NCBI RefSeq assembly: GCF_003633755.1
Contig: NZ_RBIL01000001.1
Span: forward strand, 3,023,426-3,087,425
Direction: 5' to 3'
DNA: 64,000 bases
From: Solirubrobacter pauli
Lineage (GTDB): Bacteria > Actinomycetota > Thermoleophilia > Solirubrobacterales > Solirubrobacteraceae
The position numbers were made by a program, and so were the translations under genes. Under the pieces are notes generated by a model. The model was not told where the DNA came from. It worked only from the letters and a program-made list of their open reading frames with translations, and did no database searches. This document shows, piece after piece, positions 1 through 64,000 of the stretch (its first letter is position 1; each line of letters opens with the position of its first letter).

Positions 1-1
1 G

Positions 2-1972
2 CGCGAGCTGGTGACCGGCGCGCTGGCCGGCGGCCAGCTGGTCGACGACCGCGGTCTCTGGCGGCTCGCCGGCCGCCCGGCCGTCGCGGCCTCGCTGATC
101 GAGCTCGTGGGCCACCGGATGGACGAGCTCAGCGGCGAGCAGCGCGCGCCGGCCGAGCTGCTCGCGCTGGCGGAGCCGTTGCGGCTGACCGAGATCGAGG
201 GCCTCACGTCCTACGACGCGCTCGCCGACGCCGAGGCCCGTGGCCTGATCGCGCTCGACACGGGCGGCGACGTCCGGCTCGCGCACCCGCTCTACGGCGA
301 CATCCTGCGCGCCGCGATGCCGACGCTCCGCTGCCGCGCGCTGCGGCTGCGCCTGGCGGCCGCGCTGCAGGAACGCCGCCCGATGGCCCCCGACGACGCG
401 TTGCGCGTCGTTCGGCTGCTGCTGGACGCCGGTGCGCCGATCCCGCCGCAGCTGCTGGTGGACGCGGCGCGTGCGGCCAACCTCGCCGGCGACCCCGAGC
501 TCGGTGCGCAGCTCGGCGAGCTGGCCGTGGCCGACGGCGGCGGCTTGGACGCCGTCCTCGCACTCGCCCGCGCGAACGCGATCCGCGGTCGCTTCGACGA
601 GGCCGAGGCCGCGCTGGATGCGGTCGAGGCCGAGGTGCCCGGCCACCCCGCGGCGGTGGCCTACCTCGAGCAGCGGGTGCGGATCCTGTACTGGGGGATC
701 GGCGACCGCGGCGCGACGGAAGCGCTGCTCACGCGCGCCGCCGCATGGGTGGACCGGCCTTGGCGGCTCGCGCTGCGGATGCCGATCGCCGTCGCCGCCG
801 ACCTGGCCGGGACGATCGCCGAGGCGGAGGCCACGCTGGCCGGCGACCTGGAGCCCGAGAGCCGCCGGGTGCTGGAGACGCGGCTCGCGATGGCGCTGTT
901 CTACGCCGGCCGCTGGACCGACGCGCGCAGGCTCGCCCACCGGCACCGGCCGCCGATCCCCCTCCAGGACTACACGGCCCTGATGACGCTGCCGGCCTAC
1001 CGGATGGTCGGTGCCGAGTCCGGGATCGACTGGCCCGACCTGGCCGCCGATCTCAAGCGCGCGCTGGCCGAGAGCATTCGCTGCCATGACCACGAGGCCG
1101 CGGCGCAGGCGGCGGTGGGCCTCGCCCACCTGGACTTCTTCGCCGCGCGCTTCTGCGACGCCGAGCGCTGGCTCGCCGAGGCCGAGCTGCACTTCGAGCG
1201 CGAGGACGCGTTCGGGCTGATCGCCGACGTCCACATGCTGCGCATCGGGATCGCCGCCGCCACGCGCGACGCCGCCGGCGTCGAGGAGCCGTTGCGGCGG
1301 CTGCGCGCGCACGCGGGACGGGACCGTCCGCAGCCGCTGGCGCGTGCCGCCTACGTCGCGCGGGCCGAAGGGTGGGCGGCCTGGGTGCGCAACCCGCAGC
1401 TGGGCGCGGCGCAGCTGCTCGAGGGCGCGCAGGCCTTCGCCGCCGACATGCCGGGCTTCACGCTGCTGATCGGCCACGACGCGCTGGTCGCCGGCGCGTC
1501 CGCATCGCGCGTCGCCGCGCTGCTCACGGAGGCCCGGCCCGGCTGCGCCGCGCCGCTGCTGGACGCGTACGCCGCGCACGCCGAAGCGGCGGCCGCGCGC
1601 GACGGGGACGCCGTGCTCGCCGTTGCCGACACGTTCGCGCGGATCGGCGCGACGTTCTACGCGCTGCAGGCGGCCACGCGCGCGGCGGCCTGCTTCGTCG
1701 AGGACGGCCGGCAGGACTCCGCGCGCCGCGCCGCCGCCCGGGTACGTGAGCTGCACGTCGCCGGGCAGGGCACCGAGCCGCCGGTGATCGACGGCCTCGA
1801 CGGCTCCGCGGTGTCGCTGACCGCTCGCGAGGCCCAGCTCGTCGACCTCGCCCGCCAGGGCCTGTCGAACGCCGACATCGCCGACCGGCTCGTGCTCTCG
1901 GTCCGCACGGTCGAGTCGCACCTGTACCGCGCGATGCAGAAGCTCGGCGTCCGCGACCGCCGCGACCTGTGA
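2..1972 (+). CDS. LuxR-family regulator with C-terminal HTH, 5' end cut by window edge
   Basis: The frame is open to the window edge, and its first residues (RELVTGALAGG) align with an internal part of the next gene (RELVLGALEAG at about residue 200), so the N-terminal ATPase part lies outside the window. What remains is a long helical, TPR-like region ending in a LuxR/GerE helix-turn-helix (LTAREAQLV...GLSNADIADRL...VRTVESHLYRAM). The family (LAL, large ATP-binding LuxR regulators) are transcription activators that sense a ligand through the ATPase/TPR part. The stop overlaps the next start by four bases (GTGA), so the two paralogues are translationally coupled. The ligand is unknown; the nearest likely target is the NRPS operon downstream. 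Confidence 0.9.
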   Translation, partial: RELVTGALAGGQLVDDRGLWRLAGRPAVAASLIELVGHRMDELSGEQRAPAELLALAEPLRLTEIEGLTSYDALADAEARGLIALDTGGDVRLAHPLYGDILRAAMPTLRCRALRLRLAAALQERRPMAPDDALRVVRLLLDAGAPIPPQLLVDAARAANLAGDPELGAQLGELAVADGGGLDAVLALARANAIRGRFDEAEAALDAVEAEVPGHPAAVAYLEQRVRILYWGIGDRGATEALLTRAAAWVDRPWRLALRMPIAVAADLAGTIAEAEATLAGDLEPESRRVLETRLAMALFYAGRWTDARRLAHRHRPPIPLQDYTALMTLPAYRMVGAESGIDWPDLAADLKRALAESIRCHDHEAAAQAAVGLAHLDFFAARFCDAERWLAEAELHFEREDAFGLIADVHMLRIGIAAATRDAAGVEEPLRRLRAHAGRDRPQPLARAAYVARAEGWAAWVRNPQLGAAQLLEGAQAFAADMPGFTLLIGHDALVAGASASRVAALLTEARPGCAAPLLDAYAAHAEAAAARDGDAVLAVADTFARIGATFYALQAATRAAACFVEDGRQDSARRAAARVRELHVAGQGTEPPVIDGLDGSAVSLTAREAQLVDLARQGLSNADIADRLVLSVRTVESHLYRAMQKLGVRDRRDL

Positions 1973-4530
1973 CCGCGGCGGGCGCATGGCCCCTCGTCGG
2001 CCGCGACGCCGAGCTCGAGCGGATCGCCGGCGCGCGGCGCCGCGGCGACTGCCCCGGTGTCGTCGTGCACGCCCCGGCGGGCGCAGGCAAGTCGCGGCTG
2101 GCGCGGGAGGCGCAGTCCGCGGCCGCCGACGAGGGCCTGCCCGTGTACTGGGTCCAAGCGACGCGTAGCGCGTCGACGATCCCGCTCGGCGCGTTCGCGG
2201 GCGTCGTCCCGGAGGACGTGCGCTCCGACGACACGCTCGAGCTGCTGCGGCGCAGCGCCGACGCGTTGCGCCGCCGTGCGCGTGACCGGCGCGTCGTGCT
2301 GGGCGTCGACGACGCCCAGCTGCTCGACCCGGTGTCCGCCGCGCTCGTCCTGCACCTGGCCTCCAGCGAGGCGGCGTTCATCGTCGCGACGGTTCGCGCC
2401 GGCGAGCCGGTGCCCGACGCGATCCAGTCGCTGTGGAAGGACGCCGGCGCGCCGCGACTGGAGCTCGGGCGGCTCGACGACGACGCCATCGCCGTGCTGG
2501 TCGAGGCCGGTCTCGGAGGGCCGGTGGAGCGGCAGGCGATCGAGTGGGTGATCGGCGCCGGCGAGGGCAACCCGCTGTTCGCGCGCGAGCTCGTGCTCGG
2601 CGCCCTGGAGGCGGGCACGCTCGTCAACACCGGCGGCCTGTGGCGTCTGCGCCGGCGTCCGCCGGTGAGCGACTCGCTGCGCGAGCTGATCGGAACGCGG
2701 ATGGCCGGCCTCGCGGACGACGAGCGGCTCCCCGTGGAGCTGCTCGCGCTCACCGAGCCGCTGCGGATCGAGGAGCTCACCGAGTTGGCCGGGCTCGAGC
2801 CGTCCGTACGAGCCGAGATGCTCGGGCTGATCGCGATCGACACCAGCGCGGACGCCGCCCGGCTCGCCCACCCCCTGTACGGCGAGACGGTGCGCGCCGA
2901 GCTCCCCGCGCTGTACGCGCAGAGCCTGCGGCGCCGCCTCGCTGACAGGCTTCTCGCGCGTGACCCGGTGACACCCGAGACGGCGATGCGGGTCGCGCGG
3001 CTGCTGCTCGACGCGCAGCAGCCCGTGCCGGCCCCGCTCCTGGTCGACGCCGCCCGCGCCGCCAACGAAGCCGGCGATCCCGACTTCGGCGCGCGCCTTG
3101 CCGAGCTGGCGCTGCCGGGCTTCGAGGCGACGCTGCTGCTCGCGCGCGCCCACTTCGCGCGCAAGCGGTTCGCGGAGGCCGACGCGCTGCTGGCCACGGT
3201 CGACGCGGAGGCGGAGGCCGCCGTCTCGGGCGACTACGTCCAGCAGCGCGTCCACACGCTCTACTGGGGCCTGCGCGACGCCGACGCGGCCCGAGCCTTC
3301 ATCGCGCGTGCCGGCGCGTGGGCGCACGACGGCGCGTGGGAACGGCGGCTTGCCCCGCTGCAGGACCTGCTGGCGGATCGCCGGGGCGACTTCGCCGATA
3401 CCGTGCGCGTGACCCAGGCGGCGATCGACGGGCCCGAGACGGACCCGGCCACCCGGCGCGGCGACGAGGCGCGGCAGGCACTCGCCTACCTGTACACGGG
3501 CGAGGGCACGCGCGCCTACGAGCTCATGCGGCGCCTGCGGCCGAGCGTGCCGTTCGGCTACGCGGAGACGCTGGCGGCCGGCGGCTTCAACCTGATCGCG
3601 ATCGAGACCGGCGAGGACCTCGAGGACGCCGACGCCTACGCGGCCGGCCTGTTGCGCGACGCCGTCCGGGTCGAGGACCACGCGGCCGCCGCGACCGCCG
3701 CCTTCGGGCTGGCGACGACCGAGTTCCTGCGTGGCCGCTACCGCTCGTCCGCGCGCTGGTTCGACGAAGCGGAGCTGCACTACGACCACCAGGACACGTT
3801 CGCCGGCATGACCGTGGTCCACGCCTTCCGCGTCGGCATCGCCGCCGCCACCGGTGGGGACGTCACGACGCCGCTGGAGCGGATGCGCGAGCAGTTCGGG
3901 CCGGCGGGCGCCTGGCGCCACCAGGTCCCGTACGTCGAGCGCGCCGAGGGTTGGGCGGCCGTCGCCCGCGGCGAGCCGGATGCAGCCGAGCGGTTCGTGC
4001 ACGCCGCCGACCGCAGCGCGAAGCTTCCGATCTTCGCGGTCCAGCTGCTGTATGAGGCGTTTCGCGCAGGGCTCGACGTCCGCGAGCGCATGCGGGCGGT
4101 CGCGCCGCGTGCCGACTCGCGGCTGGCGCGCGCCTGCGCCCGCCATGTCGCCGCGCGGTCGGGCGCCGAGCGGCTCGCGGTGGCCGCCGAGCTGGCGGCG
4201 ATGGGCGCGCTGCAGTACGCGTTGGAGGCGACGGTCGGCGCCGCGGACGCCTTCCAGCGTGCGGGCGACGCGAGCGGCGTGCGCCGCGCCGCGGCCCGCG
4301 CCCGTGAGCTCCACCAGCCTGACCAGGGCACCCCGGAGCCGGCCATCGAGGGACTGCCCGACGGCGGCGCCGACCTGACCCGCCGCGAGGCGCAACTCGT
4401 CGGCCTCGCGCGCGAGGGGCTCTCGAACGCGGAGATCGCGGACCGTTTGGTCGTCTCCGTGCGTACGGTCGAGAGCCACCTCTACCGCGCGATGCACAAG
4501 CTCGGCGTCGGCGACCGCCGCGACCTCTAA
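1969..4530 (+). CDS. LuxR-family regulator, large ATP-binding (LAL) type
   Basis: Complete 853-residue LAL regulator. Walker A is visible near residue 34 (HAPAGAGKSRLA) and a Walker B-like VVLGVDDAQLL near residue 105; a helical repeat region follows, and the last 60 residues form a LuxR HTH (LTRREAQLV...GLSNAEIADRL...VRTVESHLYRAM). It is clearly paralogous to the gene upstream throughout, so the pair arose by tandem duplication. The GTG start overlaps the previous stop. It ends 93 bases before the Pls-type NRPS on the same strand, which makes it a plausible pathway activator; that link is inferred from position only. Confidence 0.93.
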   Translation: MTAAGAWPLVGRDAELERIAGARRRGDCPGVVVHAPAGAGKSRLAREAQSAAADEGLPVYWVQATRSASTIPLGAFAGVVPEDVRSDDTLELLRRSADALRRRARDRRVVLGVDDAQLLDPVSAALVLHLASSEAAFIVATVRAGEPVPDAIQSLWKDAGAPRLELGRLDDDAIAVLVEAGLGGPVERQAIEWVIGAGEGNPLFARELVLGALEAGTLVNTGGLWRLRRRPPVSDSLRELIGTRMAGLADDERLPVELLALTEPLRIEELTELAGLEPSVRAEMLGLIAIDTSADAARLAHPLYGETVRAELPALYAQSLRRRLADRLLARDPVTPETAMRVARLLLDAQQPVPAPLLVDAARAANEAGDPDFGARLAELALPGFEATLLLARAHFARKRFAEADALLATVDAEAEAAVSGDYVQQRVHTLYWGLRDADAARAFIARAGAWAHDGAWERRLAPLQDLLADRRGDFADTVRVTQAAIDGPETDPATRRGDEARQALAYLYTGEGTRAYELMRRLRPSVPFGYAETLAAGGFNLIAIETGEDLEDADAYAAGLLRDAVRVEDHAAAATAAFGLATTEFLRGRYRSSARWFDEAELHYDHQDTFAGMTVVHAFRVGIAAATGGDVTTPLERMREQFGPAGAWRHQVPYVERAEGWAAVARGEPDAAERFVHAADRSAKLPIFAVQLLYEAFRAGLDVRERMRAVAPRADSRLARACARHVAARSGAERLAVAAELAAMGALQYALEATVGAADAFQRAGDASGVRRAAARARELHQPDQGTPEPAIEGLPDGGADLTRREAQLVGLAREGLSNAEIADRLVVSVRTVESHLYRAMHKLGVGDRRDL

Positions 4531-4550
4531 GTAGCGCTCACCCGAAGACT

Positions 4551-4567
4551 GCAGTACGGCACTACGG
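4551..4567. promoter_or_regulatory. candidate operator shared with 10706-10722
   Basis: GCAGTACGGCACTACGG lies between the LAL regulator and the NRPS gene. It matches GCCGTAGCGCACTACGC, upstream of the small secreted protein at 10791, at 13 of 17 positions. No regulator can be assigned with certainty; the adjacent LuxR proteins are obvious candidates. Confidence 0.3.
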
Positions 4568-4570
4568 TCG

Positions 4571-4618
4571 AGCGGTCGCTGGACCGCTGGAAGGCTCCTG
4601 ACTCCCTCTCCAGGAGCC
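4571..4618 (+). promoter_or_regulatory. two-hairpin leader that buries the NRPS ribosome binding site
   Basis: Two perfect stem-loops sit back to back. The first is AGCGGTC (4571-4577), loop GCTG, GACCGCT (4582-4588). The second is GGCTCCTG (4593-4600), a 10-base loop, CAGGAGCC (4611-4618). The 3' arm of the second contains AGGAG, the only good Shine-Dalgarno sequence, seven bases before the ATG at 4624. When folded, the ribosome binding site would be paired, suggesting control of translation. No known riboswitch class is recognised. Confidence 0.5.
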
Positions 4619-4623
4619 TCCGA

Positions 4624-7600
4624 ATGAGCACACTCGACCTCCCCGACACGCACGCGCCGACCCCTCGACCGCCGCGCGCGACCCTCGTCGACGTCTTCGA
4701 CGCGACCGTGGCCGCCCACGGTGAGCGCCTCGCGCTCGACACGCCCGGCGCGCAGCTGACGTACACGGCGCTCGCCGAGCGCGTGCACGTGGTTGCCGAC
4801 CGTTTGCGCGACGGCGGCGTCGGCCCGGGCGACCGCGTCGGCGTGCGCGTCGCCAGCGGCACCCACGAGCTCTACATCGCGATCCTCGGCGTGCTCGCCG
4901 CCGGCGCGGCCTACGTCCCGGTCGACGCCGACGACCGCGCCGCCCGCGCCGAGCAGATCTTCACCGACGCGGGCGCTTGCGCCGCGGTGGGCGACGGGCT
5001 CGAGCTGCACTGGCGCAATGCCCCGAGTGGCCGTGCCGGACGGCCTGGCCCCGACGACGACGCCTGGATCATCTTCACGTCGGGCTCGACGGGCGCGCCG
5101 AAGGGCGTCGCCGTCAGCCACCGGTCCGCGGTGGCCTTCCTCGACGGCGAGGCGGAGCTGTGGCGGGTGCACCCGGAGGACCGCGTCCTGGCCGGGCTGT
5201 CGGTCGCCTTCGACGCGAGCTGCGAGGAGATGTGGCTCGCCTGGGCCAACGGCGCGGCGCTCGTGCCCGCGCCGCGCGCGCTCGTGCGCTCTGGTGTCGA
5301 GCTCGGCCCGTGGCTGGCGGAGCGCCGCGTGAGCGTCATCTCCACCGTGCCGACGCTCGCGGCGATCTGGGACGACACGGCGCTCGCCTCGGTGCGGCTC
5401 CTGATCCTCGGCGGTGAAGCCTGCCCGGAGTCGCTGGTGCAGCGCTTGGCCGGCGACCGCGAGCTGTGGAACACCTACGGGCCGACGGAGGCCACCGTCG
5501 TCTCCACCGCGACGCGGCTGATGCCGGGTGCGCCGGTCACGATCGGCGAGCCCTTGCGCGGTTGGGAGCTTGCCATCGTCGACGAGCGCGAGCAGCCCGC
5601 CGAGGAGGGCGAGCTGGTGATCGGCGGCGTCGGCCTCGGGCGCTACCTGCGCGCCGACCTCGACGCCGAGCGCTACCGCGCGCTGCCCGTCCTGGGATGG
5701 GAACGCGCCTACCGCACCGGTGACATCGTCCGCCGCACGGACCACGGGCTCGAGTTCGTCGGCCGTCGCGACCACCAGGTCAAGATCGGCGGACGCCGGA
5801 TCGAGTTGGGGGAGATCGACGACGCGCTCAGCGCGGTGCCCGGCGTCCGCGCCGCGGCCACGGTCGTGCAGTCGTCGGCGGCCGGCAACAAGCTGCTCGT
5901 CGGCTACGTCGCCGGAACGCTCACGCCCGAGGCGGTCCGCGCCGACGTCGCCGCGCGCCTGCCGGCGAGCCTCGTGCCGCAGATCGTCGTCCTGGACGAG
6001 CTGCCGCTCGCCACGTCGGGCAAGGTCGACCGCAAGGCGCTGCCGTGGCCGCCGCCCGGCGCGGGCGAGAGCCACGGGCTCACGGCCGCCGAGGAGCGGC
6101 TGGCGGAGCACTGGCGCGAGCAGCTCGGCCCGGTCACAGTTGGTCCCGACAGCGACTTCTTCGCCCTCGGCGGGACTTCGCTGGCCGCCGCCAAGCTCGT
6201 CTCGGTGCTGCGCGTCGAGCACCCGTCCGTGGCCGTCGCGGACGTCTACGAGCAGCGCACGCTGCGCGCGTTCTCGGCCCGGCTCGAGCAGATCGCGGGG
6301 CCCGGGACGGACGCCGTGCCTGAAGTCTCTCTGCGCGGCGCGCGCCGGCTGCAGCTGCTGCAGCTCGTCGGCGTCGTCGTGCTGTTCGCGATCCAGGCCG
6401 TTCCGTGGCTGCTCGGCACGCTCGTCTACGGCAACGTCGTCGACATCGGCACCCCGCACGTCGGCTGGCTGTGGCTGGGCGCGGCGTGGATGCTGCTCGC
6501 GAGCCCGCCCGCCCACGTGGCGCTGCAGTTCGTCTGCACCCGCGTGCTCCTGCGCGGGGTGCAGCCCGGCCGCTACTCGCGCTACTCCGGCTTGGCCGCA
6601 CGGCTGTGGTTCATCGACCGCTTGGCCGAGGTCACCCGTTACGAGCGTCTCGGTGGCACGCCTTGGGCGGCGAAGTACGCCCGCCTGGTCGGCGCCGAGG
6701 TCGGCGACGGCGCGCGCCTCGCGACCGTCCCGCCCGCCGGCGCGCTGCTGCGGATCGGCGCCGGCGCGACCGTCGAAGGCAACGTCGACCTGCGCGGCTG
6801 GTGGATCGACGGCCAGGAGCTCGTGGTCGGCGCGATCGAGGTTGGCCCGCAGGCGCGGATCGGCTCCCGGTCGCTGCTGAACCCGGGCACGGTCGTCGGC
6901 GCGGGTGCCGAGATCGAGCCCGGAACCGTCGTCGAGGGCGAGGTCCCCGCCGGCGAGCGCTGGGGCGGCGCGCCCGGACGCCGGATCGGCGTCGCCGGCG
7001 AGCACTGGCCCGCAGAGCCACCGGCGCCCACACGAGCCGGGCTGTGGCCGTTGGCGTTCGCCGCGAGCCTCGGCCTGGAGCTGACGCTCGGCCTCGCGGC
7101 CTTCGCACCGGCGGTCGGCCTGCTCGCGCTGCTGGGCTCCGACCTGCCGACCCTCGGCAGCTCGACGGGCGAGCTGGCCTTCGAGGTCGCAGTCATCACC
7201 GCGATCTCGGTCCCGCTGACCGCGCTGATCGTCGCCCTCACGTTGCGGCTGGTGTGGCGGCTCGTGCGCCCGGGATGGCACGACGAGCACGGCCCGACCG
7301 GATGGGCGCTGTGGTTCGGCGAGGAGCTCAAGAAGAGCTCGATCACGCTGCTGTTCCCGCTCTACGCGTCGACCTTCACGCGCCCGTGGTACCGCCTGAT
7401 GGGCGTCACGGTCGGCCGCGGGACGGAGCTGTCGGTGTCCACCGGCCTGAACCCGCTCGTCTCGTTCGGCACGCTGAGCCAGGGCACCGACGACATCGGC
7501 TTCTGCACGTCCCGGTCGCGCGACGGCTGGATGCGCGTCGAGCCGATCACCGTCGGCGACCGCACCTTCCTCGGCCCGGGATCGATCCTGCGCGGCGGAA

Positions 7601-8421
7601 CGACGCTCGGCGACGACAGTCTGCTGGGCGTCATGACCCTCTCGCCGGAGCACCCGGCGCAGGGCACGTCCTGGCTCGGCGTTCCCGCGCTCGAGCTGCC
7701 GCGCCACCCCGACGCCGCCGACCCCTCCCGGACCGTGGACCCGCCGCGCCGGCTGCGGATCGGCCGCGCCGTGATGGACGTGGTGCGGCTGCTCGGGCCC
7801 AACGCCATCGCGCTGTTCGTCGAAGTGCTGGAGCTGACCGCGATGGTCGCGATCTGCGCGCGGTACGGCGTGCTCGCGGCCGCGCTCACGGCGCCGTTCG
7901 TGCTGATCGCCGGCGGCGTCGTGTGCACGGCGGTGACGATCGCGATGAAGTGGGTGCTGATCGGCCGCTACCGGCGCAGCGTGCACCCGCTGTGGAGCGG
8001 GTTCGTGTGGCGCGACGAGCTGATGAACGCCGCGCAGGAGCAGCTGGCCGACGAGAAGCTGCTGCGCCTGACGATCGGCACGCCGATCATGTCGCTCTAC
8101 CTGCGCGCGATGGGCGCGCGGATCGGGCGCGGCGTGTGGTGCGAGACGACCGCCGTCACCGAGCACGACATGATCACGCTCGACGACGGGGCCGCGGTCA
8201 ACCGCGGTGCGTGCCTGATGACGCACCTGTTCCATGACCGTCTGCTGCGGATCGGCCCGACGCATCTCGATCCCGGTGCGACGCTCGGCCCGACCGCGGT
8301 CGTCCTGCCGGACACGCACGTCGGCGCCGGCACCGTCCTCGAAGGCCACTCGGTGGTGCTGCGCGGCGAGGAGCTGCCCGACGGCACGCGCTGGCACGGG
8401 ACCCCGGTGATCGCGCGATGA
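4624..8421 (+). CDS. Pls/PosA-type membrane NRPS, predicted lysine-activating
   Basis: Single-module synthetase of 1265 residues. The adenylation domain shows its core motifs: FTSGSTGAPKG (about 150), FDASCEEMW (about 197), YGPTEAT (about 285), YRTGD (about 363), GKVDRKA (about 466). A carrier domain follows with its serine in LGGTSL (about 518). After about residue 578 come six predicted membrane segments interleaved with three hexapeptide-rich (left-handed beta-helix-like) soluble blocks, the layout of epsilon-polylysine synthetase and its relatives (TIGR02353). Hand alignment to GrsA gives the pocket code D-A-E-S-I-G-T-V-V, very close to the lysine code as I remember it (DAESIGSVC). There is no condensation or thioesterase domain, as usual in this family, which joins monomers iteratively at the membrane. 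Its stop overlaps the next start. Confidence 0.92.
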   Translation: MSTLDLPDTHAPTPRPPRATLVDVFDATVAAHGERLALDTPGAQLTYTALAERVHVVADRLRDGGVGPGDRVGVRVASGTHELYIAILGVLAAGAAYVPVDADDRAARAEQIFTDAGACAAVGDGLELHWRNAPSGRAGRPGPDDDAWIIFTSGSTGAPKGVAVSHRSAVAFLDGEAELWRVHPEDRVLAGLSVAFDASCEEMWLAWANGAALVPAPRALVRSGVELGPWLAERRVSVISTVPTLAAIWDDTALASVRLLILGGEACPESLVQRLAGDRELWNTYGPTEATVVSTATRLMPGAPVTIGEPLRGWELAIVDEREQPAEEGELVIGGVGLGRYLRADLDAERYRALPVLGWERAYRTGDIVRRTDHGLEFVGRRDHQVKIGGRRIELGEIDDALSAVPGVRAAATVVQSSAAGNKLLVGYVAGTLTPEAVRADVAARLPASLVPQIVVLDELPLATSGKVDRKALPWPPPGAGESHGLTAAEERLAEHWREQLGPVTVGPDSDFFALGGTSLAAAKLVSVLRVEHPSVAVADVYEQRTLRAFSARLEQIAGPGTDAVPEVSLRGARRLQLLQLVGVVVLFAIQAVPWLLGTLVYGNVVDIGTPHVGWLWLGAAWMLLASPPAHVALQFVCTRVLLRGVQPGRYSRYSGLAARLWFIDRLAEVTRYERLGGTPWAAKYARLVGAEVGDGARLATVPPAGALLRIGAGATVEGNVDLRGWWIDGQELVVGAIEVGPQARIGSRSLLNPGTVVGAGAEIEPGTVVEGEVPAGERWGGAPGRRIGVAGEHWPAEPPAPTRAGLWPLAFAASLGLELTLGLAAFAPAVGLLALLGSDLPTLGSSTGELAFEVAVITAISVPLTALIVALTLRLVWRLVRPGWHDEHGPTGWALWFGEELKKSSITLLFPLYASTFTRPWYRLMGVTVGRGTELSVSTGLNPLVSFGTLSQGTDDIGFCTSRSRDGWMRVEPITVGDRTFLGPGSILRGGTTLGDDSLLGVMTLSPEHPAQGTSWLGVPALELPRHPDAADPSRTVDPPRRLRIGRAVMDVVRLLGPNAIALFVEVLELTAMVAICARYGVLAAALTAPFVLIAGGVVCTAVTIAMKWVLIGRYRRSVHPLWSGFVWRDELMNAAQEQLADEKLLRLTIGTPIMSLYLRAMGARIGRGVWCETTAVTEHDMITLDDGAAVNRGACLMTHLFHDRLLRIGPTHLDPGATLGPTAVVLPDTHVGAGTVLEGHSVVLRGEELPDGTRWHGTPVIAR

Positions 8422-8813
8422 ACGTCCTGCTGATCGAGGGGCCGGACCCGGCCGCGCTGCGCGCGCGGGCCCGCACCCTTGGGGGCCAGTCGCGCTCTTA
8501 CTGCGCGCCGTACGCGGTCGTGGCCTTCCACGACGGGCCGGTCGGCGTCGACATCGAGCGCGTCGTCGACTGCGACGACCGGTTCGCGGCGTCGATCACG
8601 ACGCCGTCCGAGCGGGTGCCGCGCGACGCCGCGGAGATCATCTCGCTCTGGTCGAGCAAGGAGGCGCTGGCGAAGGCGCTCGGCGACGCCGTCGCCTACG
8701 ACCCGCGGCGGCTCGAGTCGCCCGCCGCGTGGCGCAACGGCGTCAACGGCGCCTGGCACGCCCAGGCGCTGACCCTGCCCGACGGCTTCCGGGGCTGGGT
8801 GTGCTGGCGATGA
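8418..8813 (+). CDS. short 4'-phosphopantetheinyl transferase-like protein
   Basis: Of its 131 residues, the motifs VGVDIERV and WSSKEALAKALG are the metal/CoA-binding signatures of Sfp/AcpS-type transferases, which load carrier domains with phosphopantetheine. Typical Sfp proteins exceed 200 residues; this one matches only the C-terminal half, and the usual Ser-His motif before the first signature is replaced by SYCAPY. It overlaps the NRPS by four bases (ATGA) and the permease by four, so it is almost certainly made together with the synthetase whose carrier domain it would activate. Whether it works alone, as a dimer, or is a degenerate remnant cannot be told from sequence. Confidence 0.8.
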   Translation: MNVLLIEGPDPAALRARARTLGGQSRSYCAPYAVVAFHDGPVGVDIERVVDCDDRFAASITTPSERVPRDAAEIISLWSSKEALAKALGDAVAYDPRRLESPAAWRNGVNGAWHAQALTLPDGFRGWVCWR

Positions 8814-10525
8814 CCGACTCCACCCTCAAGCGCAACGTGGGCTTCTGGGGCCTGCTGTGGGCCTCGGAAGGCTCGATCATCGGCTCCGGCTGGCTGTTCG
8901 GCGCCCTTGTTGCGGCCACGACCGCCGGTCCCTCCGCCCTGATCGGCTGGGTGCTGGCGTCGGCGATCGTGATCGTCCTCGCGCTGGTGCACGCCGAGCT
9001 GGCGGGTATGTTCCCCGAGAGCGGCGGCACGAGCCGCTTCCCGCACCACGCGTTCGGCAACCTCGCCGGCATGACGTTCGGCTGGGCGTCGTACCTGCAG
9101 GCGGCGGCCACCGCTCCGATCGAGGTGCTCGCCGCGATCCAGTACCTCTCGACCACCGACTGGGGCCACGGGCTCTACCGCTCGAGCGGCACCCTGAGCG
9201 GCACCGGGATCCTGGTGGCCGTCGTCCTGATGGCGTGCTTCGTCGTGCTGAACCTGATCGGCATCCGCTGGCTCACCCGCGCCAACAACACGATCACGGC
9301 GTGGAAGGTCGCGATCCCCGTCCTGACGATCGTCGTGCTGCTCGTCACCCACTTCCACGCGAGCAACTTCACGGCCGGCGGTGGCTTCTTCGTGCACGGC
9401 TCGGCCATCCACTCGATCCTCGTCTCACTGCCCTCCGGTGGGATCGTGTTCGCGCTGCTCGGCTTCGAGCAGGCGACCCAGCTCGGCGGCGAGGCCCGCA
9501 ACCCGGGCCGCGACCTGCCACGTGCGGTGATCCTGTCGATCCTGATCGGCGCGGGCATCTACACGCTGCTGCAGCTCGCGTTCATCGGCTCGCTCGATCC
9601 CAAGCTGCTGCTCACCCACGACTGGACCGCTCTCGGCGCCGGCAGCGCCGACCCGGCGATCGTCGCGCTGAACGCGGGGCCGTTCTACGCCATCGCCTCG
9701 GTGGCCGGCCTCGCCTGGCTCGCGTTCCTGCTGCGGCTGGACGCGGTCGTGTCGCCGTTCGGCAGCGGCCTCATCTACCTCACGACGTCCGCCCGGATCA
9801 GCCACGCGCTGTCCCGGAACGGCTACATCCCGGAGCCGTTCGAGCGCACCCACCGGCGCACGCTCGTGCCGGTCTTCGGCGTGCTGTTCAGCACGGCCGT
9901 CGGCCTGCTGTTCCTGCTCCCGTTCCCGAGCTGGAGCAAGCTCGTCGGGATCGTCACCAGCGCGTCGGTGCTGATGTACGCCTCGGCGCCGCTCGCCCTG
10001 GGCGCGCTGCGCAAGAGCCGCCCGGAGCTGCCCCGCGTGTACCGGCTCCCGGCCGCCCGGGTGCTCGCGCCGATGGCGTTCGTCTGCGCGACCTGGATCA
10101 TCTACTGGTCGGGCTGGCAGACGCTGACCACGCTGATGGTGGCCATGCTCGTCGGCTATGCGCTGATCGCGGCGTCGTACGCCTTCAAGCTCAACCCCGC
10201 GGCAACGCCGGTCGAGTGGCGCGCCGCGGCGTGGATCGCGCCGTACCTGCTCGGCATGCTCGTGATCTCCTACTTCGGCGACTTCGGGCCGGGAGGGATC
10301 ATCGGAGGCATCGGCGTCTTCGCGCATGTCCTCGATCACGGCGGCACCGGTGGCCTCGGCCTGGTCGGAGGGCTGATCGCCTCCGCCGGCTGGAGCCTGG
10401 TGATCTATCACCTGGCCGTCGCGCTGCGCCTGCCGTCCCCGGCCTCGACGCCGGCGACGCACCGCGCGAACGCCGCACGGACGGACAGCCGCCGGGGCTA
10501 CCTGGCGGCGGGAAGTTCCACGTAG
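8810..10525 (+). CDS. APC-family amino acid permease
   Basis: A 571-residue protein with about 12 to 14 hydrophobic segments and the APC-type start (GFWGLLWASEGSIIGSGWLF) followed by a conserved acidic GGTSRFPHHAFG stretch. The ATG at 8810 overlaps the previous stop; a longer in-frame start at 8729 is less likely because it would lie inside the transferase gene. As third member of the coupled NRPS cluster it could import the amino-acid substrate or export product; direction and substrate cannot be read from sequence. The reading frame ends in a short polar tail. Confidence 0.9.
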   Translation: MTDSTLKRNVGFWGLLWASEGSIIGSGWLFGALVAATTAGPSALIGWVLASAIVIVLALVHAELAGMFPESGGTSRFPHHAFGNLAGMTFGWASYLQAAATAPIEVLAAIQYLSTTDWGHGLYRSSGTLSGTGILVAVVLMACFVVLNLIGIRWLTRANNTITAWKVAIPVLTIVVLLVTHFHASNFTAGGGFFVHGSAIHSILVSLPSGGIVFALLGFEQATQLGGEARNPGRDLPRAVILSILIGAGIYTLLQLAFIGSLDPKLLLTHDWTALGAGSADPAIVALNAGPFYAIASVAGLAWLAFLLRLDAVVSPFGSGLIYLTTSARISHALSRNGYIPEPFERTHRRTLVPVFGVLFSTAVGLLFLLPFPSWSKLVGIVTSASVLMYASAPLALGALRKSRPELPRVYRLPAARVLAPMAFVCATWIIYWSGWQTLTTLMVAMLVGYALIAASYAFKLNPAATPVEWRAAAWIAPYLLGMLVISYFGDFGPGGIIGGIGVFAHVLDHGGTGGLGLVGGLIASAGWSLVIYHLAVALRLPSPASTPATHRANAARTDSRRGYLAAGSST

Positions 10526-10790
10526 CGGCGCGTCGCCTCGACGACGGTGGATAGCGGGTTCGCCCGCGTCACGGCCACGAACGTCGGCATCCAGCCGGCG
10601 TTCGGTGCCGTGCTCACGAGCACGCGCCCGGCCAGACCGAGTACGGGTCGGCCGGCGCGCCCGGCGCGCCATCCTCGCCGCGCTCAGTACGAACGGCACG
10701 CGAATGCCGTAGCGCACTACGCAAGACGGATCGTGCGGCACGACGGAAGCTGAAGGCATCACCGATCCACTGCCACCCGAAAGGAAGCAG
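10526..10790. other. intergenic region before the small secreted protein
   Basis: No convincing gene is seen in these 265 bases; a 68-codon frame at 10547-10753 is proline/arginine-rich and looks like chance. The region holds the candidate operator at 10706-10722 and a good ribosome binding site (GAAAGGAAG) just before the ATG at 10791. Confidence 0.5.
10706..10722. promoter_or_regulatory. candidate operator with CGTAG/CTACG dyad
   Basis: GCCGTAGCGCACTACGC contains a five-base inverted repeat around CGCA and matches the site at 4551-4567 in 13 of 17 bases. It lies 69 bases upstream of the secreted protein start, so the NRPS locus and this gene may share a regulator. Confidence 0.3.
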
Positions 10791-11216
10791 ATGCCTGACA
10801 TCCGCAAGGCGGCCGCAGCCGCCGCCGTCATCGCCGGCCTGGGCGCCGTCGCCGCGCCGGCCACCGCCGGGGCCGCCACGATCCCGACCCAGAGCCACAC
10901 GTACCACATCGCCGTCAAGCCCGGGGTCCTCGCCGGCGGCCAGAACCAGATCACGGCGAACGTGAAGGTCGCCAACCCGCAGGCGAACGTGCGGCGCTTC
11001 TGGAGCCGCAGCACGGTCCAGCAGGTCGTGCGCGACGGCGTCGACAACAACCTCCAGAAGCCCTACATGAGCCAGGGCTTCCGCTGCACGCCCACGCTCG
11101 ACGGCGCGATGAACGCGAGCACCGCCCGCTTCACCTGCAAGCTGCAGGGCGCGGACACGCCGACCACGGTCACCGTGACGTTCACGGCGCCGTACCTGCC
11201 GCCCACCGCCAACTGA
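10791..11216 (+). CDS. small secreted protein of unknown function
   Basis: A 141-residue protein with a clear Sec signal peptide (charged start, hydrophobic Ala-rich core, probable cleavage after AGA or AAT near residue 28). The mature part is about 110 residues, beta-strand-like, with two cysteines that could form a disulfide. No family is recognised. A strong ribosome binding site (AAAGGAAG) precedes the ATG. It sits between the NRPS cluster and the arginine genes and shares a candidate operator with the former. An extracellular role is likely. Confidence 0.8.
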   Translation: MPDIRKAAAAAAVIAGLGAVAAPATAGAATIPTQSHTYHIAVKPGVLAGGQNQITANVKVANPQANVRRFWSRSTVQQVVRDGVDNNLQKPYMSQGFRCTPTLDGAMNASTARFTCKLQGADTPTTVTVTFTAPYLPPTAN

Positions 11217-11242
11217 GCGCACGGCGAGCAGTGCCTCCGAAC

Positions 11243-11275
11243 CCCCGTGCGGCGTCGCGACGACGCCGCACGGGG
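11243..11275 (+). terminator. strong hairpin downstream of the small secreted protein
   Basis: A perfect 14-base-pair stem (CCCCGTGCGGCGTC at 11243-11256, its complement at 11262-11275) closes a five-base loop, 26 bases after the stop at 11216. There is no T-run, as is common for actinobacterial terminators. Confidence 0.7.
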
Positions 11276-11334
11276 ACGTGAGCCGGCGACGACTGCGCAC
11301 GGCGCCGCGGTCAACGCGCGTTGAGTAATCCCGG

Positions 11335-11357
11335 CGGGGTGAGGCGCGTTCATCCCC
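11335..11357. promoter_or_regulatory. GGGGTGA-N7-TCATCCC dyad upstream of the antiporter
   Basis: GGGGTGA, a seven-base spacer, then TCATCCC forms an imperfect inverted repeat about 125 bases before the antiporter start. The same half-site and spacer length recur as a perfect dyad at 27839-27859 near the sensor kinase. It could be an operator of a shared regulator. Confidence 0.3.
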
Positions 11358-11483
11358 GCACCGTGGACGCTGCGCTCGAGCACTTCCGATGACGCCGCAA
11401 TTCGACGCACCGGACAGCCGTGAGCGAGCGCGCGACGGCGGCAGCATGACTCCGGTCAGGCGCGACGACCTGAGGAGAACCGC

Positions 11484-12938
11484 GTGAGCGCTGTCGACAC
11501 CGACGTGACCACTCCTGGCCCCGCCAAGATGAGTCTTCCCACCCTCACCGGGCTCGTGGTGGGCGGCATGGTCGGGGCCGGCGTGTTCTCCCTCCCGGCG
11601 CGGTTCGGGGTTGCGACCGGCATCCTCGGCTCGCTGATCGCGTGGGCCGTGGCCGGCGCCGGAATGCTGATGCTGGCGTTCGTCTTCCAGAACCTCGCGA
11701 TCCGCAAGCCCGAGTTGGACTCGGGCGTCTTCATCTACGCCAAGGCGGGCTTCGGCGACTACGCCGGCTTCAACTCCGCGATCGGGTTCTGGGCCAGCGC
11801 CGTGGCCGGCAACACGTTCTACTGGGTCTTCATCAGCGCGACGCTCGGCAACTTCTCCGACGCCTTCGGCGACGGCGACACCGTGCTGGCCGTCGCGCTG
11901 TCGTCGGTCGCGATCTGGCTCTTCCACTACCTGATCGCCCGCGGCGTCCGCGACGCCGCCGTGGTGAACCGGATCGTGACGGTCCTGAAGATCATCCCGA
12001 TCCTCGTCTTCATCGTCGTGCTGCTGTTCTCGTTCAACGCTGGCGTCTTCTCGGACAACTGGACCGCCACCGGGTACGGCGATCTGGGCAACCTCGACGA
12101 GCAGGTCCGCAACACGATGCTGATCACGACCTTCGTGTTCATCGGCATCGAAGGCGCGAGCGTCTACTCGCGCTACGCGAAGCGCCGGGCGGACGTCGGC
12201 CGGGCGACGGTGCTGGGCTTCCTGAGCGTGCTGTGCATCTTCGCGCTGGTGACGCTGTCGAGCTACGCCGTCATGCCCCAGCCCGAGCTCGCGGAGGCAC
12301 GGCAACCGTCGATGATCCCGGTCTTCGAGAGCGTCGTCGGCGACTGGGGTCGGTGGTTCATCAGCGCCGGCGTGATCGTCTCGGTGCTCGGCGCCTACCT
12401 GGCCTGGACGCTGATGGCCGCGGAGGTCATGTTCATCCCGGCCCGCAACGAGGACTTCCCCGAGTTCCTCGGGCAGGAGAACGAGCACGGCACGCCCATC
12501 ACGTCCCTCGTGGTGACCTCGCTTGCGATCCAGGGTCTGCTCGCCCTGACGCTCGCGGTCACCGACGCGCTCAACTTCATGCTGGACCTGGCAACCAGTC
12601 TCGCCTTGCTGCCGTACTTCCTCGCGGCCGCCTACGCACTCAAACTCGGGCTCACGGGCGAGTCCTACGAGCGGGTCGACCGGCGGGTCAGGACCAGGGA
12701 GACCATCTTCGCCGGAGTCGCCACGGCCTACACGGCATTCCTCTTCGACGCCGCGGGCCCCAAGTTCATCCTCCTCATGACCGTGCTCCTCGCTCCTGCG
12801 TCCCTGCTCTACATCAAGGCCCGCAGCGAGCACGGCCGACGCCTGTTCTCCCCGACCGAGCTCGGGCTGTTCGTCCTGATCGTCGCCGGCGGCGTCGTCG
12901 GCGCGATCGGCCTATGGACCGGCCGGATCAGCCTGTGA
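11484..12938 (+). CDS. arcD: APA-type basic amino acid antiporter (arginine/ornithine-like)
   Basis: A 484-residue permease with about 12 membrane segments and the APC signature [16 protein letters not shown] near the N-terminus. It belongs to the arginine/ornithine and polyamine antiporter branch (APA family). The GTG start has a good ribosome binding site (GAGGAG) seven bases upstream. The arginine deiminase gene follows after 37 bases on the same strand, so the pair most likely exchanges extracellular arginine for ornithine or citrulline. The symbol is given by context and family; there is no carbamate kinase or ornithine carbamoyltransferase gene nearby. Confidence 0.82.
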
Positions 12939-12975
12939 GCCATCGCCCCTCTCTCGACAGGAAAGGCAGAAGCGC

Positions 12976-14241
12976 ATGACCGCCGACACGACAGGACGCG
13001 TCGCCTCCGCCCACGGCGTGCACTCCGAGGTCGGGCGGCTTCGCAAGGTGCTCGTCTGCGCGCCCGGGCTGGCGCACCGCCGGCTCACCCCGAGCAACAG
13101 CGACGAGCTCCTGTTCGACGACGTGCTCTGGGTGGAGAACGCCCAGCGCGATCACGCCGACTTCGTCAACAAGATGGTCCAACGCGGCATCGAGGTCGTC
13201 GAGCTGCACGCCCTGCTGGCCGAGACCCTCGATGTGCCCGGAGCCCGCGACTGGCTCCTCGATCGCAAGATCGAGCCCAACCACGTCGGCGTCGGCCTGA
13301 TCGACGGAACCCGTGCGTTCCTGGAGACCTTGAGCAGCAAGCCGCTCGCGGAGCTCCTGATCGGCGGCATGGCGACGAGCGACCTGCCCGAGGAGTACCG
13401 ATCCAGTTATGTGACGCTGGCTCGTGAGGCGACCGGAGCGCGTGAGTACCTGATGGCTCCGCTGCCGAACACGATCTACACCCGTGATACGACCTGCTGG
13501 CTCTACGGCGGGCTGACCATGAACGCGCTCTACTGGCCGGCGCGCCAGGACGAGACGCTCATCTACAAGGCGATCTACACGTTCCACCCCGACTACGTCG
13601 ACTCGACGGTGTGGTGGGGTGACGCTGAGAAGGACTGGGGCATGGCCACCTTCGAGGGCGGCGACATCATGCCCGTCGGCAACGGCGTCGTGCTGATGGG
13701 CATGAGTGAGCGCACCTCGCGCCAGGCGATCACCCAGGTCGCGCACGCGCTCTTCGAGCGCGGTGCCGCCGAGAAGGTCGTCGTCGCCGGGATGCCGAAG
13801 CTGCGCGCTGCCATGCACCTGGACACGGTCATGACCTTCGTCGACCGCGACACGGTGACCATCTATCCGAGCATCGTCGATCACATCCACGCCTTCACGC
13901 TGCTGCCCAGCGACAAGGCGCCCGGGATCGACGTGATCGACCACGGCGGCACCAGGTTCCTCGAGGTCGTGGCAACGGCTCTCGGCCTCCCCGAGCTCCG
14001 CACGATCGCCACCGGCGGCGACGTCTACCACTCCGAACGGCAGCAGTGGGACAGCGGCAACAACGCGGTCGCCCTCGAGCCAGGAGTCGTGGTCACCTAC
14101 GACCGCAACACCCTCACGAACACGCTGCTCCGCAAGGCGGGCATCGAGGTCGTCACCATCGTCGGCGCCGAGCTCGGCCGCGGTCGCGGCGGCGGACACT
14201 GCATGACCTGCCCGATCAGCCGAGAGCCCGTCGAGTTCTGA
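12976..14241 (+). CDS. arcA: arginine deiminase
   Basis: A 421-residue enzyme that hydrolyses arginine to citrulline and ammonia. The conserved motifs are in place: VCAPG near the start, [10 protein letters not shown] (about 225-235), [10 protein letters not shown] (about 278) and the C-terminal [11 protein letters not shown] holding the nucleophilic cysteine (about residue 409). Length is typical of the family. GGAAAGG serves as ribosome binding site before the ATG. With the antiporter upstream this gives arginine uptake and deimination, generating ammonia for nitrogen supply or acid resistance; the ATP-yielding rest of the classical pathway is not in this window. Confidence 0.95.
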
Positions 14242-14340
14242 GGCGCCGGCGGCGGGGCCCGCGTCGAGCATCGACGTCATCCGTCTGTGGAGAGGTCCAG
14301 ATCGGTTGACGTGCCCGTAGCGGAGTGAGAATGTCGGTGG

Positions 14341-16269
14341 GTGGAAGGCTCGACGGCCACTCCGAGGCGCGATGACGTCGGGGCGTGGATCCAGCCCGTG
14401 GCCACCGCGGCCGGCGCGCTGGCGGGGCTCGTGATCTTCGTCCACTTCCTCGGCGGCACCGTGATGTGGCTGCGCTTTCGCAAAGCCGATCTGCCCGCCG
14501 ACCAAGCCGTCGCGCTGATGACGCGCGAGCAGATGCTCACCGTCGGGTTGCGCTTGATGGTCCTGCCGATGATCGTCAGCGGGCTGCTGGCGATCACGCT
14601 CGTGTGGATGGGGAAGCGCCATCGCACGCCGCGGCGCCTGGCCGAGCGGCGTGCGACCGAGCGGCGCGCGGCTGTGCCCGCGGCGGGCGCCCCGCACTCG
14701 CCGGAACGGCGAGTGCGCGACCGGCGCACGCGTGCGCGGCGCTCCGGGGACGAACGTCGCTCCGCCGAGCGCAGCTCCGGAACGACGCTCAACCGCGTCT
14801 TGCTCGGGATCAGCGCGGTGGTCGTCGTCGTGCTGGTGCTCACGCTGCCGGGCTCGTGGGCAAGCCTCACGTGGCTCGCGCTCCTGCTCGTGATCGTGTA
14901 CTGGTGGCGTGGCTTCGGCGCCCGCCAGCGCCGCGCGGGCGAGGAGCCGTCGCCGTGGCGGCTCGCGGCCGTGGCCGTCGTGGCAGCGGCGATCGTCTCG
15001 CTCGGGCGTCAGATCGACCAGCCGGTGCAGCTGCTGCAGACGACGGCGATGGTGGGCTCCGGGGCGCACGCGAAGCGGATGACGGGCGTCTTCATCACGG
15101 CCAGCGACAGCGCCGTCTACCTCGGCGACACGACGACGCACCGGATCTCCGCGATCCCGCGCGACACGGTGTCCTTGATCACGCTCGGGCCGCCGTTGGA
15201 GCGCGCGCCGAACCGGTCCGTGCTCAGCAAGCTGCTCTTCCGGGACCGGTGGTCGTTGACACCGCTGCGGTGGTGGTGCAACGGCAAGGACTACGCGCTG
15301 CACGACTTCGACCTCCTCTGCAAGGACCAGCCGAAGCCGGCGCCCGACCAGCGCCATCAACTCGATGTCCGCTGGATTCCCGTCCGCATCGAGTGCCCGA
15401 AGACCGCCAAGGACGACTGCGAGGGCTACGTGCGGCTGCGGACCCGCGACACCTACTCCAAGGCGCTCGGCCGCTACGCCTTGCCACGACCCGTCGTGTT
15501 CCCCAACGAGCACGTCGACGGCGTCCATTTCACGTTGCGACGCGGGCGGACGGGCGAGGTGTGCGTGCCGACCAACGGGAACGAGCAGAAGCTGCTGCGC
15601 GCCAAGTCCGACGTGAAGCGTGCGAAGGGCCGTCCGGTGCCGCTGGACATCGTCGTCACGAGCGATCCGGCCGGCGCCTCGCAGATGAGCACGGCCCCGA
15701 TGGAGCTCGACGTCGGGCCGGCCGATGCCGACCCCTCGATGATCGTCGCGAGCGATTGCGGGAAGCCGTTGCGGACGGCGCTCGCCAAGCGACCACCGCG
15801 GGTGACGACGGTCACGGCGGTGCGCGTTCCGGACGCCCACCAGCTCGTGGTCGACGATCACGGGACAAAGAAGCTCGTCCGTCTGCTCGGCATCGAGAGC
15901 CCTTCGTCATTGTCGTGGGAGCCTGCGGCCTGCGGCGAGCCGCAGGGCACCGCGGCCTTGCTGCGGCTCGTCTTCACGCGAGCGCGCGATACGAACGGCG
16001 ACGGGCTCGTGGACACGCCCGGGGGCCGCGCGCGCACGCTGCGGCTCGAGCCCGACGAGCACCAGCTCGACCGCGATCCACGGCGCAGCTACCTGCTCCG
16101 CTACGTCCGCGTCGCCGGGGAGGCGCACACGCTGCAGGAGGCGGCGCTGCGCTCGGGGTGGGCGAGGCTCGGGCGCCCCCACGGCGAGCCGGTCGAGCTG
16201 CTCCCGGCGCTGAAGCGGGCGGCGCGAGCCGGGAGCCGGGTGACGCCGAACCTGCGCACGAAGTGCTGA
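14341..16269 (+). CDS. membrane protein with degenerate staphylococcal-nuclease-like C-terminal domain
   Basis: A 642-residue protein read from a GTG start. The first 230 residues hold about four to five membrane segments interrupted by a strikingly Arg-rich stretch (about 90-150). The middle part (about 230-500) is a soluble domain I do not recognise. The last 140 residues resemble a staphylococcal nuclease fold: LVRLLGIESPS, CGEPQG, a strand ending in DRDPRRSYLLRYV, and EAALRSGWARLGRP. In nuclease the first motif carries catalytic Arg, Asp and Glu; here Arg is kept but Asp is Glu and the catalytic Glu is Ser, so activity is doubtful. The frame has good codon bias throughout, so the fusion looks real. 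Confidence 0.75.
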   Translation: MEGSTATPRRDDVGAWIQPVATAAGALAGLVIFVHFLGGTVMWLRFRKADLPADQAVALMTREQMLTVGLRLMVLPMIVSGLLAITLVWMGKRHRTPRRLAERRATERRAAVPAAGAPHSPERRVRDRRTRARRSGDERRSAERSSGTTLNRVLLGISAVVVVVLVLTLPGSWASLTWLALLLVIVYWWRGFGARQRRAGEEPSPWRLAAVAVVAAAIVSLGRQIDQPVQLLQTTAMVGSGAHAKRMTGVFITASDSAVYLGDTTTHRISAIPRDTVSLITLGPPLERAPNRSVLSKLLFRDRWSLTPLRWWCNGKDYALHDFDLLCKDQPKPAPDQRHQLDVRWIPVRIECPKTAKDDCEGYVRLRTRDTYSKALGRYALPRPVVFPNEHVDGVHFTLRRGRTGEVCVPTNGNEQKLLRAKSDVKRAKGRPVPLDIVVTSDPAGASQMSTAPMELDVGPADADPSMIVASDCGKPLRTALAKRPPRVTTVTAVRVPDAHQLVVDDHGTKKLVRLLGIESPSSLSWEPAACGEPQGTAALLRLVFTRARDTNGDGLVDTPGGRARTLRLEPDEHQLDRDPRRSYLLRYVRVAGEAHTLQEAALRSGWARLGRPHGEPVELLPALKRAARAGSRVTPNLRTKC

Positions 16270-16378
16270 TCAGGAGGACCCGTATCAGGACTTGATCCTG
16301 TTTATAGCGAGCGGCTAACCGAGTGAGTCGTTTCCGAGTCCAACAATTACGAGATTGAATCTCATATATGCTGGCCAC
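16270..16378. promoter_or_regulatory. AT-rich promoter region with GAGATT dyad
   Basis: This patch is far richer in A/T than its surroundings. It holds a perfect dyad GAGATTGAATCTC at 16351-16363, a second one CAGGA-N5-TCCTG at 16290-16304, and TATATG at 16365-16370. The last sits where a -10 box would give a transcript starting at or next to the ATG at 16379, so the NHL gene may be leaderless. No ribosome binding site is seen. Confidence 0.4.
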
Positions 16379-19018
16379 ATGTCTGCATTGCCAACGCGTC
16401 TCCTCGGCACGGGTCTCGCCGCGCTGTTGCTTGCCTCGCCGGCGCTCGCCGCGCCCGGGGAACTGACCACGATCGCCGGTGGACCAGGAGGCGGATTGGC
16501 CACCGGGCTCGGCCTCGTCCCGTCCGCACTCGCCGTCGACGGGGGTGAGCTGATCGTCGGCGATCAGCAGAACGGCGCCATCCGGTCGGTGACGTTGTCG
16601 ACCGGAGGCGTCACCACGCTGGCCGGCACCGGGGCCGCCGGGTCCAGCGCCGCCAACACGACGTCAGAGCGCGCGGGCGTGCTCACCCAGCTCCCGGGCT
16701 ACGGCGCGAGCGTGGCCGGTCCGCTGGCCGTGGCCGTGGCGGCTGACGGGGACGTCGTGTTCAGCGTGGGTAGCGGCGGGACGCTTCGCCGCCTGGACCG
16801 CACGACGGGCACGCTCACGCGGATCGCGGGCACCGGTGCGTTCTCCTCGACCGGCGCCGGTGACGGCGGCCCGGCGTTGCAGGCGGGGCTGAGCCTCGTA
16901 CGCGGCCTCGCCGTCGACGCGGACGGCGCGATCCTGCTGGCCGACGGCGGTGCGGGGAAGATCCGGCGCATCGACCCGGCGACGAACGTCATCACCACCG
17001 TCGCCGGTGGCGGGAGCAGCGTGGGCGACGGCGGCGCGGCGGGCGGGGCACGGTTGAGCGATCCGCGGCAGATCGCGCTCGATCCCGGGACGGGCGACCT
17101 GCTGGTGGCCGAGTTCGGTGGGCACCGGGTGCGCCGCGTCGCCGCCGGCGCCGACGGCCGCGTCGGTGCCACCGACACCATCACGACGATCGCCGGCGAC
17201 GGCACCGCCGCCACGGCCGACACGCTGGGTGACGGCGGCCCGGCGTCCGCCGCGCGCTTGAACGCGCCGAGCGCCGTCGCCGTGCTGCCGAACGGGGCCG
17301 TCGCGATCGCCGAGGCAGCGAGCAACCGGCTCCGGCTCGTCCGGCCGGACGCGACGATCACCACCGTCCCGACCGCGGCGCTCGGCACGCCAGCCGCGCT
17401 CGCCGTGCGGGGCGCGGACCGGCTGTTCGTCGCCGAGACGAGCGCGACGACGCGCCGCGTGCAGGAGCTCACCATCGATCCCGCCACCGGTGCGCTGACC
17501 ACGATGCGGACGGTCGCCGGCAACGGCAGCAATGGCTTCTCCGGCCACACGACGCCCGCGGTCGAGGCGCAGCTCGCCGACCCGCGCGCCATCACCGTCG
17601 CTCCCGACGGCAGCTACTACATCGCCGACAACGCCAACGCTCGTGTGCGTCGGGTCGATCCGGCGACGGGCAAGATCACGACCGTGATCGGCAGCGGCAT
17701 GACGTGCCCGAACCCGACGGACACGACGTGCGTGGAGAACGTGCCGGCGCTGGAAGCCAAGCTCACGCGGCCGTGGGACGTCGCGGTCGCAGCCGACGGC
17801 ACCGTGTACGTGCTCGAGAGCAACGCGTTGATCTCGCGGATCAGCCGATTCGATCCGCGGACGGGCCGCCTGGTCCGCCTCGCGGGCGGCGCGATCGGCT
17901 TCGCCGGGGACGGCGGCCCGGCGCGCGACGCGCGCTTCAACGAGGCACAGGGCATCGTGCTCGACGCCGCCGGGCGGTACCTGTACGTCGCCGACACCAA
18001 CAACCGCCGCGTCCGGCGAATCGACCTCCAGCAGGACTCGGTCACGACGATCGCCGGCACCGGCGTGCTCGGGGCCACCGGCAACGGCGGACCCGCGGCC
18101 GCGGCCACGCTGCAAGGACTGCTCGGCATCTCGCTCGGGCTCGACGGGGATCTGCTCGTCCCGGACAACACGGCCCGCTCCGTCCGGCGCATCGACCTGG
18201 CCACCGGCGGCATCGACGAGGAGGTCGAGGCGCTCGGCGAGCATGAGCACGACCACGGCAGCGAGGCGGACGCCGAGCCGCAGAGCATCGTGCGCGTCGC
18301 GGAGCGCGCCGTCGGGCACATCGTGCTCGTGGACGGCACCGGGCACGCGGTCTACGAGGCCGAGCGCCATGGCGACCACCACCACGTGAACCGGATCGCC
18401 GGCACGGGCACGCGGGACTTCACCGGCGAGTCCGGCCGGTCGCTGACGACAGCGCTGGCCGCCCCCTACGACGCGGCCATCACACCCGCTGGGCACGTGC
18501 TCATCGCCGACGGCGGGAACAACCGGATCCGCCTCGTCGAGCTCGCTCCGGTGGAGGAGCCGACGCCCACACCCACACCGACGGCTGAGGCGACTCCCGA
18601 CGCCGATACCCCGCAGCCTGCGGCGCCGGAGCCGGCCGAGCGGCGGCCCGCGAGCCCGGCGGCACCTGCGGTCAGGGTGACCGTGGGCAAGCCGACCGTG
18701 AAGCGCGCCGACCGCAGGGTCGCGCGCCTGCGCGCAGGATTGACGGTCCGGACCGCGGTCCATGGCGCGACGCGGCTGCGCGCCGAGATCCGCGTCTCGG
18801 CGGCGACCGCGAAGCGCCTGCGCACCCGGACACGGCTCGCGGTCCTCACGCGCTCCGTCGCCGACGGCACCGTGAGCCTGCGCCTCCGCCCGGGCGCCGC
18901 GGTCCGCGAGCGGCTCGCGCAGTCGCGGCGGAACCTGCGCGTGACCATTCGCGTCGTCGCCACCGCTCCGGGAGCCGAGGAGGCCGTCACCTCGGCGACG
19001 CTCAGCCTGCGCGGGTGA
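16379..19018 (+). CDS. secreted NHL-repeat beta-propeller protein
   Basis: An 879-residue secreted protein. The ATG at 16379 is preferred over an in-frame TTG at 16355 because it begins a clean signal peptide (cleavage near ALA-AP, residue 24). Residues 30-715 contain repeated NHL-type blades (ITTVAGxG...GDGGPA...AxLxxPxxVAVxxxGxxxxAxxxNxRVRRxD). Near 617-677 there is a His/acid-rich insertion (EHEHDH, HGDHHH). A Pro/Thr-rich linker (about 725-765) leads to a C-terminal beta-rich, Arg-rich domain. Such proteins act outside the cell as binding scaffolds; no enzymatic motif is visible. It ends 47 bases from a convergent gene. Confidence 0.88.
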   Translation: MSALPTRLLGTGLAALLLASPALAAPGELTTIAGGPGGGLATGLGLVPSALAVDGGELIVGDQQNGAIRSVTLSTGGVTTLAGTGAAGSSAANTTSERAGVLTQLPGYGASVAGPLAVAVAADGDVVFSVGSGGTLRRLDRTTGTLTRIAGTGAFSSTGAGDGGPALQAGLSLVRGLAVDADGAILLADGGAGKIRRIDPATNVITTVAGGGSSVGDGGAAGGARLSDPRQIALDPGTGDLLVAEFGGHRVRRVAAGADGRVGATDTITTIAGDGTAATADTLGDGGPASAARLNAPSAVAVLPNGAVAIAEAASNRLRLVRPDATITTVPTAALGTPAALAVRGADRLFVAETSATTRRVQELTIDPATGALTTMRTVAGNGSNGFSGHTTPAVEAQLADPRAITVAPDGSYYIADNANARVRRVDPATGKITTVIGSGMTCPNPTDTTCVENVPALEAKLTRPWDVAVAADGTVYVLESNALISRISRFDPRTGRLVRLAGGAIGFAGDGGPARDARFNEAQGIVLDAAGRYLYVADTNNRRVRRIDLQQDSVTTIAGTGVLGATGNGGPAAAATLQGLLGISLGLDGDLLVPDNTARSVRRIDLATGGIDEEVEALGEHEHDHGSEADAEPQSIVRVAERAVGHIVLVDGTGHAVYEAERHGDHHHVNRIAGTGTRDFTGESGRSLTTALAAPYDAAITPAGHVLIADGGNNRIRLVELAPVEEPTPTPTPTAEATPDADTPQPAAPEPAERRPASPAAPAVRVTVGKPTVKRADRRVARLRAGLTVRTAVHGATRLRAEIRVSAATAKRLRTRTRLAVLTRSVADGTVSLRLRPGAAVRERLAQSRRNLRVTIRVVATAPGAEEAVTSATLSLRG

Positions 19019-19065
19019 AGCGATGATCGCCTCGGCGACGGCGGCGCGTCGTGCTCCTCGGCTCC

Positions 19066-19575
19066 TTAGTCGTGTCCCATCCGGTCGATGCACACGGTGA
19101 TGGCCAGGATCAGCGCGTCGTCCTGCCCCGGGGCGATCTCGATCCCGTAGGTGTCGCGAACGCGCAACCAGCGCTTGGAGACCTCGGCGACCTTGTCGCC
19201 ACCGCGTTCGATCTCGTACTCGTGGTCGACCACGTTGCCCTTCGCCGACAGGTCGTCGCCGCCCGCGACCTCGATCGAGTAGCGGTCGCGGATTCCGATC
19301 AGCGCCTTCTTGACGGTCGCGACGGTCTTGCCGTCGCGCTCGATCGCCATCCGGTCACGGACGCTGAGCTTCTTCTCCTGGATCGTGAGCAGCTCCTCCC
19401 CGGAACGGCCCTCCAGCACGAGCGTCTCGCGCAGGCGCAACGCCTTGCCGTCGACCTTGAACGCCCGCTCGCCGCCGTCGGTCTCGATCCAGAAGTCGTC
19501 ACCGACCGAGAACACCTTCTCACGCATCGTGTAGCGCGTGCCCTCGGGGCCGCGTCGATCACGCAGTCGTCGCAT
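19066..19575 (-). CDS. LURP-one-related family protein
   Basis: A 169-residue protein with the repeating beta-strand pattern of the LURP-one/tubby-like fold (YTMREKVFSVGDDFWI, FKVDGKALRLRETLVL, EKKLSVRDRMAIERDG, ALIGIRDRYSIEVAGG). The ATG at 19575 is chosen over GTG at 19584 because AGGGAG then stands eight bases upstream; with the GTG it would abut the start. Bacterial members are soluble and of unknown function. It converges on the NHL gene and is divergent from the redox operon, its start lying 80 bases from the next gene. Confidence 0.85.
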   Translation of the reverse strand: MRRLRDRRGPEGTRYTMREKVFSVGDDFWIETDGGERAFKVDGKALRLRETLVLEGRSGEELLTIQEKKLSVRDRMAIERDGKTVATVKKALIGIRDRYSIEVAGGDDLSAKGNVVDHEYEIERGGDKVAEVSKRWLRVRDTYGIEIAPGQDDALILAITVCIDRMGHD

Positions 19576-19636
19576 CCTCGTCACTCCCTTCGCCGTGGTG
19601 CGTGCAGGGAGCGTCGCGGACCGGTCGCCGCGTCGG

Positions 19637-19645
19637 CGTCATCCG
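19637..19645. promoter_or_regulatory. CGTCATCCG motif in the divergent region before the redox operon
   Basis: CGTCATCCG, followed by GATCGG, lies in the 80-base gap between the LURP-one gene and the flavoprotein gene. The same nine bases (on one strand or the other) occur at 14275-14283, 28138-28146 and 30973-30981, all close upstream of genes. It may be a regulator half-site. Confidence 0.25.
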
Positions 19646-19654
19646 GATCGGACG

Positions 19655-21118
19655 ATGTCGACGGCGTCCACGGCCGAGATGATCGCCAGGATGGTCACGG
19701 GCACTCGGGACACCTTGGACGTCGTCGTGCTGGGCGCTGGGCCCGCGGGCGTCATCGCGGCGCTGCGCGCCGCTCGCCTGGGTGCGAACACCGCGCTGCT
19801 CTCCGACGGCGCGTTCGGCGGCATGGCGGCCAACGATGGCCCAGTGCCGGTGCGGACGCTCGCGCACGCGGCGCGGCTGATGCGTGAGGCGCAGCAGATG
19901 CCGGACTACGGCGTCCCCACCGCCGGCGGTGGGGTGGACTACCTGAAGCTGCTGGCGCGGGTCCAGGACGTCACCGCGGCGGTGCGCCGCGGGTCGCTGC
20001 TGCGCACCGAGCTCGAGGCGGCCGGGGTCAGCGTGCGCGAGCACAGCGGCGCCGCGCGCTTCGTCGACGGCGGTACGATCGAGCACGACGGCGGACGCCT
20101 GCGGGCCGGCAAGGTGATCGTGTGCACCGGCGGTGCACCGCGCCGGCCGTCGATCCCGGGCATCGAGCTGACCGCCACCCACAGCGACGCGTGGGCGTTG
20201 CGGGAGGTGCCGGAGTCGATGGTGGTACTCGGCACGGGGGCGACCGGCGTCCAGGTCGCGTCCATCTTCAACGCGCTCGGGTGCCGGGTCACGCTGGTCG
20301 ATGCGGGCCCGCGCATCCTCAAGGGCGAGGATGTCGCGGTCTCGCACGGTGTGCGCGCGGGCTTCGAGGCGTCCGGGGTGCAGGTGGCGGTCGACGCCGG
20401 TCGGGTCGAGCGTTTCGAGGCCTGTCCGGCTGGGGTGCGCATGGTGCATGCCGGGAACGCGTTCGCAGCGGCGGTGATCGTCGTGGCTGCCGGGTGGGTC
20501 GCGAACACCCGCGGAACAGCGCTCGAGCATGCCGGCGTCGCACTCGACGAGCGCGGGTTCATCAGAGTCGACGCGCACCTGCGGACCACGGCGCCCGGCG
20601 TCTGGGCGGCCGGCGACGTGACCGGGCGCGGCATGGTCGTGCACGAGGCGGTACGGCAGGGCGTCCTGGCCGCGACCAACGCGGTGCTCGACGCTGACGC
20701 CGTCCTGCCCGAGCAGGTCAGCCCGACGGGAAGCTTCACCGATCCGGAGTACGCGTCGGTCGGCCTGACCGAAGAGCGCGCACGGCGCGCACACGACGTG
20801 CTGGTCGCGACGGTGCCGTTCGACAGCGTTCCCCGCCCGATCATCGACGGCCGGCCCGCGGGCTTCTGCAAGCTGATCGTGGACCGCGTGCACCGCCGCA
20901 TCCTCGGCTGCCACATCGTCGGCGAGCGGGCGGTCGAGCTGGCGCAGGTCGCCGCCACGGCGATCGCCGGAGAGCTCACCGTCGAGCAACTCGCGCGGGT
21001 CCCGTTCTCGTTCCCCACGTACGCCAACGCCCTCGGCAGGGCCGCGATCACGGCGGCCGCCGAACTCGACGGCTCACACATGTGGGCCGTCGACCTCCTA
21101 CACCCCGAGATCGCCTGA
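19655..21118 (+). CDS. FAD-dependent pyridine nucleotide oxidoreductase lacking the redox disulfide
   Basis: A 487-residue protein of the disulfide-reductase fold: FAD-binding VVVLGAGPAGVIAAL (about residue 20), NAD(P)-binding VVLGTGATGVQVASIF (about 190), a second FAD contact GVWAAGDVTG (about 315), and a C-terminal dimerisation domain. In dihydrolipoamide dehydrogenase and mercuric reductase the first domain carries GGTCLNxGCxPSK; here that place reads GGMAANDGPVPVRTL, with no cysteine. The C-terminal HPTxxE motif is replaced by FPTYANAL. It therefore cannot do dithiol chemistry and is more likely an NAD(P)H-dependent reductase of another acceptor. The start ATG at 19655 is chosen because upstream codons are Arg-rich noncoding-like. 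First gene of a tight six-gene operon. Confidence 0.88.
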   Translation: MSTASTAEMIARMVTGTRDTLDVVVLGAGPAGVIAALRAARLGANTALLSDGAFGGMAANDGPVPVRTLAHAARLMREAQQMPDYGVPTAGGGVDYLKLLARVQDVTAAVRRGSLLRTELEAAGVSVREHSGAARFVDGGTIEHDGGRLRAGKVIVCTGGAPRRPSIPGIELTATHSDAWALREVPESMVVLGTGATGVQVASIFNALGCRVTLVDAGPRILKGEDVAVSHGVRAGFEASGVQVAVDAGRVERFEACPAGVRMVHAGNAFAAAVIVVAAGWVANTRGTALEHAGVALDERGFIRVDAHLRTTAPGVWAAGDVTGRGMVVHEAVRQGVLAATNAVLDADAVLPEQVSPTGSFTDPEYASVGLTEERARRAHDVLVATVPFDSVPRPIIDGRPAGFCKLIVDRVHRRILGCHIVGERAVELAQVAATAIAGELTVEQLARVPFSFPTYANALGRAAITAAAELDGSHMWAVDLLHPEIA

Positions 21119-21130
21119 AGGAGACCCACC

Positions 21131-21670
21131 GTGACGACCACCGAAGCCGCCCGCCACGGCATCACCGTCGGCCCGACCAGCGAGTTCAGCCTGTTCTTCC
21201 GCGTGCGGTCGGGCGAGGAGCAGGCGATGCGCGAGGCGATCGAGGAGCTCCAGCGCAGCCCCGGCTACCGGCCGGGCGACTACGAGCTGCCGATCGCGGT
21301 CATCCACGAGGCGCGGTTCGTGCTCTTCGACGACGACACGCGGCTGCTGTTCGCCACGAGCTTCGACGGCACGTGGGACTCCTACATGGAGGACTTCGCG
21401 TCCAAGCCGCTCAAGCTGTTCGACGCGATCTTCCGGCACGTCGAGGGCTACGAGGGCTTGCCCGACCTGGCCGCGGTCAAGGCCTTCATCCTCGGCGCGC
21501 AGCGGAGCGCGTCCGGCTACGCCCGCAACGTCGGTGGCACCGTCAAGGAGATCCGCAAGGCGCAGCGGGTCAACGCCGCCTTCCAGCGCGTGCTCGACGA
21601 CCCGGCGGCCGAGGAGGCGCTGAGCCACCCGGCACTCGCTCCGCTGCTCGAAGAAGCGGCCGACGCCTGA
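21131..21670 (+). CDS. uncharacterised ferredoxin-fold-like protein of the redox operon
   Basis: A 179-residue soluble protein without signal peptide. The segment around residues 55-90 (IHEARFVLFDDDTRLLFATSFDG...SYMEDF) resembles small alpha/beta domains found as partners of, or fused to, DyP-type peroxidases; I recognise the pattern but cannot name a family with certainty. The C-terminal half is helical. It lies 12 bases after the flavoprotein gene (GAAGGAGA ribosome binding site) and its stop overlaps the next start by one base. Its placement before the DUF4331 and DyP genes suggests a role with the peroxidase. Confidence 0.75.
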   Translation: MTTTEAARHGITVGPTSEFSLFFRVRSGEEQAMREAIEELQRSPGYRPGDYELPIAVIHEARFVLFDDDTRLLFATSFDGTWDSYMEDFASKPLKLFDAIFRHVEGYEGLPDLAAVKAFILGAQRSASGYARNVGGTVKEIRKAQRVNAAFQRVLDDPAAEEALSHPALAPLLEEAADA

Positions 21671-22767
21671 TGTCGCACCACATCTCCGGCCCGCGGGCGG
21701 TCGCCGAGCCCATCGCGGACATCACCGACGTCTACGCGTTCCCGAGTCCGGAACGGCCCGGGTCCCTCGTCCTGGTGCTGAACACCCTGCCGTTCGCCGA
21801 GCCGACCGACCGGTTCTCGGACGCGTTGATCTACCGCTTCCGCCTTCGCCGGCTGGCTCGCAACGGCGCCGCGGTGCCGTTCAGCCCCGTCGACGAGCAG
21901 GACTTCACGATCGACTGCGTCTTCGACGGCGAGGGCGACGAGCAGGTCTGCGTGTGCACGTTGCCCGGCGGTGAGACGGTCACCGTCGACGTCAACGACG
22001 AGCGTGGCGCGGCGGGGACCCGGGTGTTCGCGGGCCCGCGCTGGGACCCGTTCATCCTCGACGCGCCGGCGATGCTCAAGACGATCGCCACGGGCGAGCT
22101 CGCGTTCACCGATCCGGGCGCGATCTACCTCGACGGCAAGAACGTGCTCGGCCTGGTCATCGAGCTCGACGCCTCGGAGCTCGGCGACTTCATCGGCGTC
22201 GCCGCCGAGACGCTGACCCGCGGCAAGCTCAACGTGCGGCTCGAGAGCGCGGGCCGGCCCGAGGTGCCGAACATGATGCTCGGACCGACGCAGTTCGATC
22301 AGGTCAACCGCGATCTGGAGATCCGCGACCTCTACAACATGGACGACCAGTTCCATCCGGCGCACGTCTACGAAGGGGCGTATCGCGCGCGGCTGAACGC
22401 GAACCTCGCGTTCTGGGACGGGCTCGACGGCAAGGTCGACTGGCCGCTGGACGAGGACGGCGCGCACCCGTTGACCGAGCTGGTGCTGGCCGACTACCTC
22501 GTGCTCGACCTCACGAAGCCGTACGCGGCGAACGGCTCCTACCTCGAGCCCGAGCTCGCCGCGTTGCGCGGCGAGCAGCACCGGACGTGCGGCGGCCGCG
22601 CGATCAACGACGACGTGATGGACACGATCTTCACGTTGCTCATCACGGGTGGCAACGGCCCCGCGGTGCGTGACGGGGTGGACCGCTCGAGCCGGCCCGC
22701 GAGCGACCGGTTCCCGTACCTCTCGGCGCCCAACCCGGATCCCCCGCGGCCACCCGCACGGCCATGA
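21670..22767 (+). CDS. DUF4331 family protein
   Basis: A 365-residue protein with the DUF4331 hallmarks: an opening SHHISGPRAVAEPIADITDVYAF-type stretch, several strands rich in Asp, and LGRxxxPMxN-like features replaced here by RPEVPNMMLGP (about 195). It has no signal peptide, whereas many family members are secreted. The start overlaps the previous stop by one base and the end overlaps the DyP gene by four. No activity is established for the family; the operon places it among redox enzymes. Confidence 0.85.
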   Translation: MSHHISGPRAVAEPIADITDVYAFPSPERPGSLVLVLNTLPFAEPTDRFSDALIYRFRLRRLARNGAAVPFSPVDEQDFTIDCVFDGEGDEQVCVCTLPGGETVTVDVNDERGAAGTRVFAGPRWDPFILDAPAMLKTIATGELAFTDPGAIYLDGKNVLGLVIELDASELGDFIGVAAETLTRGKLNVRLESAGRPEVPNMMLGPTQFDQVNRDLEIRDLYNMDDQFHPAHVYEGAYRARLNANLAFWDGLDGKVDWPLDEDGAHPLTELVLADYLVLDLTKPYAANGSYLEPELAALRGEQHRTCGGRAINDDVMDTIFTLLITGGNGPAVRDGVDRSSRPASDRFPYLSAPNPDPPRPPARP

Positions 22768-24104
22768 CCGTCGTGCGCGGCACGAGCCTCGAGCTCGGGG
22801 ACATCCAGCGCGGCGTGCTGCAGAGCCGTCCATCGCCGTACGCGGGCACCTACCTGCTGCTGCGCATCCGGGACCGCGACGCGGGCCGCACGCTGATCGA
22901 GCGACTGCTGCCGCACGTGGCGTCCGCGGCGGGGCCGGCGCCCGGCGACGCCTCGCTCTCGGTCGCGTTCACCTACGCGGGCCTGCGCGCGCTCGGGGTC
23001 GGCGAGGACAGCCTGGCGAGCTTCGCCCCGGAGTTCCGCGAAGGCATGGCCGCCCGCGCCGCGCACCTGGGCGACCGGGGAGACAGCGCGCCCGAGCACT
23101 GGGAGGCGCCGCTGGGGACGTCCGCCGTGCACGTGGCGCTGGCCGTCCTCGCCCGTGACGAGCAGCACCTGGACGAGCTGCGCGTCCGGGCCCGCCGGGC
23201 GCACGAGCAGCTGCCCGGCGTCGAGGTCGTCTGGCGCCAGGACTGCTACCAGCTGCCCAACGAGCGGACGTCGTTCGGCTTCAAGGACGGCATCGGGCAA
23301 CCGGCGATCGAAGGCAGCGGCATCCCGTCCACCAATCCGCACGAGCCGCCGATCAAGGCGGGTGAGTTCGTGCTCGGCTACCCGGACGAGAGCGGCGGCT
23401 TCGCGCCGATGCCGACGCCCGAGCTCCTGGGCCGCAACGGCACCTACATGGTCTTCCGCAAGCTGCGGACGCGCGTCGCGGCCTACCGGCAGTACTTGCG
23501 CGCGAAGGCCCGCACGCGCGAGGAAGAGGCGGCGCTGGGCGCGAAGATCGTCGGCCGCTGGCCGAGCGGCGCGCCGCTGAGCCTGGCGCCCGATCGCGAC
23601 GATCCCGCGCTCGGCCAGGACGACGCCCGCAACAACGCCTTCGGCTACGGCGACGACCTGCGCGGCTTCAAGTGCCCGGCCGGCGCGCACGCCCGCCGCG
23701 CGAACCCGCGGGACGCCCTGGACGGCGAAGGGCTCGTCGACGTCCGGCTGCACCGCATGATCCGGCGCGGGACGAGCTACGGCCCGATGCTCGGAGCCGG
23801 CGAGCTGGAGGACGACGGCATCGAGCGCGGGATCGTCTTCGTCTTCCTCGGCACCCGCATCGACCGTCAGTTCGAGTTCGTCAAGACGCAGTGGCTCAAC
23901 GACGGCGTGTTCATCGGCGCGCCGGAGGAGCGCGACCCGCTCACCGGCCCCAACCAGGGCTGGGAGCGCTTCACCATCCCGCACCGCCCGATCCGCCGCC
24001 GCCTCGACGCGCTGCCGCCGTTCGTCGTCACGCGCGGCGGCGAGTACTGCTTCGTCCCCGGCCTGCGAGCACTCCACTGGCTCGCGGAAGGAGAACGCGC
24101 GTGA
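22764..24104 (+). CDS. DyP-type heme peroxidase
   Basis: A 446-residue heme peroxidase. The diagnostic GxxDG motif appears as FGFKDGIGQP (about residue 173) with its catalytic Asp; the proximal heme histidine is in GAHARRANPRD (about 307); TYMVFRKLRT and FVFLGTRIDRQFEFVKTQWLND match conserved heme-pocket strands. There is no Tat or Sec signal and no encapsulin-targeting tail is evident, so it is likely cytoplasmic. It uses hydrogen peroxide to oxidise dyes, phenols or other donors; the natural substrate may be defined by the neighbours. ATG overlaps the previous stop, and the next GTG overlaps its stop. Confidence 0.95.
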   Translation: MTVVRGTSLELGDIQRGVLQSRPSPYAGTYLLLRIRDRDAGRTLIERLLPHVASAAGPAPGDASLSVAFTYAGLRALGVGEDSLASFAPEFREGMAARAAHLGDRGDSAPEHWEAPLGTSAVHVALAVLARDEQHLDELRVRARRAHEQLPGVEVVWRQDCYQLPNERTSFGFKDGIGQPAIEGSGIPSTNPHEPPIKAGEFVLGYPDESGGFAPMPTPELLGRNGTYMVFRKLRTRVAAYRQYLRAKARTREEEAALGAKIVGRWPSGAPLSLAPDRDDPALGQDDARNNAFGYGDDLRGFKCPAGAHARRANPRDALDGEGLVDVRLHRMIRRGTSYGPMLGAGELEDDGIERGIVFVFLGTRIDRQFEFVKTQWLNDGVFIGAPEERDPLTGPNQGWERFTIPHRPIRRRLDALPPFVVTRGGEYCFVPGLRALHWLAEGERA

Positions 24105-24961
24105 GCGTCACCGACGAGACCGATCGCTGGAAGGTGCTCGACTTCGGGCCACCGCCGGCCGACTTCACGGAGCCCGACAACCCGGTGCTGCTCGAGCATC
24201 GCTCCGAGGGCCGCGTCGCGGTCGTCACGCTCAACGCGCCCCCGGACAACGCGATCACGACGGCGATGGGCGCCAGGTTGACCGAGGTGCTCGAGACGAT
24301 CGCCGTCACGACCACGGTGCGCGCCGTGGTGATCACCGGCGCCGGCGAGCGGGCCTTCTCGGTCGGCAGCGACCTGCGCCAGCGCAAGAACATGACGAAG
24401 GAGGACTGGCTGCGCCAGCGCCAGGACTTCGACCGCACGCTGTACACGCTGCGCCAGCTGCGCAAGCCGATCTTCGCCGCGGTCAACGGCATCGCGTACG
24501 GAGGTGGGTCCGAGATCGCCCAGAGCTGCGACTTCATCGTCGCTGCCGAGGGCGCGACCTTCGGCCAGCCCGAGGCGATGATCGGCCTGGCGGCGGGCGG
24601 CGGCTCGCCCGTGTTCCTTCCCCGGCTGCTGCCACCCGGCCGGGCGTTGCAGATGCTCATGACCGGCCAGCCGCTGAGCGCCGCCGAGGCGTATCGGCTC
24701 GGCATGGTCAACGAGCTCCATCCGCAGGGCGAGCTGATGACGGCGGCGCTGCGCATCGCCGACCAGATCGCCTCGAACTCCCCAACCGCCGTCCAGGCCG
24801 TCAAGCGCGCCGTGCGCATGGGCGAGAGCCAGCCGATCGAGCAGGCCGTGGCGATCATGATGGAGGCCCACTGGCGCTCGGCCGTCCACCCCGACCGCGC
24901 CGAGGGCATCGGCGCCTTCAACGACAACCGCGATCCGCACTTCGCGGACGCCGACTACTGA
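24101..24961 (+). CDS. enoyl-CoA hydratase/isomerase (crotonase family)
   Basis: A 286-residue crotonase. GTG at 24101 is the start: it has an excellent ribosome binding site (GGAAGGAGA) and overlaps the DyP stop. Both catalytic glutamates of true hydratases are present, in GGGSEIAQSCD (about 147) and FGQPEAMIGL (about 168); the oxyanion-hole segments FSVGSDL and AYGGGSE are also intact. It carries about 35 extra N-terminal residues before the core. An acyl-CoA hydration or cleavage step within a peroxidase/molybdoenzyme operon is unusual and suggests breakdown of an unsaturated or aromatic side chain; that is inference. Confidence 0.93.
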   Translation: MSVTDETDRWKVLDFGPPPADFTEPDNPVLLEHRSEGRVAVVTLNAPPDNAITTAMGARLTEVLETIAVTTTVRAVVITGAGERAFSVGSDLRQRKNMTKEDWLRQRQDFDRTLYTLRQLRKPIFAAVNGIAYGGGSEIAQSCDFIVAAEGATFGQPEAMIGLAAGGGSPVFLPRLLPPGRALQMLMTGQPLSAAEAYRLGMVNELHPQGELMTAALRIADQIASNSPTAVQAVKRAVRMGESQPIEQAVAIMMEAHWRSAVHPDRAEGIGAFNDNRDPHFADADY

Positions 24962-24971
24962 TCGAGGCGAG

Positions 24972-26027
24972 ATGACCGCGAGCGAGCGTGTCAGGGCGGC
25001 CCGCGGCGCCCTGACGATGGTGCAGGCCGAGCCGTTCAACGCCGAGGCACCGCCGGAGGCGTTGACCACCGACATCACCCCTACCGAGCTGCACTACGTG
25101 CGCAGCAACTTCGCGCTCCCGGAGCACGACGGGCTGCTGCACGTCGGCGGGACCGTGGCCAACCCGCTGACCCTGACCCTCGACGACCTGCGTGCGCTGC
25201 CCGCGGTCACCCGCGCGGTGACGCTCGAGTGCGCCGGCAACGGCCGGTTGGGGCAGACACCGCTGCCCGAGGGCGAGCCATGGGGCCGCTACGCGGTCTC
25301 GACCGCCCGCTGGACCGGCGCGCGGCTGTGCGAGGTGCTCGACCGGGCCGGGTGCAGCGCCGACGGCGTGGACGTCCGCTTCCAGGGCGCGGACCATGGT
25401 CCCTACCACCAGCACGAGGACCTGCGCTTCGTCCGCTCGTTGGATCTCGTCCACGCCGCCGACCCGTCCGCCGAGATCCTGATCGCCTACGACATGAACG
25501 GCGAGCCGCTCGACGCCGACCACGGCGCGCCCTTCCGCCTGATCGTGCCGCACTGGTACGGCGTCGCCTCGGTCAAGTGGCTCGAGCGCATCGACGTCAT
25601 CACCACCGACTACGCGGGTGAGTTCCAGGTCGGCCACTACATGTACGAATGGCCTGACCGGCCACACGAGCCGGTCACCGCCATGCGCGTGCGCGCCCGC
25701 ATCACCGACCCCGCCCCCGGCGCCGAGCTGCCCGCGGGCACATGCACGATCCGCGGCAAGGCCTGGTCGGGCACCGGGCCGGTCACCAAGGTGGAGCTGA
25801 GCTTCACCGGCGCCGGCGACTGGCACCCGGCACGCCTGGACATCCGCCAAGAGCCGTACGCGTGGCAGGACTGGTCCTTCGAGTGGACCGTCAGCCGGCC
25901 GGGCCGGTACAGCCTCCGCGCCCGCGCCACCGATGCGGCGGGCAACGTCCAGTCCGAGGTCCCGCCGTGGAACCGGCTCGGCTACGGCAACAACGCCGTC
26001 GAGGTGCAGCACGTCGACATCCGCTGA
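24972..26027 (+). CDS. sulfite oxidase-like molybdopterin enzyme, cytoplasmic
   Basis: A 351-residue protein of the sulfite oxidase family. The molybdenum-ligating cysteine is in VTLECAGNGR (about residue 83); an HWYGVASVKWLERI segment (about 195) and a C-terminal Ig-like dimerisation domain (about 235-350) follow. There is no Tat signal, no heme domain and no membrane anchor, so it should be a soluble cytoplasmic molybdoenzyme; many such homologues do not oxidise sulfite. It follows the crotonase gene after 10 bases (GAGGCGAG as ribosome binding site) and closes the redox operon. It ends 10 bases from the convergent sensor kinase. Confidence 0.92.
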   Translation: MTASERVRAARGALTMVQAEPFNAEAPPEALTTDITPTELHYVRSNFALPEHDGLLHVGGTVANPLTLTLDDLRALPAVTRAVTLECAGNGRLGQTPLPEGEPWGRYAVSTARWTGARLCEVLDRAGCSADGVDVRFQGADHGPYHQHEDLRFVRSLDLVHAADPSAEILIAYDMNGEPLDADHGAPFRLIVPHWYGVASVKWLERIDVITTDYAGEFQVGHYMYEWPDRPHEPVTAMRVRARITDPAPGAELPAGTCTIRGKAWSGTGPVTKVELSFTGAGDWHPARLDIRQEPYAWQDWSFEWTVSRPGRYSLRARATDAAGNVQSEVPPWNRLGYGNNAVEVQHVDIR

Positions 26028-26037
26028 CGGCAGCCGC

Positions 26038-27825
26038 TCAGTGGAGCGGGACCGTGCAGGTGACCCGGGTGCCGTGCGTGGGCTCGGAGTCGATGACGAG
26101 CGACCCTCCGATCGCCTCGATCCGGTCCCGCATGTTGCGCAGCCCACGTCCATCGGCCTCGCCGGTGGTGAATCCGGCTCCGTCGTCGCGGATCTCGCAG
26201 GACAACCACGTTCGTGACTGCGTGAGCGTGATCCAGACGCCCGTGGCCCCGTGCGCGTGCTTGAGCGCGTTCTGCATCGCCTCGACGCAGCTGAAGTAGA
26301 CGGCGCTCTCGATCTCGATCGGGTGGCGCGTGACGCCGTGCGCGCGCACGTGGATCGGCACGGGAGCGTGCGCGGCCAGCGATCGCAGCGCCTCGCTGAT
26401 GCCTCGGTCGGTCAGCAGCGACGGGTAGACGCCGTGGGCGACGGCGCGAAGCTCGTCCAGCGCGGCCTCGGCCTCGCTCCCGAGCTCACGGATCGCTTGC
26501 ACGCCCACAGCCGGGTCGGTCCGGAGCAGATCCTCGGCCACGCCGAGCCGGATCCGCAGTGCGATCAGCCGCTGTTGCGCGCCGTCGTGCAAGTCCCGCT
26601 CGATCCGGACCCGCTCGAGGTCGGCGGCTTCGGCGATCCGGCGGCGAGAGTCCTGCAGCTCGGTCGTGGCGGCGCCGAGCGCGGACGTCAGCCGCTCGCG
26701 GTGCAACGCGGCGACCAGCACGCGCAACACGCCGTCCAACAGCTCGCGGTCGTCGAGCAGCGCTCGATCGTGGATCAGCGTCAGCCCTTCGACGCTGTCC
26801 GCGGTCGTCGCCTGGTCGGGTGCGAGCGGCGGCAGCGTCTCGCCCACGAGCAGCTGAGCCGTCGGGTCGCGCATCGCCCGGGACGTCGCGTCGCGTACCG
26901 CGCGGCGGTCGGTGCTGGAGTGGAGCGCGATCTCCAGCCCGGAAAGCGCCTGTGCGAGCAACGTCCGCCGCCAGATGAGGCCGCCCAAGAAGCCGGCGCA
27001 CACCAGGACGATGCAGAACGTCCACAGCGAGGAGAGCGCGATCACCGTGTCGGCCGCCACGCCGAGCTGGCGCGCGGTGATGTGCGCGTAGTGGCTCAGG
27101 GCGAGCAGCGTCGCCGCGACGAACGCCGGTCCCATGGCGCGCCGTTGGAGCGGTGATGCGGCACGCCAACGGCGGAACATCGACCACAGGAGCCCGAGCC
27201 ACAGCGCTTCGACCAGCCACTCGCGCACGTAGATGACGTCGATCAGCCAGCCGGGCTGCGCATCGAGGAGGAACACCGCGTTCTCCGGGCATTCGGCGGT
27301 GCACGTTCCCCACAACGTCTTGGCTGGGAACGCCTGCACGAGCGGCGCCGTGCCCAGGAACAGCACCACGAGCAGCACGATCGTGAACGTGAGCAGGGCG
27401 CGGTCGAAGCGCCCGGCGATCCGGCCGTCCGGGAACGCCAGCAGCAGATAGACCACGCAGGGGAAGATCAGCCACGTCGACAACCGCCCGATCGTGAAGA
27501 GCACGCTCACCGAGGACTCCGTCAGGGCGGTCAGCGACCAGGCGTAGCCGATGCCGAGCAGGGCGAACCCGAAGGAGGCGTTGATCGGTGCTCGCAGCGC
27601 GTAGAGCCCGACGGCGATCGGCACGCCGACGATCAACAACTCGAGCAGGCCTCTCCCGAAGGCGGCATCGCCAGGAGCGCTGGCGGTGGCCATGGCCACC
27701 GCCGCTGCGCACAGCAGCGCGCCGGACACCGCCAACGGCACGGACGAGCCCCGCGAGGCCACGCCGGCGCGAGCTCGGAACACGCGTTGTTCGACTTCGC
27801 CGACGACCATCGCTGATCGGGCCAT
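26038..27825 (-). CDS. NarL-type sensor histidine kinase with N-terminal membrane domain
   Basis: A 595-residue kinase. About nine hydrophobic segments fill residues 25-290; a GAF-like region (about 300-395) precedes the HisKA_3 dimerisation domain with the phospho-accepting histidine in IERDLHDGAQQR (about 411). The ATPase domain shows its N-box (CVEAMQNALKHA, about 515) and G-boxes (DDGAGF, GRGLRNMRDRIEA). No response regulator adjoins it; the nearest transcription factor is the MalT-like gene beyond the amphi-Trp gene. A GGGGTGA dyad lies just upstream of its start. The ligand is unknown. Confidence 0.93.
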   Translation of the reverse strand: MARSAMVVGEVEQRVFRARAGVASRGSSVPLAVSGALLCAAAVAMATASAPGDAAFGRGLLELLIVGVPIAVGLYALRAPINASFGFALLGIGYAWSLTALTESSVSVLFTIGRLSTWLIFPCVVYLLLAFPDGRIAGRFDRALLTFTIVLLVVLFLGTAPLVQAFPAKTLWGTCTAECPENAVFLLDAQPGWLIDVIYVREWLVEALWLGLLWSMFRRWRAASPLQRRAMGPAFVAATLLALSHYAHITARQLGVAADTVIALSSLWTFCIVLVCAGFLGGLIWRRTLLAQALSGLEIALHSSTDRRAVRDATSRAMRDPTAQLLVGETLPPLAPDQATTADSVEGLTLIHDRALLDDRELLDGVLRVLVAALHRERLTSALGAATTELQDSRRRIAEAADLERVRIERDLHDGAQQRLIALRIRLGVAEDLLRTDPAVGVQAIRELGSEAEAALDELRAVAHGVYPSLLTDRGISEALRSLAAHAPVPIHVRAHGVTRHPIEIESAVYFSCVEAMQNALKHAHGATGVWITLTQSRTWLSCEIRDDGAGFTTGEADGRGLRNMRDRIEAIGGSLVIDSEPTHGTRVTCTVPLH

Positions 27826-27838
27826 CGTCAGCTCGTAG

Positions 27839-27859
27839 GGGGTGAGCGGACTTCACCCC
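27839..27859. promoter_or_regulatory. perfect GGGGTGA-N7-TCACCCC dyad
   Basis: A seven-base perfect inverted repeat with seven-base spacer lies between the amphi-Trp stop and the kinase start on the same strand. It may be a hairpin terminator for the first or an operator for the second; a near copy at 11335-11357 favours a protein-binding site. Confidence 0.35.
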
Positions 27860-27872
27860 GCCCGGGTGAGGA

Positions 27873-28091
27873 TCACCAGCTCAGCTGGATCTCCAGCTCG
27901 GTCTCGTCGTCCTCGACCTCGAGCTCGACCTTCACCTCGATCTGGTCGGGCACCTTCAGCGTGAAGCGCGTGCCGCCGCGCTCGAACTCGACGGCGTTGT
28001 GCCGGCTCAGCGCGTCGGCCAACGCGTGCAACCGCTTCGCCGCCTCCTCGCGCCGGAGCGTCTCCTTGCGCTCGATCTCAAGCAGTTCCAT
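27873..28091 (-). CDS. amphi-Trp domain protein
   Basis: A 72-residue acidic protein starting at the ATG at 28091 (MELLEIERKETLRREEAAKRL). A short helix is followed by amphipathic strands ending in a C-terminal tryptophan; the strand pair VEFERGGTRFTLKVPDQ and VKVELEVEDDETELEIQLSW matches the amphi-Trp domain family. Members are small, of unknown function. A longer open frame upstream overlaps the divergent regulator promoter and is not used. It is divergent from the MalT-like gene. Confidence 0.85.
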   Translation of the reverse strand: MELLEIERKETLRREEAAKRLHALADALSRHNAVEFERGGTRFTLKVPDQIEVKVELEVEDDETELEIQLSW

Positions 28092-28125
28092 GGCGCGCAC
28101 GCTACCCCCGGGAGCGCGCGCGGCC

Positions 28126-28146
28126 GTCACCCGGAACGGATGACGA
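28126..28146. promoter_or_regulatory. 21-base repeat, upstream copy (TCACCC-N5-GGATGA type)
   Basis: This site, beginning GTCACCC and ending GGATGACGA, lies in the divergent region between the amphi-Trp gene and the MalT-like regulator. It matches 30961-30981 at 19 of 21 positions, so the two copies bracket the regulator gene. The halves form an imperfect inverted repeat, as expected for a dimeric DNA-binding protein. Confidence 0.45.
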
Positions 28147-28236
28147 GCGAGCCGCTGGCGCGCGCGTCGAGGAGCCTTTCCGGGAGCTTGCGCGCCCTCG
28201 CTTTGGGGTGTGGGCATCCTCGACGGCGGGTGAGAC

Positions 28237-30978
28237 GTGCGGTGCAATCCGCGTGTGCGCGAATCGGTGCATGCATCCCGTCGCCGGCTGCGCCATCCCT
28301 GCCTCGCCACGCAGCTGGTCGTGCCGCGGCTCCCCGCGGGGATGGTCGACCGGCCGAGGCTGACCGCACGGCTGGAACGCGGACGAGCGGAACCGGTCAC
28401 GCTGGTCTGCGCCCCCGCCGGCAGCGGCAAGACATCGCTGGTGGCGAGCACCGTGCCCGCGTGGCCCGAGCGCGTGGCGTGGGTCTCCTTGGAGCCATCC
28501 GACAACGCACCTGAGCGCTTCTGGAACATCGTGCTGGTCGCACTCGAGCGGGCCGGCGTGGCCCCGCCCGGGTCAGCGCTGGCGGAGCTCGCCGCCCCCT
28601 TGGACCGCTCGGAAGGGGTGTTCGCGCCGCTGCTGGTCAACGCGTTGGCCGAGCTGCCGGAACCGGTGGCGCTCGTGTTCGACGACCTCCAGTACATCCG
28701 CTCACGCCCGTGCCTCGCGCAGCTGTCCTCCCTGCTCGTGCATCTGCCCGGGGCGGTTCGCCTGGTGCTGATCGGGCGCTCCGAGCCGCCGCTGCCACTG
28801 CACCGCCTTCGCCTCAGTGGGCGGCTGGTGGAGATCCGCGGCCGCGACCTCGCGTTCACGGAGGACGAGGCGGCGGCGCTGCTTCAGGCGCATGGGCTCG
28901 ACCTGGGTCCGAAGCTGATCCGCGCGCTGCGCCTGCGCACGGAAGGGTGGTCGGCGGGCCTGCGGTTGGCGGCGCTCGGCCTGCGAGGGCACGCGGACCC
29001 CGAGGCGTTCGTGACGCAGTTCGCCGGAGACGATCGAACGGTGGCGGACTACCTGCTGGCCGAGGTCCTCGACCAGCAGCCTCCGCCGGTGCGGTCGTTC
29101 CTGCTGCGCACCTGCCTGCTCGACACCGTCTGCGGCGAGCTGGCCGACGCGCTCACCGGCGCCGGCGACGGCGCTGACACGCTCGCCGCGCTCGAGCGGT
29201 CGAACGCCTTCATCACCCCGTGCGACGGTCGCGGCGAGTGGTACCGCTTCCACACGCTGTTCGCGCGTGTCCTGCGAACCCGCGCGCACGCCGTGCTCGG
29301 CGACGAGGTGCGCACCTTGCGACGACGCGCCGCCGACTGGTACGCCGCCCACGCGCGCCCCGCCGAGGCGCTCAAGCACGCGGTGCTCGCGGAGGCGTGG
29401 GAAGTGGCCGCCGCGATCGTGGCGACCAACTGGTTCGAGCTGTACACGAGTCCGTACGCTGCCGAGGTCATCGCGTCGATCGCGGCGGTACCGGAGCCGT
29501 GGCGCAGCCAGGATCCCGTGCTGGCCGGCGCACTGGCGTGCGCGGCCCTCGACCGCGGCGACGGCACCGATGCGCACCGCCACCTCGCCGATGCTGAACG
29601 TGCGGCCGCGTCACTTCCCGACGATCACCGCGAGCGCTACCGGGCGACGCTCGCGCTGGCTCGCCTCGCGACCGCCCGGATGGAAGGTCGCTACGAGACC
29701 GCGCTGGAAGCGGCTGACGAGCTGTTGGCCGAGCCGCCCGGCCGCGGACGCGAGCCGAGCCGGGAGCGGCGGGCGCTGGTACGGGCGAGGCTCGGTGAGA
29801 CGGCGGCATGGGCGGAGCGCTTCGACCGCGCCGAGGAGCAGCTGTCACGCGCCATCGCCGAAGCCGACGGCTCCGGCCTCGACCAGCTCGCGATCTCCGC
29901 GAGAGGCGACCTGGCGTACGCGCGCGTGCTCGCCGGCGGCCCCGCGAGTGACCTGCGCTGCGCCGACGACGCGCTCGCGCTGGCCGCTCGCCGCGGCTGG
30001 GTCAACGCCAGCGCCACGGCGTCCGCGCACATCGCGCTGGCCGTCGCCGCCCTGGACGCGTGCCGAGACGAGCCATGCCGTGCCCACCTGGACAACGCGA
30101 CCGTGGCGATCGCCGTCGCCCGGCGTCCGCATCTGGACTTCGCGCTCGCGCACACACGCGCACGGCTGGCGGGCACGCGCGGCCATCCGGTCGAAGGGCT
30201 CCGCGAGCTCGAGGACTGGGAAGCCCGTCACACCGGAGGCTCGACCCTCGTGTCAGAGCGCGTCGGCGCAAGCTGCCTGCGAGCCCGGCTGCACCTCCTC
30301 GCCGGACGGTTGGACGACGCCCGAGCGGCGATCGACCCCGTCCTTCACCACACCACGCCGATCGTGCAGGTCGCCGAAGCATGCCTGCAGCTGGCGGAAG
30401 GGCGCCCGGCACGGGCGCTCGAGACCTTCGGTGCACACCATCAGCACGACGTCCGCCCACTCCCGGTCATCGAGCGCGGGATCCTCGAGGCGGTCGCTCA
30501 CCGGCAGCTCAACGATGCGGGAGCCGCCCGGGTGGCGCTGGACCAGGCGCTCACGCTCTCGGCCCGAACGGGGTGTTGCCGGCCGTTCGTCGACTTCGCC
30601 GGCGTTCACCTGGAGGGACTGCTCCGTGATCAGATCCGCGCGCCGACGCCCCACCACAAGCACGTCATCGGGCTGCTCGGCCTGCTCGCGGGCAACGGGC
30701 GCGACACCACGCCCGTCGCTCCCGTGCTCGAGCCCTTGAGCGACCGGGAGCAGGTGGTCCTGCGCTACCTCCCGACCAACCTGTCGAACCGCGAGATCGC
30801 CGGCGAGCTGTTCCTGACGACCAACACCGTCAAGACGCATCTGCGAAGCATCTACCGCAAGCTGAACGTCGGGCACCGCGGCGAGGCGGTCGCCCGCGCC
30901 CGCGAGCTGCATCTGATCGGCGGCAGCTCGCACCCCGGCCCCCGCGAGCGGTCGGACCGCGTCACCCCGATCGGATGA
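28237..30978 (+). CDS. MalT-like LuxR-family ATPase regulator
   Basis: A 913-residue regulator of the MalT type. After LATQLVVPRLPAGMVDRPRL comes Walker A (CAPAGSGKTSL, about residue 64) and a Walker B-like ALVFDDLQYI (about 148), then a winged-helix region, a long TPR-like helical array, and a C-terminal LuxR HTH (LSDREQVVLRYLPTNLSNREIAGEL...NTVKTHLRSIYRKL, about 835-885). The start is uncertain: GTG at 28237 has GGGTGAG upstream, while GTG at 28267 would place the conserved LATQL motif at the usual distance. The stop falls inside a 21-base repeat also found upstream. Ligand unknown. Confidence 0.92.
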   Translation: MRCNPRVRESVHASRRRLRHPCLATQLVVPRLPAGMVDRPRLTARLERGRAEPVTLVCAPAGSGKTSLVASTVPAWPERVAWVSLEPSDNAPERFWNIVLVALERAGVAPPGSALAELAAPLDRSEGVFAPLLVNALAELPEPVALVFDDLQYIRSRPCLAQLSSLLVHLPGAVRLVLIGRSEPPLPLHRLRLSGRLVEIRGRDLAFTEDEAAALLQAHGLDLGPKLIRALRLRTEGWSAGLRLAALGLRGHADPEAFVTQFAGDDRTVADYLLAEVLDQQPPPVRSFLLRTCLLDTVCGELADALTGAGDGADTLAALERSNAFITPCDGRGEWYRFHTLFARVLRTRAHAVLGDEVRTLRRRAADWYAAHARPAEALKHAVLAEAWEVAAAIVATNWFELYTSPYAAEVIASIAAVPEPWRSQDPVLAGALACAALDRGDGTDAHRHLADAERAAASLPDDHRERYRATLALARLATARMEGRYETALEAADELLAEPPGRGREPSRERRALVRARLGETAAWAERFDRAEEQLSRAIAEADGSGLDQLAISARGDLAYARVLAGGPASDLRCADDALALAARRGWVNASATASAHIALAVAALDACRDEPCRAHLDNATVAIAVARRPHLDFALAHTRARLAGTRGHPVEGLRELEDWEARHTGGSTLVSERVGASCLRARLHLLAGRLDDARAAIDPVLHHTTPIVQVAEACLQLAEGRPARALETFGAHHQHDVRPLPVIERGILEAVAHRQLNDAGAARVALDQALTLSARTGCCRPFVDFAGVHLEGLLRDQIRAPTPHHKHVIGLLGLLAGNGRDTTPVAPVLEPLSDREQVVLRYLPTNLSNREIAGELFLTTNTVKTHLRSIYRKLNVGHRGEAVARARELHLIGGSSHPGPRERSDRVTPIG

Positions 30979-30981
30979 CGA
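30961..30981. promoter_or_regulatory. 21-base repeat, downstream copy
   Basis: Second copy of the site at 28126-28146 (19 of 21 identical; differences are G/C at position 8 and A/T at position 11). It overlaps the regulator stop codon and lies 57 bases before the coiled-coil gene, so it could control that gene. Confidence 0.45.
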
Positions 30982-31038
30982 CCTCCCGTCGCCCGCGCCT
31001 AGATTCCGGGCACCGCGAACACGGAGTGGGACGCACAC

Positions 31039-31809
31039 GTGGAAGATCCCGGTTCTCAGCCGCCGCGCGAACCTGACCGCGACCTCGCCGGCTCGACGAG
31101 CGACGATGCCGCGAGCGCTGCATCCGCCACGCCCAGGAAGCGCCGAAGCGCATGGATCTGGGTCAGCGCCGCGCTGGCGCTGCTCGCCGCCGGTGCGGTC
31201 GCCTGGGCGCTCGTGCTCCGGTCCGACCTCGACAGCGCCGAGCAGGACAACCAGCAGCTGCAGACCCAGGTGGACCAGGCCGCCCAGGCCGGCGCCACCG
31301 CGGCCGACCAGGCCGCGGCGTTGTACAGCGATGTCGCCCAGCAGCTGGACGCCACGAGCGAGGCGCTGACCACCGCCGAGCAGGACGTCGCCGAGGCCAA
31401 GAAGGTCGGCCGGGCCGCCGCCGCGGCCGCCACCGCCGCCACTGCCGCCGCCGTGCGGGCACGCAAGGCGGCCGAGGAGGCGGACGCGGACCTCGCCGAG
31501 GCGAATGAGGAAGCCGAGCAGGCCACCGGCGAAGCCGACCGGGCCCAAGCCGAGGTCGACCAGGCGGAGGCGAAGACCGGCAAAGCCGAAGCGGAGGCCG
31601 ACGAGGCCCACGCCGAGCGCGACAAGGCGGTGGCCGACGCGGAGGTCGCCAAGTCGCGTGCGGCGATCGCCGGCGAGTGCGCGAAGGCGTACGTGTCCGC
31701 GCTCGCCCTGCTGCTCGAGGGAGACCGTGCCAGAGACCAGGTGGCGGCTGTCCGCGATCGCTTCCGCGCGATCACGGCCGACTGCAAGACCGCGCTGAGC
31801 GGGAGCTGA
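31039..31809 (+). CDS. single-pass membrane protein with long alanine-rich coiled coil
   Basis: A 256-residue protein read from GTG. A polar N-terminus (1-35) precedes one membrane segment (about 37-60, WIWVSAALALLAAGAVAWALV), then about 150 residues of Ala/Glu/Asp/Lys/Gln heptads typical of a coiled coil, and a small C-terminal part with two cysteines (GECAKAY, TADCKTA). No family is recognised. The topology puts the coiled coil outside the membrane. It follows the MalT-like gene by 60 bases and may share its control through the intervening repeat. Confidence 0.8.
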   Translation: MEDPGSQPPREPDRDLAGSTSDDAASAASATPRKRRSAWIWVSAALALLAAGAVAWALVLRSDLDSAEQDNQQLQTQVDQAAQAGATAADQAAALYSDVAQQLDATSEALTTAEQDVAEAKKVGRAAAAAATAATAAAVRARKAAEEADADLAEANEEAEQATGEADRAQAEVDQAEAKTGKAEAEADEAHAERDKAVADAEVAKSRAAIAGECAKAYVSALALLLEGDRARDQVAAVRDRFRAITADCKTALSGS

Positions 31810-31866
31810 ACCGCCGCTGCTCGTCCGGCGTTCCGGCCGTTCGTGACGCTGTTGCGTTGCGGACCC

Positions 31867-32688
31867 TCAGGCGCTGAACCCCGTGGCGGCGGAGCGGGAC
31901 TCCCAGCGCCGGATGTCGTCGAGCAGCGCGGCCACGTTCGCGCGGCTGCGGGTGAGCGCGTCGCTGCCGATCACGAGGTGCCGCGGCGGCTGCGGGTCGT
32001 TGACCGCGTCGATGATCAGCTGGGCGACCTTGCGGGGATCGCCCTGCTCGGCGCCGGAGCGGCCGGTCATCGTCGACACGACCGCGCCGACGGTGTCGGC
32101 GTACGCCGCCGGCTGGGCGGACGTGAGGCGGATCGAGGCGTCGGAGAAGAAGTCGGTGCGCAGGGAGCCGGGCTCGACGCTCGTCACGCCCACGCCGAAG
32201 GGGGCGAGCTCGGCGGCGAGGGCTTCCGTGAGCGCGCTGAGGCCCGCCTTGGCGGCGGCGTAGACGCCCGAGCCGCCGAGCGGCGCCAGGCCGGCGATCG
32301 AGGACACGTTGACGATGTGGCCCGCGCCGCGCCCGCGAAGGTGCGGCGCGGCGGCGGCGATCACGCGCCACGGGCCGAGCAGGTTCGTCTGGAGGATCGC
32401 GAGGGCCTCGGCCTCGGACGTCGCCTCGATCGGGCCGAGGAGGCCGAAGCCCGCGTTGTTGACGACGACGTCCAGGCCGCCGGTCAGCTCGACGGCGCGT
32501 GCGACGGCGGCGGGCGTCGCCTCCGGGTCGGTGACGTCGAGCGGCAGGAGCCGGAGACGTTCGTGGGCGAGGTCGGCGGTGCCGGTGCGGGTGGTGCCGA
32601 CGACGGTCGCGCCGGCCGCGAGCAGGGTCCGGGCGAGCTCGCGGCCCAGGCCGCGGGAGATGCCGGTGATCATCCAGGTCGAGTGCAT
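31867..32688 (-). CDS. short-chain dehydrogenase/reductase (SDR)
   Basis: A 273-residue SDR. The ATG at 32688 (MHSTWMITGISRGLGREL) gives the normal short N-terminus; the frame extends 23 codons further but without family similarity. Present are the NAD(P) motif TGISRGLG, NNAG, the catalytic serine strand VNVSSIAG, the YAAAK Tyr/Lys pair (about 148-152), and PGSLRT. Substrate cannot be predicted. It is transcribed away from the XRE regulator gene 98 bases off, a common regulator/target layout. Confidence 0.93.
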   Translation of the reverse strand: MHSTWMITGISRGLGRELARTLLAAGATVVGTTRTGTADLAHERLRLLPLDVTDPEATPAAVARAVELTGGLDVVVNNAGFGLLGPIEATSEAEALAILQTNLLGPWRVIAAAAPHLRGRGAGHIVNVSSIAGLAPLGGSGVYAAAKAGLSALTEALAAELAPFGVGVTSVEPGSLRTDFFSDASIRLTSAQPAAYADTVGAVVSTMTGRSGAEQGDPRKVAQLIIDAVNDPQPPRHLVIGSDALTRSRANVAALLDDIRRWESRSAATGFSA

Positions 32689-32786
32689 GCTCAGCACCGT
32701 CGCCGCACCCGTTCCGGCCGTGAAGATCCGAGCCGAGGGTATGAGTCGCAGGGACACCGTCGCCGGTGCGCGAGGATCTAGCCTCG

Positions 32787-33641
32787 ATGGCGATGGGCCC
32801 CCTCGCCGAGTTCCTCCGCGCGCGCCGTGAGCAGGTCCTGCCGCTCGAGGTCGGGTTGGCGGACAGCGGGCGCCGGCGCGTGCCGGGCCTGCGGCGGGAG
32901 GAGGTGGCGCTGCTCGCGGGGATCAGCGTCGCGTACTACGTGCGGCTGGAGCAGGGGCACGACCGGCGTCCGTCCGGGTCCGTGGTGGAAGCGCTGGCGT
33001 CGGCGCTCGCACTCGACGAGGAGGGACGGCATCACCTGCACGCGCTCGTCGCCGCCACGGTCCCGGCGGCACCGCCGCGAGGATCGGCCGCCGAACGGGT
33101 CCGGCCGGAGCTGGCGCGGCTGCTCGACCGGCACATCGACGCCCCCGCGCTGATCCTCGGGGCGCGCCAGGACGTGCTGGTGGCGAACACGCTCGCGCGC
33201 ACGTTGCTGCCCTCGTTCGCCGTCGACCGCAACGTGGTCCGGGACGCGTTCCTGGATCCCGCCACGCGCGAGGTCTACTCGGACCTGGCCGAGGTGCAGC
33301 GCACGTTCGTGGCGGCGTTGCGCGCCGCGGCGGCGGCGCATCCACACGACGAGCGCTTCGCGGCGCTCGTCGGCGAGCTGTCCCTGGCCAGCCCGGCGTT
33401 CCAGAAGCTGTGGGCGAAGCACGAGGCGAGACGCAAGCGCGACGGCCGCAAGCGCTTCGCGCATCCGGACGTCGGCGAGCTCGTGCTCGACCACGACGCC
33501 TTCGTGGTCGAGGCCGCGCCGCACCAGCGGCTGATCGTGTTCCACGCCGACCCGGCGACCCGGGACGGCGAACGGCTCGCGCTGCTACGCGCGCTCGCCG
33601 CGACGGCGCTCGGAGCGCGCGGCGCGTCTCGCGTCGGCTGA
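32787..33641 (+). CDS. XRE-family regulator with MmyB-like ligand domain
   Basis: A 284-residue regulator. The N-terminal helix-turn-helix (LAEFLRARREQV...VPGLRREEVALLAGISVAYYVRLEQGHD, residues 5-60) is followed by the MmyB-type ligand-binding domain (about 95-270), recognisable by APALILGARQDVLVANTLARTLL and the late FAHPDVGELVLDHDAF. Members bind fatty-acid-like ligands and usually repress a divergent oxidoreductase gene, here the SDR. Start: ATG at 32787 or 32793; a GTG at 32766 is also in frame but less likely. Confidence 0.92.
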   Translation: MAMGPLAEFLRARREQVLPLEVGLADSGRRRVPGLRREEVALLAGISVAYYVRLEQGHDRRPSGSVVEALASALALDEEGRHHLHALVAATVPAAPPRGSAAERVRPELARLLDRHIDAPALILGARQDVLVANTLARTLLPSFAVDRNVVRDAFLDPATREVYSDLAEVQRTFVAALRAAAAAHPHDERFAALVGELSLASPAFQKLWAKHEARRKRDGRKRFAHPDVGELVLDHDAFVVEAAPHQRLIVFHADPATRDGERLALLRALAATALGARGASRVG

Positions 33642-33782
33642 CGGCGATTCCACGCGGCGCACCGGCGCGGACTGCTCGAGCAGCCACTGGTTGATGACGG
33701 CCTGGTCGGAGCGCCGGCGCACGCGGGCGGACGCGGTCGGGCGGGAGGAGCGGCGGGGAGTGGGGGAGGAAAGAGCGGTCAA
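33585..33782 (-). CDS. possible small protein divergent from the TetR gene
   Basis: A 65-codon frame from TTG at 33782 to a stop inside the 3' end of the XRE gene. Most of it lies in otherwise empty sequence, its third positions are strongly G/C, and the middle (SDQAVINQWLLEQSAPVRRV) looks protein-like, but the start codon is weak and no ribosome binding site or family is seen. Its start lies just beyond the triple TetR-type operator, so it could be a divergently controlled gene or a gene remnant. Confidence 0.2.
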   Translation of the reverse strand: MTALSSPTPRRSSRPTASARVRRRSDQAVINQWLLEQSAPVRRVESPSADARRAARSERRRGERA

Positions 33783-33800
33783 GCGGGTCCTTTGCAGAGT

Positions 33801-33858
33801 GGAGGTAGAACTCCGTTTATCTGGAGGCTTGCCTCCACTCTATCGGAGGCTATCCTCC
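33801..33858. promoter_or_regulatory. three phased GGAG..CTCC operators upstream of tetR-type gene
   Basis: Three 14-base dyads, GGAGGTAGAACTCC (33801-33814), GGAGGCTTGCCTCC (33823-33836, perfect) and GGAGGCTATCCTCC (33845-33858), start exactly 22 bases apart, about two helical turns, so they present the same face of the DNA. The last ends 22 bases before the regulator's ATG. This is what an autoregulating TetR dimer array would look like. Confidence 0.7.
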
Positions 33859-33880
33859 ACTTCAAGCGATCAACCCAGAG

Positions 33881-34453
33881 ATGTCCGCACCGCAACCCCC
33901 GATCCTCGACATCGCCGCCCGGCGTCCGCACCGTGCCGACGCGCGCCGCAACTTCGACGCCGTGCTGGCCGCCGCGCGCGACGCGTTCGCCGCGCACGGC
34001 ACGGACGCGTCGCTGGAGGACATCGCCCGCAAGGCGAACGTCGGCATCGGGACGCTGTACCGCAACTTCCCGACCCGGCAGGACCTGCTCGAGGCCGTCT
34101 ACGCCGGCGAGGTCGAGGAGCTCTGCCTGGCCGCGCGAGACATCGCCGAGCTCGAGCCGTGGGACGCGTTCACCGCCTGGCTGGACCGCTTCGCCCGCTA
34201 CGTCCCGACCAAGCTCGCGCTGCTGCAGGCGCTCAACACGGACTCCGAGGTGTTCCGGGCCTGCAAGGGAGCGATGCTGGCGTCCGCGCTCCCGATCTTC
34301 GAGCGCGCCCAGCAGGCCGGCGAGCTCCGTGAGGACGTCAACCTCGACGACGTCCTGCGGATGATCTCCGGGATGGTCGCATCGACCTACGCCGACGACG
34401 CGCAGCGCGAGCGCGTGCTGAACATCGCGCTCGACGGCCTGCGCGCGCGGTAG
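33881..34453 (+). CDS. TetR-family transcriptional regulator
   Basis: A 190-residue TetR regulator. The HTH is clear near residues 40-65 (ASLEDIARKANVGIGTLYRNFPTRQDLLEAVY); the rest is a helical ligand domain. The ATG at 33881 follows the triple operator array directly, so it probably represses itself. It converges on the aldo/keto reductase remnant and intact gene, frequent targets of such regulators, but those are transcribed from the far side, so regulation of them is unproven. Confidence 0.93.
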   Translation: MSAPQPPILDIAARRPHRADARRNFDAVLAAARDAFAAHGTDASLEDIARKANVGIGTLYRNFPTRQDLLEAVYAGEVEELCLAARDIAELEPWDAFTAWLDRFARYVPTKLALLQALNTDSEVFRACKGAMLASALPIFERAQQAGELREDVNLDDVLRMISGMVASTYADDAQRERVLNIALDGLRAR

Positions 34454-34512
34454 CCCGAGCTCGTCCCATGCCGGTCACCATCGGTGCGGCCGGACGCCCG
34501 TGCATCGCACGA

Positions 34513-34526
34513 TGAGCGACCGCTCA
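34513..34526. terminator. hairpin between convergent genes
   Basis: TGAGCG-AC-CGCTCA is a perfect six-base dyad between the TetR stop and the end of the convergent reductase pseudogene, whose stop codon it overlaps. Possible bidirectional terminator; the two-base loop is tight and there is no T-run. Confidence 0.3.
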
Positions 34527-35421
34527 GCGGCGCCGCAGCGCCGGCGCGAGGACCTGCTCGCCGTAGCTGGTGTCGGCGGGGTTGAGGTTCACGCCGGGCT
34601 TGACGATCTCGTCGATGCGGTCGAGCACGGCGGCGGTGAGCGTCACGTCGGCCGCGGGCAGTTGGCTCTCGAGCTGCTCCATGGTGCGCGGCCCGATGAT
34701 CGCTGAGGTCACGGCCGGGTGGGTGATCGCGAACGCGATCGCCAGCTCGATCATCGTCAGGCCGGCGTCGTCGGCCACCTGCTGGAGCGCTTGGACGGCT
34801 TCGAGCTTGCGCTGGTTCTCGGGCAGGGACATGTCGAAGCGCGCCGCGAGGCGTTGGCGGGCGGGCGAGGTCGGCGAGGAGTCGGCGCTCCAACTGCCGG
34901 AGAGCCAGCCCCCGCCGAGCGGGCTGTAGGTGAGGATGCCCATGCCGTGGCGCCGGGCGGTCGGGAGGACGTCGAGCTCGATGCTGCGGGTGAGCAGCGA
35001 GAAGGGCGGCTGCTCGGTGCGGTAGCGCTCGAGGTTGCGGTCACGCGCGGTGACCTGCGCCTCGACGATCTGCGAACCCGAGAACGAGGAGGACCCGATG
35101 TACCGCACCTTGCCCTGGCGGACGAGGTCGGTGAGCGCGCCGAGCGTCTCCTCGTAGTCGACGGCCGGGTCGGGGCGGTGGACCTGGTAGAGGTCGATGT
35201 GATCGGTCTGCAGGCGTCGGAGGGAGTCCTCGACCGCGGTCATGATCCAGCGTCGCGAGGGCCCGCGCCGGTTGACGTCGTCGCCCATCGGCATGAAGAA
35301 CTTGGTGGCGAGGACGACGTCGTCGCGGCGGCCCTTTGTTGCCCCACGCGCCGAACATCATCGTGCCGAGGCAGAGGCTGGAGACCTGGACGCCGGTGCG
35401 TCCGAGCGGGCGGTGGTCCAT
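34524..35421 (-). pseudogene. aldo/keto reductase, inactivated by internal deletion and frameshift
   Basis: The start (MDHRPLGRTGVQVSSLCLGTMMFGAWGN, from ATG at 35421) and the body (from KGRRDDVVLATKFFMPMGDD to the stop at 34524) are both typical of one aldo/keto reductase, but they are in different frames and meet near 35333. Family members have about 40 more residues between these parts, including the catalytic Asp and Tyr (the DTADVYS region). That segment is missing, so the gene lost about 120-130 bases out of frame. Downstream parts (DLYQVHRPD, GILTYSPLGGGWL, AIIGPRTMEQLE) are intact, indicating a recent loss. It is followed upstream by an intact reductase of a different subfamily three bases away. 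Confidence 0.8.
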
Positions 35422-35424
35422 CGT

Positions 35425-36321
35425 TCAGGCCTCCGGGATGTCGCGGCCGAACGTCTCGAGGGTCACGTCCTCGGGCGCCGGGCCGCCGCGCTTGCCGGTC
35501 TCGAGGCCGTCGAGGGCGGACAGCTGCTCAGCGGAGAGCTCGAAGTCGAAGACGTCGAGGTTCTCGGCGATCCGGGCCGGGTTGGTGGACTTCGGGATCA
35601 CCGAGCGGCCGTGTTGCAGGCCCCAGCGGAGCATGACCTGCGCCGGGGACTTGCCGTGCGCGCTCGCGATCTCGGTGATCACCGGATCTTCGAGCGCGTT
35701 GGCGTGCCCGCTGTCGCGGTAGAACGTGATGCCGCCGATCGGGGACCACGCCTGCGCCAGGATGCCGTGCCGCTCGCCGAACGCCTGCACCTCGGCCTGC
35801 TGGAAGTACGGGTGCTGCTCGATCTGGTTGACGGCCGGGACGACCGACGCATGGTCGAGCAGCCGGGTGAGGTGGTCGACCATGAAGTTGCTGACGCCGA
35901 TCGCACGGACCCTGCCGTCGGCCAGCAGCGTCTCCAACGCGCGGTAGGCGTCGAGCGTGCGGTCGAAGTCCGAGGGCAGCGCCTGATGCAGGATCAGGAG
36001 GTCGATCTGCTCGACGCCGAGCTTGCCGGCGCTCTTCTCGAACCCGTGCAGGGTCTCGTCGTAGCCGTAGTCGGAGATCCAGATCTTGGTCTCCAGGAAC
36101 ACCTCGGATCGGTCCAGCCCCGAGGCGCGGACGGCGTCGCCGACCTCGCGCTCGTTGAAGTACGCGGCCGCCGTGTCGATGTGGCGGTAGCCGGCGCGCA
36201 GCGCGGCTTCGACGGCTGCCGTCGTCTCCTCGGGCGGGCTCTGGAAGACGCCGAGGCCGAGGGCGGGCATGGTGACGCCGTTGTTCAGCTGCAGCGTCGG
36301 AGCAGTGGTCGTACGGGCCAT
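35425..36321 (-). CDS. aldo/keto reductase (2,5-diketo-gluconate reductase type)
   Basis: A 298-residue NADPH-dependent reductase. The catalytic tetrad is visible: Asp and Tyr in YRHIDTAAAYFNE (about 48-53), Lys in FLETKIWI (about 75), His in LLILHQALP (about 108). The C-terminal NADPH-binding segment VIPKSTNPARIAENLDVFDF is intact. ATG at 36321 is preceded by AAAGGAG. It and the pseudogene are on the same strand and separated by three bases, so they formed an operon. Confidence 0.93.
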   Translation of the reverse strand: MARTTTAPTLQLNNGVTMPALGLGVFQSPPEETTAAVEAALRAGYRHIDTAAAYFNEREVGDAVRASGLDRSEVFLETKIWISDYGYDETLHGFEKSAGKLGVEQIDLLILHQALPSDFDRTLDAYRALETLLADGRVRAIGVSNFMVDHLTRLLDHASVVPAVNQIEQHPYFQQAEVQAFGERHGILAQAWSPIGGITFYRDSGHANALEDPVITEIASAHGKSPAQVMLRWGLQHGRSVIPKSTNPARIAENLDVFDFELSAEQLSALDGLETGKRGGPAPEDVTLETFGRDIPEA

Positions 36322-36440
36322 CGCCGGACGGCTCCTTTCGGTCGCGGTTCCGTCCACGTCGACCACACTAGGTCCGGCGAGCGGGAACGGGGGTGCCCTG
36401 TCACTACCCCTCTCGCCGGGCCTGCCGCGAGGGGACCGGG

Positions 36441-36454
36441 GTCCGCCGGCGGAC
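36441..36454 (-). terminator. palindrome after the DUF1275 gene
   Basis: GTCCGCCGGCGGAC, a perfect 14-base palindrome, lies two bases beyond the DUF1275 stop. A longer-range pair (CCGGCGAG at 36374-36381, CTCGCCGG at 36412-36419) lies further on. These may end DUF1275 transcription before the reductase genes; no T-run is present. Confidence 0.35.
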
Positions 36455-36456
36455 GG

Positions 36457-37188
36457 TCACTTCGACGATGCGGCGTGCCAGGTGGCGCTCACGCGACTGC
36501 CCGCCACGGCCACGCCGGTGACGACCGCGAGCAGCAGCGCGGCGAGGGCGAGCGCGGCCTCGTTGCTGACTTCGAGCACCAGCAGCGCGCCGACGGCCGC
36601 GCCGGCGAACATCGCGAGCACCGCGAGCAGGCGACGGGCGATCGCGAAGCGGTCGTGCTGCCGCCAGTCGGCGGCGATGCCGGTCAGGGTCATCGTCAGC
36701 ACGGTGGTCGTGAGGTCGAAGACCTTCAGGTCCCGCACCGCGGCGTTCTGCGCGCCCATGGCCAACGCCAGCAACGCGGCGATCGCCACCTTCTCGCCCG
36801 TGCCGAGGCTCGCGCCCGCCAGCGCGACCACGAGCAGCGCGACGACGACGAGCCCGAGCTCGGCCGCGGTGACGACGGCGAGCAACCGTCCTCGGTGGGT
36901 CCGGAGGCGCTCGACCGCGGCACCGCCCAGCGCGGCGCCGCAGAGGAAGCCGGCCAGCGCGGACAGCGACGCCGAGAGCGCGAACCCACTGGCACCGGCC
37001 ACGGCGAAGCCGACGAACACGACGTTGCCGGTCATGTTGGCGACGAAGACCCGCCCCAGGCTGAGGATGCTGACGGCGTCGACCACGCCGGTGAGCACGG
37101 TCAACACGAGCATCAGGGCGGGGAGCGGTCCGTGGGCGGGGTCGGCGATCAGGCGCGCGAGGCCGGCGCCGCTGCGAGGCTCGGGCAC
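36457..37188 (-). CDS. DUF1275 (YoaK-like) membrane protein
   Basis: A 243-residue protein with about six membrane segments. Family features are clear: an early LTGVVDAVSILSLGRVFVANMTGNVVFVGFA stretch (about 33-62), and GAQNAAVRDLKVFDLTTTVLTMTLTGI (about 143-170), whose NMTGN and TTTVLT motifs define DUF1275. The start is GTG. Function is unknown for the family. It is divergent from the broken LuxR-type gene 70 bases away. Confidence 0.92.
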   Translation of the reverse strand: MPEPRSGAGLARLIADPAHGPLPALMLVLTVLTGVVDAVSILSLGRVFVANMTGNVVFVGFAVAGASGFALSASLSALAGFLCGAALGGAAVERLRTHRGRLLAVVTAAELGLVVVALLVVALAGASLGTGEKVAIAALLALAMGAQNAAVRDLKVFDLTTTVLTMTLTGIAADWRQHDRFAIARRLLAVLAMFAGAAVGALLVLEVSNEAALALAALLLAVVTGVAVAGSRVSATWHAASSK

Positions 37189-37258
37189 GCCGTCAGGCTA
37201 CGGGTCAGCGGCGACGGAGGGAGAGGTCGCTCCACGATTGGAAAGATGTGAGGCGTCA

Positions 37259-40056
37259 ATGCGCGAAGCTCTCAAGGCAGCCGTGCCGCTCGTCGGTCGC
37301 GACCCGGAACGGCGGATGCTCGCGTCGCTGCTCGCCGCGGTGGACACGCGGGGCGACGCGCTGGTCCTCCGGGGCGAGCCGGGGATCGGGAAGTCGCGCG
37401 TGCTGGCGGAGGCGGTGCGGACGGCTCAGGAGCGCGAGCTGCGTGTGCTGACGACGGTCGGCGTGCAGTCCGAGACGCACCTGCCCTACGCCGGACTGCA
37501 CCAGCTGCTGCGTCTGGTGCGCCGGCGCGTCACGACCTTGCCCGCGCTCCACCAGGCCGTGCTGGACGCGGCGTTCGGGCTCAGGGACGACGTCGAGCCG
37601 GAGCCGTTTCGCGTCGCGATGGCGACGCTCGACCTGCTTTCGGAGGTGGCCGAGGAGCGGCCCCTGCTGGTGGTCGTCGACGATGCGCAGTGGCTCGACC
37701 GGCCGACCGTGGACGTGCTCGCGTCCTGGCGCGGCGGATCGAGGCCGACCCGATCCTCCTGCTCGTCGCGATCCGCGACGGGTACGGCGCGGTGCTCGGC
37801 GACGTCGGGCTGCCCGAGCATCGCCTCGACCGGCTCGACGACGCCGCGGCCGCCGAGCTGCTCGACCGGTCGGCGCCGTCGCTCGACGCGGCGGTGCGGA
37901 CGCAGGTGCTGCGCGAGGCGGCCGGCAACCCGCTCGCGGTGCTGGAGCTTCCGGCGGCACGGCGCGGGGTCGGCGGGGATGCCGCCACCCCGGACACGGT
38001 GCCGCTGACCGACCGCCTGGAGCGCGCCTTCGCCGGGCGCGTGGCGGAGCTGCCGGAGCCGACGCGCCTGCTGCTGCTGGTGGGCGCGTCGACGGAGGAC
38101 GCCGCACTCGGGCCGATCCTGCACGCCGCGGGCGTGCTGTCGCGGAACGGGATGGGGCTCGACGCGATCGCTTCCGCGGTCGACGCGGGGATCGTCACCG
38201 TCGAGCACGCGCGCACGCTGGAGTTCCGGCATCCGCTCGTGCGCTCGGCCATCCTGCGGAGCGCGAGCCTGGCCGACCGTCAGCGGGCACATCAGGCGCT
38301 CGCCGACGTGCTGGCCGACGACCCGGATCGACGGGCCTGGCACCACGCGGCACTGCTGACGGGCGAGCACGAGGACGTCGCGGTCGAGCTCGAACAGGCG
38401 GCGGAGCGCGCTCGCCACCGGGGCGCGCTGGCCGTCGCGGTCGCGGCGCTCGACCGCGCGGCCGAGCTCGGCCGGCCGAGCGGACGCGCGCGGCGTCTGC
38501 TGACGGCGGCGACGCTGGCCGTGGAGCTCGGGCGCTGGGACCTGGTCCGCGAGGCCCTGGCCGAGGTCGAGCGGTGGCCGCTGAGCGAGTGGGAGCGGGC
38601 ACGGGTGATCTACGTCGAGGAGATGGGGTTCTTCCATCCGTCCGGCGGCGACGGTCGTGACGCGGAGATCCTCGAGGCGGCGGAGTCCGCGCGGGGCGCC
38701 GGGGACACCGGCTTGTGGCTGCAGCTCCTGTGGCTGCTCGTCTCGCGCACGTGGTGGTTCGGCGCAGAGCCCGGTCAGGCGACCCGGCAGCGCATCGCCG
38801 CCTCGGTGCGCGAGCTCGGCGGGGCCGAGGCCGAGGACCCGCTGGTGTTCGCGATCTTCGCGTTCGCGGACCCGTTGGGGCACGCGGAGCTCGTCTTCGA
38901 ACGCCTGCGACGACTGGGAGACGGACGCAAGCTTCAGCCTGATGCCGCCCAGTACTTCGGCCTGTCCGCGCTCGTCGTCGGTGCGTTCGACGTCGGCAGC
39001 GACCTGCTGGCCGTGGCGGCCGACGGGCTGCGCCGCGACGGACGGCCCGGGCGGCTGTGCCGCCCGCTGGTCAGCCGGGCGCAGATGGCCGCGCGGCTGG
39101 GTGAGTGCGACAACGCGCTCACGGCCGCCGAAGAGGGCCGGCGCATCGTGGAGGAGATGCGCGAGCCGGTGTGGGCGCTCGCGGCGGCCAACGCGTCGAT
39201 GGCGCTCGTCGCCGCGATGCGCGACCGGGAGCGCACGACGGACGAGCTCGCGGCCCGCGCCGACGTCGCCGCGGAGGCGACCGGAGCGCGACACGCCGTG
39301 GCCTACGCGCAGAGCGGCAGAGCGTTGGCCGCGCTCGCCGCCGGACGGTTCGCCGACGCCTACCGCTACGCCGACTCGCTGTTCGACCCCGGCGATCCCG
39401 CCCATCACCCGGTGATGTCGATGTGGGTGATCGCGGACCTGGCCGAGGCGGCGCGGCACGTGGACGAGCTTCCCGCCGCGCGGCGACGCCTGGCCGAGGT
39501 CGAGGCGCGGGCCGGCGACCTCCCGGGGACCTGGGTCGCCCTGGCGCTCACGCACGCCCGGGCGCTCCTCAGCGAGCCCGAAGCGGCCGGGGCGCACTTC
39601 GAGCGAGCGCTCGCGGACGACCTGCGGCGCTGGCCGTTCCAGCGGGCGCGGGTGCAGCTCGCCTACGGCCGGTGGCTGCGACGGCAGCGGCGGGTCGCCG
39701 AGTCCCGACCGCTCCTGCGGGCCGCGCGGGACACCTTCGACGCGCTCGGCTGCGCGCCGTGGGGCGACCAGGCACGCGAGGAGCTGCGCGCGTCGGGCGA
39801 GCGGAGCCGCCTCCGGGTCCCCGCGGCACGCGATCAGCTCACCGCCCAGGAGCTGCAGATCGCGCAGCTCGCATCCGAAGGGCTTTCCAACCGCGAGATC
39901 GGTCAGCGGCTGTACCTCTCGCACCGCACGGTCAGCACGCACCTGTACCGGATCTTCCCCAAGCTGGGCATCCGCTCCCGGGGCGAGCTGAGCGCGGCAC
40001 TGGCGCCGGCCGCGGAGCCGCGTACGTCATCGGCGGCCGGAGGTGCCGTCAGCTGA
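37259..40056 (+). pseudogene. LuxR-family ATPase regulator broken by a one-base frameshift
   Basis: The first frame, from ATG at 37259, gives VPLVGRDPERRML, Walker A (LRGEPGIGKSRVL, about residue 38) and Walker B (LLVVVDDAQWLDRPTVDVLA, about 140-155), then turns to nonsense and stops at 38008. The rest of the protein (ARRIEADPILLLVAIRDG onward) continues in another frame to 40056 and ends in a LuxR HTH (LTAQELQIAQLASEGLSNREIGQRL...TVSTHLYRIF). Around 37721-37730 the DNA reads GCGTCCTGG; one extra T (GCGTTCCTGG) restores an uninterrupted 932-residue regulator with DVLAFLARRIE. It is either a fresh pseudogene or a sequence error. Codon bias on both sides is normal. Confidence 0.85.
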
Positions 40057-40137
40057 CGTATGCGAGGCCGCGCCCGCCGCGCCAGATTCAGGAGCTTCCA
40101 CACCGCCGACACCCCGTCGGCCCTGCGAAAGGCATCA

Positions 40138-40956
40138 ATGTCGCTCCTCCCCGTGTCCCGCGTCTCCGGGACCGTCGTCGCCGTCACCGCCGCGCTGGCG
40201 ACGCTGTTCGCCGTGTCCTCCGCGCAGGCCGCCCCGGCCAAGCCCAAGCCGACCGTCGTGCTGGTGCACGGCGCGTGGGCTGACGGCTCGAGCTGGGCGG
40301 GCGTCACCCGGACGCTCCAGGACGACGGCTACACCGTCGTCGCACCGCCCAACCCGTTGCGCGGCCTGCAGGCCGACGCCGCCTCCCTCTCCGCCTACCT
40401 GAAGACGGTGAAGGGGCCGATCGTGCTCGCGGGGCATTCGTACGGCGGAGCGGTCATCACCGAGGCGGCGACCGGGAACGCGAACGTCAAGGCGCTCGTG
40501 TACGTCGACGCCTTCATCCCGGACACGGGCGACAGCGTCCTGTCGCTGCTGACGCCGAAGGGCCAGCCCGGTCCCGACCCGAGCACGTTGTTCGACTCCG
40601 TCCCGTTCCCGGGCGCGCCCGAGGGGGTCAGCGACTGGTACTTCAAGCCCGCGGCGTTCCCGAGCGCGCTCGCCAACGACCTGCCGAAGCGTCAGGCGGC
40701 GGTGCTGGCCGCGACGCAGCGGCCGATCGCCGCGAACGCGTTCGTGGAGAAGACCGGCACGCCCGCCTGGCGGACGATCCCGTCCTGGTCGTTGATCGGC
40801 ACGGAGGACCACATCCTCCCCGCGGCGCTGCAGACGTTCATGGCCACCCGCGCGAAGGCGCACATCATCAGGGTCAAGGCGTCGCACCTGTCGCTGATCT
40901 CGCAGCCGGCCGCCGTGGCCAAGGTGATCCGCGCGGCGGCTCACGCCAAGCGCTGA
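40138..40956 (+). CDS. secreted alpha/beta hydrolase
   Basis: A 272-residue hydrolase. ATG at 40138 (ribosome binding site GAAAGG) starts a signal peptide (hydrophobic 10-30, likely cut at AQA-AP near residue 33). The catalytic triad is visible: Ser in AGHSYGG (about 105), Asp in IGTEDHI (about 225), His in KASHLSLIS (about 249); the oxyanion segment is LVHGAWADGSSW. The sequence resembles the small esterase/methylesterase-like members often found secreted in actinobacteria. Substrate unknown. Confidence 0.9.
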   Translation: MSLLPVSRVSGTVVAVTAALATLFAVSSAQAAPAKPKPTVVLVHGAWADGSSWAGVTRTLQDDGYTVVAPPNPLRGLQADAASLSAYLKTVKGPIVLAGHSYGGAVITEAATGNANVKALVYVDAFIPDTGDSVLSLLTPKGQPGPDPSTLFDSVPFPGAPEGVSDWYFKPAAFPSALANDLPKRQAAVLAATQRPIAANAFVEKTGTPAWRTIPSWSLIGTEDHILPAALQTFMATRAKAHIIRVKASHLSLISQPAAVAKVIRAAAHAKR

Positions 40957-41016
40957 CGGCGAGCGGCGGCGGCCGCGGGCCGAAGACGTCGACGGCATCT
41001 GCCCCACCTGCTCGGT

Positions 41017-41036
41017 CGCTGCCCAAGGAGGCAGCG
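41017..41036. terminator. bidirectional hairpin between convergent genes
   Basis: CGCTGCC (41017-41023), a six-base loop, GGCAGCG (41030-41036): a perfect seven-base stem midway between the hydrolase stop and the convergent secreted-protein stop. No T-run. Confidence 0.5.
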
Positions 41037-41059
41037 TCCCGAGTCAGGGGTGCACTCGC

Positions 41060-41689
41060 TCAGGCCGTGCGCGGCGAGAGCGCGAGCAGCGCGTTGAGGA
41101 TCTGGGCGAGCTGCGCGAGCGGGGTGTTCGCGACCGGCGTGCCGCCCGTCGCCGGGTTCAGCAGGCCGGTGATCCCGCACAGCAGGTTGCCGAGCAGGTT
41201 GCCGGGGCCCTGGACGGCGTCGACGCGGAGCTGGATCTGGTTCGTGCGCACCACGAGGCCGAGGACGTTCAGGTTGATCGGCCCGAGGTCGAGCGACAGG
41301 ATCGAGCAGGCGTTGCCGGCCGGCAGCGGCGGCAGCGGCAGCGGCGGGACCTGGCTCGCCTGCGCGCCGGAGGCGGGGGCGGCGGCGTTGTTGGCGAGCG
41401 TCGCGGGCACGCGCACGTTCTCCTTGCTGATGCGCTTGTTGCGGACCTTGCCCTTGAGCGTGCCCACCGAGTAGAGCTTGCCGCCGCTCTGCACGAAGCG
41501 GTCGATCGTGTAGGTGCCGGTGAACTGCTTGCCCTTGAACGCCTTGCCGCCCTTGGTGACGGTTCCGGACATGGGCAGGACCTGCGTAAGACGGGGAGCG
41601 TCCTGCGCGCTCGCGATGCCGGCGCCGCCGACGAGCATGAGGGCGCACGAGAGCATGACCGCCGAAGCGGCCAATCTGACCTTGGACAA
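41060..41689 (-). CDS. secreted protein of unknown function
   Basis: A 209-residue protein with a signal peptide (MSKVRLAASAVMLSCALMLV..., cut near ASA-QD, residue 28). The start is TTG, supported by a perfect AGGAGG five bases upstream. The first mature half is a lysine-rich beta region (GTVTKGGKAFKGKQFTGTYTIDRF), then a Pro/Leu-rich linker and a Leu/Asn-rich C-terminal part with two cysteines (ACSILSLDLG, LLCGITGLL). The IDLGPINLNVLGL-type pattern is repeated in other secreted actinobacterial proteins as far as I recall, but I cannot name a family. Confidence 0.78.
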   Translation of the reverse strand: MSKVRLAASAVMLSCALMLVGGAGIASAQDAPRLTQVLPMSGTVTKGGKAFKGKQFTGTYTIDRFVQSGGKLYSVGTLKGKVRNKRISKENVRVPATLANNAAAPASGAQASQVPPLPLPPLPAGNACSILSLDLGPINLNVLGLVVRTNQIQLRVDAVQGPGNLLGNLLCGITGLLNPATGGTPVANTPLAQLAQILNALLALSPRTA

Positions 41690-41926
41690 AGGGGCCTCCT
41701 AAGAGATGTGGCTGACGCCAGGGAGGTCCCCGCAACGCCGCCCCGGCAAAAAGCGCGCTGCGTCAGCGGGACAGGAACGAGACGCCACCGTCATGAGGGC
41801 TTGACGGTCCGCGAGCCGGCGCGGTGAGCCCGGTTCGACGGCCCACGGGCGATTGCGACGTGTCCCTGCCGCCGGCCACGCCCGCACGGTCGCTCACGGC
41901 GGGCGTCACATGGCATTGACGGCCGC
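41690..41926. other. intergenic region between VOC gene and secreted protein
   Basis: No gene is seen in these 237 bases. They hold AGGAGG for the next gene and a long-range inverted repeat GCTGACGC (41711-41718) / GCGTCAGC (41760-41767). Between the arms, on the minus strand, GCGCGC is followed by TTTTT (41751-41755), which may help end VOC transcription. Confidence 0.4.
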
Positions 41927-42295
41927 TCAGCCCTGGCTGTGCAGGGTGATCTGGTAGCCGTCGGGATCGGCGAAGGTGAACGTGCGGCCGAACGGCCCGT
42001 CGAACGGCTCGGTCACGATCGTGGCCCCGTCCTCGGCGAGTGCGTCGTGGATCTCCTGCGCGTCCGGGGCGTGAAGCCACACCGCGATGCCGGCGCCCAG
42101 CGCCTCGACGGCGTCGAGGTCGACGCCGGGCAGCGCGTCACGGACGGCGAAGGCGATCGGCTGGGTGGCGAAGACGACGGCGTGCGGCGGGCCCGCGGGG
42201 TTGCGGGTCAGCCCGAGGTACCGCTCGTAGAACGCGGCGGAGCGGTCGAGGTCACGGACCTGGAGGGAGATGAAGTCGGGCCCGGTGGCGGGCAT
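41927..42295 (-). CDS. VOC-family (glyoxalase/dioxygenase-like) protein
   Basis: A 122-residue single-domain VOC protein with paired beta-alpha-beta-beta-beta modules: FISLQVRDLDRSAAFYERYLGL at the start and GRTFTFADPDGYQITLHSQG at the end, the DPDGY motif being typical. A metal site would involve residues near the start and end strands, but the usual first-strand His is Ser. ATG follows GAGGAG. It is the last gene after the MarR regulator, with two MarR-type operators upstream, so it is the probable target of that repressor, perhaps in detoxification. Confidence 0.9.
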   Translation of the reverse strand: MPATGPDFISLQVRDLDRSAAFYERYLGLTRNPAGPPHAVVFATQPIAFAVRDALPGVDLDAVEALGAGIAVWLHAPDAQEIHDALAEDGATIVTEPFDGPFGRTFTFADPDGYQITLHSQG

Positions 42296-42336
42296 CAGGA
42301 GCTCCTCTGGAAGCGGGTCAACGCCGTCCAGTCTAC

Positions 42337-42368
42337 GTCAAGAACTTGACAAATGTCAAGAACTTGAC
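42337..42368. promoter_or_regulatory. two perfect MarR-type operators
   Basis: GTCAAGAACTTGAC occurs twice, at 42337-42350 and 42355-42368, 18 bases apart start to start. Each is a perfect six-base dyad. They lie 42-73 bases upstream of the VOC start; the second contains the stop codon of the MarR gene. Confidence 0.75.
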
Positions 42369-42784
42369 GAGAGGGCGATGCGGCATCGCTCCAAGTCGCC
42401 GAGAAGCCGCTGCCGCTCGGTGGCCTCCAACCCGGACAGCATCTGCTCCTCCACGCCGGCGACCGCCGCGGACGCGGCCTTGACGGCCCGTCGTCCTTCA
42501 GCGGTCAGCGAGTAGCGCTGGATGCGGCCCTGGCCGCCGGCGCTGACGAGGCCGGCGTCCTGGAGGCCACCGAGCAGCTGGTGCATCGCCTGGCGCGTCA
42601 CGAACACGCCGCGGGCGAGGTCTGCGTTGGAGATCTCCGGCCGCGCGTCGAGGATCTCGAGGCACGAGTACTGCGGCACGCTCAGCCCGAGCGGGCGCAG
42701 CGAGGCTTCCATCGCGGTCCTCAGCGCCGTGGCGGTCTGCTTGAGCGCGTAGCCGATCGAGGTGTCGAGGTCGACGCGCGTCAC
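42356..42784 (-). CDS. MarR-family transcriptional regulator
   Basis: A 142-residue winged-helix regulator. The recognition region is near residues 52-75 (ISNADLARGVFVTRQAMHQLLGGLQDAGLV) followed by a wing (GGQGRIQRYSLTAEGRR). The start is GTG at 42784. Three copies of one dyad (GTCAAG-N2-CTTGAC) flank the gene, one directly before its start and two at its end, so it almost surely controls itself and the VOC gene. The trigger is unknown. Confidence 0.93.
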   Translation of the reverse strand: MTRVDLDTSIGYALKQTATALRTAMEASLRPLGLSVPQYSCLEILDARPEISNADLARGVFVTRQAMHQLLGGLQDAGLVSAGGQGRIQRYSLTAEGRRAVKAASAAVAGVEEQMLSGLEATERQRLLGDLERCRIALSSSS

Positions 42785-42798
42785 GTCAAGAGCTTGAC
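42785..42798. promoter_or_regulatory. third MarR-type operator, at the marR-type start
   Basis: GTCAAGAGCTTGAC differs from the two downstream copies by one central base and abuts the GTG start of the regulator, where bound protein would block its transcription or translation start. Confidence 0.75.
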
Positions 42799-42817
42799 AC
42801 AGCGAGCGCCGGCGGGG

Positions 42818-43573
42818 TCACGTGGTCGACGCCCACAGCTCGGCGGCCAGCGCGAGCCCGAGCGCGACGATCAGCAGCCGCAGCGCCCACGCCGGCACAC
42901 GGCGCGCGACCCGGGGTCCGAGGTTGCTGCCGACGAGCATCCCCGCCGCGAGCGGTGCCACGTGCGACCAGGTGACCGGCGTCGACAGCGCGAGGACGAC
43001 GGCCGAGCTGACCGAGGCGGCGCCGATCAGCATGTTCTTGAGGGCGTTGGCCGTGGGCAAGGAGCCGTCGACGAGCACCAGCATCAACGTCAGCGTCATC
43101 ACGCCCGCGCCCGCTCCGAAGTAGCCGTTGTAGACCGAGACGACGGTCAGCACGGTGAGCAGGGTCCACGGCGCCTGGCGTGCTCCGCGGCGTTCGCGCC
43201 AGGCCGTGAGCCGCGGCTCGACCAGCAGCACCAGCGTGGCGCCGAGCACGAGCCACGGGGCGATGCGCGCGAACAGGCCCGGCGGGGTCGAGAACAGCAG
43301 CCCGGCGCCGAGCGCGCCGCTGGCCGCGGCGACCACGCACCACCGGCACAGCCAGCGCACGCGACCGCGCAGCTCCTCACCGGAGGCGAGCGCCGAGCCG
43401 GGCCAGCAGGCCACGAGGGCGACGTTGTTGGTCACGGCCGCATCGAGCGCCGGGACGCCCACCGCCAGCAGCGCCGGGAAGGAGACCAGCGAGGTGATCC
43501 CGCCTGCGCTTCCGACGAGCCCGGCGGCCACGCCGGCCGCGATCAGGATCGCTACTTGGGACGCTGAGGACAT
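42818..43573 (-). CDS. TauE/SafE-family membrane transporter
   Basis: A 251-residue protein with seven to eight membrane segments, of the TauE/SafE (DUF81) family of sulfite/organosulfonate or organic anion exporters. Characteristic are the two repeated glycine-rich motifs GLVGSAGGITSLVSFPALLAVGVPALDA...TNNVAL (about 18-50) and GYFGAGAGVMTLTLMLVLVDGSLPTANALKNML (about 148-180). ATG has AAGGAG upstream. It precedes the MarR gene on the same strand; a GCCCGC-GAT-GCGGGC hairpin lies in its leader. Confidence 0.92.
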   Translation of the reverse strand: MSSASQVAILIAAGVAAGLVGSAGGITSLVSFPALLAVGVPALDAAVTNNVALVACWPGSALASGEELRGRVRWLCRWCVVAAASGALGAGLLFSTPPGLFARIAPWLVLGATLVLLVEPRLTAWRERRGARQAPWTLLTVLTVVSVYNGYFGAGAGVMTLTLMLVLVDGSLPTANALKNMLIGAASVSSAVVLALSTPVTWSHVAPLAAGMLVGSNLGPRVARRVPAWALRLLIVALGLALAAELWASTT

Positions 43574-43779
43574 GAGGGCTCCTTCGATCGCCCGCGATGC
43601 GGGCAGGGGTGAACGAAGCCCTCGGGGTTTTTGTCCCGTGAGGTGTGGAGCCGGCGCTGCCGGCCCTGGCGCCGCTCGGTCCAGCCCGCCGGGTCCTCAT
43701 TGTCACTGGCCAGTCGGCGCGGTCCCGGCGCGGAACCCTAGGCGCAACCACGTGCTTCCCGGACCGTAGCAAGTGGCGG
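43574..43779. other. leader region of the TauE-type gene
   Basis: Contains the hairpin GCCCGC (43590-43595)/GCGGGC (43599-43604) just ahead of the ribosome binding site and a GGGGTTTTTG run near 43627. No gene or known riboswitch is recognised. Confidence 0.4.
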
Positions 43780-44937
43780 TCAGCCGGAGCGCGCCTTCCG
43801 GACCGGCAGCCGCAGCAGCCCGCGGACGTCCGCGGACGGCAGGCGCTCCGGCTCGCCGGCGAGCTCCAGCGGCCCGAGATCCCGGAAGATCCGCTCGAAC
43901 GCGACCCGCCCTTCCAGGCGGGCGAGCGCGGCCCCGAGGCAGAAGTGGATCCCGCCACCCAGGGCGACCGCGCCCCGGGCGCGGCGGCCGAGGTCGAGCG
44001 CGTCCGCGTGCACGAAGCGCCGCTCGTCCCGGTTCGCCGAGCCCAGCAGCAGGAGCACCGTCGCGTCGGCGGGGATGGTGGAGCCGCCGAGCGTGACCGG
44101 CACGGTGGTGCGCCGCGGGAGCACCTGCACCGGCGACTCGAACCGGAGCAGCTCCTCGACGGTCATCGCGGGCGTGACCGACCCGTCGCGCAGGCGCTGC
44201 CGCTGCCGCGGATGGCGGAGCAGGACGAGCGCGCCGTTGGCGATCAGGCAGGCGACGGTCGCCGTGCCCGCCAGCAGGAGTCCCATCACCAGGCCGGCGC
44301 CCTCCTCGCGCGTCAGCTCCCCGGCCGCGGACGCCGCCACGACGTCGGCGACGAGCCCTTCGTCCGTCGTCTCCATCGTCTCCTCCACGTAGCGCCGCAG
44401 GCGCCGCAGCTCGTCGAGCGCCACGCCGCCCGGCTGGTCGAGCGCGCGCACCAGGGCGGTCACGCGCGGGACGTCGGCCTCGGGCGCCCCGAGCAGGCGC
44501 AGCATCGTCCACACGGGGAGCGGCCAGGCGACGTCGGCCGCCAGGTCGCCCGCGCCCGCATCCGCCAGCGGGGCGACGAGGCGTTCCACCTGCGCCCGCA
44601 GCGCGCGCTCGAGCTCGGCCACCGCGGGTGGTGCGAACGGCGCGCGGACGATCCGGCGCAGGACGTCGTGCCGCGGTGGGTCGAGGTTCAGCAGGTCCCC
44701 GGCGCCGACGACCGCGACGACGGGGTCGGCGCGCGAGCCGGAGCCGTTCGAGAAGCGACGCTCGTCGCGCAGCGTCCGGTGCACGTCCTCGTGGCGGGCC
44801 ACCAACCAGGCGTCCGACGGCTCGTGATAGGTCACCGGGGCCGCGTCGCGCAGGTGGCGGTAGACCGGGTACGGATCGGCGCGGAAGCCGGCATCCGCGA
44901 AGTCGAGCGCCGATGCCTGAGAGATTGGATCACTCAT
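43780..44937 (-). CDS. cytochrome P450
   Basis: A 385-residue soluble bacterial P450. The heme cysteine is in GGGIHFCLGAALARLEGR (about residue 331); the usual Phe seven positions earlier in FGxGxHxC is replaced by Leu (VALGGG). The I-helix reads LLLAGTATVACL (oxygen-activating Thr present, about 225) and the ExxR pair is EELLRF (about 263). The early DPPRHDVLRRIV segment (C-helix region) is typical. No ferredoxin or reductase gene is adjacent. A 30-base palindrome lies just upstream of its start. Substrate unknown. Confidence 0.95.
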   Translation of the reverse strand: MSDPISQASALDFADAGFRADPYPVYRHLRDAAPVTYHEPSDAWLVARHEDVHRTLRDERRFSNGSGSRADPVVAVVGAGDLLNLDPPRHDVLRRIVRAPFAPPAVAELERALRAQVERLVAPLADAGAGDLAADVAWPLPVWTMLRLLGAPEADVPRVTALVRALDQPGGVALDELRRLRRYVEETMETTDEGLVADVVAASAAGELTREEGAGLVMGLLLAGTATVACLIANGALVLLRHPRQRQRLRDGSVTPAMTVEELLRFESPVQVLPRRTTVPVTLGGSTIPADATVLLLLGSANRDERRFVHADALDLGRRARGAVALGGGIHFCLGAALARLEGRVAFERIFRDLGPLELAGEPERLPSADVRGLLRLPVRKARSG

Positions 44938-44960
44938 TCACCGAACGCTACGGGACCGCA

Positions 44961-44990
44961 CCGTCGGCCGAGCGATCGCTCGGCCGACGG
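44961..44990. promoter_or_regulatory. perfect 30-base palindrome
   Basis: The 15 bases 44961-44975 are the exact reverse complement of 44976-44990, centred on CGATCG with no spacer. It lies 24-53 bases upstream of the P450 start and 13 bases past the stop of the DUF1080 gene on the same strand. It could be a regulator site for the P450 or part of a terminator; there is no T-run. Confidence 0.5.
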
Positions 44991-45002
44991 GATGGGCGGG
45001 CG

Positions 45003-45863
45003 CTACTGGGCGGAGATGTCCAGCACGCGGATGTTGCGGAACGAGACGACGTCCTGCGGGGCGCCGTGCGCCTGCAGGCCGAGGTAGCCGACCAGCCCGC
45101 GGGAGCTGGAGTCGGGGTCGTTCGGGCGGCCGGGGAACGGCACGCCGGGCTTGTTCTCGTACTCGTTGATCTTCACGCCGTTGCGGAAGACGGTGTAGGT
45201 CTGGCCGACGACCTTGATCTCGAGGTCGTTCCAGGTGCCGGCCGGCGTGACGCGCGCCTGGGTGGCGTTGAGGTCGGCGAAGCCGTAGATCGAGCCGGTC
45301 TTGCGCGGATCGTTGGTGCCGCCGTCGGGCGAGTCGTTGATCTGGATCTCGTGGCCGCAGTTGACGGCGATCCAGGCCGCCGGGTTCTCGGTCTGCGGGC
45401 TGCCGTCGAACGTCATCGGGCAGCCGGGGACGGGCGGCTTGGGCGCCGGGAAGCGCACCTGCACGCCGCTGTTGGCGCGCACGCCGGCGACCGGCGAGTC
45501 GTCACGGAACTGCAGCCGCAGCGAGAAGTCGCCGTACGGCCGCGCGGCGTACCAGAGCACGCCGAGGTTGGGCGCGCCCGGCGCGGCCCGCAGCGTCCCG
45601 TCACGCTGCAGCGTGACCTGTGAGCCGCCCGCGTACTTCCAGCGCTCGAAGCAGCGGCGCGTGCCGTCGAAGATGACCTCGTAGCCCGCGTCCGGCCCGC
45701 GGTTGATGGTCTTCCCGCACGGCGCTCCGGGCTTGTTGTGGCCCTTGCCGGCACCGGGATGGTGCTTGTCGGGCCGCTTGGACGGTCGCTCGGCGGCGAC
45801 CGCGGGCAATGCCGCCACGGCCAGGGCTCCCGCGCCCAGGAATGCCGCGATGGTCTTGCGCAT
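45003..45863 (-). CDS. secreted DUF1080 (3-keto-disaccharide hydrolase-like) protein
   Basis: A 286-residue secreted protein. A signal peptide (MRKTIAAFLGAGALAVAALPAVAA, cut near residue 24) and a basic His/Lys/Pro linker precede a concanavalin-like beta-sandwich: YEVIFDGTRRCFERWKYAGG, SLRLQFRDDSPVAGVRANSGVQVRF, GHEIQINDSPDG (Glu-Ile-Gln motif), TWNDLEIKVVGQTYTVFRNGVKINEY and GYLGLQAHG. These are DUF1080 hallmarks; family members act on sugars. Several cysteines could form disulfides. Confidence 0.9.
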   Translation of the reverse strand: MRKTIAAFLGAGALAVAALPAVAAERPSKRPDKHHPGAGKGHNKPGAPCGKTINRGPDAGYEVIFDGTRRCFERWKYAGGSQVTLQRDGTLRAAPGAPNLGVLWYAARPYGDFSLRLQFRDDSPVAGVRANSGVQVRFPAPKPPVPGCPMTFDGSPQTENPAAWIAVNCGHEIQINDSPDGGTNDPRKTGSIYGFADLNATQARVTPAGTWNDLEIKVVGQTYTVFRNGVKINEYENKPGVPFPGRPNDPDSSSRGLVGYLGLQAHGAPQDVVSFRNIRVLDISAQ

Positions 45864-45942
45864 GATGCTCCTCCCTGCGTACGACAGATTCGCTCAGGCC
45901 GTACCCCGGGCCGCCGACCGCGACACCGCCGCCGTTCGCACG

Positions 45943-48045
45943 TCAACCGCGCAGGACCGGCCTGGGCACCAGGTAGCCCGCCTCGAGGTCGTCCGCCGAC
46001 TGCGGCCGGGCGAAGTGGTACCCCTGGCCCAGCTCGCACTCGAGCGCGGCGAGCGCCGCGACCTGCTCGGGGCCCTCGATGCCCTCCGCGATCAGGCACA
46101 GGCCGAGGTTGTGCGCGAGGCCGACGATCGAGCGGACGATCGTGTGGCTCTCGGGTCGGGTGATCATGTCGGCGACGAACGCGCGGTCGATCTTGAGCGT
46201 GCCGCCGGGGAAGTTGTGCAGGACGGTGAGCGACGAGTAGCCGGTGCCGAAGTCGTCCAGGTGCAGGCTGACGCCGATCGCGAGCAGCTCCCGCAACACG
46301 GCGCTGACCAGCTCCGGGTTCTCCATCAGCGTGCTCTCGGTGATCTCGAGCACGAGGTTGGCGGCGGGGAGGCCCGCGTCGCCGAGCGCGGCCCGGACCT
46401 TCTCGACCAGGTTCCCCTCGGTGATCTGGCGCAGCGACACGTTCACGCTCACGGTCACGCCGGGCGCGACGGCACCGCGGGTACGCCAGCGGCTCAGCGT
46501 CTCGCAGGCGTTGCGCAGCATCAGCTCCCCGAGCGGCGCGATCAGGCCCGAGTCCTCCGCCACCGGGATGAACTCCGCGGGCGAGACGGACCGGTCGTCC
46601 TCGGGCCAGCGCGCGAGCGCCTCCAGGCCGTTCAGCTCGCCGGTGCGCAGGTCGACGATCGGCTGGAAGAACGTGCGCAGCCGGCCCTCGACGATCGCCT
46701 CGCGCAGCTGCGCCTCCAGCGACAGCCGCTCGAGCACGCGCCGGTGCATGCTGGCGTCGAACGTCCGCGCGCGGCCGCCGCCCTGCGCCTTCGCGTCGTA
46801 CATCGCGATGTCCGCGTTGCGCATCAGCTCGTGGCCGTCCGCCTCCGCGTCGAACGTGTGCGCGATGCCGATGCTGGCGGAGATCGACAGCATCCGCCCG
46901 TCGACGTCGATCGGGACCGCCATCGCGTCGCCGACGCGACCCGCGACCTCCGCGGCCTGCTCCGGCCGGCTGATCTCCTCGAGCAGGATCGTGAACTCGT
47001 CGCCGCCGAGCCGGCCGACGGTGTCGCCGGGGCGCACGACCTGCTCGATGCGGCGGGCGAGCGCGACCAGCAGCCGGTCGCCGGTGGCGTGGCTGAGGCT
47101 GTCGTTGACGAGCTTGAACCGGTCGAGGTCGACGTAGAGCACCGCGCAGCCGAGGCTGGGCTGGCGCGCGTGCTGGCGCAGGCAGTGCTCGAGACGGTTC
47201 AGGAACAGGGTCCGGTTCGGCAGCCCCGTGAGGCTGTCGTGCAGCGCCTCGTGGATCAACCGCTGCTGGGCGTTGTGGCGTTCGGTGACGTCGGACAGCG
47301 AACCCGTGATGCGGACCGGCGCGCCGCCGTTGCGGGTCGCCAGCCCGCGCGTGAGGACCCAGCGCCAGCTGCCGTCGGCGTGCCGGATCCGGTGCTCGCT
47401 CTCGAAGTGCGGGCTGGCCCCGGCCAGGTGGTGATCGATCTCGTGGCGCAGGCGCTCGACGTCGTCGGGGTGCACCAGCTCGAACCACGCGTCGGGCCGG
47501 TGAGACGCGAACTGGTCGTAGCCGAGCAGCGTCTTCCAGCGCTCGGAGTAGTGCATCCGCGCGGTCTGCAGGTCCCAGTCCCAGATGCCGTCGTTGGTCG
47601 CGCGGACGGCGACCGCGTAGCGCTCCTCGCTGCGGCGCAGGTCCAGCGTCGTCTGGTGCTGGCGCAGCGCGTAGCGGATCGTGCGCTCCAGGCTGAGCGC
47701 GTCCAGCGTCCCCTTCACGAGGTAGTCGGTGACGCCCAGCTCGGTCGCCTGCAGGTCGACCTCGTAGTCGTCCTGCCCCGTGAGCAGGATCACGGGCGCC
47801 GGCGGGTTGCGCTCCCACGCCTCGCGGACGAGCTGCAGGCCGGTGCGCTCGCCCAGCCGGAAGTCGACCAGGTAGAGGTCGTGCCGGGCTTCGCGGATCG
47901 CCCGCAGCGCCGTCTCGAAGCGCTGCTCCCAGTCGAGCTCGACGACCCGCGTCTGCCCCTGGGCGCCGAGCATGCTGCGGGTCAGCACGAAGTCGTCCTC
48001 GTCGTCTTCGACGAGGAGGATCCGCAGCGCCTCAGCCACGGGCAT
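45943..48045 (-). CDS. response regulator-PAS-GGDEF-EAL protein (cyclic di-GMP)
   Basis: A 700-residue hybrid. A receiver domain (1-125; acceptor Asp in LYLVDFRLG about 60, Lys in YLVKG) is followed by a PAS/PAC domain (about 145-260), a GGDEF domain with intact GRLGGDEFTILLEE (about 345) and an EAL domain with GLEALARW (about 473), ENLVEK, LDDFGTGYSSL and AEGIE. Both signature motifs are intact, so it could make and degrade cyclic di-GMP under phosphorylation control. Its start overlaps the small response regulator gene by 14 bases. Confidence 0.95.
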   Translation of the reverse strand: MPVAEALRILLVEDDEDDFVLTRSMLGAQGQTRVVELDWEQRFETALRAIREARHDLYLVDFRLGERTGLQLVREAWERNPPAPVILLTGQDDYEVDLQATELGVTDYLVKGTLDALSLERTIRYALRQHQTTLDLRRSEERYAVAVRATNDGIWDWDLQTARMHYSERWKTLLGYDQFASHRPDAWFELVHPDDVERLRHEIDHHLAGASPHFESEHRIRHADGSWRWVLTRGLATRNGGAPVRITGSLSDVTERHNAQQRLIHEALHDSLTGLPNRTLFLNRLEHCLRQHARQPSLGCAVLYVDLDRFKLVNDSLSHATGDRLLVALARRIEQVVRPGDTVGRLGGDEFTILLEEISRPEQAAEVAGRVGDAMAVPIDVDGRMLSISASIGIAHTFDAEADGHELMRNADIAMYDAKAQGGGRARTFDASMHRRVLERLSLEAQLREAIVEGRLRTFFQPIVDLRTGELNGLEALARWPEDDRSVSPAEFIPVAEDSGLIAPLGELMLRNACETLSRWRTRGAVAPGVTVSVNVSLRQITEGNLVEKVRAALGDAGLPAANLVLEITESTLMENPELVSAVLRELLAIGVSLHLDDFGTGYSSLTVLHNFPGGTLKIDRAFVADMITRPESHTIVRSIVGLAHNLGLCLIAEGIEGPEQVAALAALECELGQGYHFARPQSADDLEAGYLVPRPVLRG

Positions 48046-48514
48046 GGCCCTGCTCGGGAAGTTCGACGAGCTCGAACCAGTAGCCGGCGAGCGTCTGCAT
48101 CACCTGTGCGAGCTCCTCGAACGAGACCGGCTTGCTCACGAACGAGTTCACGCCGAGCTCGTAGGTGCGGGCGATGTCCTCCTCGCCCTTGGACGTCGTC
48201 AGCACCACGACGGGGATCCCGCGCAGCGCCGGGTCGCTCTTGATCTCGGCCAGCGCCTCGCGTCCGTCCTTCTTGGGCATGTTGAGGTCGAGCAGGATCA
48301 GGCCCGGACGCGGCGCCGGCTGGCCGCCCGGGGCGTAGACCCCCGTGCGCCGCAGGTACTGCATGAGGTCGTCGCCGTCGACGACGAAGCGGACGTCGTT
48401 GATCAGGCGCGAGCGCTTCAGGGCGCCGGCCGTCAGCAGCCGGTCGTCTTCGTCGTCGTCGGCCATCAGGATCGTGACCGGGCTGCGATCGGCGGGCGCG
48501 CTAGATGAGTGCAT
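48032..48514 (-). CDS. single-domain response regulator (Rcp1-like)
   Basis: A 160-residue receiver with no output domain. Acidic pair in LMADDDEDDRLL (about 18-22), acceptor Asp in LILLDLNMPKKDG (about 75), Thr/Ser in VVVLTTSKGEED, Lys in FVSKPVSFEEL. This subtype pairs with phytochrome-like kinases. It overlaps the kinase gene by 14 bases and the GGDEF-EAL gene by 14, so kinase, relay and output form one operon. Confidence 0.95.
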   Translation of the reverse strand: MHSSSAPADRSPVTILMADDDEDDRLLTAGALKRSRLINDVRFVVDGDDLMQYLRRTGVYAPGGQPAPRPGLILLDLNMPKKDGREALAEIKSDPALRGIPVVVLTTSKGEEDIARTYELGVNSFVSKPVSFEELAQVMQTLAGYWFELVELPEQGHARG

Positions 48515-50252
48515 GGGGGGTCTCCTCGTCGACCGGGTCGGGCAGGAGCGGCATCGTCGGCGCCGCGTCGGCGGGCTGCTCGACCGGCAGCCGGATCGTG
48601 AAGGTCGCGCCCTCGCCCAAGACGCTCGTCGCGGCGATCGTGCCGTTGTGGCGATCGACGATCTTGCGGCAGAGCGCGAGCCCGATCCCGGTGCCGGGGT
48701 AGGCGCTGGCGCCGTGCAGCCGCTCGAAGGCGCGGAAGATGCGCGTGGCGTACTGGGGCTCGAAGCCGAGGCCGTTGTCGGTGATCTCCAGGTCGGCGAT
48801 GCCGTCGGTCACGGTCGCGCGAAGCGTGATCTCGGGGGGCACGTCCGGGCGGCGGAACTTGAGCGCGTTGCCGAGGAGGTTCTGCAGCAGCTGGCGCATC
48901 TGCACCGGGTCCGCGGCGACGGTCGGCAGGGGACCGATCGTGAGCTTCGCGCCGCTCTCCTGGATGCTGATCTCGAGGTCCAGCAGCACCTGCGCGACGA
49001 CGTCACCGAGGTCGACCGGGACGAACGGCCGCCCCTTGGTCGAGACGCGGGAGAACATCAGCAGGTCGTCGATCAGCGTCCGCATCCGCCCCGCGGCCGT
49101 GTTCATCCGCTGCAGGAAGTCCTGGCCCTCCTCCGAGAGCCGGTCCTTCTCCGTCGCCGACAGGTGCGCGGCGAACGTCTGCACCTTCCGCAGCGGCTCC
49201 TGGAGGTCGTGGGAGGCGATCGAGGCGAACTGCTCGAGCTCGGCGTTCGACCGGGCCAGCTCTGCCGCGTGCCGGAGCATCGTGTTCGCGTTCGCCAGCC
49301 GCGCGTTCGTGGCCGCGAGCTGCTGGTTCGAGGACGACAGCGCGGCGCTGCGGGACACGAGCTGCCGCAGCAGCGCCAGGAACGCGAACGCCAGGACCGC
49401 GAGCGCGCCGTAGATCAACCACGGCAGCCACTTGCGCTGACCGGAGATCGACTCGAGCAGCGCTCCGTCGGGCGCGGTCAGCACGGTCTTCCAGGCGCTG
49501 CTTTGGATCGGCGCCGTCGTGAAGCGGCGGTCGCCGGTGAACATCCCGCTCTCGCCCATCCGGAACGCGGCGATGAGCCCGGGCTCCGCGACCGGCTCGC
49601 CGACCCGCGTGCGGGGGTCGCGCGTGGCCACCACGACGCCGCGGCTGTCGACGACGTACGCGGAGCCGCGTCTTCCGGGGACGCGCTGGAGGTAGCTGCC
49701 GAGGAAGGCGCTGAAGAGCGTCGTCGGCAGGCCGGTGATCAGCACGCGGCGGCCGGACGGGGTGTCGAAGGCGACGGCGAGGTCGATCACGACGGGGCTG
49801 CCGGGGCCGTCGGCGGCCTCGATGTCCGAGAGCCACACCGGCGCGCCGCGCAGCGTGGTCCGCGCGCCGTGCGACGCCAGCAGGCGCGACCGCGTCGTCG
49901 CGGCGAGCGTGCGGGACCGGGCGATCTCGCCGTCACGGTCGAGCAGGAGGGCGTACGCGAGCCGGCCCTCGGCCACCGCGCGGTCGAGCGCGACGCCGTC
50001 GACGTCGGCGGCGCCGTAGCGCTGGGTCAGCTCGGACGAGGCGGCCGCCGACGAGATGACCGCTTGCATCAGCGCGGAGACGACCTCCGCGCGATCGTGG
50101 AAGCGCTCGAGCAGCTGCGCGCGGCTGCTGGTCTGCGTGTCCCGCAGCTGCATCCCGACCAGCACCAGGGCGCCGATGACCACCGCCGCGGCGATGCCGA
50201 CGACCACGTTCGCGCGGGTCCTTCCGAGCTTCCAACCTGCCGTGCCTGGCAA
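48501..50252 (-). CDS. sensor histidine kinase with extracytoplasmic sensor domain
   Basis: A 583-residue kinase. One membrane segment at about 15-37 and another at about 272-295 enclose an extracytoplasmic sensor domain (Cache-like, with FxxxxGxxYVVDSRGVVVAT-type strands near 200). A short coiled coil leads to HisKA with the phospho-histidine in IASHDLQEPLRKV (about 346, phytochrome-like) and a full ATPase domain (LLGNALKFR, DNGLGFEPQYATRIFRAFERLH, GTGIGLALC). Start is TTG at 50252, supported by GGGAG five bases upstream. First gene of the kinase/Rcp1/GGDEF-EAL operon. Confidence 0.93.
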   Translation of the reverse strand: MPGTAGWKLGRTRANVVVGIAAAVVIGALVLVGMQLRDTQTSSRAQLLERFHDRAEVVSALMQAVISSAAASSELTQRYGAADVDGVALDRAVAEGRLAYALLLDRDGEIARSRTLAATTRSRLLASHGARTTLRGAPVWLSDIEAADGPGSPVVIDLAVAFDTPSGRRVLITGLPTTLFSAFLGSYLQRVPGRRGSAYVVDSRGVVVATRDPRTRVGEPVAEPGLIAAFRMGESGMFTGDRRFTTAPIQSSAWKTVLTAPDGALLESISGQRKWLPWLIYGALAVLAFAFLALLRQLVSRSAALSSSNQQLAATNARLANANTMLRHAAELARSNAELEQFASIASHDLQEPLRKVQTFAAHLSATEKDRLSEEGQDFLQRMNTAAGRMRTLIDDLLMFSRVSTKGRPFVPVDLGDVVAQVLLDLEISIQESGAKLTIGPLPTVAADPVQMRQLLQNLLGNALKFRRPDVPPEITLRATVTDGIADLEITDNGLGFEPQYATRIFRAFERLHGASAYPGTGIGLALCRKIVDRHNGTIAATSVLGEGATFTIRLPVEQPADAAPTMPLLPDPVDEETPHALI

Positions 50253-50536
50253 TGACGCTCCCTCGAGTCCGGTCCCGGGCGCCGGACTCCGGCGCCCGCT
50301 GGGCGGCGACTATATGCGCGTCTACGCGCCAGAAAAGCCGACGGACCGGTAGGTCCGGTACGTGGTGCGCACGGGTTTTGATGCCGCGCCCCGTCGCTCT
50401 GCCTCTTGGCCGTACTTACCTGAAGGTGCGCCGGAGGTTTCCTCGCGTCAGCGCGGAAACACGGCAACGCGCCCGACTGCGCTCGCGCCCGAATGCAGTG
50501 CGGGCCCCATGGTCCGCGGGCGGTCGGCGATCGAGG
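50253..50536. other. divergent intergenic region between signalling operons
   Basis: No gene seen. It holds a hairpin CGGACC-GGTA-GGTCCG (50342-50357) and a few A/T-richer patches that may carry divergent promoters for the kinase operon and the gene at 50537. Confidence 0.4.
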
Positions 50537-50953
50537 ATGGACGGCGTGATCGCATCCACTGACCCACCACGGGCTGCCGCCGGCCGGGACGAGGCGAGTA
50601 GTGATCACCTCGATCCGGCCCATGCGCTCTACCACCACGCCGCCGGCGTCCTGGCCTCGGCCCAGGCCGTCGACGCGGCTTCGCACGCCGCCGGCGCCGT
50701 CGCCGCCGTCGCGCCGACGCTGGCGTGCCTGGACACCGGGCTGGCGGCGCTCGCCGCCGCGACCGAGCGACTGCGCGCACAGGCGCTGACGCGCCTCGCC
50801 GAGCCGCTGTTCGAGGCCGACGAGCGACGCCGGGAGCGGGCGGAGCTGTCCGCGAGCTTCGAGCGCCTCGCCGGTGTGCTCGCGCAGGCGTCGATCGCCG
50901 CCGAGCAGGCGCTCGCGGCGACCGATCCGGTGCTCGACGAGCTGACGGTCTGA
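50537..50953 (+). CDS. small alanine-rich helical protein of unknown function
   Basis: A 138-residue protein, almost wholly helical and Ala/Leu/Glu-rich with heptad-like spacing, with no signal peptide, membrane segment or cysteine pair (one Cys). No family is recognised. The start is uncertain: ATG at 50537 has GAGG only three bases away; GTG at 50546 would have better spacing. It ends 13 bases before the pseudo-receiver/kinase frame and is probably in its operon. Confidence 0.6.
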   Translation: MDGVIASTDPPRAAAGRDEASSDHLDPAHALYHHAAGVLASAQAVDAASHAAGAVAAVAPTLACLDTGLAALAAATERLRAQALTRLAEPLFEADERRRERAELSASFERLAGVLAQASIAAEQALAATDPVLDELTV

Positions 50954-50966
50954 GCGAGGCACCGGG

Positions 50967-52799
50967 ATGATCCGCGTCGCGCTGCTGGACCATGACGAGG
51001 CCGCGCTGCGGCGGCGGATCGAGCAGGACCGCGGGCTGGAGGTCGTCGCCGCCGCGCCGGACCCGGCGTCGCTCGCGCGCCGGTTGGGCGGGCGACGCCC
51101 GGACGTGCTCGTGCTCGGCTACGACGTGCGCGCCGACGACGCCCTGCCACTGTGCTGGCGCGCGAAGTGCCGCTCCGACGCGCCGCGGGTGCTCATCCAC
51201 GCCGTCGGCGCGGGTCCGGCGCTGGCGATCGCGGCGCGCGTCGCCAAGGCCGACGGGGTGGTCGACGCGGCGGCGTCCGGGCCGGTCCTCGCGGCCGCGA
51301 TCCGGGCGGTCGCGGCCGGGGAGCCGGTGCTGCCGACGGTGGCGCGCGCGGACTTCGAAGCGGCCGTCAAGCGCCTGGCCGACGAGGACCTGCCGACGTT
51401 CGCCCTCCTGCTCGACGACGTCGACGCCGCGGACGTCGCCGACCACGTGGTCGACGCGGAGCGCCGCGTGCTGCGCATCGTGGACCGCATCCGCCCGCGC
51501 CCGGCATCACGCCCGCCCGTACGGGCAGCGGACGCCCGCGGTCTCGCGCGCGCACGCGCGCGCACGCGCCTCACGCAGCGACGCGACGCGGCGGTGCAAC
51601 ACGCGCGCATCCTCGGCCGGCGCGCGCTCGACGACGTCGTAGGTGAGCGTGAGCTCGTCGAGGCGCGCGAAGCAGCGGGTGTCGTCGAAGCCGGCCGTGC
51701 AGTCGCAGAGCAGGATCTCGGTCTCCAAGGGCATGGGCACCGAGCCTGGCCCAGGAGCGGCCGTCCGGCCATGGGGCCAAGGCTGTACCGCGGCCGCTGG
51801 AGTGCGAAGCTGGTCAGGGTGGTCCGCCGGATCTCGTCGCTACCGCTGTTCTGGCGCGTGTTCGCCGCGAACGCGAGCGTGCTCGTGCTGGCCTTCGCCG
51901 GCCTGGTGTTCGCGCCGATCACCGTCTCGGTGCCGGTCGGGGCCAGTGAGCTGCTCGTGCTCGCGCTCGGGCTGGTCGCGCTGCTGGCGGCGAACCTCGT
52001 GCTGCTGCGCCCGGCCTTCAGCCCGCTCGACGAGCTCGCGGAGACGATGCGCAAGCACGACCCGCTCGCGCCCGGCGCGCGAGCCGGCACGTCGGGGGAC
52101 CCGGACGTCGCGGCGCTGGCGCGGACGTTCAACGACATGCTCGACCGGCTCGAGTCCGAGCGGCGCGAGAGCGCGCGCCAGGCGCTGCTCGTGCAGGAGG
52201 CCGAGCGGCAGCGGGTGGCGCGCGAGCTGCACGACGAGGTGGGGCAGACGCTCACGGGCGTGATGCTGCAGATCGAAGGCCTCGCGCTGAACATCCCCGA
52301 CGAGCTGCGCGGCCAGCTCGAGCAGCTGCGCGAGACGGCACGCCACGGCACCGAGGAGGTGCGCAACATCGCGCGCCGCCTGCGCCCGGACGCGCTCGAG
52401 GAGCTCGGGCTGTCGCCCGCGATCGTCGCGCTCGCCGGCGCGTTCGAGCGCCAGACGCGGGTGCCCGTGACCCGCACCGTCGAGCCGATGGCGGACCTGG
52501 CGCCGGAGGAGGAGCTGGTGATCTACCGCGTCGCGCAGGAGGCGCTGACGAACATCGCGCGCCACGCCGAGGCCGGCGCGGTGACGATCGACCTGCGCCG
52601 CCTGGACGCGGGCATCGTCCTGGAAGTGCGCGACGACGGCCGCGGGCTGCCCGACGGCGCCGAGCGCTCCTCGCAGGGCATCCGCGGCATGCGCGAGCGT
52701 GCGATGCTGATCGGGGCCGGGCTGGCGATCGAGAGCCGGCCGGGACACGGCACCACGGTCCGGCTCGCGATCCCGCCGCACACCGATGACCCCGCTTAA
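50967..52799 (+). CDS. pseudo-receiver and NarL-type sensor kinase in one open frame (fusion or two genes)
   Basis: One stop-free frame of 610 codons. Residues 1-115 resemble a receiver domain (MIRVALLDHDEAALRRR, DVLVLGYDVRA) in which the phosphorylated Asp is Gly, then an HTH-like segment (about 135-175). Residues about 182-268 have poor third-position bias and read like noncoding or antisense sequence. From ATG at 51771 a normal kinase follows: one or two membrane segments, HAMP (RPAFSPLDELAETM), HisKA_3 with ARELHDEVGQTL (about residue 420 of the long frame), and an ATPase domain (VAQEALTNIARHA, DDGRGLPDG, GIRGMRERA). The second ATG would give a 342-residue kinase alone. It overlaps its response regulator by 14 bases. 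Confidence 0.75.
   Translation: MIRVALLDHDEAALRRRIEQDRGLEVVAAAPDPASLARRLGGRRPDVLVLGYDVRADDALPLCWRAKCRSDAPRVLIHAVGAGPALAIAARVAKADGVVDAAASGPVLAAAIRAVAAGEPVLPTVARADFEAAVKRLADEDLPTFALLLDDVDAADVADHVVDAERRVLRIVDRIRPRPASRPPVRAADARGLARARARTRLTQRRDAAVQHARILGRRALDDVVGERELVEAREAAGVVEAGRAVAEQDLGLQGHGHRAWPRSGRPAMGPRLYRGRWSAKLVRVVRRISSLPLFWRVFAANASVLVLAFAGLVFAPITVSVPVGASELLVLALGLVALLAANLVLLRPAFSPLDELAETMRKHDPLAPGARAGTSGDPDVAALARTFNDMLDRLESERRESARQALLVQEAERQRVARELHDEVGQTLTGVMLQIEGLALNIPDELRGQLEQLRETARHGTEEVRNIARRLRPDALEELGLSPAIVALAGAFERQTRVPVTRTVEPMADLAPEEELVIYRVAQEALTNIARHAEAGAVTIDLRRLDAGIVLEVRDDGRGLPDGAERSSQGIRGMRERAMLIGAGLAIESRPGHGTTVRLAIPPHTDDPA
51507..51740 (-). CDS. possible antisense small gene inside the pseudo-receiver/kinase linker
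   Basis: A 77-codon frame from ATG at 51740. Its codons have the strong G/C third-position bias of real genes here, while the plus-strand frame over the same bases has many A/T-ending codons. The protein begins MPMPLETEILLCDCTAGFDD and ends in CPYGRA, with five cysteines and an Arg-rich middle; no family is recognised. If real, the long plus-strand frame is two genes and not a fusion. Confidence 0.45.
   Translation of the reverse strand: MPMPLETEILLCDCTAGFDDTRCFARLDELTLTYDVVERAPAEDARVLHRRVASLREARARACARETAGVRCPYGRA
51542..51571. repeat. alternating purine-pyrimidine (CG/CA) tract
   Basis: A run of CGCGCGCACGCGCGCG-type sequence, nearly unbroken alternation of pyrimidine and purine for about 25 bases, the kind of sequence that can adopt Z-DNA and slip during replication. 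Confidence 0.6.
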
Positions 52800-53442
52800 G
52801 ACGAGCATCCTCATCGCCGACGATCATCCGATCGTCCTCAACGGCCTGCGGACGGTGCTCAACGCGCAGCCCGACTTCGAGGTCGTGGCCGAGGCGACCG
52901 ACGGCGAGCAGGCGGTCGAGCGGGCGCTCGCCGAGGAGGTCCAGCTCGCGATCCTCGACATCTCGATGCCGCGCAAGACCGGCCTGCAGGCGGCGCGCGA
53001 GATCGCGCAGCGGCGGCCGGACGTGCGGGTGCTGATGCTGTCGATGCACGACAACGAGCAGTTCCTGTTCGAGGCGATCCGCGCGGGCGCCTCCGGCTAC
53101 GTGCTCAAGAGCTCCGTCGACCGCGACCTGGTGGAGGCGTGCCGCGCGACGATGCGCGGCCAGCCGTTCCTGTATCCGGGGGGTGTGCAGGCCCTGATGC
53201 GCGAGTACCTGGAGCGCGCGCAGGCCGGCGAGACGCTGCACAAGGAGCTGCTGACCGCCCGCGAGGAGGAGGTCGTCAAGCTCGTCGCGGAGGCGTACAC
53301 GAACGAGGAGATCGGCGAGCTGCTGCACATCTCCAAGAAGACCGTGGAGCGCCACCGCGCGAACATCCTCGAGAAGCTCGGGATGCGCGACCGCGTTGAG
53401 CTGACGCGCTACGCGATCCGGCGCGGGCTCATCGAGCCGTGA
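52786..53442 (+). CDS. NarL/LuxR-type response regulator
   Basis: A 218-residue regulator. Receiver: ILIADDHPIVLNGL (acidic pair about 11-12), acceptor Asp in LAILDISMPRKTG (about 58), Ser in MLSMHDNEQ, Lys in GYVLKSSVD (about 108). Output: LuxR HTH (LTAREEEVVKLVAEAYTNEEIGELLHISKKTVERHRANILEKLGM, about 150-205). It overlaps the kinase frame by 14 bases and is its evident partner. A close paralogue lies 600 bases downstream. Confidence 0.96.
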   Translation: MTPLKTSILIADDHPIVLNGLRTVLNAQPDFEVVAEATDGEQAVERALAEEVQLAILDISMPRKTGLQAAREIAQRRPDVRVLMLSMHDNEQFLFEAIRAGASGYVLKSSVDRDLVEACRATMRGQPFLYPGGVQALMREYLERAQAGETLHKELLTAREEEVVKLVAEAYTNEEIGELLHISKKTVERHRANILEKLGMRDRVELTRYAIRRGLIEP

Positions 53443-53893
53443 ACGGTGCGGCACGGACCGCGACCACGGTGAGCGGGCGGAGGCGTCCGCCGGGCAGCTC
53501 GACGTGCACCGCGTCGCCGGCGCGGGCGCCGCGCAGCGCGGCGCCGACCGGCGAGGCGAGCGTCACCTTCGTCGGCGGGGCGTCGCTGGCGCGGCGGCCG
53601 ACGAGCTCGTAGTCGATCTCGCGGCCGGCGGCGTCGCGGACTCGCACGTGGGAGCCGAGCCCGGCCGCGCCGTCCCCGGCGGCGGTCTCGACCACCGTCG
53701 CGGAGGCGAGCAGCCGCTCCAGGTGGGCGATCCGGAGCCCGGTGACGCCCGCCTCCTCGAGCAGCGCGGGCTCCGCGCGCTGCTCGTCGCGCAGGGCTTG
53801 CAGCTCACGCGTGGCCTCCGCGAGGTCCGTCGCGCTCAGCATGACCGCGCCGGCGGCGACCGGCGATGGGCGGGAACGAGGTTGATCGATCAT
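53429..53893 (-). CDS. GreA/GreB-family protein with degenerate coiled coil
   Basis: A 154-residue protein (ATG 53893; ATG at 53842 is possible). The C-terminal half matches the FKBP-like domain of Gre factors (LGSHVRVRDAAGREIDYELVG...TLASPVGAALRGARAGDAVHVELPGGRLRPLTVVAV). The N-terminal coiled coil is shortened, and the tip residues that reactivate stalled RNA polymerase (the Asp and Glu of the GDLSENAEY motif) are absent. It may bind polymerase without stimulating cleavage. It converges on the first response regulator with a 14-base overlap. Confidence 0.85.
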   Translation of the reverse strand: MIDQPRSRPSPVAAGAVMLSATDLAEATRELQALRDEQRAEPALLEEAGVTGLRIAHLERLLASATVVETAAGDGAAGLGSHVRVRDAAGREIDYELVGRRASDAPPTKVTLASPVGAALRGARAGDAVHVELPGGRLRPLTVVAVRAAPFTAR

Positions 53894-54037
53894 GCAGCGA
53901 GACCATCGCGGGCGCGCGGTGCGGTCGCCATGGAGTCGCGGCCTCATCCGGTGGGCATGGGGCCCCGCCCGCACCGACATGCGGTCACGACCGCATGGTG
54001 GATGGCCCGCCCGCCTCCCATGGTGTGGAGCCTGAAG

Positions 54038-54691
54038 ATGACGCCGCTGAAGACCCGCATCCTGATCGCCGACGACCACCCGATCGTGCTCCGCGGCCTG
54101 CGCATGTTGCTCGACGCCCAAGCCGACTTCGAGGTGGTCACGGCCGCCACCGACGGTGAGGCGGCGGTGCGGCTCGCGCTCGACGCGGACATCCACCTCG
54201 CCATCCTCGACATCTCCATGCCGCGCAAGACCGGGCTGCAGGCCGCGCGGGAGATCACGCAGCGGCGGCCGGACGTGCGGGTGCTGATGCTGTCGATGCA
54301 CGACAACGAGCAGTTCCTGTTCGAAGCGATCCGCGCCGGCGTGTCCGGCTATGTGCTCAAGAGCTCGGTCGACCGCGACCTGGTGGAGGCGTGCCGGGCG
54401 ACGATGCGCGGCCAGCCGTTCCTGTACCCCGATGGGGTGCGCGCGTTGATGCGCGACCACCTCGAGCGGGTGCGCAGCGGCGACGTCGATCGTGACCTGC
54501 TGACGCCGCGCGAGGAGGAGATCCTCAAGCTGGTGGCCGAGGCGCACACCAACGACGAGATCGCCGCGCTGCTGGTCATCTCCAAGAAGACGGTCGAGCG
54601 CCATCGAGCGAACATCCTCGAGAAGCTGGGCATGCGCGACCGCGTCGAGCTGACCCGCTACGCGATCCGCCGCGGGCTGGTGGCGGCATGA
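54038..54691 (+). CDS. NarL/LuxR-type response regulator, duplicate of 52786-53442
   Basis: A 217-residue regulator nearly identical in layout to the one at 52786: same ILIADDHPIVLRGL start, LAILDISMPRKTGLQAAREI block, GYVLKSSVDRDLVEACRATM block and HTH. By eye roughly four fifths of residues match, with differences concentrated before the acceptor Asp and in the linker. ATG at 54038 has GGAG seven bases upstream. It has no kinase of its own beside it, so both regulators may share the kinase at 51771. Its stop overlaps the next start. Confidence 0.95.
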   Translation: MTPLKTRILIADDHPIVLRGLRMLLDAQADFEVVTAATDGEAAVRLALDADIHLAILDISMPRKTGLQAAREITQRRPDVRVLMLSMHDNEQFLFEAIRAGVSGYVLKSSVDRDLVEACRATMRGQPFLYPDGVRALMRDHLERVRSGDVDRDLLTPREEEILKLVAEAHTNDEIAALLVISKKTVERHRANILEKLGMRDRVELTRYAIRRGLVAA

Positions 54692-55995
54692 GCTTCGACG
54701 TCGCCATCGTCGGCGGAGGCGTGATCGGCGCGATGACCGCCCTCGAGCTCGCCGAGCAGGGCGCGTCGGTGGTCGTCCTCGAACGCGGAGCCGAGCTCGC
54801 CTGGGGCTGCTCGGCCGGCAACGCCGGGATCGTCGGCGCGAGCCACGTCCTGCCGCTCGCCACCCCGGCCGCGGTCCGGGACGGGCTGCGCTGGATGCTC
54901 CGTCCCGACAGCCCGTTCTTCGTCCGCCCGCGCCTCGGCGTCGTCCCGTGGCTGACGCGCTTCGTCGCGGCCGCGACGCCGGCGCAGGTGGAGCGCTCGA
55001 CGCAGACGCTGCAGGCGATGGCCACGCGCAGCGCGGCGCGGCACGCGGAGCTGGCCCGGGCCGGGCTCGACGCCGGGTACCGCCAGGGCGGCCTGCTGGA
55101 CGTCTTCCGCAGCCGGCCCGCGTTCGACGCGGCACGCGCCGGCGCGGGCGAGGCGCTCACGCCCCGCGAGGTCGCGGCGCTCGCGCCGCAGCTCGGGCCC
55201 GGGATCGCCGGTGGCCTCTACCACCGTGAGGAGGCGCACTGCGACCCGCTGCGCTTCGTGCTCGCCCTGGGCGCGTGGGCGGCGGCGCTCGGCGTCTCGA
55301 TCCGCACCCGGACCGAGGTCCTCGGTGTGCGGCGTGAGGGGCGGCGCGTCCTGGCCCTGCAGACCACGCAGGGCGAGCTGGCGGTCGACGAGGTGGTCGT
55401 CGCGGCCGGCGTCTGGACCGGTCGGCTCGCGCGCGAGCTCGATCTGGCGCTGCCGCTCGAGGGCGGCAAGGGGTATCACGTCGACGTCGAGGCGCAGCCG
55501 GGCGATCCGAGCCTCCCGATCTGGCTGCACGAGCACCGCGTGGTGGTCACGCCCTACGGCTCGCGCGTCCGCCTCGCGGGGACGATGGAGCTCACCGGCA
55601 CCGATCAGCGCATCGACCAGCGGCGCGTCGACGCGATCGTGCAGGCCGCCACCCGCGCGCTGCCGGCCCTCGCGACGCGCCCGCCGGTGCACGTCTGGCG
55701 CGGGCTGCGGCCGTGCACGCCGGACGGCTTGCCGGTGATCGGCCGCGTGCCCGGGGTGGACAACGTCACGCTCGCCACCGGGCACGGGATGTGGGGCCTG
55801 CAGCTCGCGCCGGTGACGGCGGAGCTCGTGGCCGCGATCATCCGCGCGCAGCCGCCCGAGCTCCCGCTCGCGCCGCTGCGCGCGGACCGCTTCGACCCGC
55901 CGTGGCGCGCGGTCACAGCACGCGAGCGAGGAACTCCCGCGTCCGCGGGTGCGCCGGGTGCTCCAGCACCTCCTCCGGCGGCCCGGACTCGATGA
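54688..55995 (+). CDS. FAD-dependent D-amino acid dehydrogenase-like oxidoreductase
   Basis: A 435-residue flavoprotein of the DadA/glycine oxidase family. FAD-binding [28 protein letters not shown] lies at residues 4-32 and the family's C-terminal motifs are clear ([18 protein letters not shown] about 340-357; [13 protein letters not shown] about 365). It oxidises D-amino acids or similar amines to keto acids. ATG overlaps the regulator's stop by four bases. The last 30 residues are Ala/Pro-rich and overlap the convergent ABC gene by 83 bases, so the true function of the tail is doubtful. It faces an amino-acid importer, a plausible partner. Confidence 0.92.
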
Positions 55996-56665
55996 CGCGG
56001 CCCTCGTCCATGAACACGACGGTGCCGGCGACCTCGCGGGCGAAGCCCATCTCGTGCGTGACGACGAGCATCGTCATGCCGTCGGCGGCGAGGGCGCGCA
56101 TCACGTCCAGGACCTCGCCGACGGTCTCGGGGTCGAGCGCGGAGGTCGGCTCGTCGAACAGCATCAGCTTCGGCTCCATCGCGAGCGCGCGGGCGATCGC
56201 GACGCGCTGCTGCTGGCCGCCCGAGAGCTGCGCCGGGTAGCTGTCGAGCTTGTCCTCGAGCCCGACGCGGGCGAGCAGCTCGCTGCCGCGCGCGACGGCG
56301 TCCGCACGCTTGAGCTTGCGCACCCGGATCGGCGCCTCGATCACGTTCTCGAGCGCGGTCATGTGCGCGAACAGGTGGAAGTGCTGGAAGACCATGCCGA
56401 TCTGCGCGCGCTGGGCGGCGATCTCACGTTCGCGCAGCTCGTGCAGCCGGCCGCGCTTGGTCTTGTAGCCCATGAGCTCGCCGTCGACGGTGAGCTTGCC
56501 GCCCTCGATCCGCTCGAGGCGGTTCACGCAGCGCAGGAACGTCGACTTGCCCGAGCCCGAGGGGCCGATCAGGCAGGCCACCTCGCCGCGCTCGACGGTC
56601 AGGTCGATGCCGCGCAGCACCTCGAGGTCGCCGTAGCGCTTGTGGACTCCGTTGGCGACGATCAT
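55913..56665 (-). CDS. polar amino acid ABC transporter, ATP-binding protein
   Basis: A 250-residue ATPase of the GlnQ/HisP group. Walker [10 protein letters not shown] (about 34-42), Q-loop [13 protein letters not shown] signature [15 protein letters not shown] (about 153), Walker [14 protein letters not shown] (about 175), H-loop VVTHEMGFA. The inserted basic stretch near 65-85 is usual in this group. ATG at 56665 overlaps the permease stop (ATGA). Third gene of the importer operon. Confidence 0.96.
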
Positions 56666-57528
56666 CGTGCCGGCACCGGCTTGAGCAGCAGTCGCATGGG
56701 CTTGCGGGCCTCCTTGCGCGCGCGGCTCACGCCGCGGCCGTAGCGCCGCTCGAGCATCGCCTGGCCGAGCGAGAGCAGCGTCGTGATCGCCAGGTACCAG
56801 ATGCAGACCACGATCAGCAGCGGGATCTGCTGGAAGCTCTGCGAGTAGATCAGCTGGGCGCTGTAGAGCAGGTCGCTCGAGGCGATCACGCTCACCAGCG
56901 ACGTCGTCTTGAGCATCGAGATCGTCTCGTTGCCGGTCGGCGGGACGATCACGCGCATCGCCTGCGGCAACACGATCCGGCGCAGCTGCTGCGAGCGGGA
57001 CATGCCGAGCGCGGACGCCGCCTCGGACTGCCCCTCGGGGACGGACACGATGCCGGCACGCACGATCTCCGCCATGTAGGCCGCCTCGTTCAGCGCGAGG
57101 CCGAGGATCGCCGCCATGAAGGGGGTGATCAGGACGTTGGCGTCGGCCGAGATCGGGCCGATCTCGATCGTCGGGTACAGCGCGGAGATGAAGCTCCAGA
57201 ACAGCAGCTGGACAAGCACGGGCGTCCCGCGGAACAGCCACACGTAGAACGCGCCCGCGCCGGACAGCAGCCTGTTCGGCGACATCCGCGCGACGGCGAC
57301 GAGGACGCCGAGCACGACGCCCGCGACCATCGCGATCGCGGTCAGCTCCAGCGTGAGGAGCAGGCCGTGCAGGATGCGGTCCGAGAACAGCATCTCCCCG
57401 ACCACGTCCCACTGGAAGCGCGGGTTGGTGGCGACCGACCGGACCACCGCCGCCGCCACGAGGGCGACGGCGATGGCGGCGATCCAGCGCCCCGGCCTGC
57501 GGACCGGGACGGCGTCGATCGGCTGCAT
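56662..57528 (-). CDS. polar amino acid ABC transporter, permease
   Basis: A 288-residue permease of the HisM/GlnP type with about five membrane segments after an N-terminal one. The ATPase-contacting EAA loop is clear: [32 protein letters not shown] (about 172-203). [19 protein letters not shown] and [12 protein letters not shown] are family motifs. It lies four bases after the binding-protein gene. Confidence 0.95.
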
Positions 57529-57532
57529 GGGG

Positions 57533-58408
57533 CTACTCGGCCGCCTGGTTGATGCCGGGCTCGGTGATCGCGCCGGCCTCGACGCCGTACTTGGCGAGGA
57601 TCTTGCCGTACGTGCCGTCGGCGATCAGGGCCTTCATCGCGGCCTGCATCGGCTTGACGAGCGGGCTGCCCTTCGGCAGCGCGATGCCGTAGGGGGCGGT
57701 GCCGTAGGGCTGGCCGACGACCTTCAGCTGGCCGCCGGACTGCTTGGCCTGGTAGGCGGCGACCGGCGAGTCGGTCATGCCGAGGTCGGCGCGGCCGCTG
57801 ATGACCGCCAGGTTCGCGCCCGGCTGGTCGGGGAACGTCATCACGTCGATCGCGGGCTTGCCGGCGGCGGCGCACTCCTTCTGCTGCGCCTCGGCGTCCT
57901 CGACCTGCGCGGTGCCCTTCTGCAGGGCGAGCTTGCGGCCGCACAGGTCATCGAGCGTGTTGACCGCCGGACCGCCCTGGGCCTTGACGAAGAACGCCGT
58001 GCCGGCGGTGAAATAGGTGACGAAGTCGACGGTCGCCTCGCGCTCCTTCGTGTCCGTGAAGCCCGACATGCCGACGTCGTACTTCTTCGTGGTCAGGCCC
58101 GGCAGGATGCTGTCGAACGTCGCGTGCTTGACCTCGGCCTCCAGGCCCATCGCGCCGGCCAGCGCCTCCGCCAGGTCGGCGTCCAGGCCCTCGACGGTCT
58201 TGCCGTCGGCGCCCATGAACTCGATCGGCGGGTAGCTCGCGTCGGTGCCGACGGTGAGCGTGCCCTTGGCCTTGATGTCGTCGGGCACGATGATCTTGGC
58301 GACCGGCTTGGTGGCGATCGTCGGCGCCTCGGTCTTGTCGGATCCACCGCACGCGGCGACGAGGACGGTGGCGGCGACGAGCGGGGTCAGGAGGACTCTC
58401 GGGTTCAT
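57533..58408 (-). CDS. polar amino acid ABC transporter, substrate-binding lipoprotein
   Basis: A 291-residue binding protein. A signal peptide with lipobox LVAAC (Cys about residue 20) marks it as membrane-anchored. The mature part shows the PBP-II amino-acid fold: [89 protein letters not shown]. The Asp/Arg residues that bind the amino-acid backbone appear to be conserved in part. First gene of the operon; the specific amino acid is not predictable. Confidence 0.94.
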
Positions 58409-58506
58409 GGCGAGCAGCCTTCCAGCCGCGCCCAGGCGCTCCCAACGGGTTGTCCAGCGAGCGGTTGGCGGTCAGCCGCCGTCGCCGGTGCGGGCACCAG
58501 TCCCGA

Positions 58507-58528
58507 TTACGCGAGGCGCCTCCCGTAA
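58507..58528. promoter_or_regulatory. 22-base near-perfect dyad upstream of the ABC operon
   Basis: TTACG at 58507-58511 and CGTAA at 58524-58528 bracket GAGGCGCCTC; all but one base pair match. It lies between the DUF1905 stop and the binding-protein start on the same strand, so it is either an operator for the importer or a terminator for the upstream pair. Confidence 0.4.
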
Positions 58529-58536
58529 CGCGCGGG

Positions 58537-58806
58537 TCAGCCGATCCGCTCGTCGATGACGACGTGCACGCTCGCTCCCGCCTCCTTGCCGATGGCCTTG
58601 CGCAGGGCCGCGCGGACCGGCAGCCGGTGGGTGCCGTCGCCCTGCGCCATCAGGGCGCCGTCGAAGGCGACGCCGTCGATCGAGCCGCGGATCTTGACGA
58701 GGCCGCGCGTGCCGAACAGCTGGTGGACGTCGTCGAGCACGACGCACGTCCAGGTACCGGGGTCGTCGCCCTTGTGCAGCTCGGCGTCGAACGTCTTGAC
58801 GGGCAT
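58537..58806 (-). CDS. DUF1905 family protein
   Basis: An 89-residue beta-rich protein: TFDAELHKGDDPGTWTCVVLD, GLVKIRGSIDGVAFDGALMA, GTHRLPVRAALRKAIGKEAGASVHVVIDE match DUF1905 along its length. Function unknown; members are often beside hydrolases or fused to DUF1801-like domains. It follows the hydrolase after four bases in one operon. Confidence 0.9.
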   Translation of the reverse strand: MPVKTFDAELHKGDDPGTWTCVVLDDVHQLFGTRGLVKIRGSIDGVAFDGALMAQGDGTHRLPVRAALRKAIGKEAGASVHVVIDERIG

Positions 58807-58810
58807 GGGA

Positions 58811-59611
58811 TCACCCTTCCAGGAACGGGAGGACGGTGGCCAGGACGAGGTCGGTGCGGGCGAGGCCGTTGAAGTGGGTCGTACCCGGGAAGACCGCGAG
58901 TTGGGAGGCGGGGACGCCGACGAAGTCGCCGTTGACGTCGCCGCCGCGCAGCCGCAGGAACCTGGCGGCGTGCTCGATCTTGACCATGTCGCAGTCGCCG
59001 ATGGTGATCAGCGTCGGCGCGGTCATGCCGCGGATCTCGTCGTCGGTCCAGCCCGTGGTGTGCTCCATGATCCCGCCGAGCTTGTCGAGCAGCGTCTGCA
59101 GGTGCGCGTGGTCCGGATGGGGCGACTTGGCCAGGTAGGCCTGCTCCATCGGCGTGCCGGCGATCATCTCCACCTTCATCTCGATCACGGCGTCGGTGTT
59201 CTCGCCGCGCTCGCCGTCGCGCGAGATCGACACGGACGACGCGATCAGCTTGCGCACCAGCTCGGGATGGCGGACGCCGAGCTCGACGCCCACCGCGCCG
59301 CCGACGCTGAACCCGAACACGTCCACCTGCGCCACGCCCAGGTGCCGCAGGACCGCGACGACGTCGGTCCCGAGCGCGGGGATGCCGAGCGGCCGGTCGA
59401 TGTCGTTGGTGCGGCCGTGGGCCTGGAAGTCCAGCGCGATCACGCGGCGGTCGGCGGCCAGCGCGGGCAGCAGCGCCCCGAACTGCTGGTCGATGTCGAA
59501 CAGCCCGCCGTGCAGGAGCAGCAGCGGCGTGCCGTCGCCGGCGCCGTGCAGCTCGTAGTACACGTTCAGGTCGCCGACGGGGACGTATCCGGTCTCGTTC
59601 GCAGTGCTCAT
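58811..59611 (-). CDS. alpha/beta hydrolase
   Basis: A 266-residue cytoplasmic hydrolase. Oxyanion motif LLLLHGGLFD (about 31), nucleophile elbow GFSVGGAVG (Ser about 99), Asp in ITIGDCDMVKIEH (about 208), His in GTTHFNGLA (about 246). It resembles the lipase/haloperoxidase-like hydrolases. ATG at 59611 has GGGGG five bases upstream. It is divergent from the sigma factor gene 78 bases away. Confidence 0.92.
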   Translation of the reverse strand: MSTANETGYVPVGDLNVYYELHGAGDGTPLLLLHGGLFDIDQQFGALLPALAADRRVIALDFQAHGRTNDIDRPLGIPALGTDVVAVLRHLGVAQVDVFGFSVGGAVGVELGVRHPELVRKLIASSVSISRDGERGENTDAVIEMKVEMIAGTPMEQAYLAKSPHPDHAHLQTLLDKLGGIMEHTTGWTDDEIRGMTAPTLITIGDCDMVKIEHAARFLRLRGGDVNGDFVGVPASQLAVFPGTTHFNGLARTDLVLATVLPFLEG

Positions 59612-59689
59612 GTCCCCCAAGACCGGGCGTCCCGGAGAAACTCATCGGCCGCCGTCACAAATCTCGCTCTGCGTGTAAGTACGGGCCAG

Positions 59690-60217
59690 ATGCGCACCGA
59701 CACCGACCTGCTGAGAGGGGACGCGCGGGGCTTCGCCGCGTTCTACCGCCGGCATGAGGACGCGGTGCTCGGGTTCCACCTGAAGCGGACCGGCTCGGCG
59801 GAGCTGGCGGCGGACCTGGCCGCCGAGACGTTCGCGCGGGCGCTCGAGGGCCGCAAGCGGTTCGATCCGCGGCGGGGCGACGCGGGCGCGTGGCTGTTCG
59901 GGATCGCCCGCAACGTCCTCGGCCGCAGCCTGGAGCAGGGGCGCGTGGAGAACGAGGTCCGGCGCCGGCTGGCAATGCAGCCGCTCGAGCTCGACGACCA
60001 CGCCCTCGCGCGCATCCACGAGCTGAGCGACGAGCCGGCGCAGCACGCGCTGGGCGGGCTGCCCGACGACCAGGCGCGCGCGGTCAGGGGCCGCGTGATC
60101 GACGAGCACGGCTACGACGAGCTCGCCCGCGAGCTGCGCTGCTCGGAGAGCGTGGTGCGTCAGCGGGTGAGCCGCGGGCTGCGCGCGCTGCGAGCGGAGC
60201 TGGGGAGGGACGAATGA
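59690..60217 (+). CDS. RNA polymerase sigma factor, ECF-like
   Basis: A 175-residue sigma-70 family protein. Region 2 spans about 10-85 (FAAFYRRHEDAVLGFHLKRTGSAELAADLAAETFARALEG...GAWLFGIARNVL) and region 4 about 120-172 (GLPDDQARAVRGRVIDEHGYDELARELRCSESVVRQRVSRGLRALR). The ATG is placed at the start of region 2; no clear ribosome binding site precedes it, so it may be leaderless. The next gene overlaps its stop and is a plausible membrane-bound regulator of it. Confidence 0.93.
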   Translation: MRTDTDLLRGDARGFAAFYRRHEDAVLGFHLKRTGSAELAADLAAETFARALEGRKRFDPRRGDAGAWLFGIARNVLGRSLEQGRVENEVRRRLAMQPLELDDHALARIHELSDEPAQHALGGLPDDQARAVRGRVIDEHGYDELARELRCSESVVRQRVSRGLRALRAELGRDE

Positions 60218-61047
60218 CCCGACTGCCCGAGTTGGAGCGCGAGCTGTTGCGCGCGGCGCAGGTCCTCGAGCGGCGGCGCCGGCCGTGGTGGCGGATCTCG
60301 CTCCTCGGCGGCGGTGCGACGCTCGCGCTCGCCGCGACGGCCTACGCGACGGCGCAGCTCCTGCTCCCCGAGGGCGACCCGGTGCCGAAGGCGCCGCCCG
60401 CGCAGCGGGCGTCGCTGCCGCAGCTGGATCCGGGGTCGTCGCGGCTCACGAGCCTGCGGGCCGACGACCCCGAGGGCGGGCTGCCGTGGGGCCTGTCCGT
60501 CTCGCGCTCGAAGGACGGGCACCTGGTCTGCGCGCAGGTCGGCCGCGTCCAGGGCGGCAAGCTCGGCGTCGTCGGCCGTGACGGGACCTTCGACGACGAC
60601 GGCGCGTTCCATCCGCTCGCTCCGGACGCGAACCAGGGCGGCAGCTGCGGCGGGATGCCGCCCGACGGGAACCTCGTGCTGGGCACCGACGGGCCGCCGA
60701 TCCCGGCCAGCGGGTTCACCGGCAGCTTCCTCAGCCCCGCCGGCGGCTGCCGGGAGGACGTCCCGGCGTCCACGATGTCGCCGCAGACCCGGCGCAAGCT
60801 GCGCAACGTGCCGGTGTGCAGGGCGAGCAGCCTGCGCGTCGTCAAGTACGGGTTCGCCGGCCGTGACGCCGTCACGGTCGAGTACGGCGGTCGGCGCATC
60901 ACGGCCAACCCCGACGAGAGCGGCGCCTACCTGTTCGTCCTCGAGCCGCGCAAGACGCCGCTCACCCTCACCGTCACCTACAAGGACGGGCGGGTCTGCC
61001 GGTCGTCGTTCCCGCGGCCCCCGGCGGACCTCCCGCCGGACTGCTAG
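60214..61047 (+). CDS. single-pass membrane protein, probable partner of the sigma factor
   Basis: A 277-residue protein starting four bases before the sigma stop (ATGA). A short basic cytoplasmic segment (1-27, LERELLRAAQVLERRRRPWWR) precedes one membrane helix (about 28-50) and a large outer domain with six cysteines, probably disulfide-bonded. No anti-sigma zinc motif (HxxxCxxC) is seen in the short cytoplasmic part. Position suggests an anti-sigma role; sequence does not prove it. Confidence 0.75.
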   Translation: MTRLPELERELLRAAQVLERRRRPWWRISLLGGGATLALAATAYATAQLLLPEGDPVPKAPPAQRASLPQLDPGSSRLTSLRADDPEGGLPWGLSVSRSKDGHLVCAQVGRVQGGKLGVVGRDGTFDDDGAFHPLAPDANQGGSCGGMPPDGNLVLGTDGPPIPASGFTGSFLSPAGGCREDVPASTMSPQTRRKLRNVPVCRASSLRVVKYGFAGRDAVTVEYGGRRITANPDESGAYLFVLEPRKTPLTLTVTYKDGRVCRSSFPRPPADLPPDC

Positions 61048-62210
61048 GCCGCGATCCCGCCCTGGATCACGCGGTCCACGGCCTCTGGCGACAGGATGTG
61101 CTCGATGACCATGATCCCGGTGCCGACGACGCCCGCGCGGTCGCCCAGACGCGACGGGACGATCCGCAGGTCCCCCGTCGCCAGGGGCAGCGAACGCTGG
61201 AAGATCACCTCGCGCACGCCCGCGAGCAGCTGCTGGTGGGCTTCGGCGATGTCGCCGCCGATCACGATCGCGCCGGGGTTGAAGAAGTTCACCGCGCCCG
61301 CCAGGACCTCGCCGAGGCAGCGGCCGGCGTCGCGCACGGCCTGGATGGCCTGCGGCTCGCCCGCGCGCACCAGCGTGACGACGTCCCGCGAGGACTCGGC
61401 CGGCAGGCCCAGCTCGGTCAGCTTGGTGGCGAGCGCGCGTCCGCCCGCGACGGCCTCGAGGCAGCCGATGTTGCCGCAGCGGCAGATGACGTCGTCGTGG
61501 CCGGCGAGCCGGACGTGGCCGATGTCGCCCGCCGCGCCCTGGGCGCCGCGGTGGATGCGCCGGCCGGCGACGATGCCGCAGCCGATGCCGGTGCCGATCT
61601 TCACGTAGAGCAGGTGCTCGTGCTCGCGCCAGTGGGTCCAGTGCTCGCCGAGCGCCATCGTGTTCACGTCGTTGTCGACGAGCACGGGGCCGTCGAAGTG
61701 CTGCGAGAACCACTTCGGGATCGAGAAGCTGTCCCAGCCGGGCATGATCGGCGGCGCGACGGGCTCGCCGGTCGAGAACGCGACCGGCCCGGGCACGCCG
61801 ACGCCGACGCCGCGCACGTCGGCCGCCGAGCGGTCGATACCCGCCAGCAGCTCGAGGAAGTGGCGATGGACCGTGTCCAGGACCGGCTCCGGCCCTTCGC
61901 CGATGTCCATGTCGAAGGTCGTCTCCGCGAGCTGCTGGCCCGCGAGGTCCGAGACGACGAGTCGCGAGTGCGTGGCGCCGAGGTCGGCGACCAGGACGAC
62001 GCCGGCGCCCTGGTTGAACATCAGCACGGTCGGCGGGCGGCCGCCGGTCGAGGCGCTCGCGTGCGCCTCGTAGACCAGCTCGTGCTCGCGCAGCGCGTCG
62101 AGGCGCTGCGCGACGGTCGACCGCGCGAGGCCGGTCTGCTTGACCAGGTCCGCCCGCGTCACGGCATCGCCGTTCCTGATCAGCCGGAGTAGCGTCCCTG
62201 CTCCCGTCAC
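61044..62210 (-). CDS. ROK-family transcriptional regulator, copy 1
   Basis: A 388-residue repressor. N-terminal HTH (VTRADLVKQTGLARSTVAQRLDALREHELV, about 18-47), then the ROK sugar-kinase-like fold: VADLGATHSRLVV (phosphate-binding), GVGVGVPGPV, VLVDNDVNTMALGEHW, GTGIGCGIV, and the zinc site CRCGNIGCLEAVAGG (about 228-240). Such proteins sense sugars and repress sugar-use genes. GTG at 62210 has AGGGAG upstream. It converges on the membrane protein with a four-base overlap and is one of three paralogues in a row. Confidence 0.95.
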   Translation of the reverse strand: MTGAGTLLRLIRNGDAVTRADLVKQTGLARSTVAQRLDALREHELVYEAHASASTGGRPPTVLMFNQGAGVVLVADLGATHSRLVVSDLAGQQLAETTFDMDIGEGPEPVLDTVHRHFLELLAGIDRSAADVRGVGVGVPGPVAFSTGEPVAPPIMPGWDSFSIPKWFSQHFDGPVLVDNDVNTMALGEHWTHWREHEHLLYVKIGTGIGCGIVAGRRIHRGAQGAAGDIGHVRLAGHDDVICRCGNIGCLEAVAGGRALATKLTELGLPAESSRDVVTLVRAGEPQAIQAVRDAGRCLGEVLAGAVNFFNPGAIVIGGDIAEAHQQLLAGVREVIFQRSLPLATGDLRIVPSRLGDRAGVVGTGIMVIEHILSPEAVDRVIQGGIAA

Positions 62211-62246
62211 GACTTCGCTCCCTTCAGACCCAGCGCCATTTCGCTC

Positions 62247-62291
62247 AGTTAACCAGGGATTAGCCCGACTTACCTAAGGATTTGGACCAAA
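62247..62291. promoter_or_regulatory. promoter region of ROK copy 1 with two motifs
   Basis: AGTTAACCAG (62247-62256) recurs at 63583-63592 before ROK copy 2. TTTGGACCAAA (62281-62291) is a perfect dyad in A/T-richer sequence. Both could bind the repressors themselves. Confidence 0.4.
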
Positions 62292-62351
62292 GTTTCACAT
62301 GATTGGACGGAAGGTCGAATCCCTTTTCTCATCTTCCGGACGAAGTGAGCG

Positions 62352-63575
62352 TCAGGCGACTGACCACTGACGGCCGCGCACGACCTCGGCCTGCACGATC
62401 CGGTCGATGACCCCGGGGTCGAGCACGTGCTCGATCACCATGATCGCCGCGCCGACGACGCCGGCCCGGTCACCCAGCTGGGAGTGGCCGAGGCGCAGGT
62501 CCCGCGTGGCCATCGGCAACGAGCGTCCGAAGGACATCTCGCGCATGCCCGCGAGGAGCTGCTGGTGCACCTCCGACAGGTCGCCGCCGATGATCACGGC
62601 GCCGGGGTTGAAGAAGTTGATGCACTCGGCGAGCACCTCGCCGATCGCGCGGCCCGCCTCGCGCACCGCCTGCGCGGCCTCGGGCTCGCCCTCGTGGACC
62701 AGCCGGACGACATCACGTGCGGTCGTGGCGTCCAGGCCCGCTCGCCGGAGCCGCGCCGCGAGCGCGCGCCCGCCGGCCACGGCCTCCAGGCAGCCCAGGT
62801 TCCCGCACCGGCAGACGACGTCGGTGTGGCCCGCGAGCCGCACGTGGCCGATGTCCCCCGCCGCGCCCTGGGCGCCGCGGTGGATCCGGTTGCCGGAGAT
62901 GATCCCGCAGCCGATGCCGGTGCCGACCTTCACGTAGAGCAGGTGCTCGCAGCCGCGCCAGTGCGTCCAGTGCTCGCCCAGCGCCATGATGTTCACGTCG
63001 TTGTCGACGAGCACCGGCACCTCGTAGTGCTGGGAGAACCAGTCCGGGATCGAGAAGCCGTCCCAGCCCGGCATCATCGGCGGCGCGACCGCCTCCCCGC
63101 GCGAGAAGGCGACCGGCGCCGGGATCCCGACCCCGATGCCCCGCACGTCCTCGCCGCTGCGACCGGCCTCGGCGAGGAGCTCGGTGAAGCGCTCGTTGAC
63201 CCAGAACAGGACCTGCTCGGGCAACCGCGCGATGTCCACGTCGTAGGCGCGCTCGGCGAGCGGCGCCCCGGACAGGTCGGTGACGGCGAGTCGCGCGTGG
63301 GTCGCGCCGAGCGCGGCCACGAGCACGACGCCCGCGGAGCGGTTGAAGGCGAGCACCGTCGGCGGCCTGCCGCCCGTGGACGCGCTCCCTCCCGCCTCAT
63401 AGACCAGCCGATGAGCCATCAGGGCCTCCACCCGCTGGGCGACGGTCGAACGTGCCAGGCCTGTTCGCCGTGCGATGTCAGCGCGCGTGACCGCCTCCCC
63501 GTCCCGGATCAGCCCCAGCACACGCCCGGCCCCCACCGGCGCGCTGGGGCTTTGACTCTCTCCTGCGGTCAACAT
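62352..63575 (-). CDS. ROK-family transcriptional regulator, copy 2
   Basis: A 407-residue repressor closely matching copy 1: HTH VTRADIARRTGLARSTVAQRVEAL (about 30-53), ALGATHARLAV, GIGVGIPAPV, VLVDNDVNIMALGEHW, zinc site CRCGNLGCLEAVAGG, and the late NFFNPGAVIIGGDLSEVHQQLLAG. It has about 15 extra N-terminal residues. The ATPase Asp of the phosphate motif is Ala (VAALGATH in place of VADLGATH), pointing to loss of any kinase function. It is separated from copy 1 by 141 bases. Confidence 0.95.
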   Translation of the reverse strand: MLTAGESQSPSAPVGAGRVLGLIRDGEAVTRADIARRTGLARSTVAQRVEALMAHRLVYEAGGSASTGGRPPTVLAFNRSAGVVLVAALGATHARLAVTDLSGAPLAERAYDVDIARLPEQVLFWVNERFTELLAEAGRSGEDVRGIGVGIPAPVAFSRGEAVAPPMMPGWDGFSIPDWFSQHYEVPVLVDNDVNIMALGEHWTHWRGCEHLLYVKVGTGIGCGIISGNRIHRGAQGAAGDIGHVRLAGHTDVVCRCGNLGCLEAVAGGRALAARLRRAGLDATTARDVVRLVHEGEPEAAQAVREAGRAIGEVLAECINFFNPGAVIIGGDLSEVHQQLLAGMREMSFGRSLPMATRDLRLGHSQLGDRAGVVGAAIMVIEHVLDPGVIDRIVQAEVVRGRQWSVA

Positions 63576-63582
63576 GAGCGCG

Positions 63583-63592
63583 AGTTAACCAG
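63583..63592. promoter_or_regulatory. AGTTAACCAG copy before ROK copy 2
   Basis: Same ten bases as at 62247-62256, here eight bases from the start codon. GTTAAC at its centre is a palindrome. Shared placement before two paralogous repressor genes suggests auto- or cross-regulation. Confidence 0.35.
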
Positions 63593-63688
63593 AGACGCAA
63601 CACGAAATCGACACAACTCGCGAAGGTTTCCGCTTTAAGAGGGCGCTATCGCGAACTTAGGCGCGGTTCTTTTGCGTAGGGACAGGGG

Positions 63689-63717
63689 AAAGTGACACGT
63701 TTCAACGCTGACACTTT
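63689..63717. promoter_or_regulatory. AAAGTG inverted repeat between ROK copies 3 and 2
   Basis: AAAGTGACA (63689-63697) and TGACACTTT (63709-63717) form an inverted repeat with one mismatch and an 11-base spacer, three bases past the ROK copy 3 stop and 114 bases before copy 2. Operator or terminator. Confidence 0.35.
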
Positions 63718-63719
63718 GC

Positions 63720-64000
63720 TCAATGACCGTTGTCGCGGCGGTGCACGAGCCGGTTCACGGAGGCCTCGGCCAGGACGTGCTCGATCGCCATCACGGCCGC
63801 GCCGGTCGTCTCCGCGGCCTCGCCCAGGCGCGTCGCGGTGACGATGAGGTCACGGGTCGCCATCGGGAGCGAGCGCGTGAAGGCGGTTCCCCGCAGGCCG
63901 GCCAGCAGCGGCTCGGAGGCGGCGGCGAGCTCCCCGCCGAGCACGATCGCGCCCGGGTTGTAGAAGTTCACGCACGCGGCGAGCACCTCGCCGACGGCGC
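63720..64000 (-). CDS. ROK-family transcriptional regulator, copy 3, cut by window edge
   Basis: Only the last 93 codons are inside the window; the frame runs through the edge, continuing AVGEVLAACVNFYNPGAIVLGGELAAASEPLLAGLRGTAF... This matches the C-terminal part of the two ROK repressors next to it (NFFNPGAIVIGGDIAEAHQQLLAG). The N-terminal HTH and zinc site lie outside. It ends 145 bases before copy 2 on the same strand. Confidence 0.9.
   Translation of the reverse strand, partial: AVGEVLAACVNFYNPGAIVLGGELAAASEPLLAGLRGTAFTRSLPMATRDLIVTATRLGEAAETTGAAVMAIEHVLAEASVNRLVHRRDNGH

What the first reader, a model, noticed from the sequence alone, without database searches (positions are those of the whole stretch)
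19655..26027. Six-gene translationally coupled redox operon with no obvious known pathway
A cysteine-less flavin reductase, a small ferredoxin-fold-like protein, DUF4331, a DyP peroxidase, a crotonase with both catalytic glutamates and a cytoplasmic sulfite-oxidase-like molybdoenzyme follow each other with gaps of 12 and 10 bases or overlaps of 1 to 4 bases. Such tight coupling implies one process. Heme peroxidase plus acyl-CoA hydratase plus molybdoenzyme is not a combination I know from a described pathway; attack on an aromatic or unsaturated compound is one guess.
Basis: partly seen in the sequence, partly recalled or inferred. Interest (0 to 1): 0.72.

Follow-up and report, generated by a model that had tools for sequence, protein, structure and literature searches.

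The report
Travelling peroxidase operon, function unknown
Six neighbouring genes in a soil bacterium form a real operon, and five of them (a small barrel protein, a protein of unknown function, a heme peroxidase, a crotonase and a molybdenum enzyme) occur together in the same order in about thirty other bacteria and seem to move between them as a block, although no searched paper describes what the set does.

Summary
Six same-strand genes (19655-26027) have gaps of +12, -1, -4, -4 and +10 and lie between a divergent and a convergent gene. The refutation test fails: with DUF4331 as anchor, DABB-DUF4331-DyP-crotonase-SUOX recurs in fixed order and strand in 30 fully compared loci (window included), mostly actinobacteria plus MAGs filed as Chloroflexi and Acidobacteria. 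In 396 drawn phylum genomes the crotonase subfamily occurs in 3, always in this operon. The five genes' distances agree (r 0.73-0.84) and the operon tree mixes taxa, so it travels as a block. Catalytic residues are invariant. The 'small protein' is an ABM/dimeric alpha+beta-barrel (DABB) protein. A hierarchy appears: a DABB-DyP pair; a core with DUF4331; then either crotonase+SUOX (type I) or a TPR protein plus varied redox enzymes (type II), never both. The cysteine-less flavoprotein is a facultative extra. I found no paper describing the set. Best guess: a cytoplasmic, peroxide-driven oxidation module for an aromatic or unsaturated small molecule; substrate and reaction order are unproven. 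The molybdoenzyme keeps most, not all, sulfite-oxidase pocket residues, so it is probably not a plain sulfite oxidase.

The parts
19655..21118 (+). FLAV: FAD/NAD(P)H reductase of the pyridine nucleotide-disulfide oxidoreductase fold without active-site cysteines; facultative sixth gene
   Evidence: Pfam Pyr_redox_2 + Pyr_redox_dim; motif GGMAANDGPVPVRTL in place of the CxxxxC site, shared with L036, L076, L081-L084
21131..21670 (+). DABB protein (ABM/dimeric alpha+beta barrel fold, residues about 13-135, with a helical tail); no Pfam family
   Evidence: AlphaFold2 pLDDT 85; Foldseek E 1.5e-5 and VIA Z 9.2 to WhiE-ORFI 9lmn; conserved R62, Y85, D88, G106
21670..22767 (+). DUF4331 protein, 365 aa, no known function, mostly beta-sandwich plus helical C-terminal part
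   Evidence: PF14224 E 2.5e-23; AlphaFold2 pLDDT 92; no significant PDB fold match
22764..24104 (+). DyP peroxidase, class V (former class C) type, with complete GFKDG motif and proximal His309
   Evidence: TIGR01413 above cut-off; best PDB match 8re3/8re2 at E 7e-122, matching DrDyP described in PMC10820274; conserved D175, H309, R331, R334
24101..24961 (+). Crotonase (enoyl-CoA hydratase/isomerase fold) of an operon-specific subfamily
   Evidence: ECH_1 E 2e-54; E138 and E158 invariant; 3 of 396 drawn genomes, always in the operon
24972..26027 (+). SUOX: sulfite-oxidase-family molybdoenzyme without heme domain; no signal peptide evident
   Evidence: Oxidored_molyb E 1.6e-48; Cys87, R44, R92, W104, Y223 invariant, positions matching chicken K200 and R450 not kept

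Best explanation
Shown: a co-inherited, horizontally transferred operon built around a DABB-DyP pair with a DUF4331 protein, completed in type I by a crotonase and a heme-free sulfite-oxidase-family molybdoenzyme; in this genome a Cys-less NAD(P)H flavoprotein has joined at the 5' end. Inferred mechanism: a cytoplasmic module for a hydrophobic aromatic or unsaturated small molecule. The DABB protein (perhaps with DUF4331 as scaffold) holds the substrate or its unstable intermediate; DyP oxidises or cleaves it with H2O2; the crotonase acts on a CoA thioester of a product; the molybdoenzyme and, where present, the flavoprotein move two electrons to or from the pathway and, lacking a heme partner, may pass them to O2 and so supply H2O2 to DyP. 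Substrate, order of steps and the H2O2 source are not shown.
For: Fixed order and orientation; correlated distances and mixed-taxon tree; the crotonase and close SUOX subfamilies occur only in the operon in a random draw; all catalytic residues intact. Small-molecule context in related loci: DUF4331 fused to a Polyketide_cyc2 domain in L033; nearby EthD, carboxymuconolactone-decarboxylase-like, acetoacetate-decarboxylase-like, SDR, nitroreductase, aldehyde dehydrogenase, alpha/beta hydrolase, P450 and molybdenum hydroxylase genes. The DABB model's nearest structures include aromatic-polyketide ABM, cyclase and decarboxylase proteins. Class V DyPs have the highest reported efficiency on anthraquinones (PMC8197335). 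Two separate Cys-less flavoprotein lineages have joined the module.
Against: No substrate is identified. The DABB fold does not predict chemistry: rhamnose mutarotases and heme-degrading MhuD are also among its matches. The closest solved DyP is inactive at neutral pH (PMC10820274), though it carries M190 where this protein has the usual Gly. No CoA ligase, ring-cleavage enzyme or transporter was seen to recur consistently beside type I operons, so a full catabolic route is not encoded there. H2O2 supply by SUOX or FLAV is speculation.
Confidence: 0.4

Rival explanations
1. Stress-detoxification module: DyP removes peroxides, SUOX removes sulfite or a similar reactive sulfur species, FLAV regenerates reductant; the crotonase removes a reactive unsaturated acyl-CoA.
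For: Heme peroxidase plus sulfite-oxidase-family enzyme with R44, R92, W104 and Y223 kept; a sensor histidine kinase of the same cluster lies near the operon in the window, L041 and L118.
Against: SUOX lacks the positions matching chicken K200 and R450; a general stress system should not be this rare (2-3 of 396 genomes); an invariant crotonase is unexplained.
Confidence: 0.2
2. Tailoring module for a polyketide-like or oxylipin-like secondary metabolite: the DABB protein acts as ABM/cyclase-type helper and DyP as oxidant.
For: Nearest DABB structures belong to aromatic polyketide pathways; DUF4331-Polyketide_cyc2 fusion; P450 or hydrolases beside related DABB-DyP pairs.
Against: No polyketide synthase or lipoxygenase was recognised beside the operon, though most flanking genes were not annotated; flanks differ from genome to genome.
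Confidence: 0.2
3. Metal- or heme-linked module: DUF4331 works in metal or heme handling and DyP consumes the product, as proposed for EfeB-type DyPs.
For: NicO/HupE-type transporters near DUF4331 in rhizobia, hemA copies in L033, an iron-dependent repressor and ABC-3 transporter next to a DABB-DyP pair in L137.
Against: No gene cluster of this kind recurs beside type I operons; crotonase and SUOX are unexplained.
Confidence: 0.15
4. Chance adjacency of unrelated redox genes.
For: None found.
Against: Order conserved in 30 fully compared loci, correlated divergence, and 31 of 32 DUF4331 relatives of 58% identity or more next to the crotonase.
Confidence: 0.01

Closest known systems
Class V (former C) DyP peroxidases, e.g. 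Deinococcus radiodurans DrDyP (8re2/8re3, PMC10820274)
   Same: Full-length similarity (phmmer E 7e-122), catalytic Asp, proximal His and Arg
   Different: GXXDG motif intact (Gly where DrDyP has M190); sits in a five-gene operon with DABB and DUF4331; the text of that paper does not use the word operon
DyP operons efeUOB and encapsulin-DyP
   Same: A DyP gene in an operon
   Different: No iron-transport gene in the six-gene operon; class V rather than EfeB type; no encapsulin search was run
Sulfite oxidase / sulfite dehydrogenase (SorA, SorT, plant and animal SO)
   Same: Oxidored_molyb + Mo-co_dimer, Mo-ligand Cys87, R44, R92, W104, Y223
   Different: Far below NCBIfam cut-offs (190.9 against 600 bits for SorA), no heme domain or cytochrome partner in the operon, two anion-pocket positions changed
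ABM/DABB proteins of aromatic polyketide pathways (WhiE-ORFI 9lmn, TcmF2, Abx(+)O, ActVA-Orf6)
   Same: Fold: Z 9.2 to 9lmn over 113 residues
   Different: 17% identity, own sequence family, no polyketide synthase recognised nearby
MerA / dihydrolipoyl dehydrogenase / Si-specific transhydrogenase
   Same: Two-dinucleotide-binding plus dimerisation domain architecture
   Different: No redox cysteines and no His-Glu pair; below the cut-off of every family listed

Membership tests
Class V DyP peroxidase | GXXDG distal motif with catalytic Asp | tested here: met
   G172-F-K-D175-G176, D in 30 of 30
Class V DyP peroxidase | Proximal His and distal Arg | tested here: met
   H309, R331 and R334 invariant; alignment to 8re3
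Class V DyP peroxidase | Peroxidase activity with bound heme | not testable with these tools
   needs purified protein
EfeUOB iron-uptake operon | efeU and efeO genes beside the DyP | tested here: not met
   Pfam of the six operon proteins
Encapsulin-cargo DyP system | Encapsulin shell gene beside the DyP | not tested
   no encapsulin search was run; none of the six operon genes is one
Sulfite oxidase | Mo-ligand cysteine and Mo-co dimerisation domain | tested here: met
   C87 in 30 of 30; PF00174 and PF03404
Sulfite oxidase | Complete anion pocket (chicken R138, R190, K200, W204, Y322, R450) | tested here: not met
   R44, R92, W104, Y223 kept; K200 position is T/V/E/A/I; R450 position is L/I with an invariant Arg one residue earlier. 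Roles of the chicken residues are from general knowledge
SorA sulfite dehydrogenase (NF052245) | NCBIfam equivalog cut-off of 600 bits | tested here: not met
   190.9 bits
Enoyl-CoA hydratase / crotonase superfamily | Crotonase fold with two catalytic glutamates | tested here: met
   ECH_1 E 2e-54; E138, E158 in 30 of 30
Named enoyl-CoA hydratases (EchA19, PaaF, DpgD and others) | NCBIfam cut-off scores | tested here: not met
   best EchA19 at 209.8 against 400
Disulfide oxidoreductase (MerA, LPD, GR) | CxxxxC and C-terminal His-Glu | tested here: not met
   GGMAANDGPVPVRTL; FPTYANA in place of HPHPTMSE
ABM / dimeric alpha+beta barrel fold | Ferredoxin-like alpha+beta fold | tested here: met
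ABM / dimeric alpha+beta barrel fold | Dimer and monooxygenase or cyclase activity | not testable with these tools
   monomer model only
DUF4331 (PF14224) | Pfam gathering score | tested here: met
   83.5 against 27 bits

The most novel reading that the evidence does not exclude
The operon encodes an undescribed oxidative pathway in which a class V DyP works as part of a complex with a DABB protein and DUF4331 on a defined metabolite, coupled to CoA chemistry by the crotonase and to a new sulfite-oxidase-family activity. It would give DUF4331 and cytoplasmic class V DyPs a physiological role and show that one core (DABB-DyP-DUF4331) has been paired with alternative redox partners across phyla.
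Probability: 0.3. Interest if true: 0.78.

Novelty: new variant of a known kind. Interest (0 to 1): 0.52.

Why it matters
The physiological substrates of DyP peroxidases remain unclear (PMC10820274, PMC8197335), and DUF4331 appears in no paper of the held library. A conserved block linking both to a crotonase and a molybdoenzyme gives five defined partners and many culturable hosts in which the question can be tested by deletion and metabolite comparison. The nested layout (DABB-DyP pair, then DUF4331, then crotonase+SUOX or TPR, never both) is a natural experiment showing which parts form the core.

Tried and rejected
Fold search for DUF4331: no Foldseek hit at E 0.001 or better; VIA rows are antibody domains at Z 6, which I read as generic beta-sandwich similarity; a hit to the ethylbenzene dehydrogenase gamma subunit (2ivf_C, probability 0.30, TM 0.18) was not taken as evidence. 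Profile searches of DUF4331 and the DABB protein against PDB sequences: only chance hits. Pfam on 45 DABB members: weak hits to oligogalacturonate lyase and ABM only. An apparent merger of the DABB and DUF4331 clusters in single-linkage clustering was taken as a clustering artefact: the fused DUF4331 protein examined carries a Polyketide_cyc2 domain, not a DABB domain. Flanking genes of type I operons: no companion recurs consistently. Literature searches for the combination returned nothing.

Full report
OBSERVATION. Six genes run on the + strand from 19655 to 26027 with gaps of +12, -1, -4, -4 and +10. The left neighbour is a divergent LOR-family gene and the right neighbour a convergent histidine kinase, so the directon is exactly these six genes. 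Pfam and NCBIfam confirm the families; the 179-aa protein has no family match.

CONSERVATION. The only search anchor was DUF4331, so neighbours were not selected for. Among 32 fetched relatives with at least 58% identity (window and a duplicate locus left out), 32 have DyP and the DABB protein on the same strand within 3.5 kb, 31 the crotonase and 30 SUOX. Thirty loci, including the window, have all five genes suitable for comparison; their order is always DABB-DUF4331-DyP-crotonase-SUOX with short gaps. Hosts include Kribbella, Nocardioides, Terrabacter, Leifsonia, Arthrobacter, Microbacterium, Jiangella, Occultella, Actinomycetospora, Paractinoplanes, a Streptomyces, solirubrobacters, and MAGs filed as Chloroflexi and Acidobacteria. 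The non-actinobacterial type I cases rest on short MAG contigs, where mis-binning is possible.

RANDOM DRAW. In 396 genomes drawn across the phylum, DUF4331 of this clade occurs in 2, the crotonase subfamily in 3, and SUOX at 70% or more identity in the same 3, followed by a gap down to 49%. All three crotonases sit in the operon; one contig is cut off inside DyP. So close homologues are not scattered: they are rare and together.

CO-INHERITANCE AND TRANSFER. Pairwise distances of the five proteins correlate at 0.73-0.84. The concatenated tree separates the window from the other members of its family and splits Kribbella, Occultella and Nocardioides; several internal nodes are weak. Within the family the full-length gene is present in 5 of 146 genomes. 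Block transfer is the simplest reading.

NESTED DESIGN. DUF4331 relatives at 38-58% identity (26 loci: Streptomyces, rhizobia, Anaerolineales, Ktedonobacteraceae and others) have DyP in 24, a DABB protein in 24 and a TPR protein in 24, but no crotonase. Type I and type II are therefore mutually exclusive completions of one core. Type II loci add varied enzymes: an acetoacetate-decarboxylase-like protein, nitroreductase, SDR, NDH-2-like flavoproteins, NicO transporter, Polyketide_cyc2 fusion, EthD, CMD, aldehyde dehydrogenase, alpha/beta hydrolase, and molybdenum hydroxylase with cytochrome c. DABB-DyP pairs also exist without DUF4331, including a second one in this genome. More distant DUF4331 genes of Bacteroidetes lack DyP but keep a TPR neighbour.

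THE FLAVOPROTEIN. It lacks both redox cysteines and the His-Glu pair. The same subfamily (GGMAANDGPVPVRTL) sits upstream of the DABB gene in L036 and at the end of type II loci in mesorhizobia (about 55% identity); a different Cys-less subfamily (GGVVTTTGGAPTKAL and near variants) sits in Streptomyces, Anaerolineales and Ktedonobacteraceae loci. It is a facultative but recurrent partner.

ACTIVE SITES. DyP: GFKDG, H309, R331, R334. Crotonase: E138, E158. SUOX: C87, R44, R92, W104, Y223. All are invariant in 30 of 30 except Lys in GFKDG (27 of 30); the SUOX positions matching chicken K200 and R450 are not kept. The enzymes look active, and SUOX probably has an altered anion pocket.

FOLDS. The DABB model (pLDDT 85) matches the ABM/dimeric alpha+beta barrel fold, best WhiE-ORFI (Z 9.2, rmsd 2.9, 113 residues), but also sugar mutarotases and, lower down, heme-degrading MhuD, so the chemistry is open. 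The DUF4331 model (pLDDT 92) has no trustworthy PDB match.

INTERPRETATION. Shown: operon structure, conservation, co-inheritance, nested architecture, intact active sites. Inferred: a cytoplasmic H2O2-dependent oxidation module for an aromatic or unsaturated small molecule, with the crotonase working on a CoA product and SUOX/FLAV handling electrons and perhaps making H2O2. The searches of the held literature found no description of the set. Class V DyPs are the most efficient DyPs on anthraquinones and natural substrates remain open (PMC8197335), which fits but does not prove the guess.

Noticed in passing
L138 (G000:C1:1463000-1477000), 1872-6773 +: Second class V DyP in the same genome, preceded by two DABB-like genes, a 483-aa protein with no Pfam or PDB match and an alpha/beta hydrolase.
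   Followed up: partly
window 19069-19584 -: LOR (LURP-one-related) family gene divergent from the operon, sharing a 70-base intergenic region with it.
   Followed up: no
window 26038-27825 - and 28237-30978 +: A histidine kinase and a large LuxR-type ATPase regulator lie just downstream; relatives of the kinase lie near the operon in L041 and L118, of the LuxR protein in L049 and L052. Possible regulators.
   Followed up: partly
L033:11992-13497 +: DUF4331 fused to a Polyketide_cyc2 (SRPBCC) domain, beside hemA copies and a molybdenum hydroxylase, on a Sinorhizobium plasmid.
   Followed up: partly
L090-L115: In Bacteroidetes the DUF4331 gene is often called as two adjacent ORFs, followed by a TPR lipoprotein and often a TonB-receptor-like gene.
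   Followed up: no
L073: Rhodococcus sp. ARC_M6 carries a rearranged, apparently decayed DABB-DUF4331-DyP locus with inverted DyP pieces.
   Followed up: no
L031:3244-3885 and 9879-10520: Two identical copies of the DABB gene about 6.6 kb apart on a Streptomyces linear plasmid.
   Followed up: no
L137:4676-8531 -: A DABB-DABB-DyP set followed by a P450-like gene, next to an iron-dependent repressor and an ABC-3 metal transporter, in a genome of the same family.
   Followed up: partly
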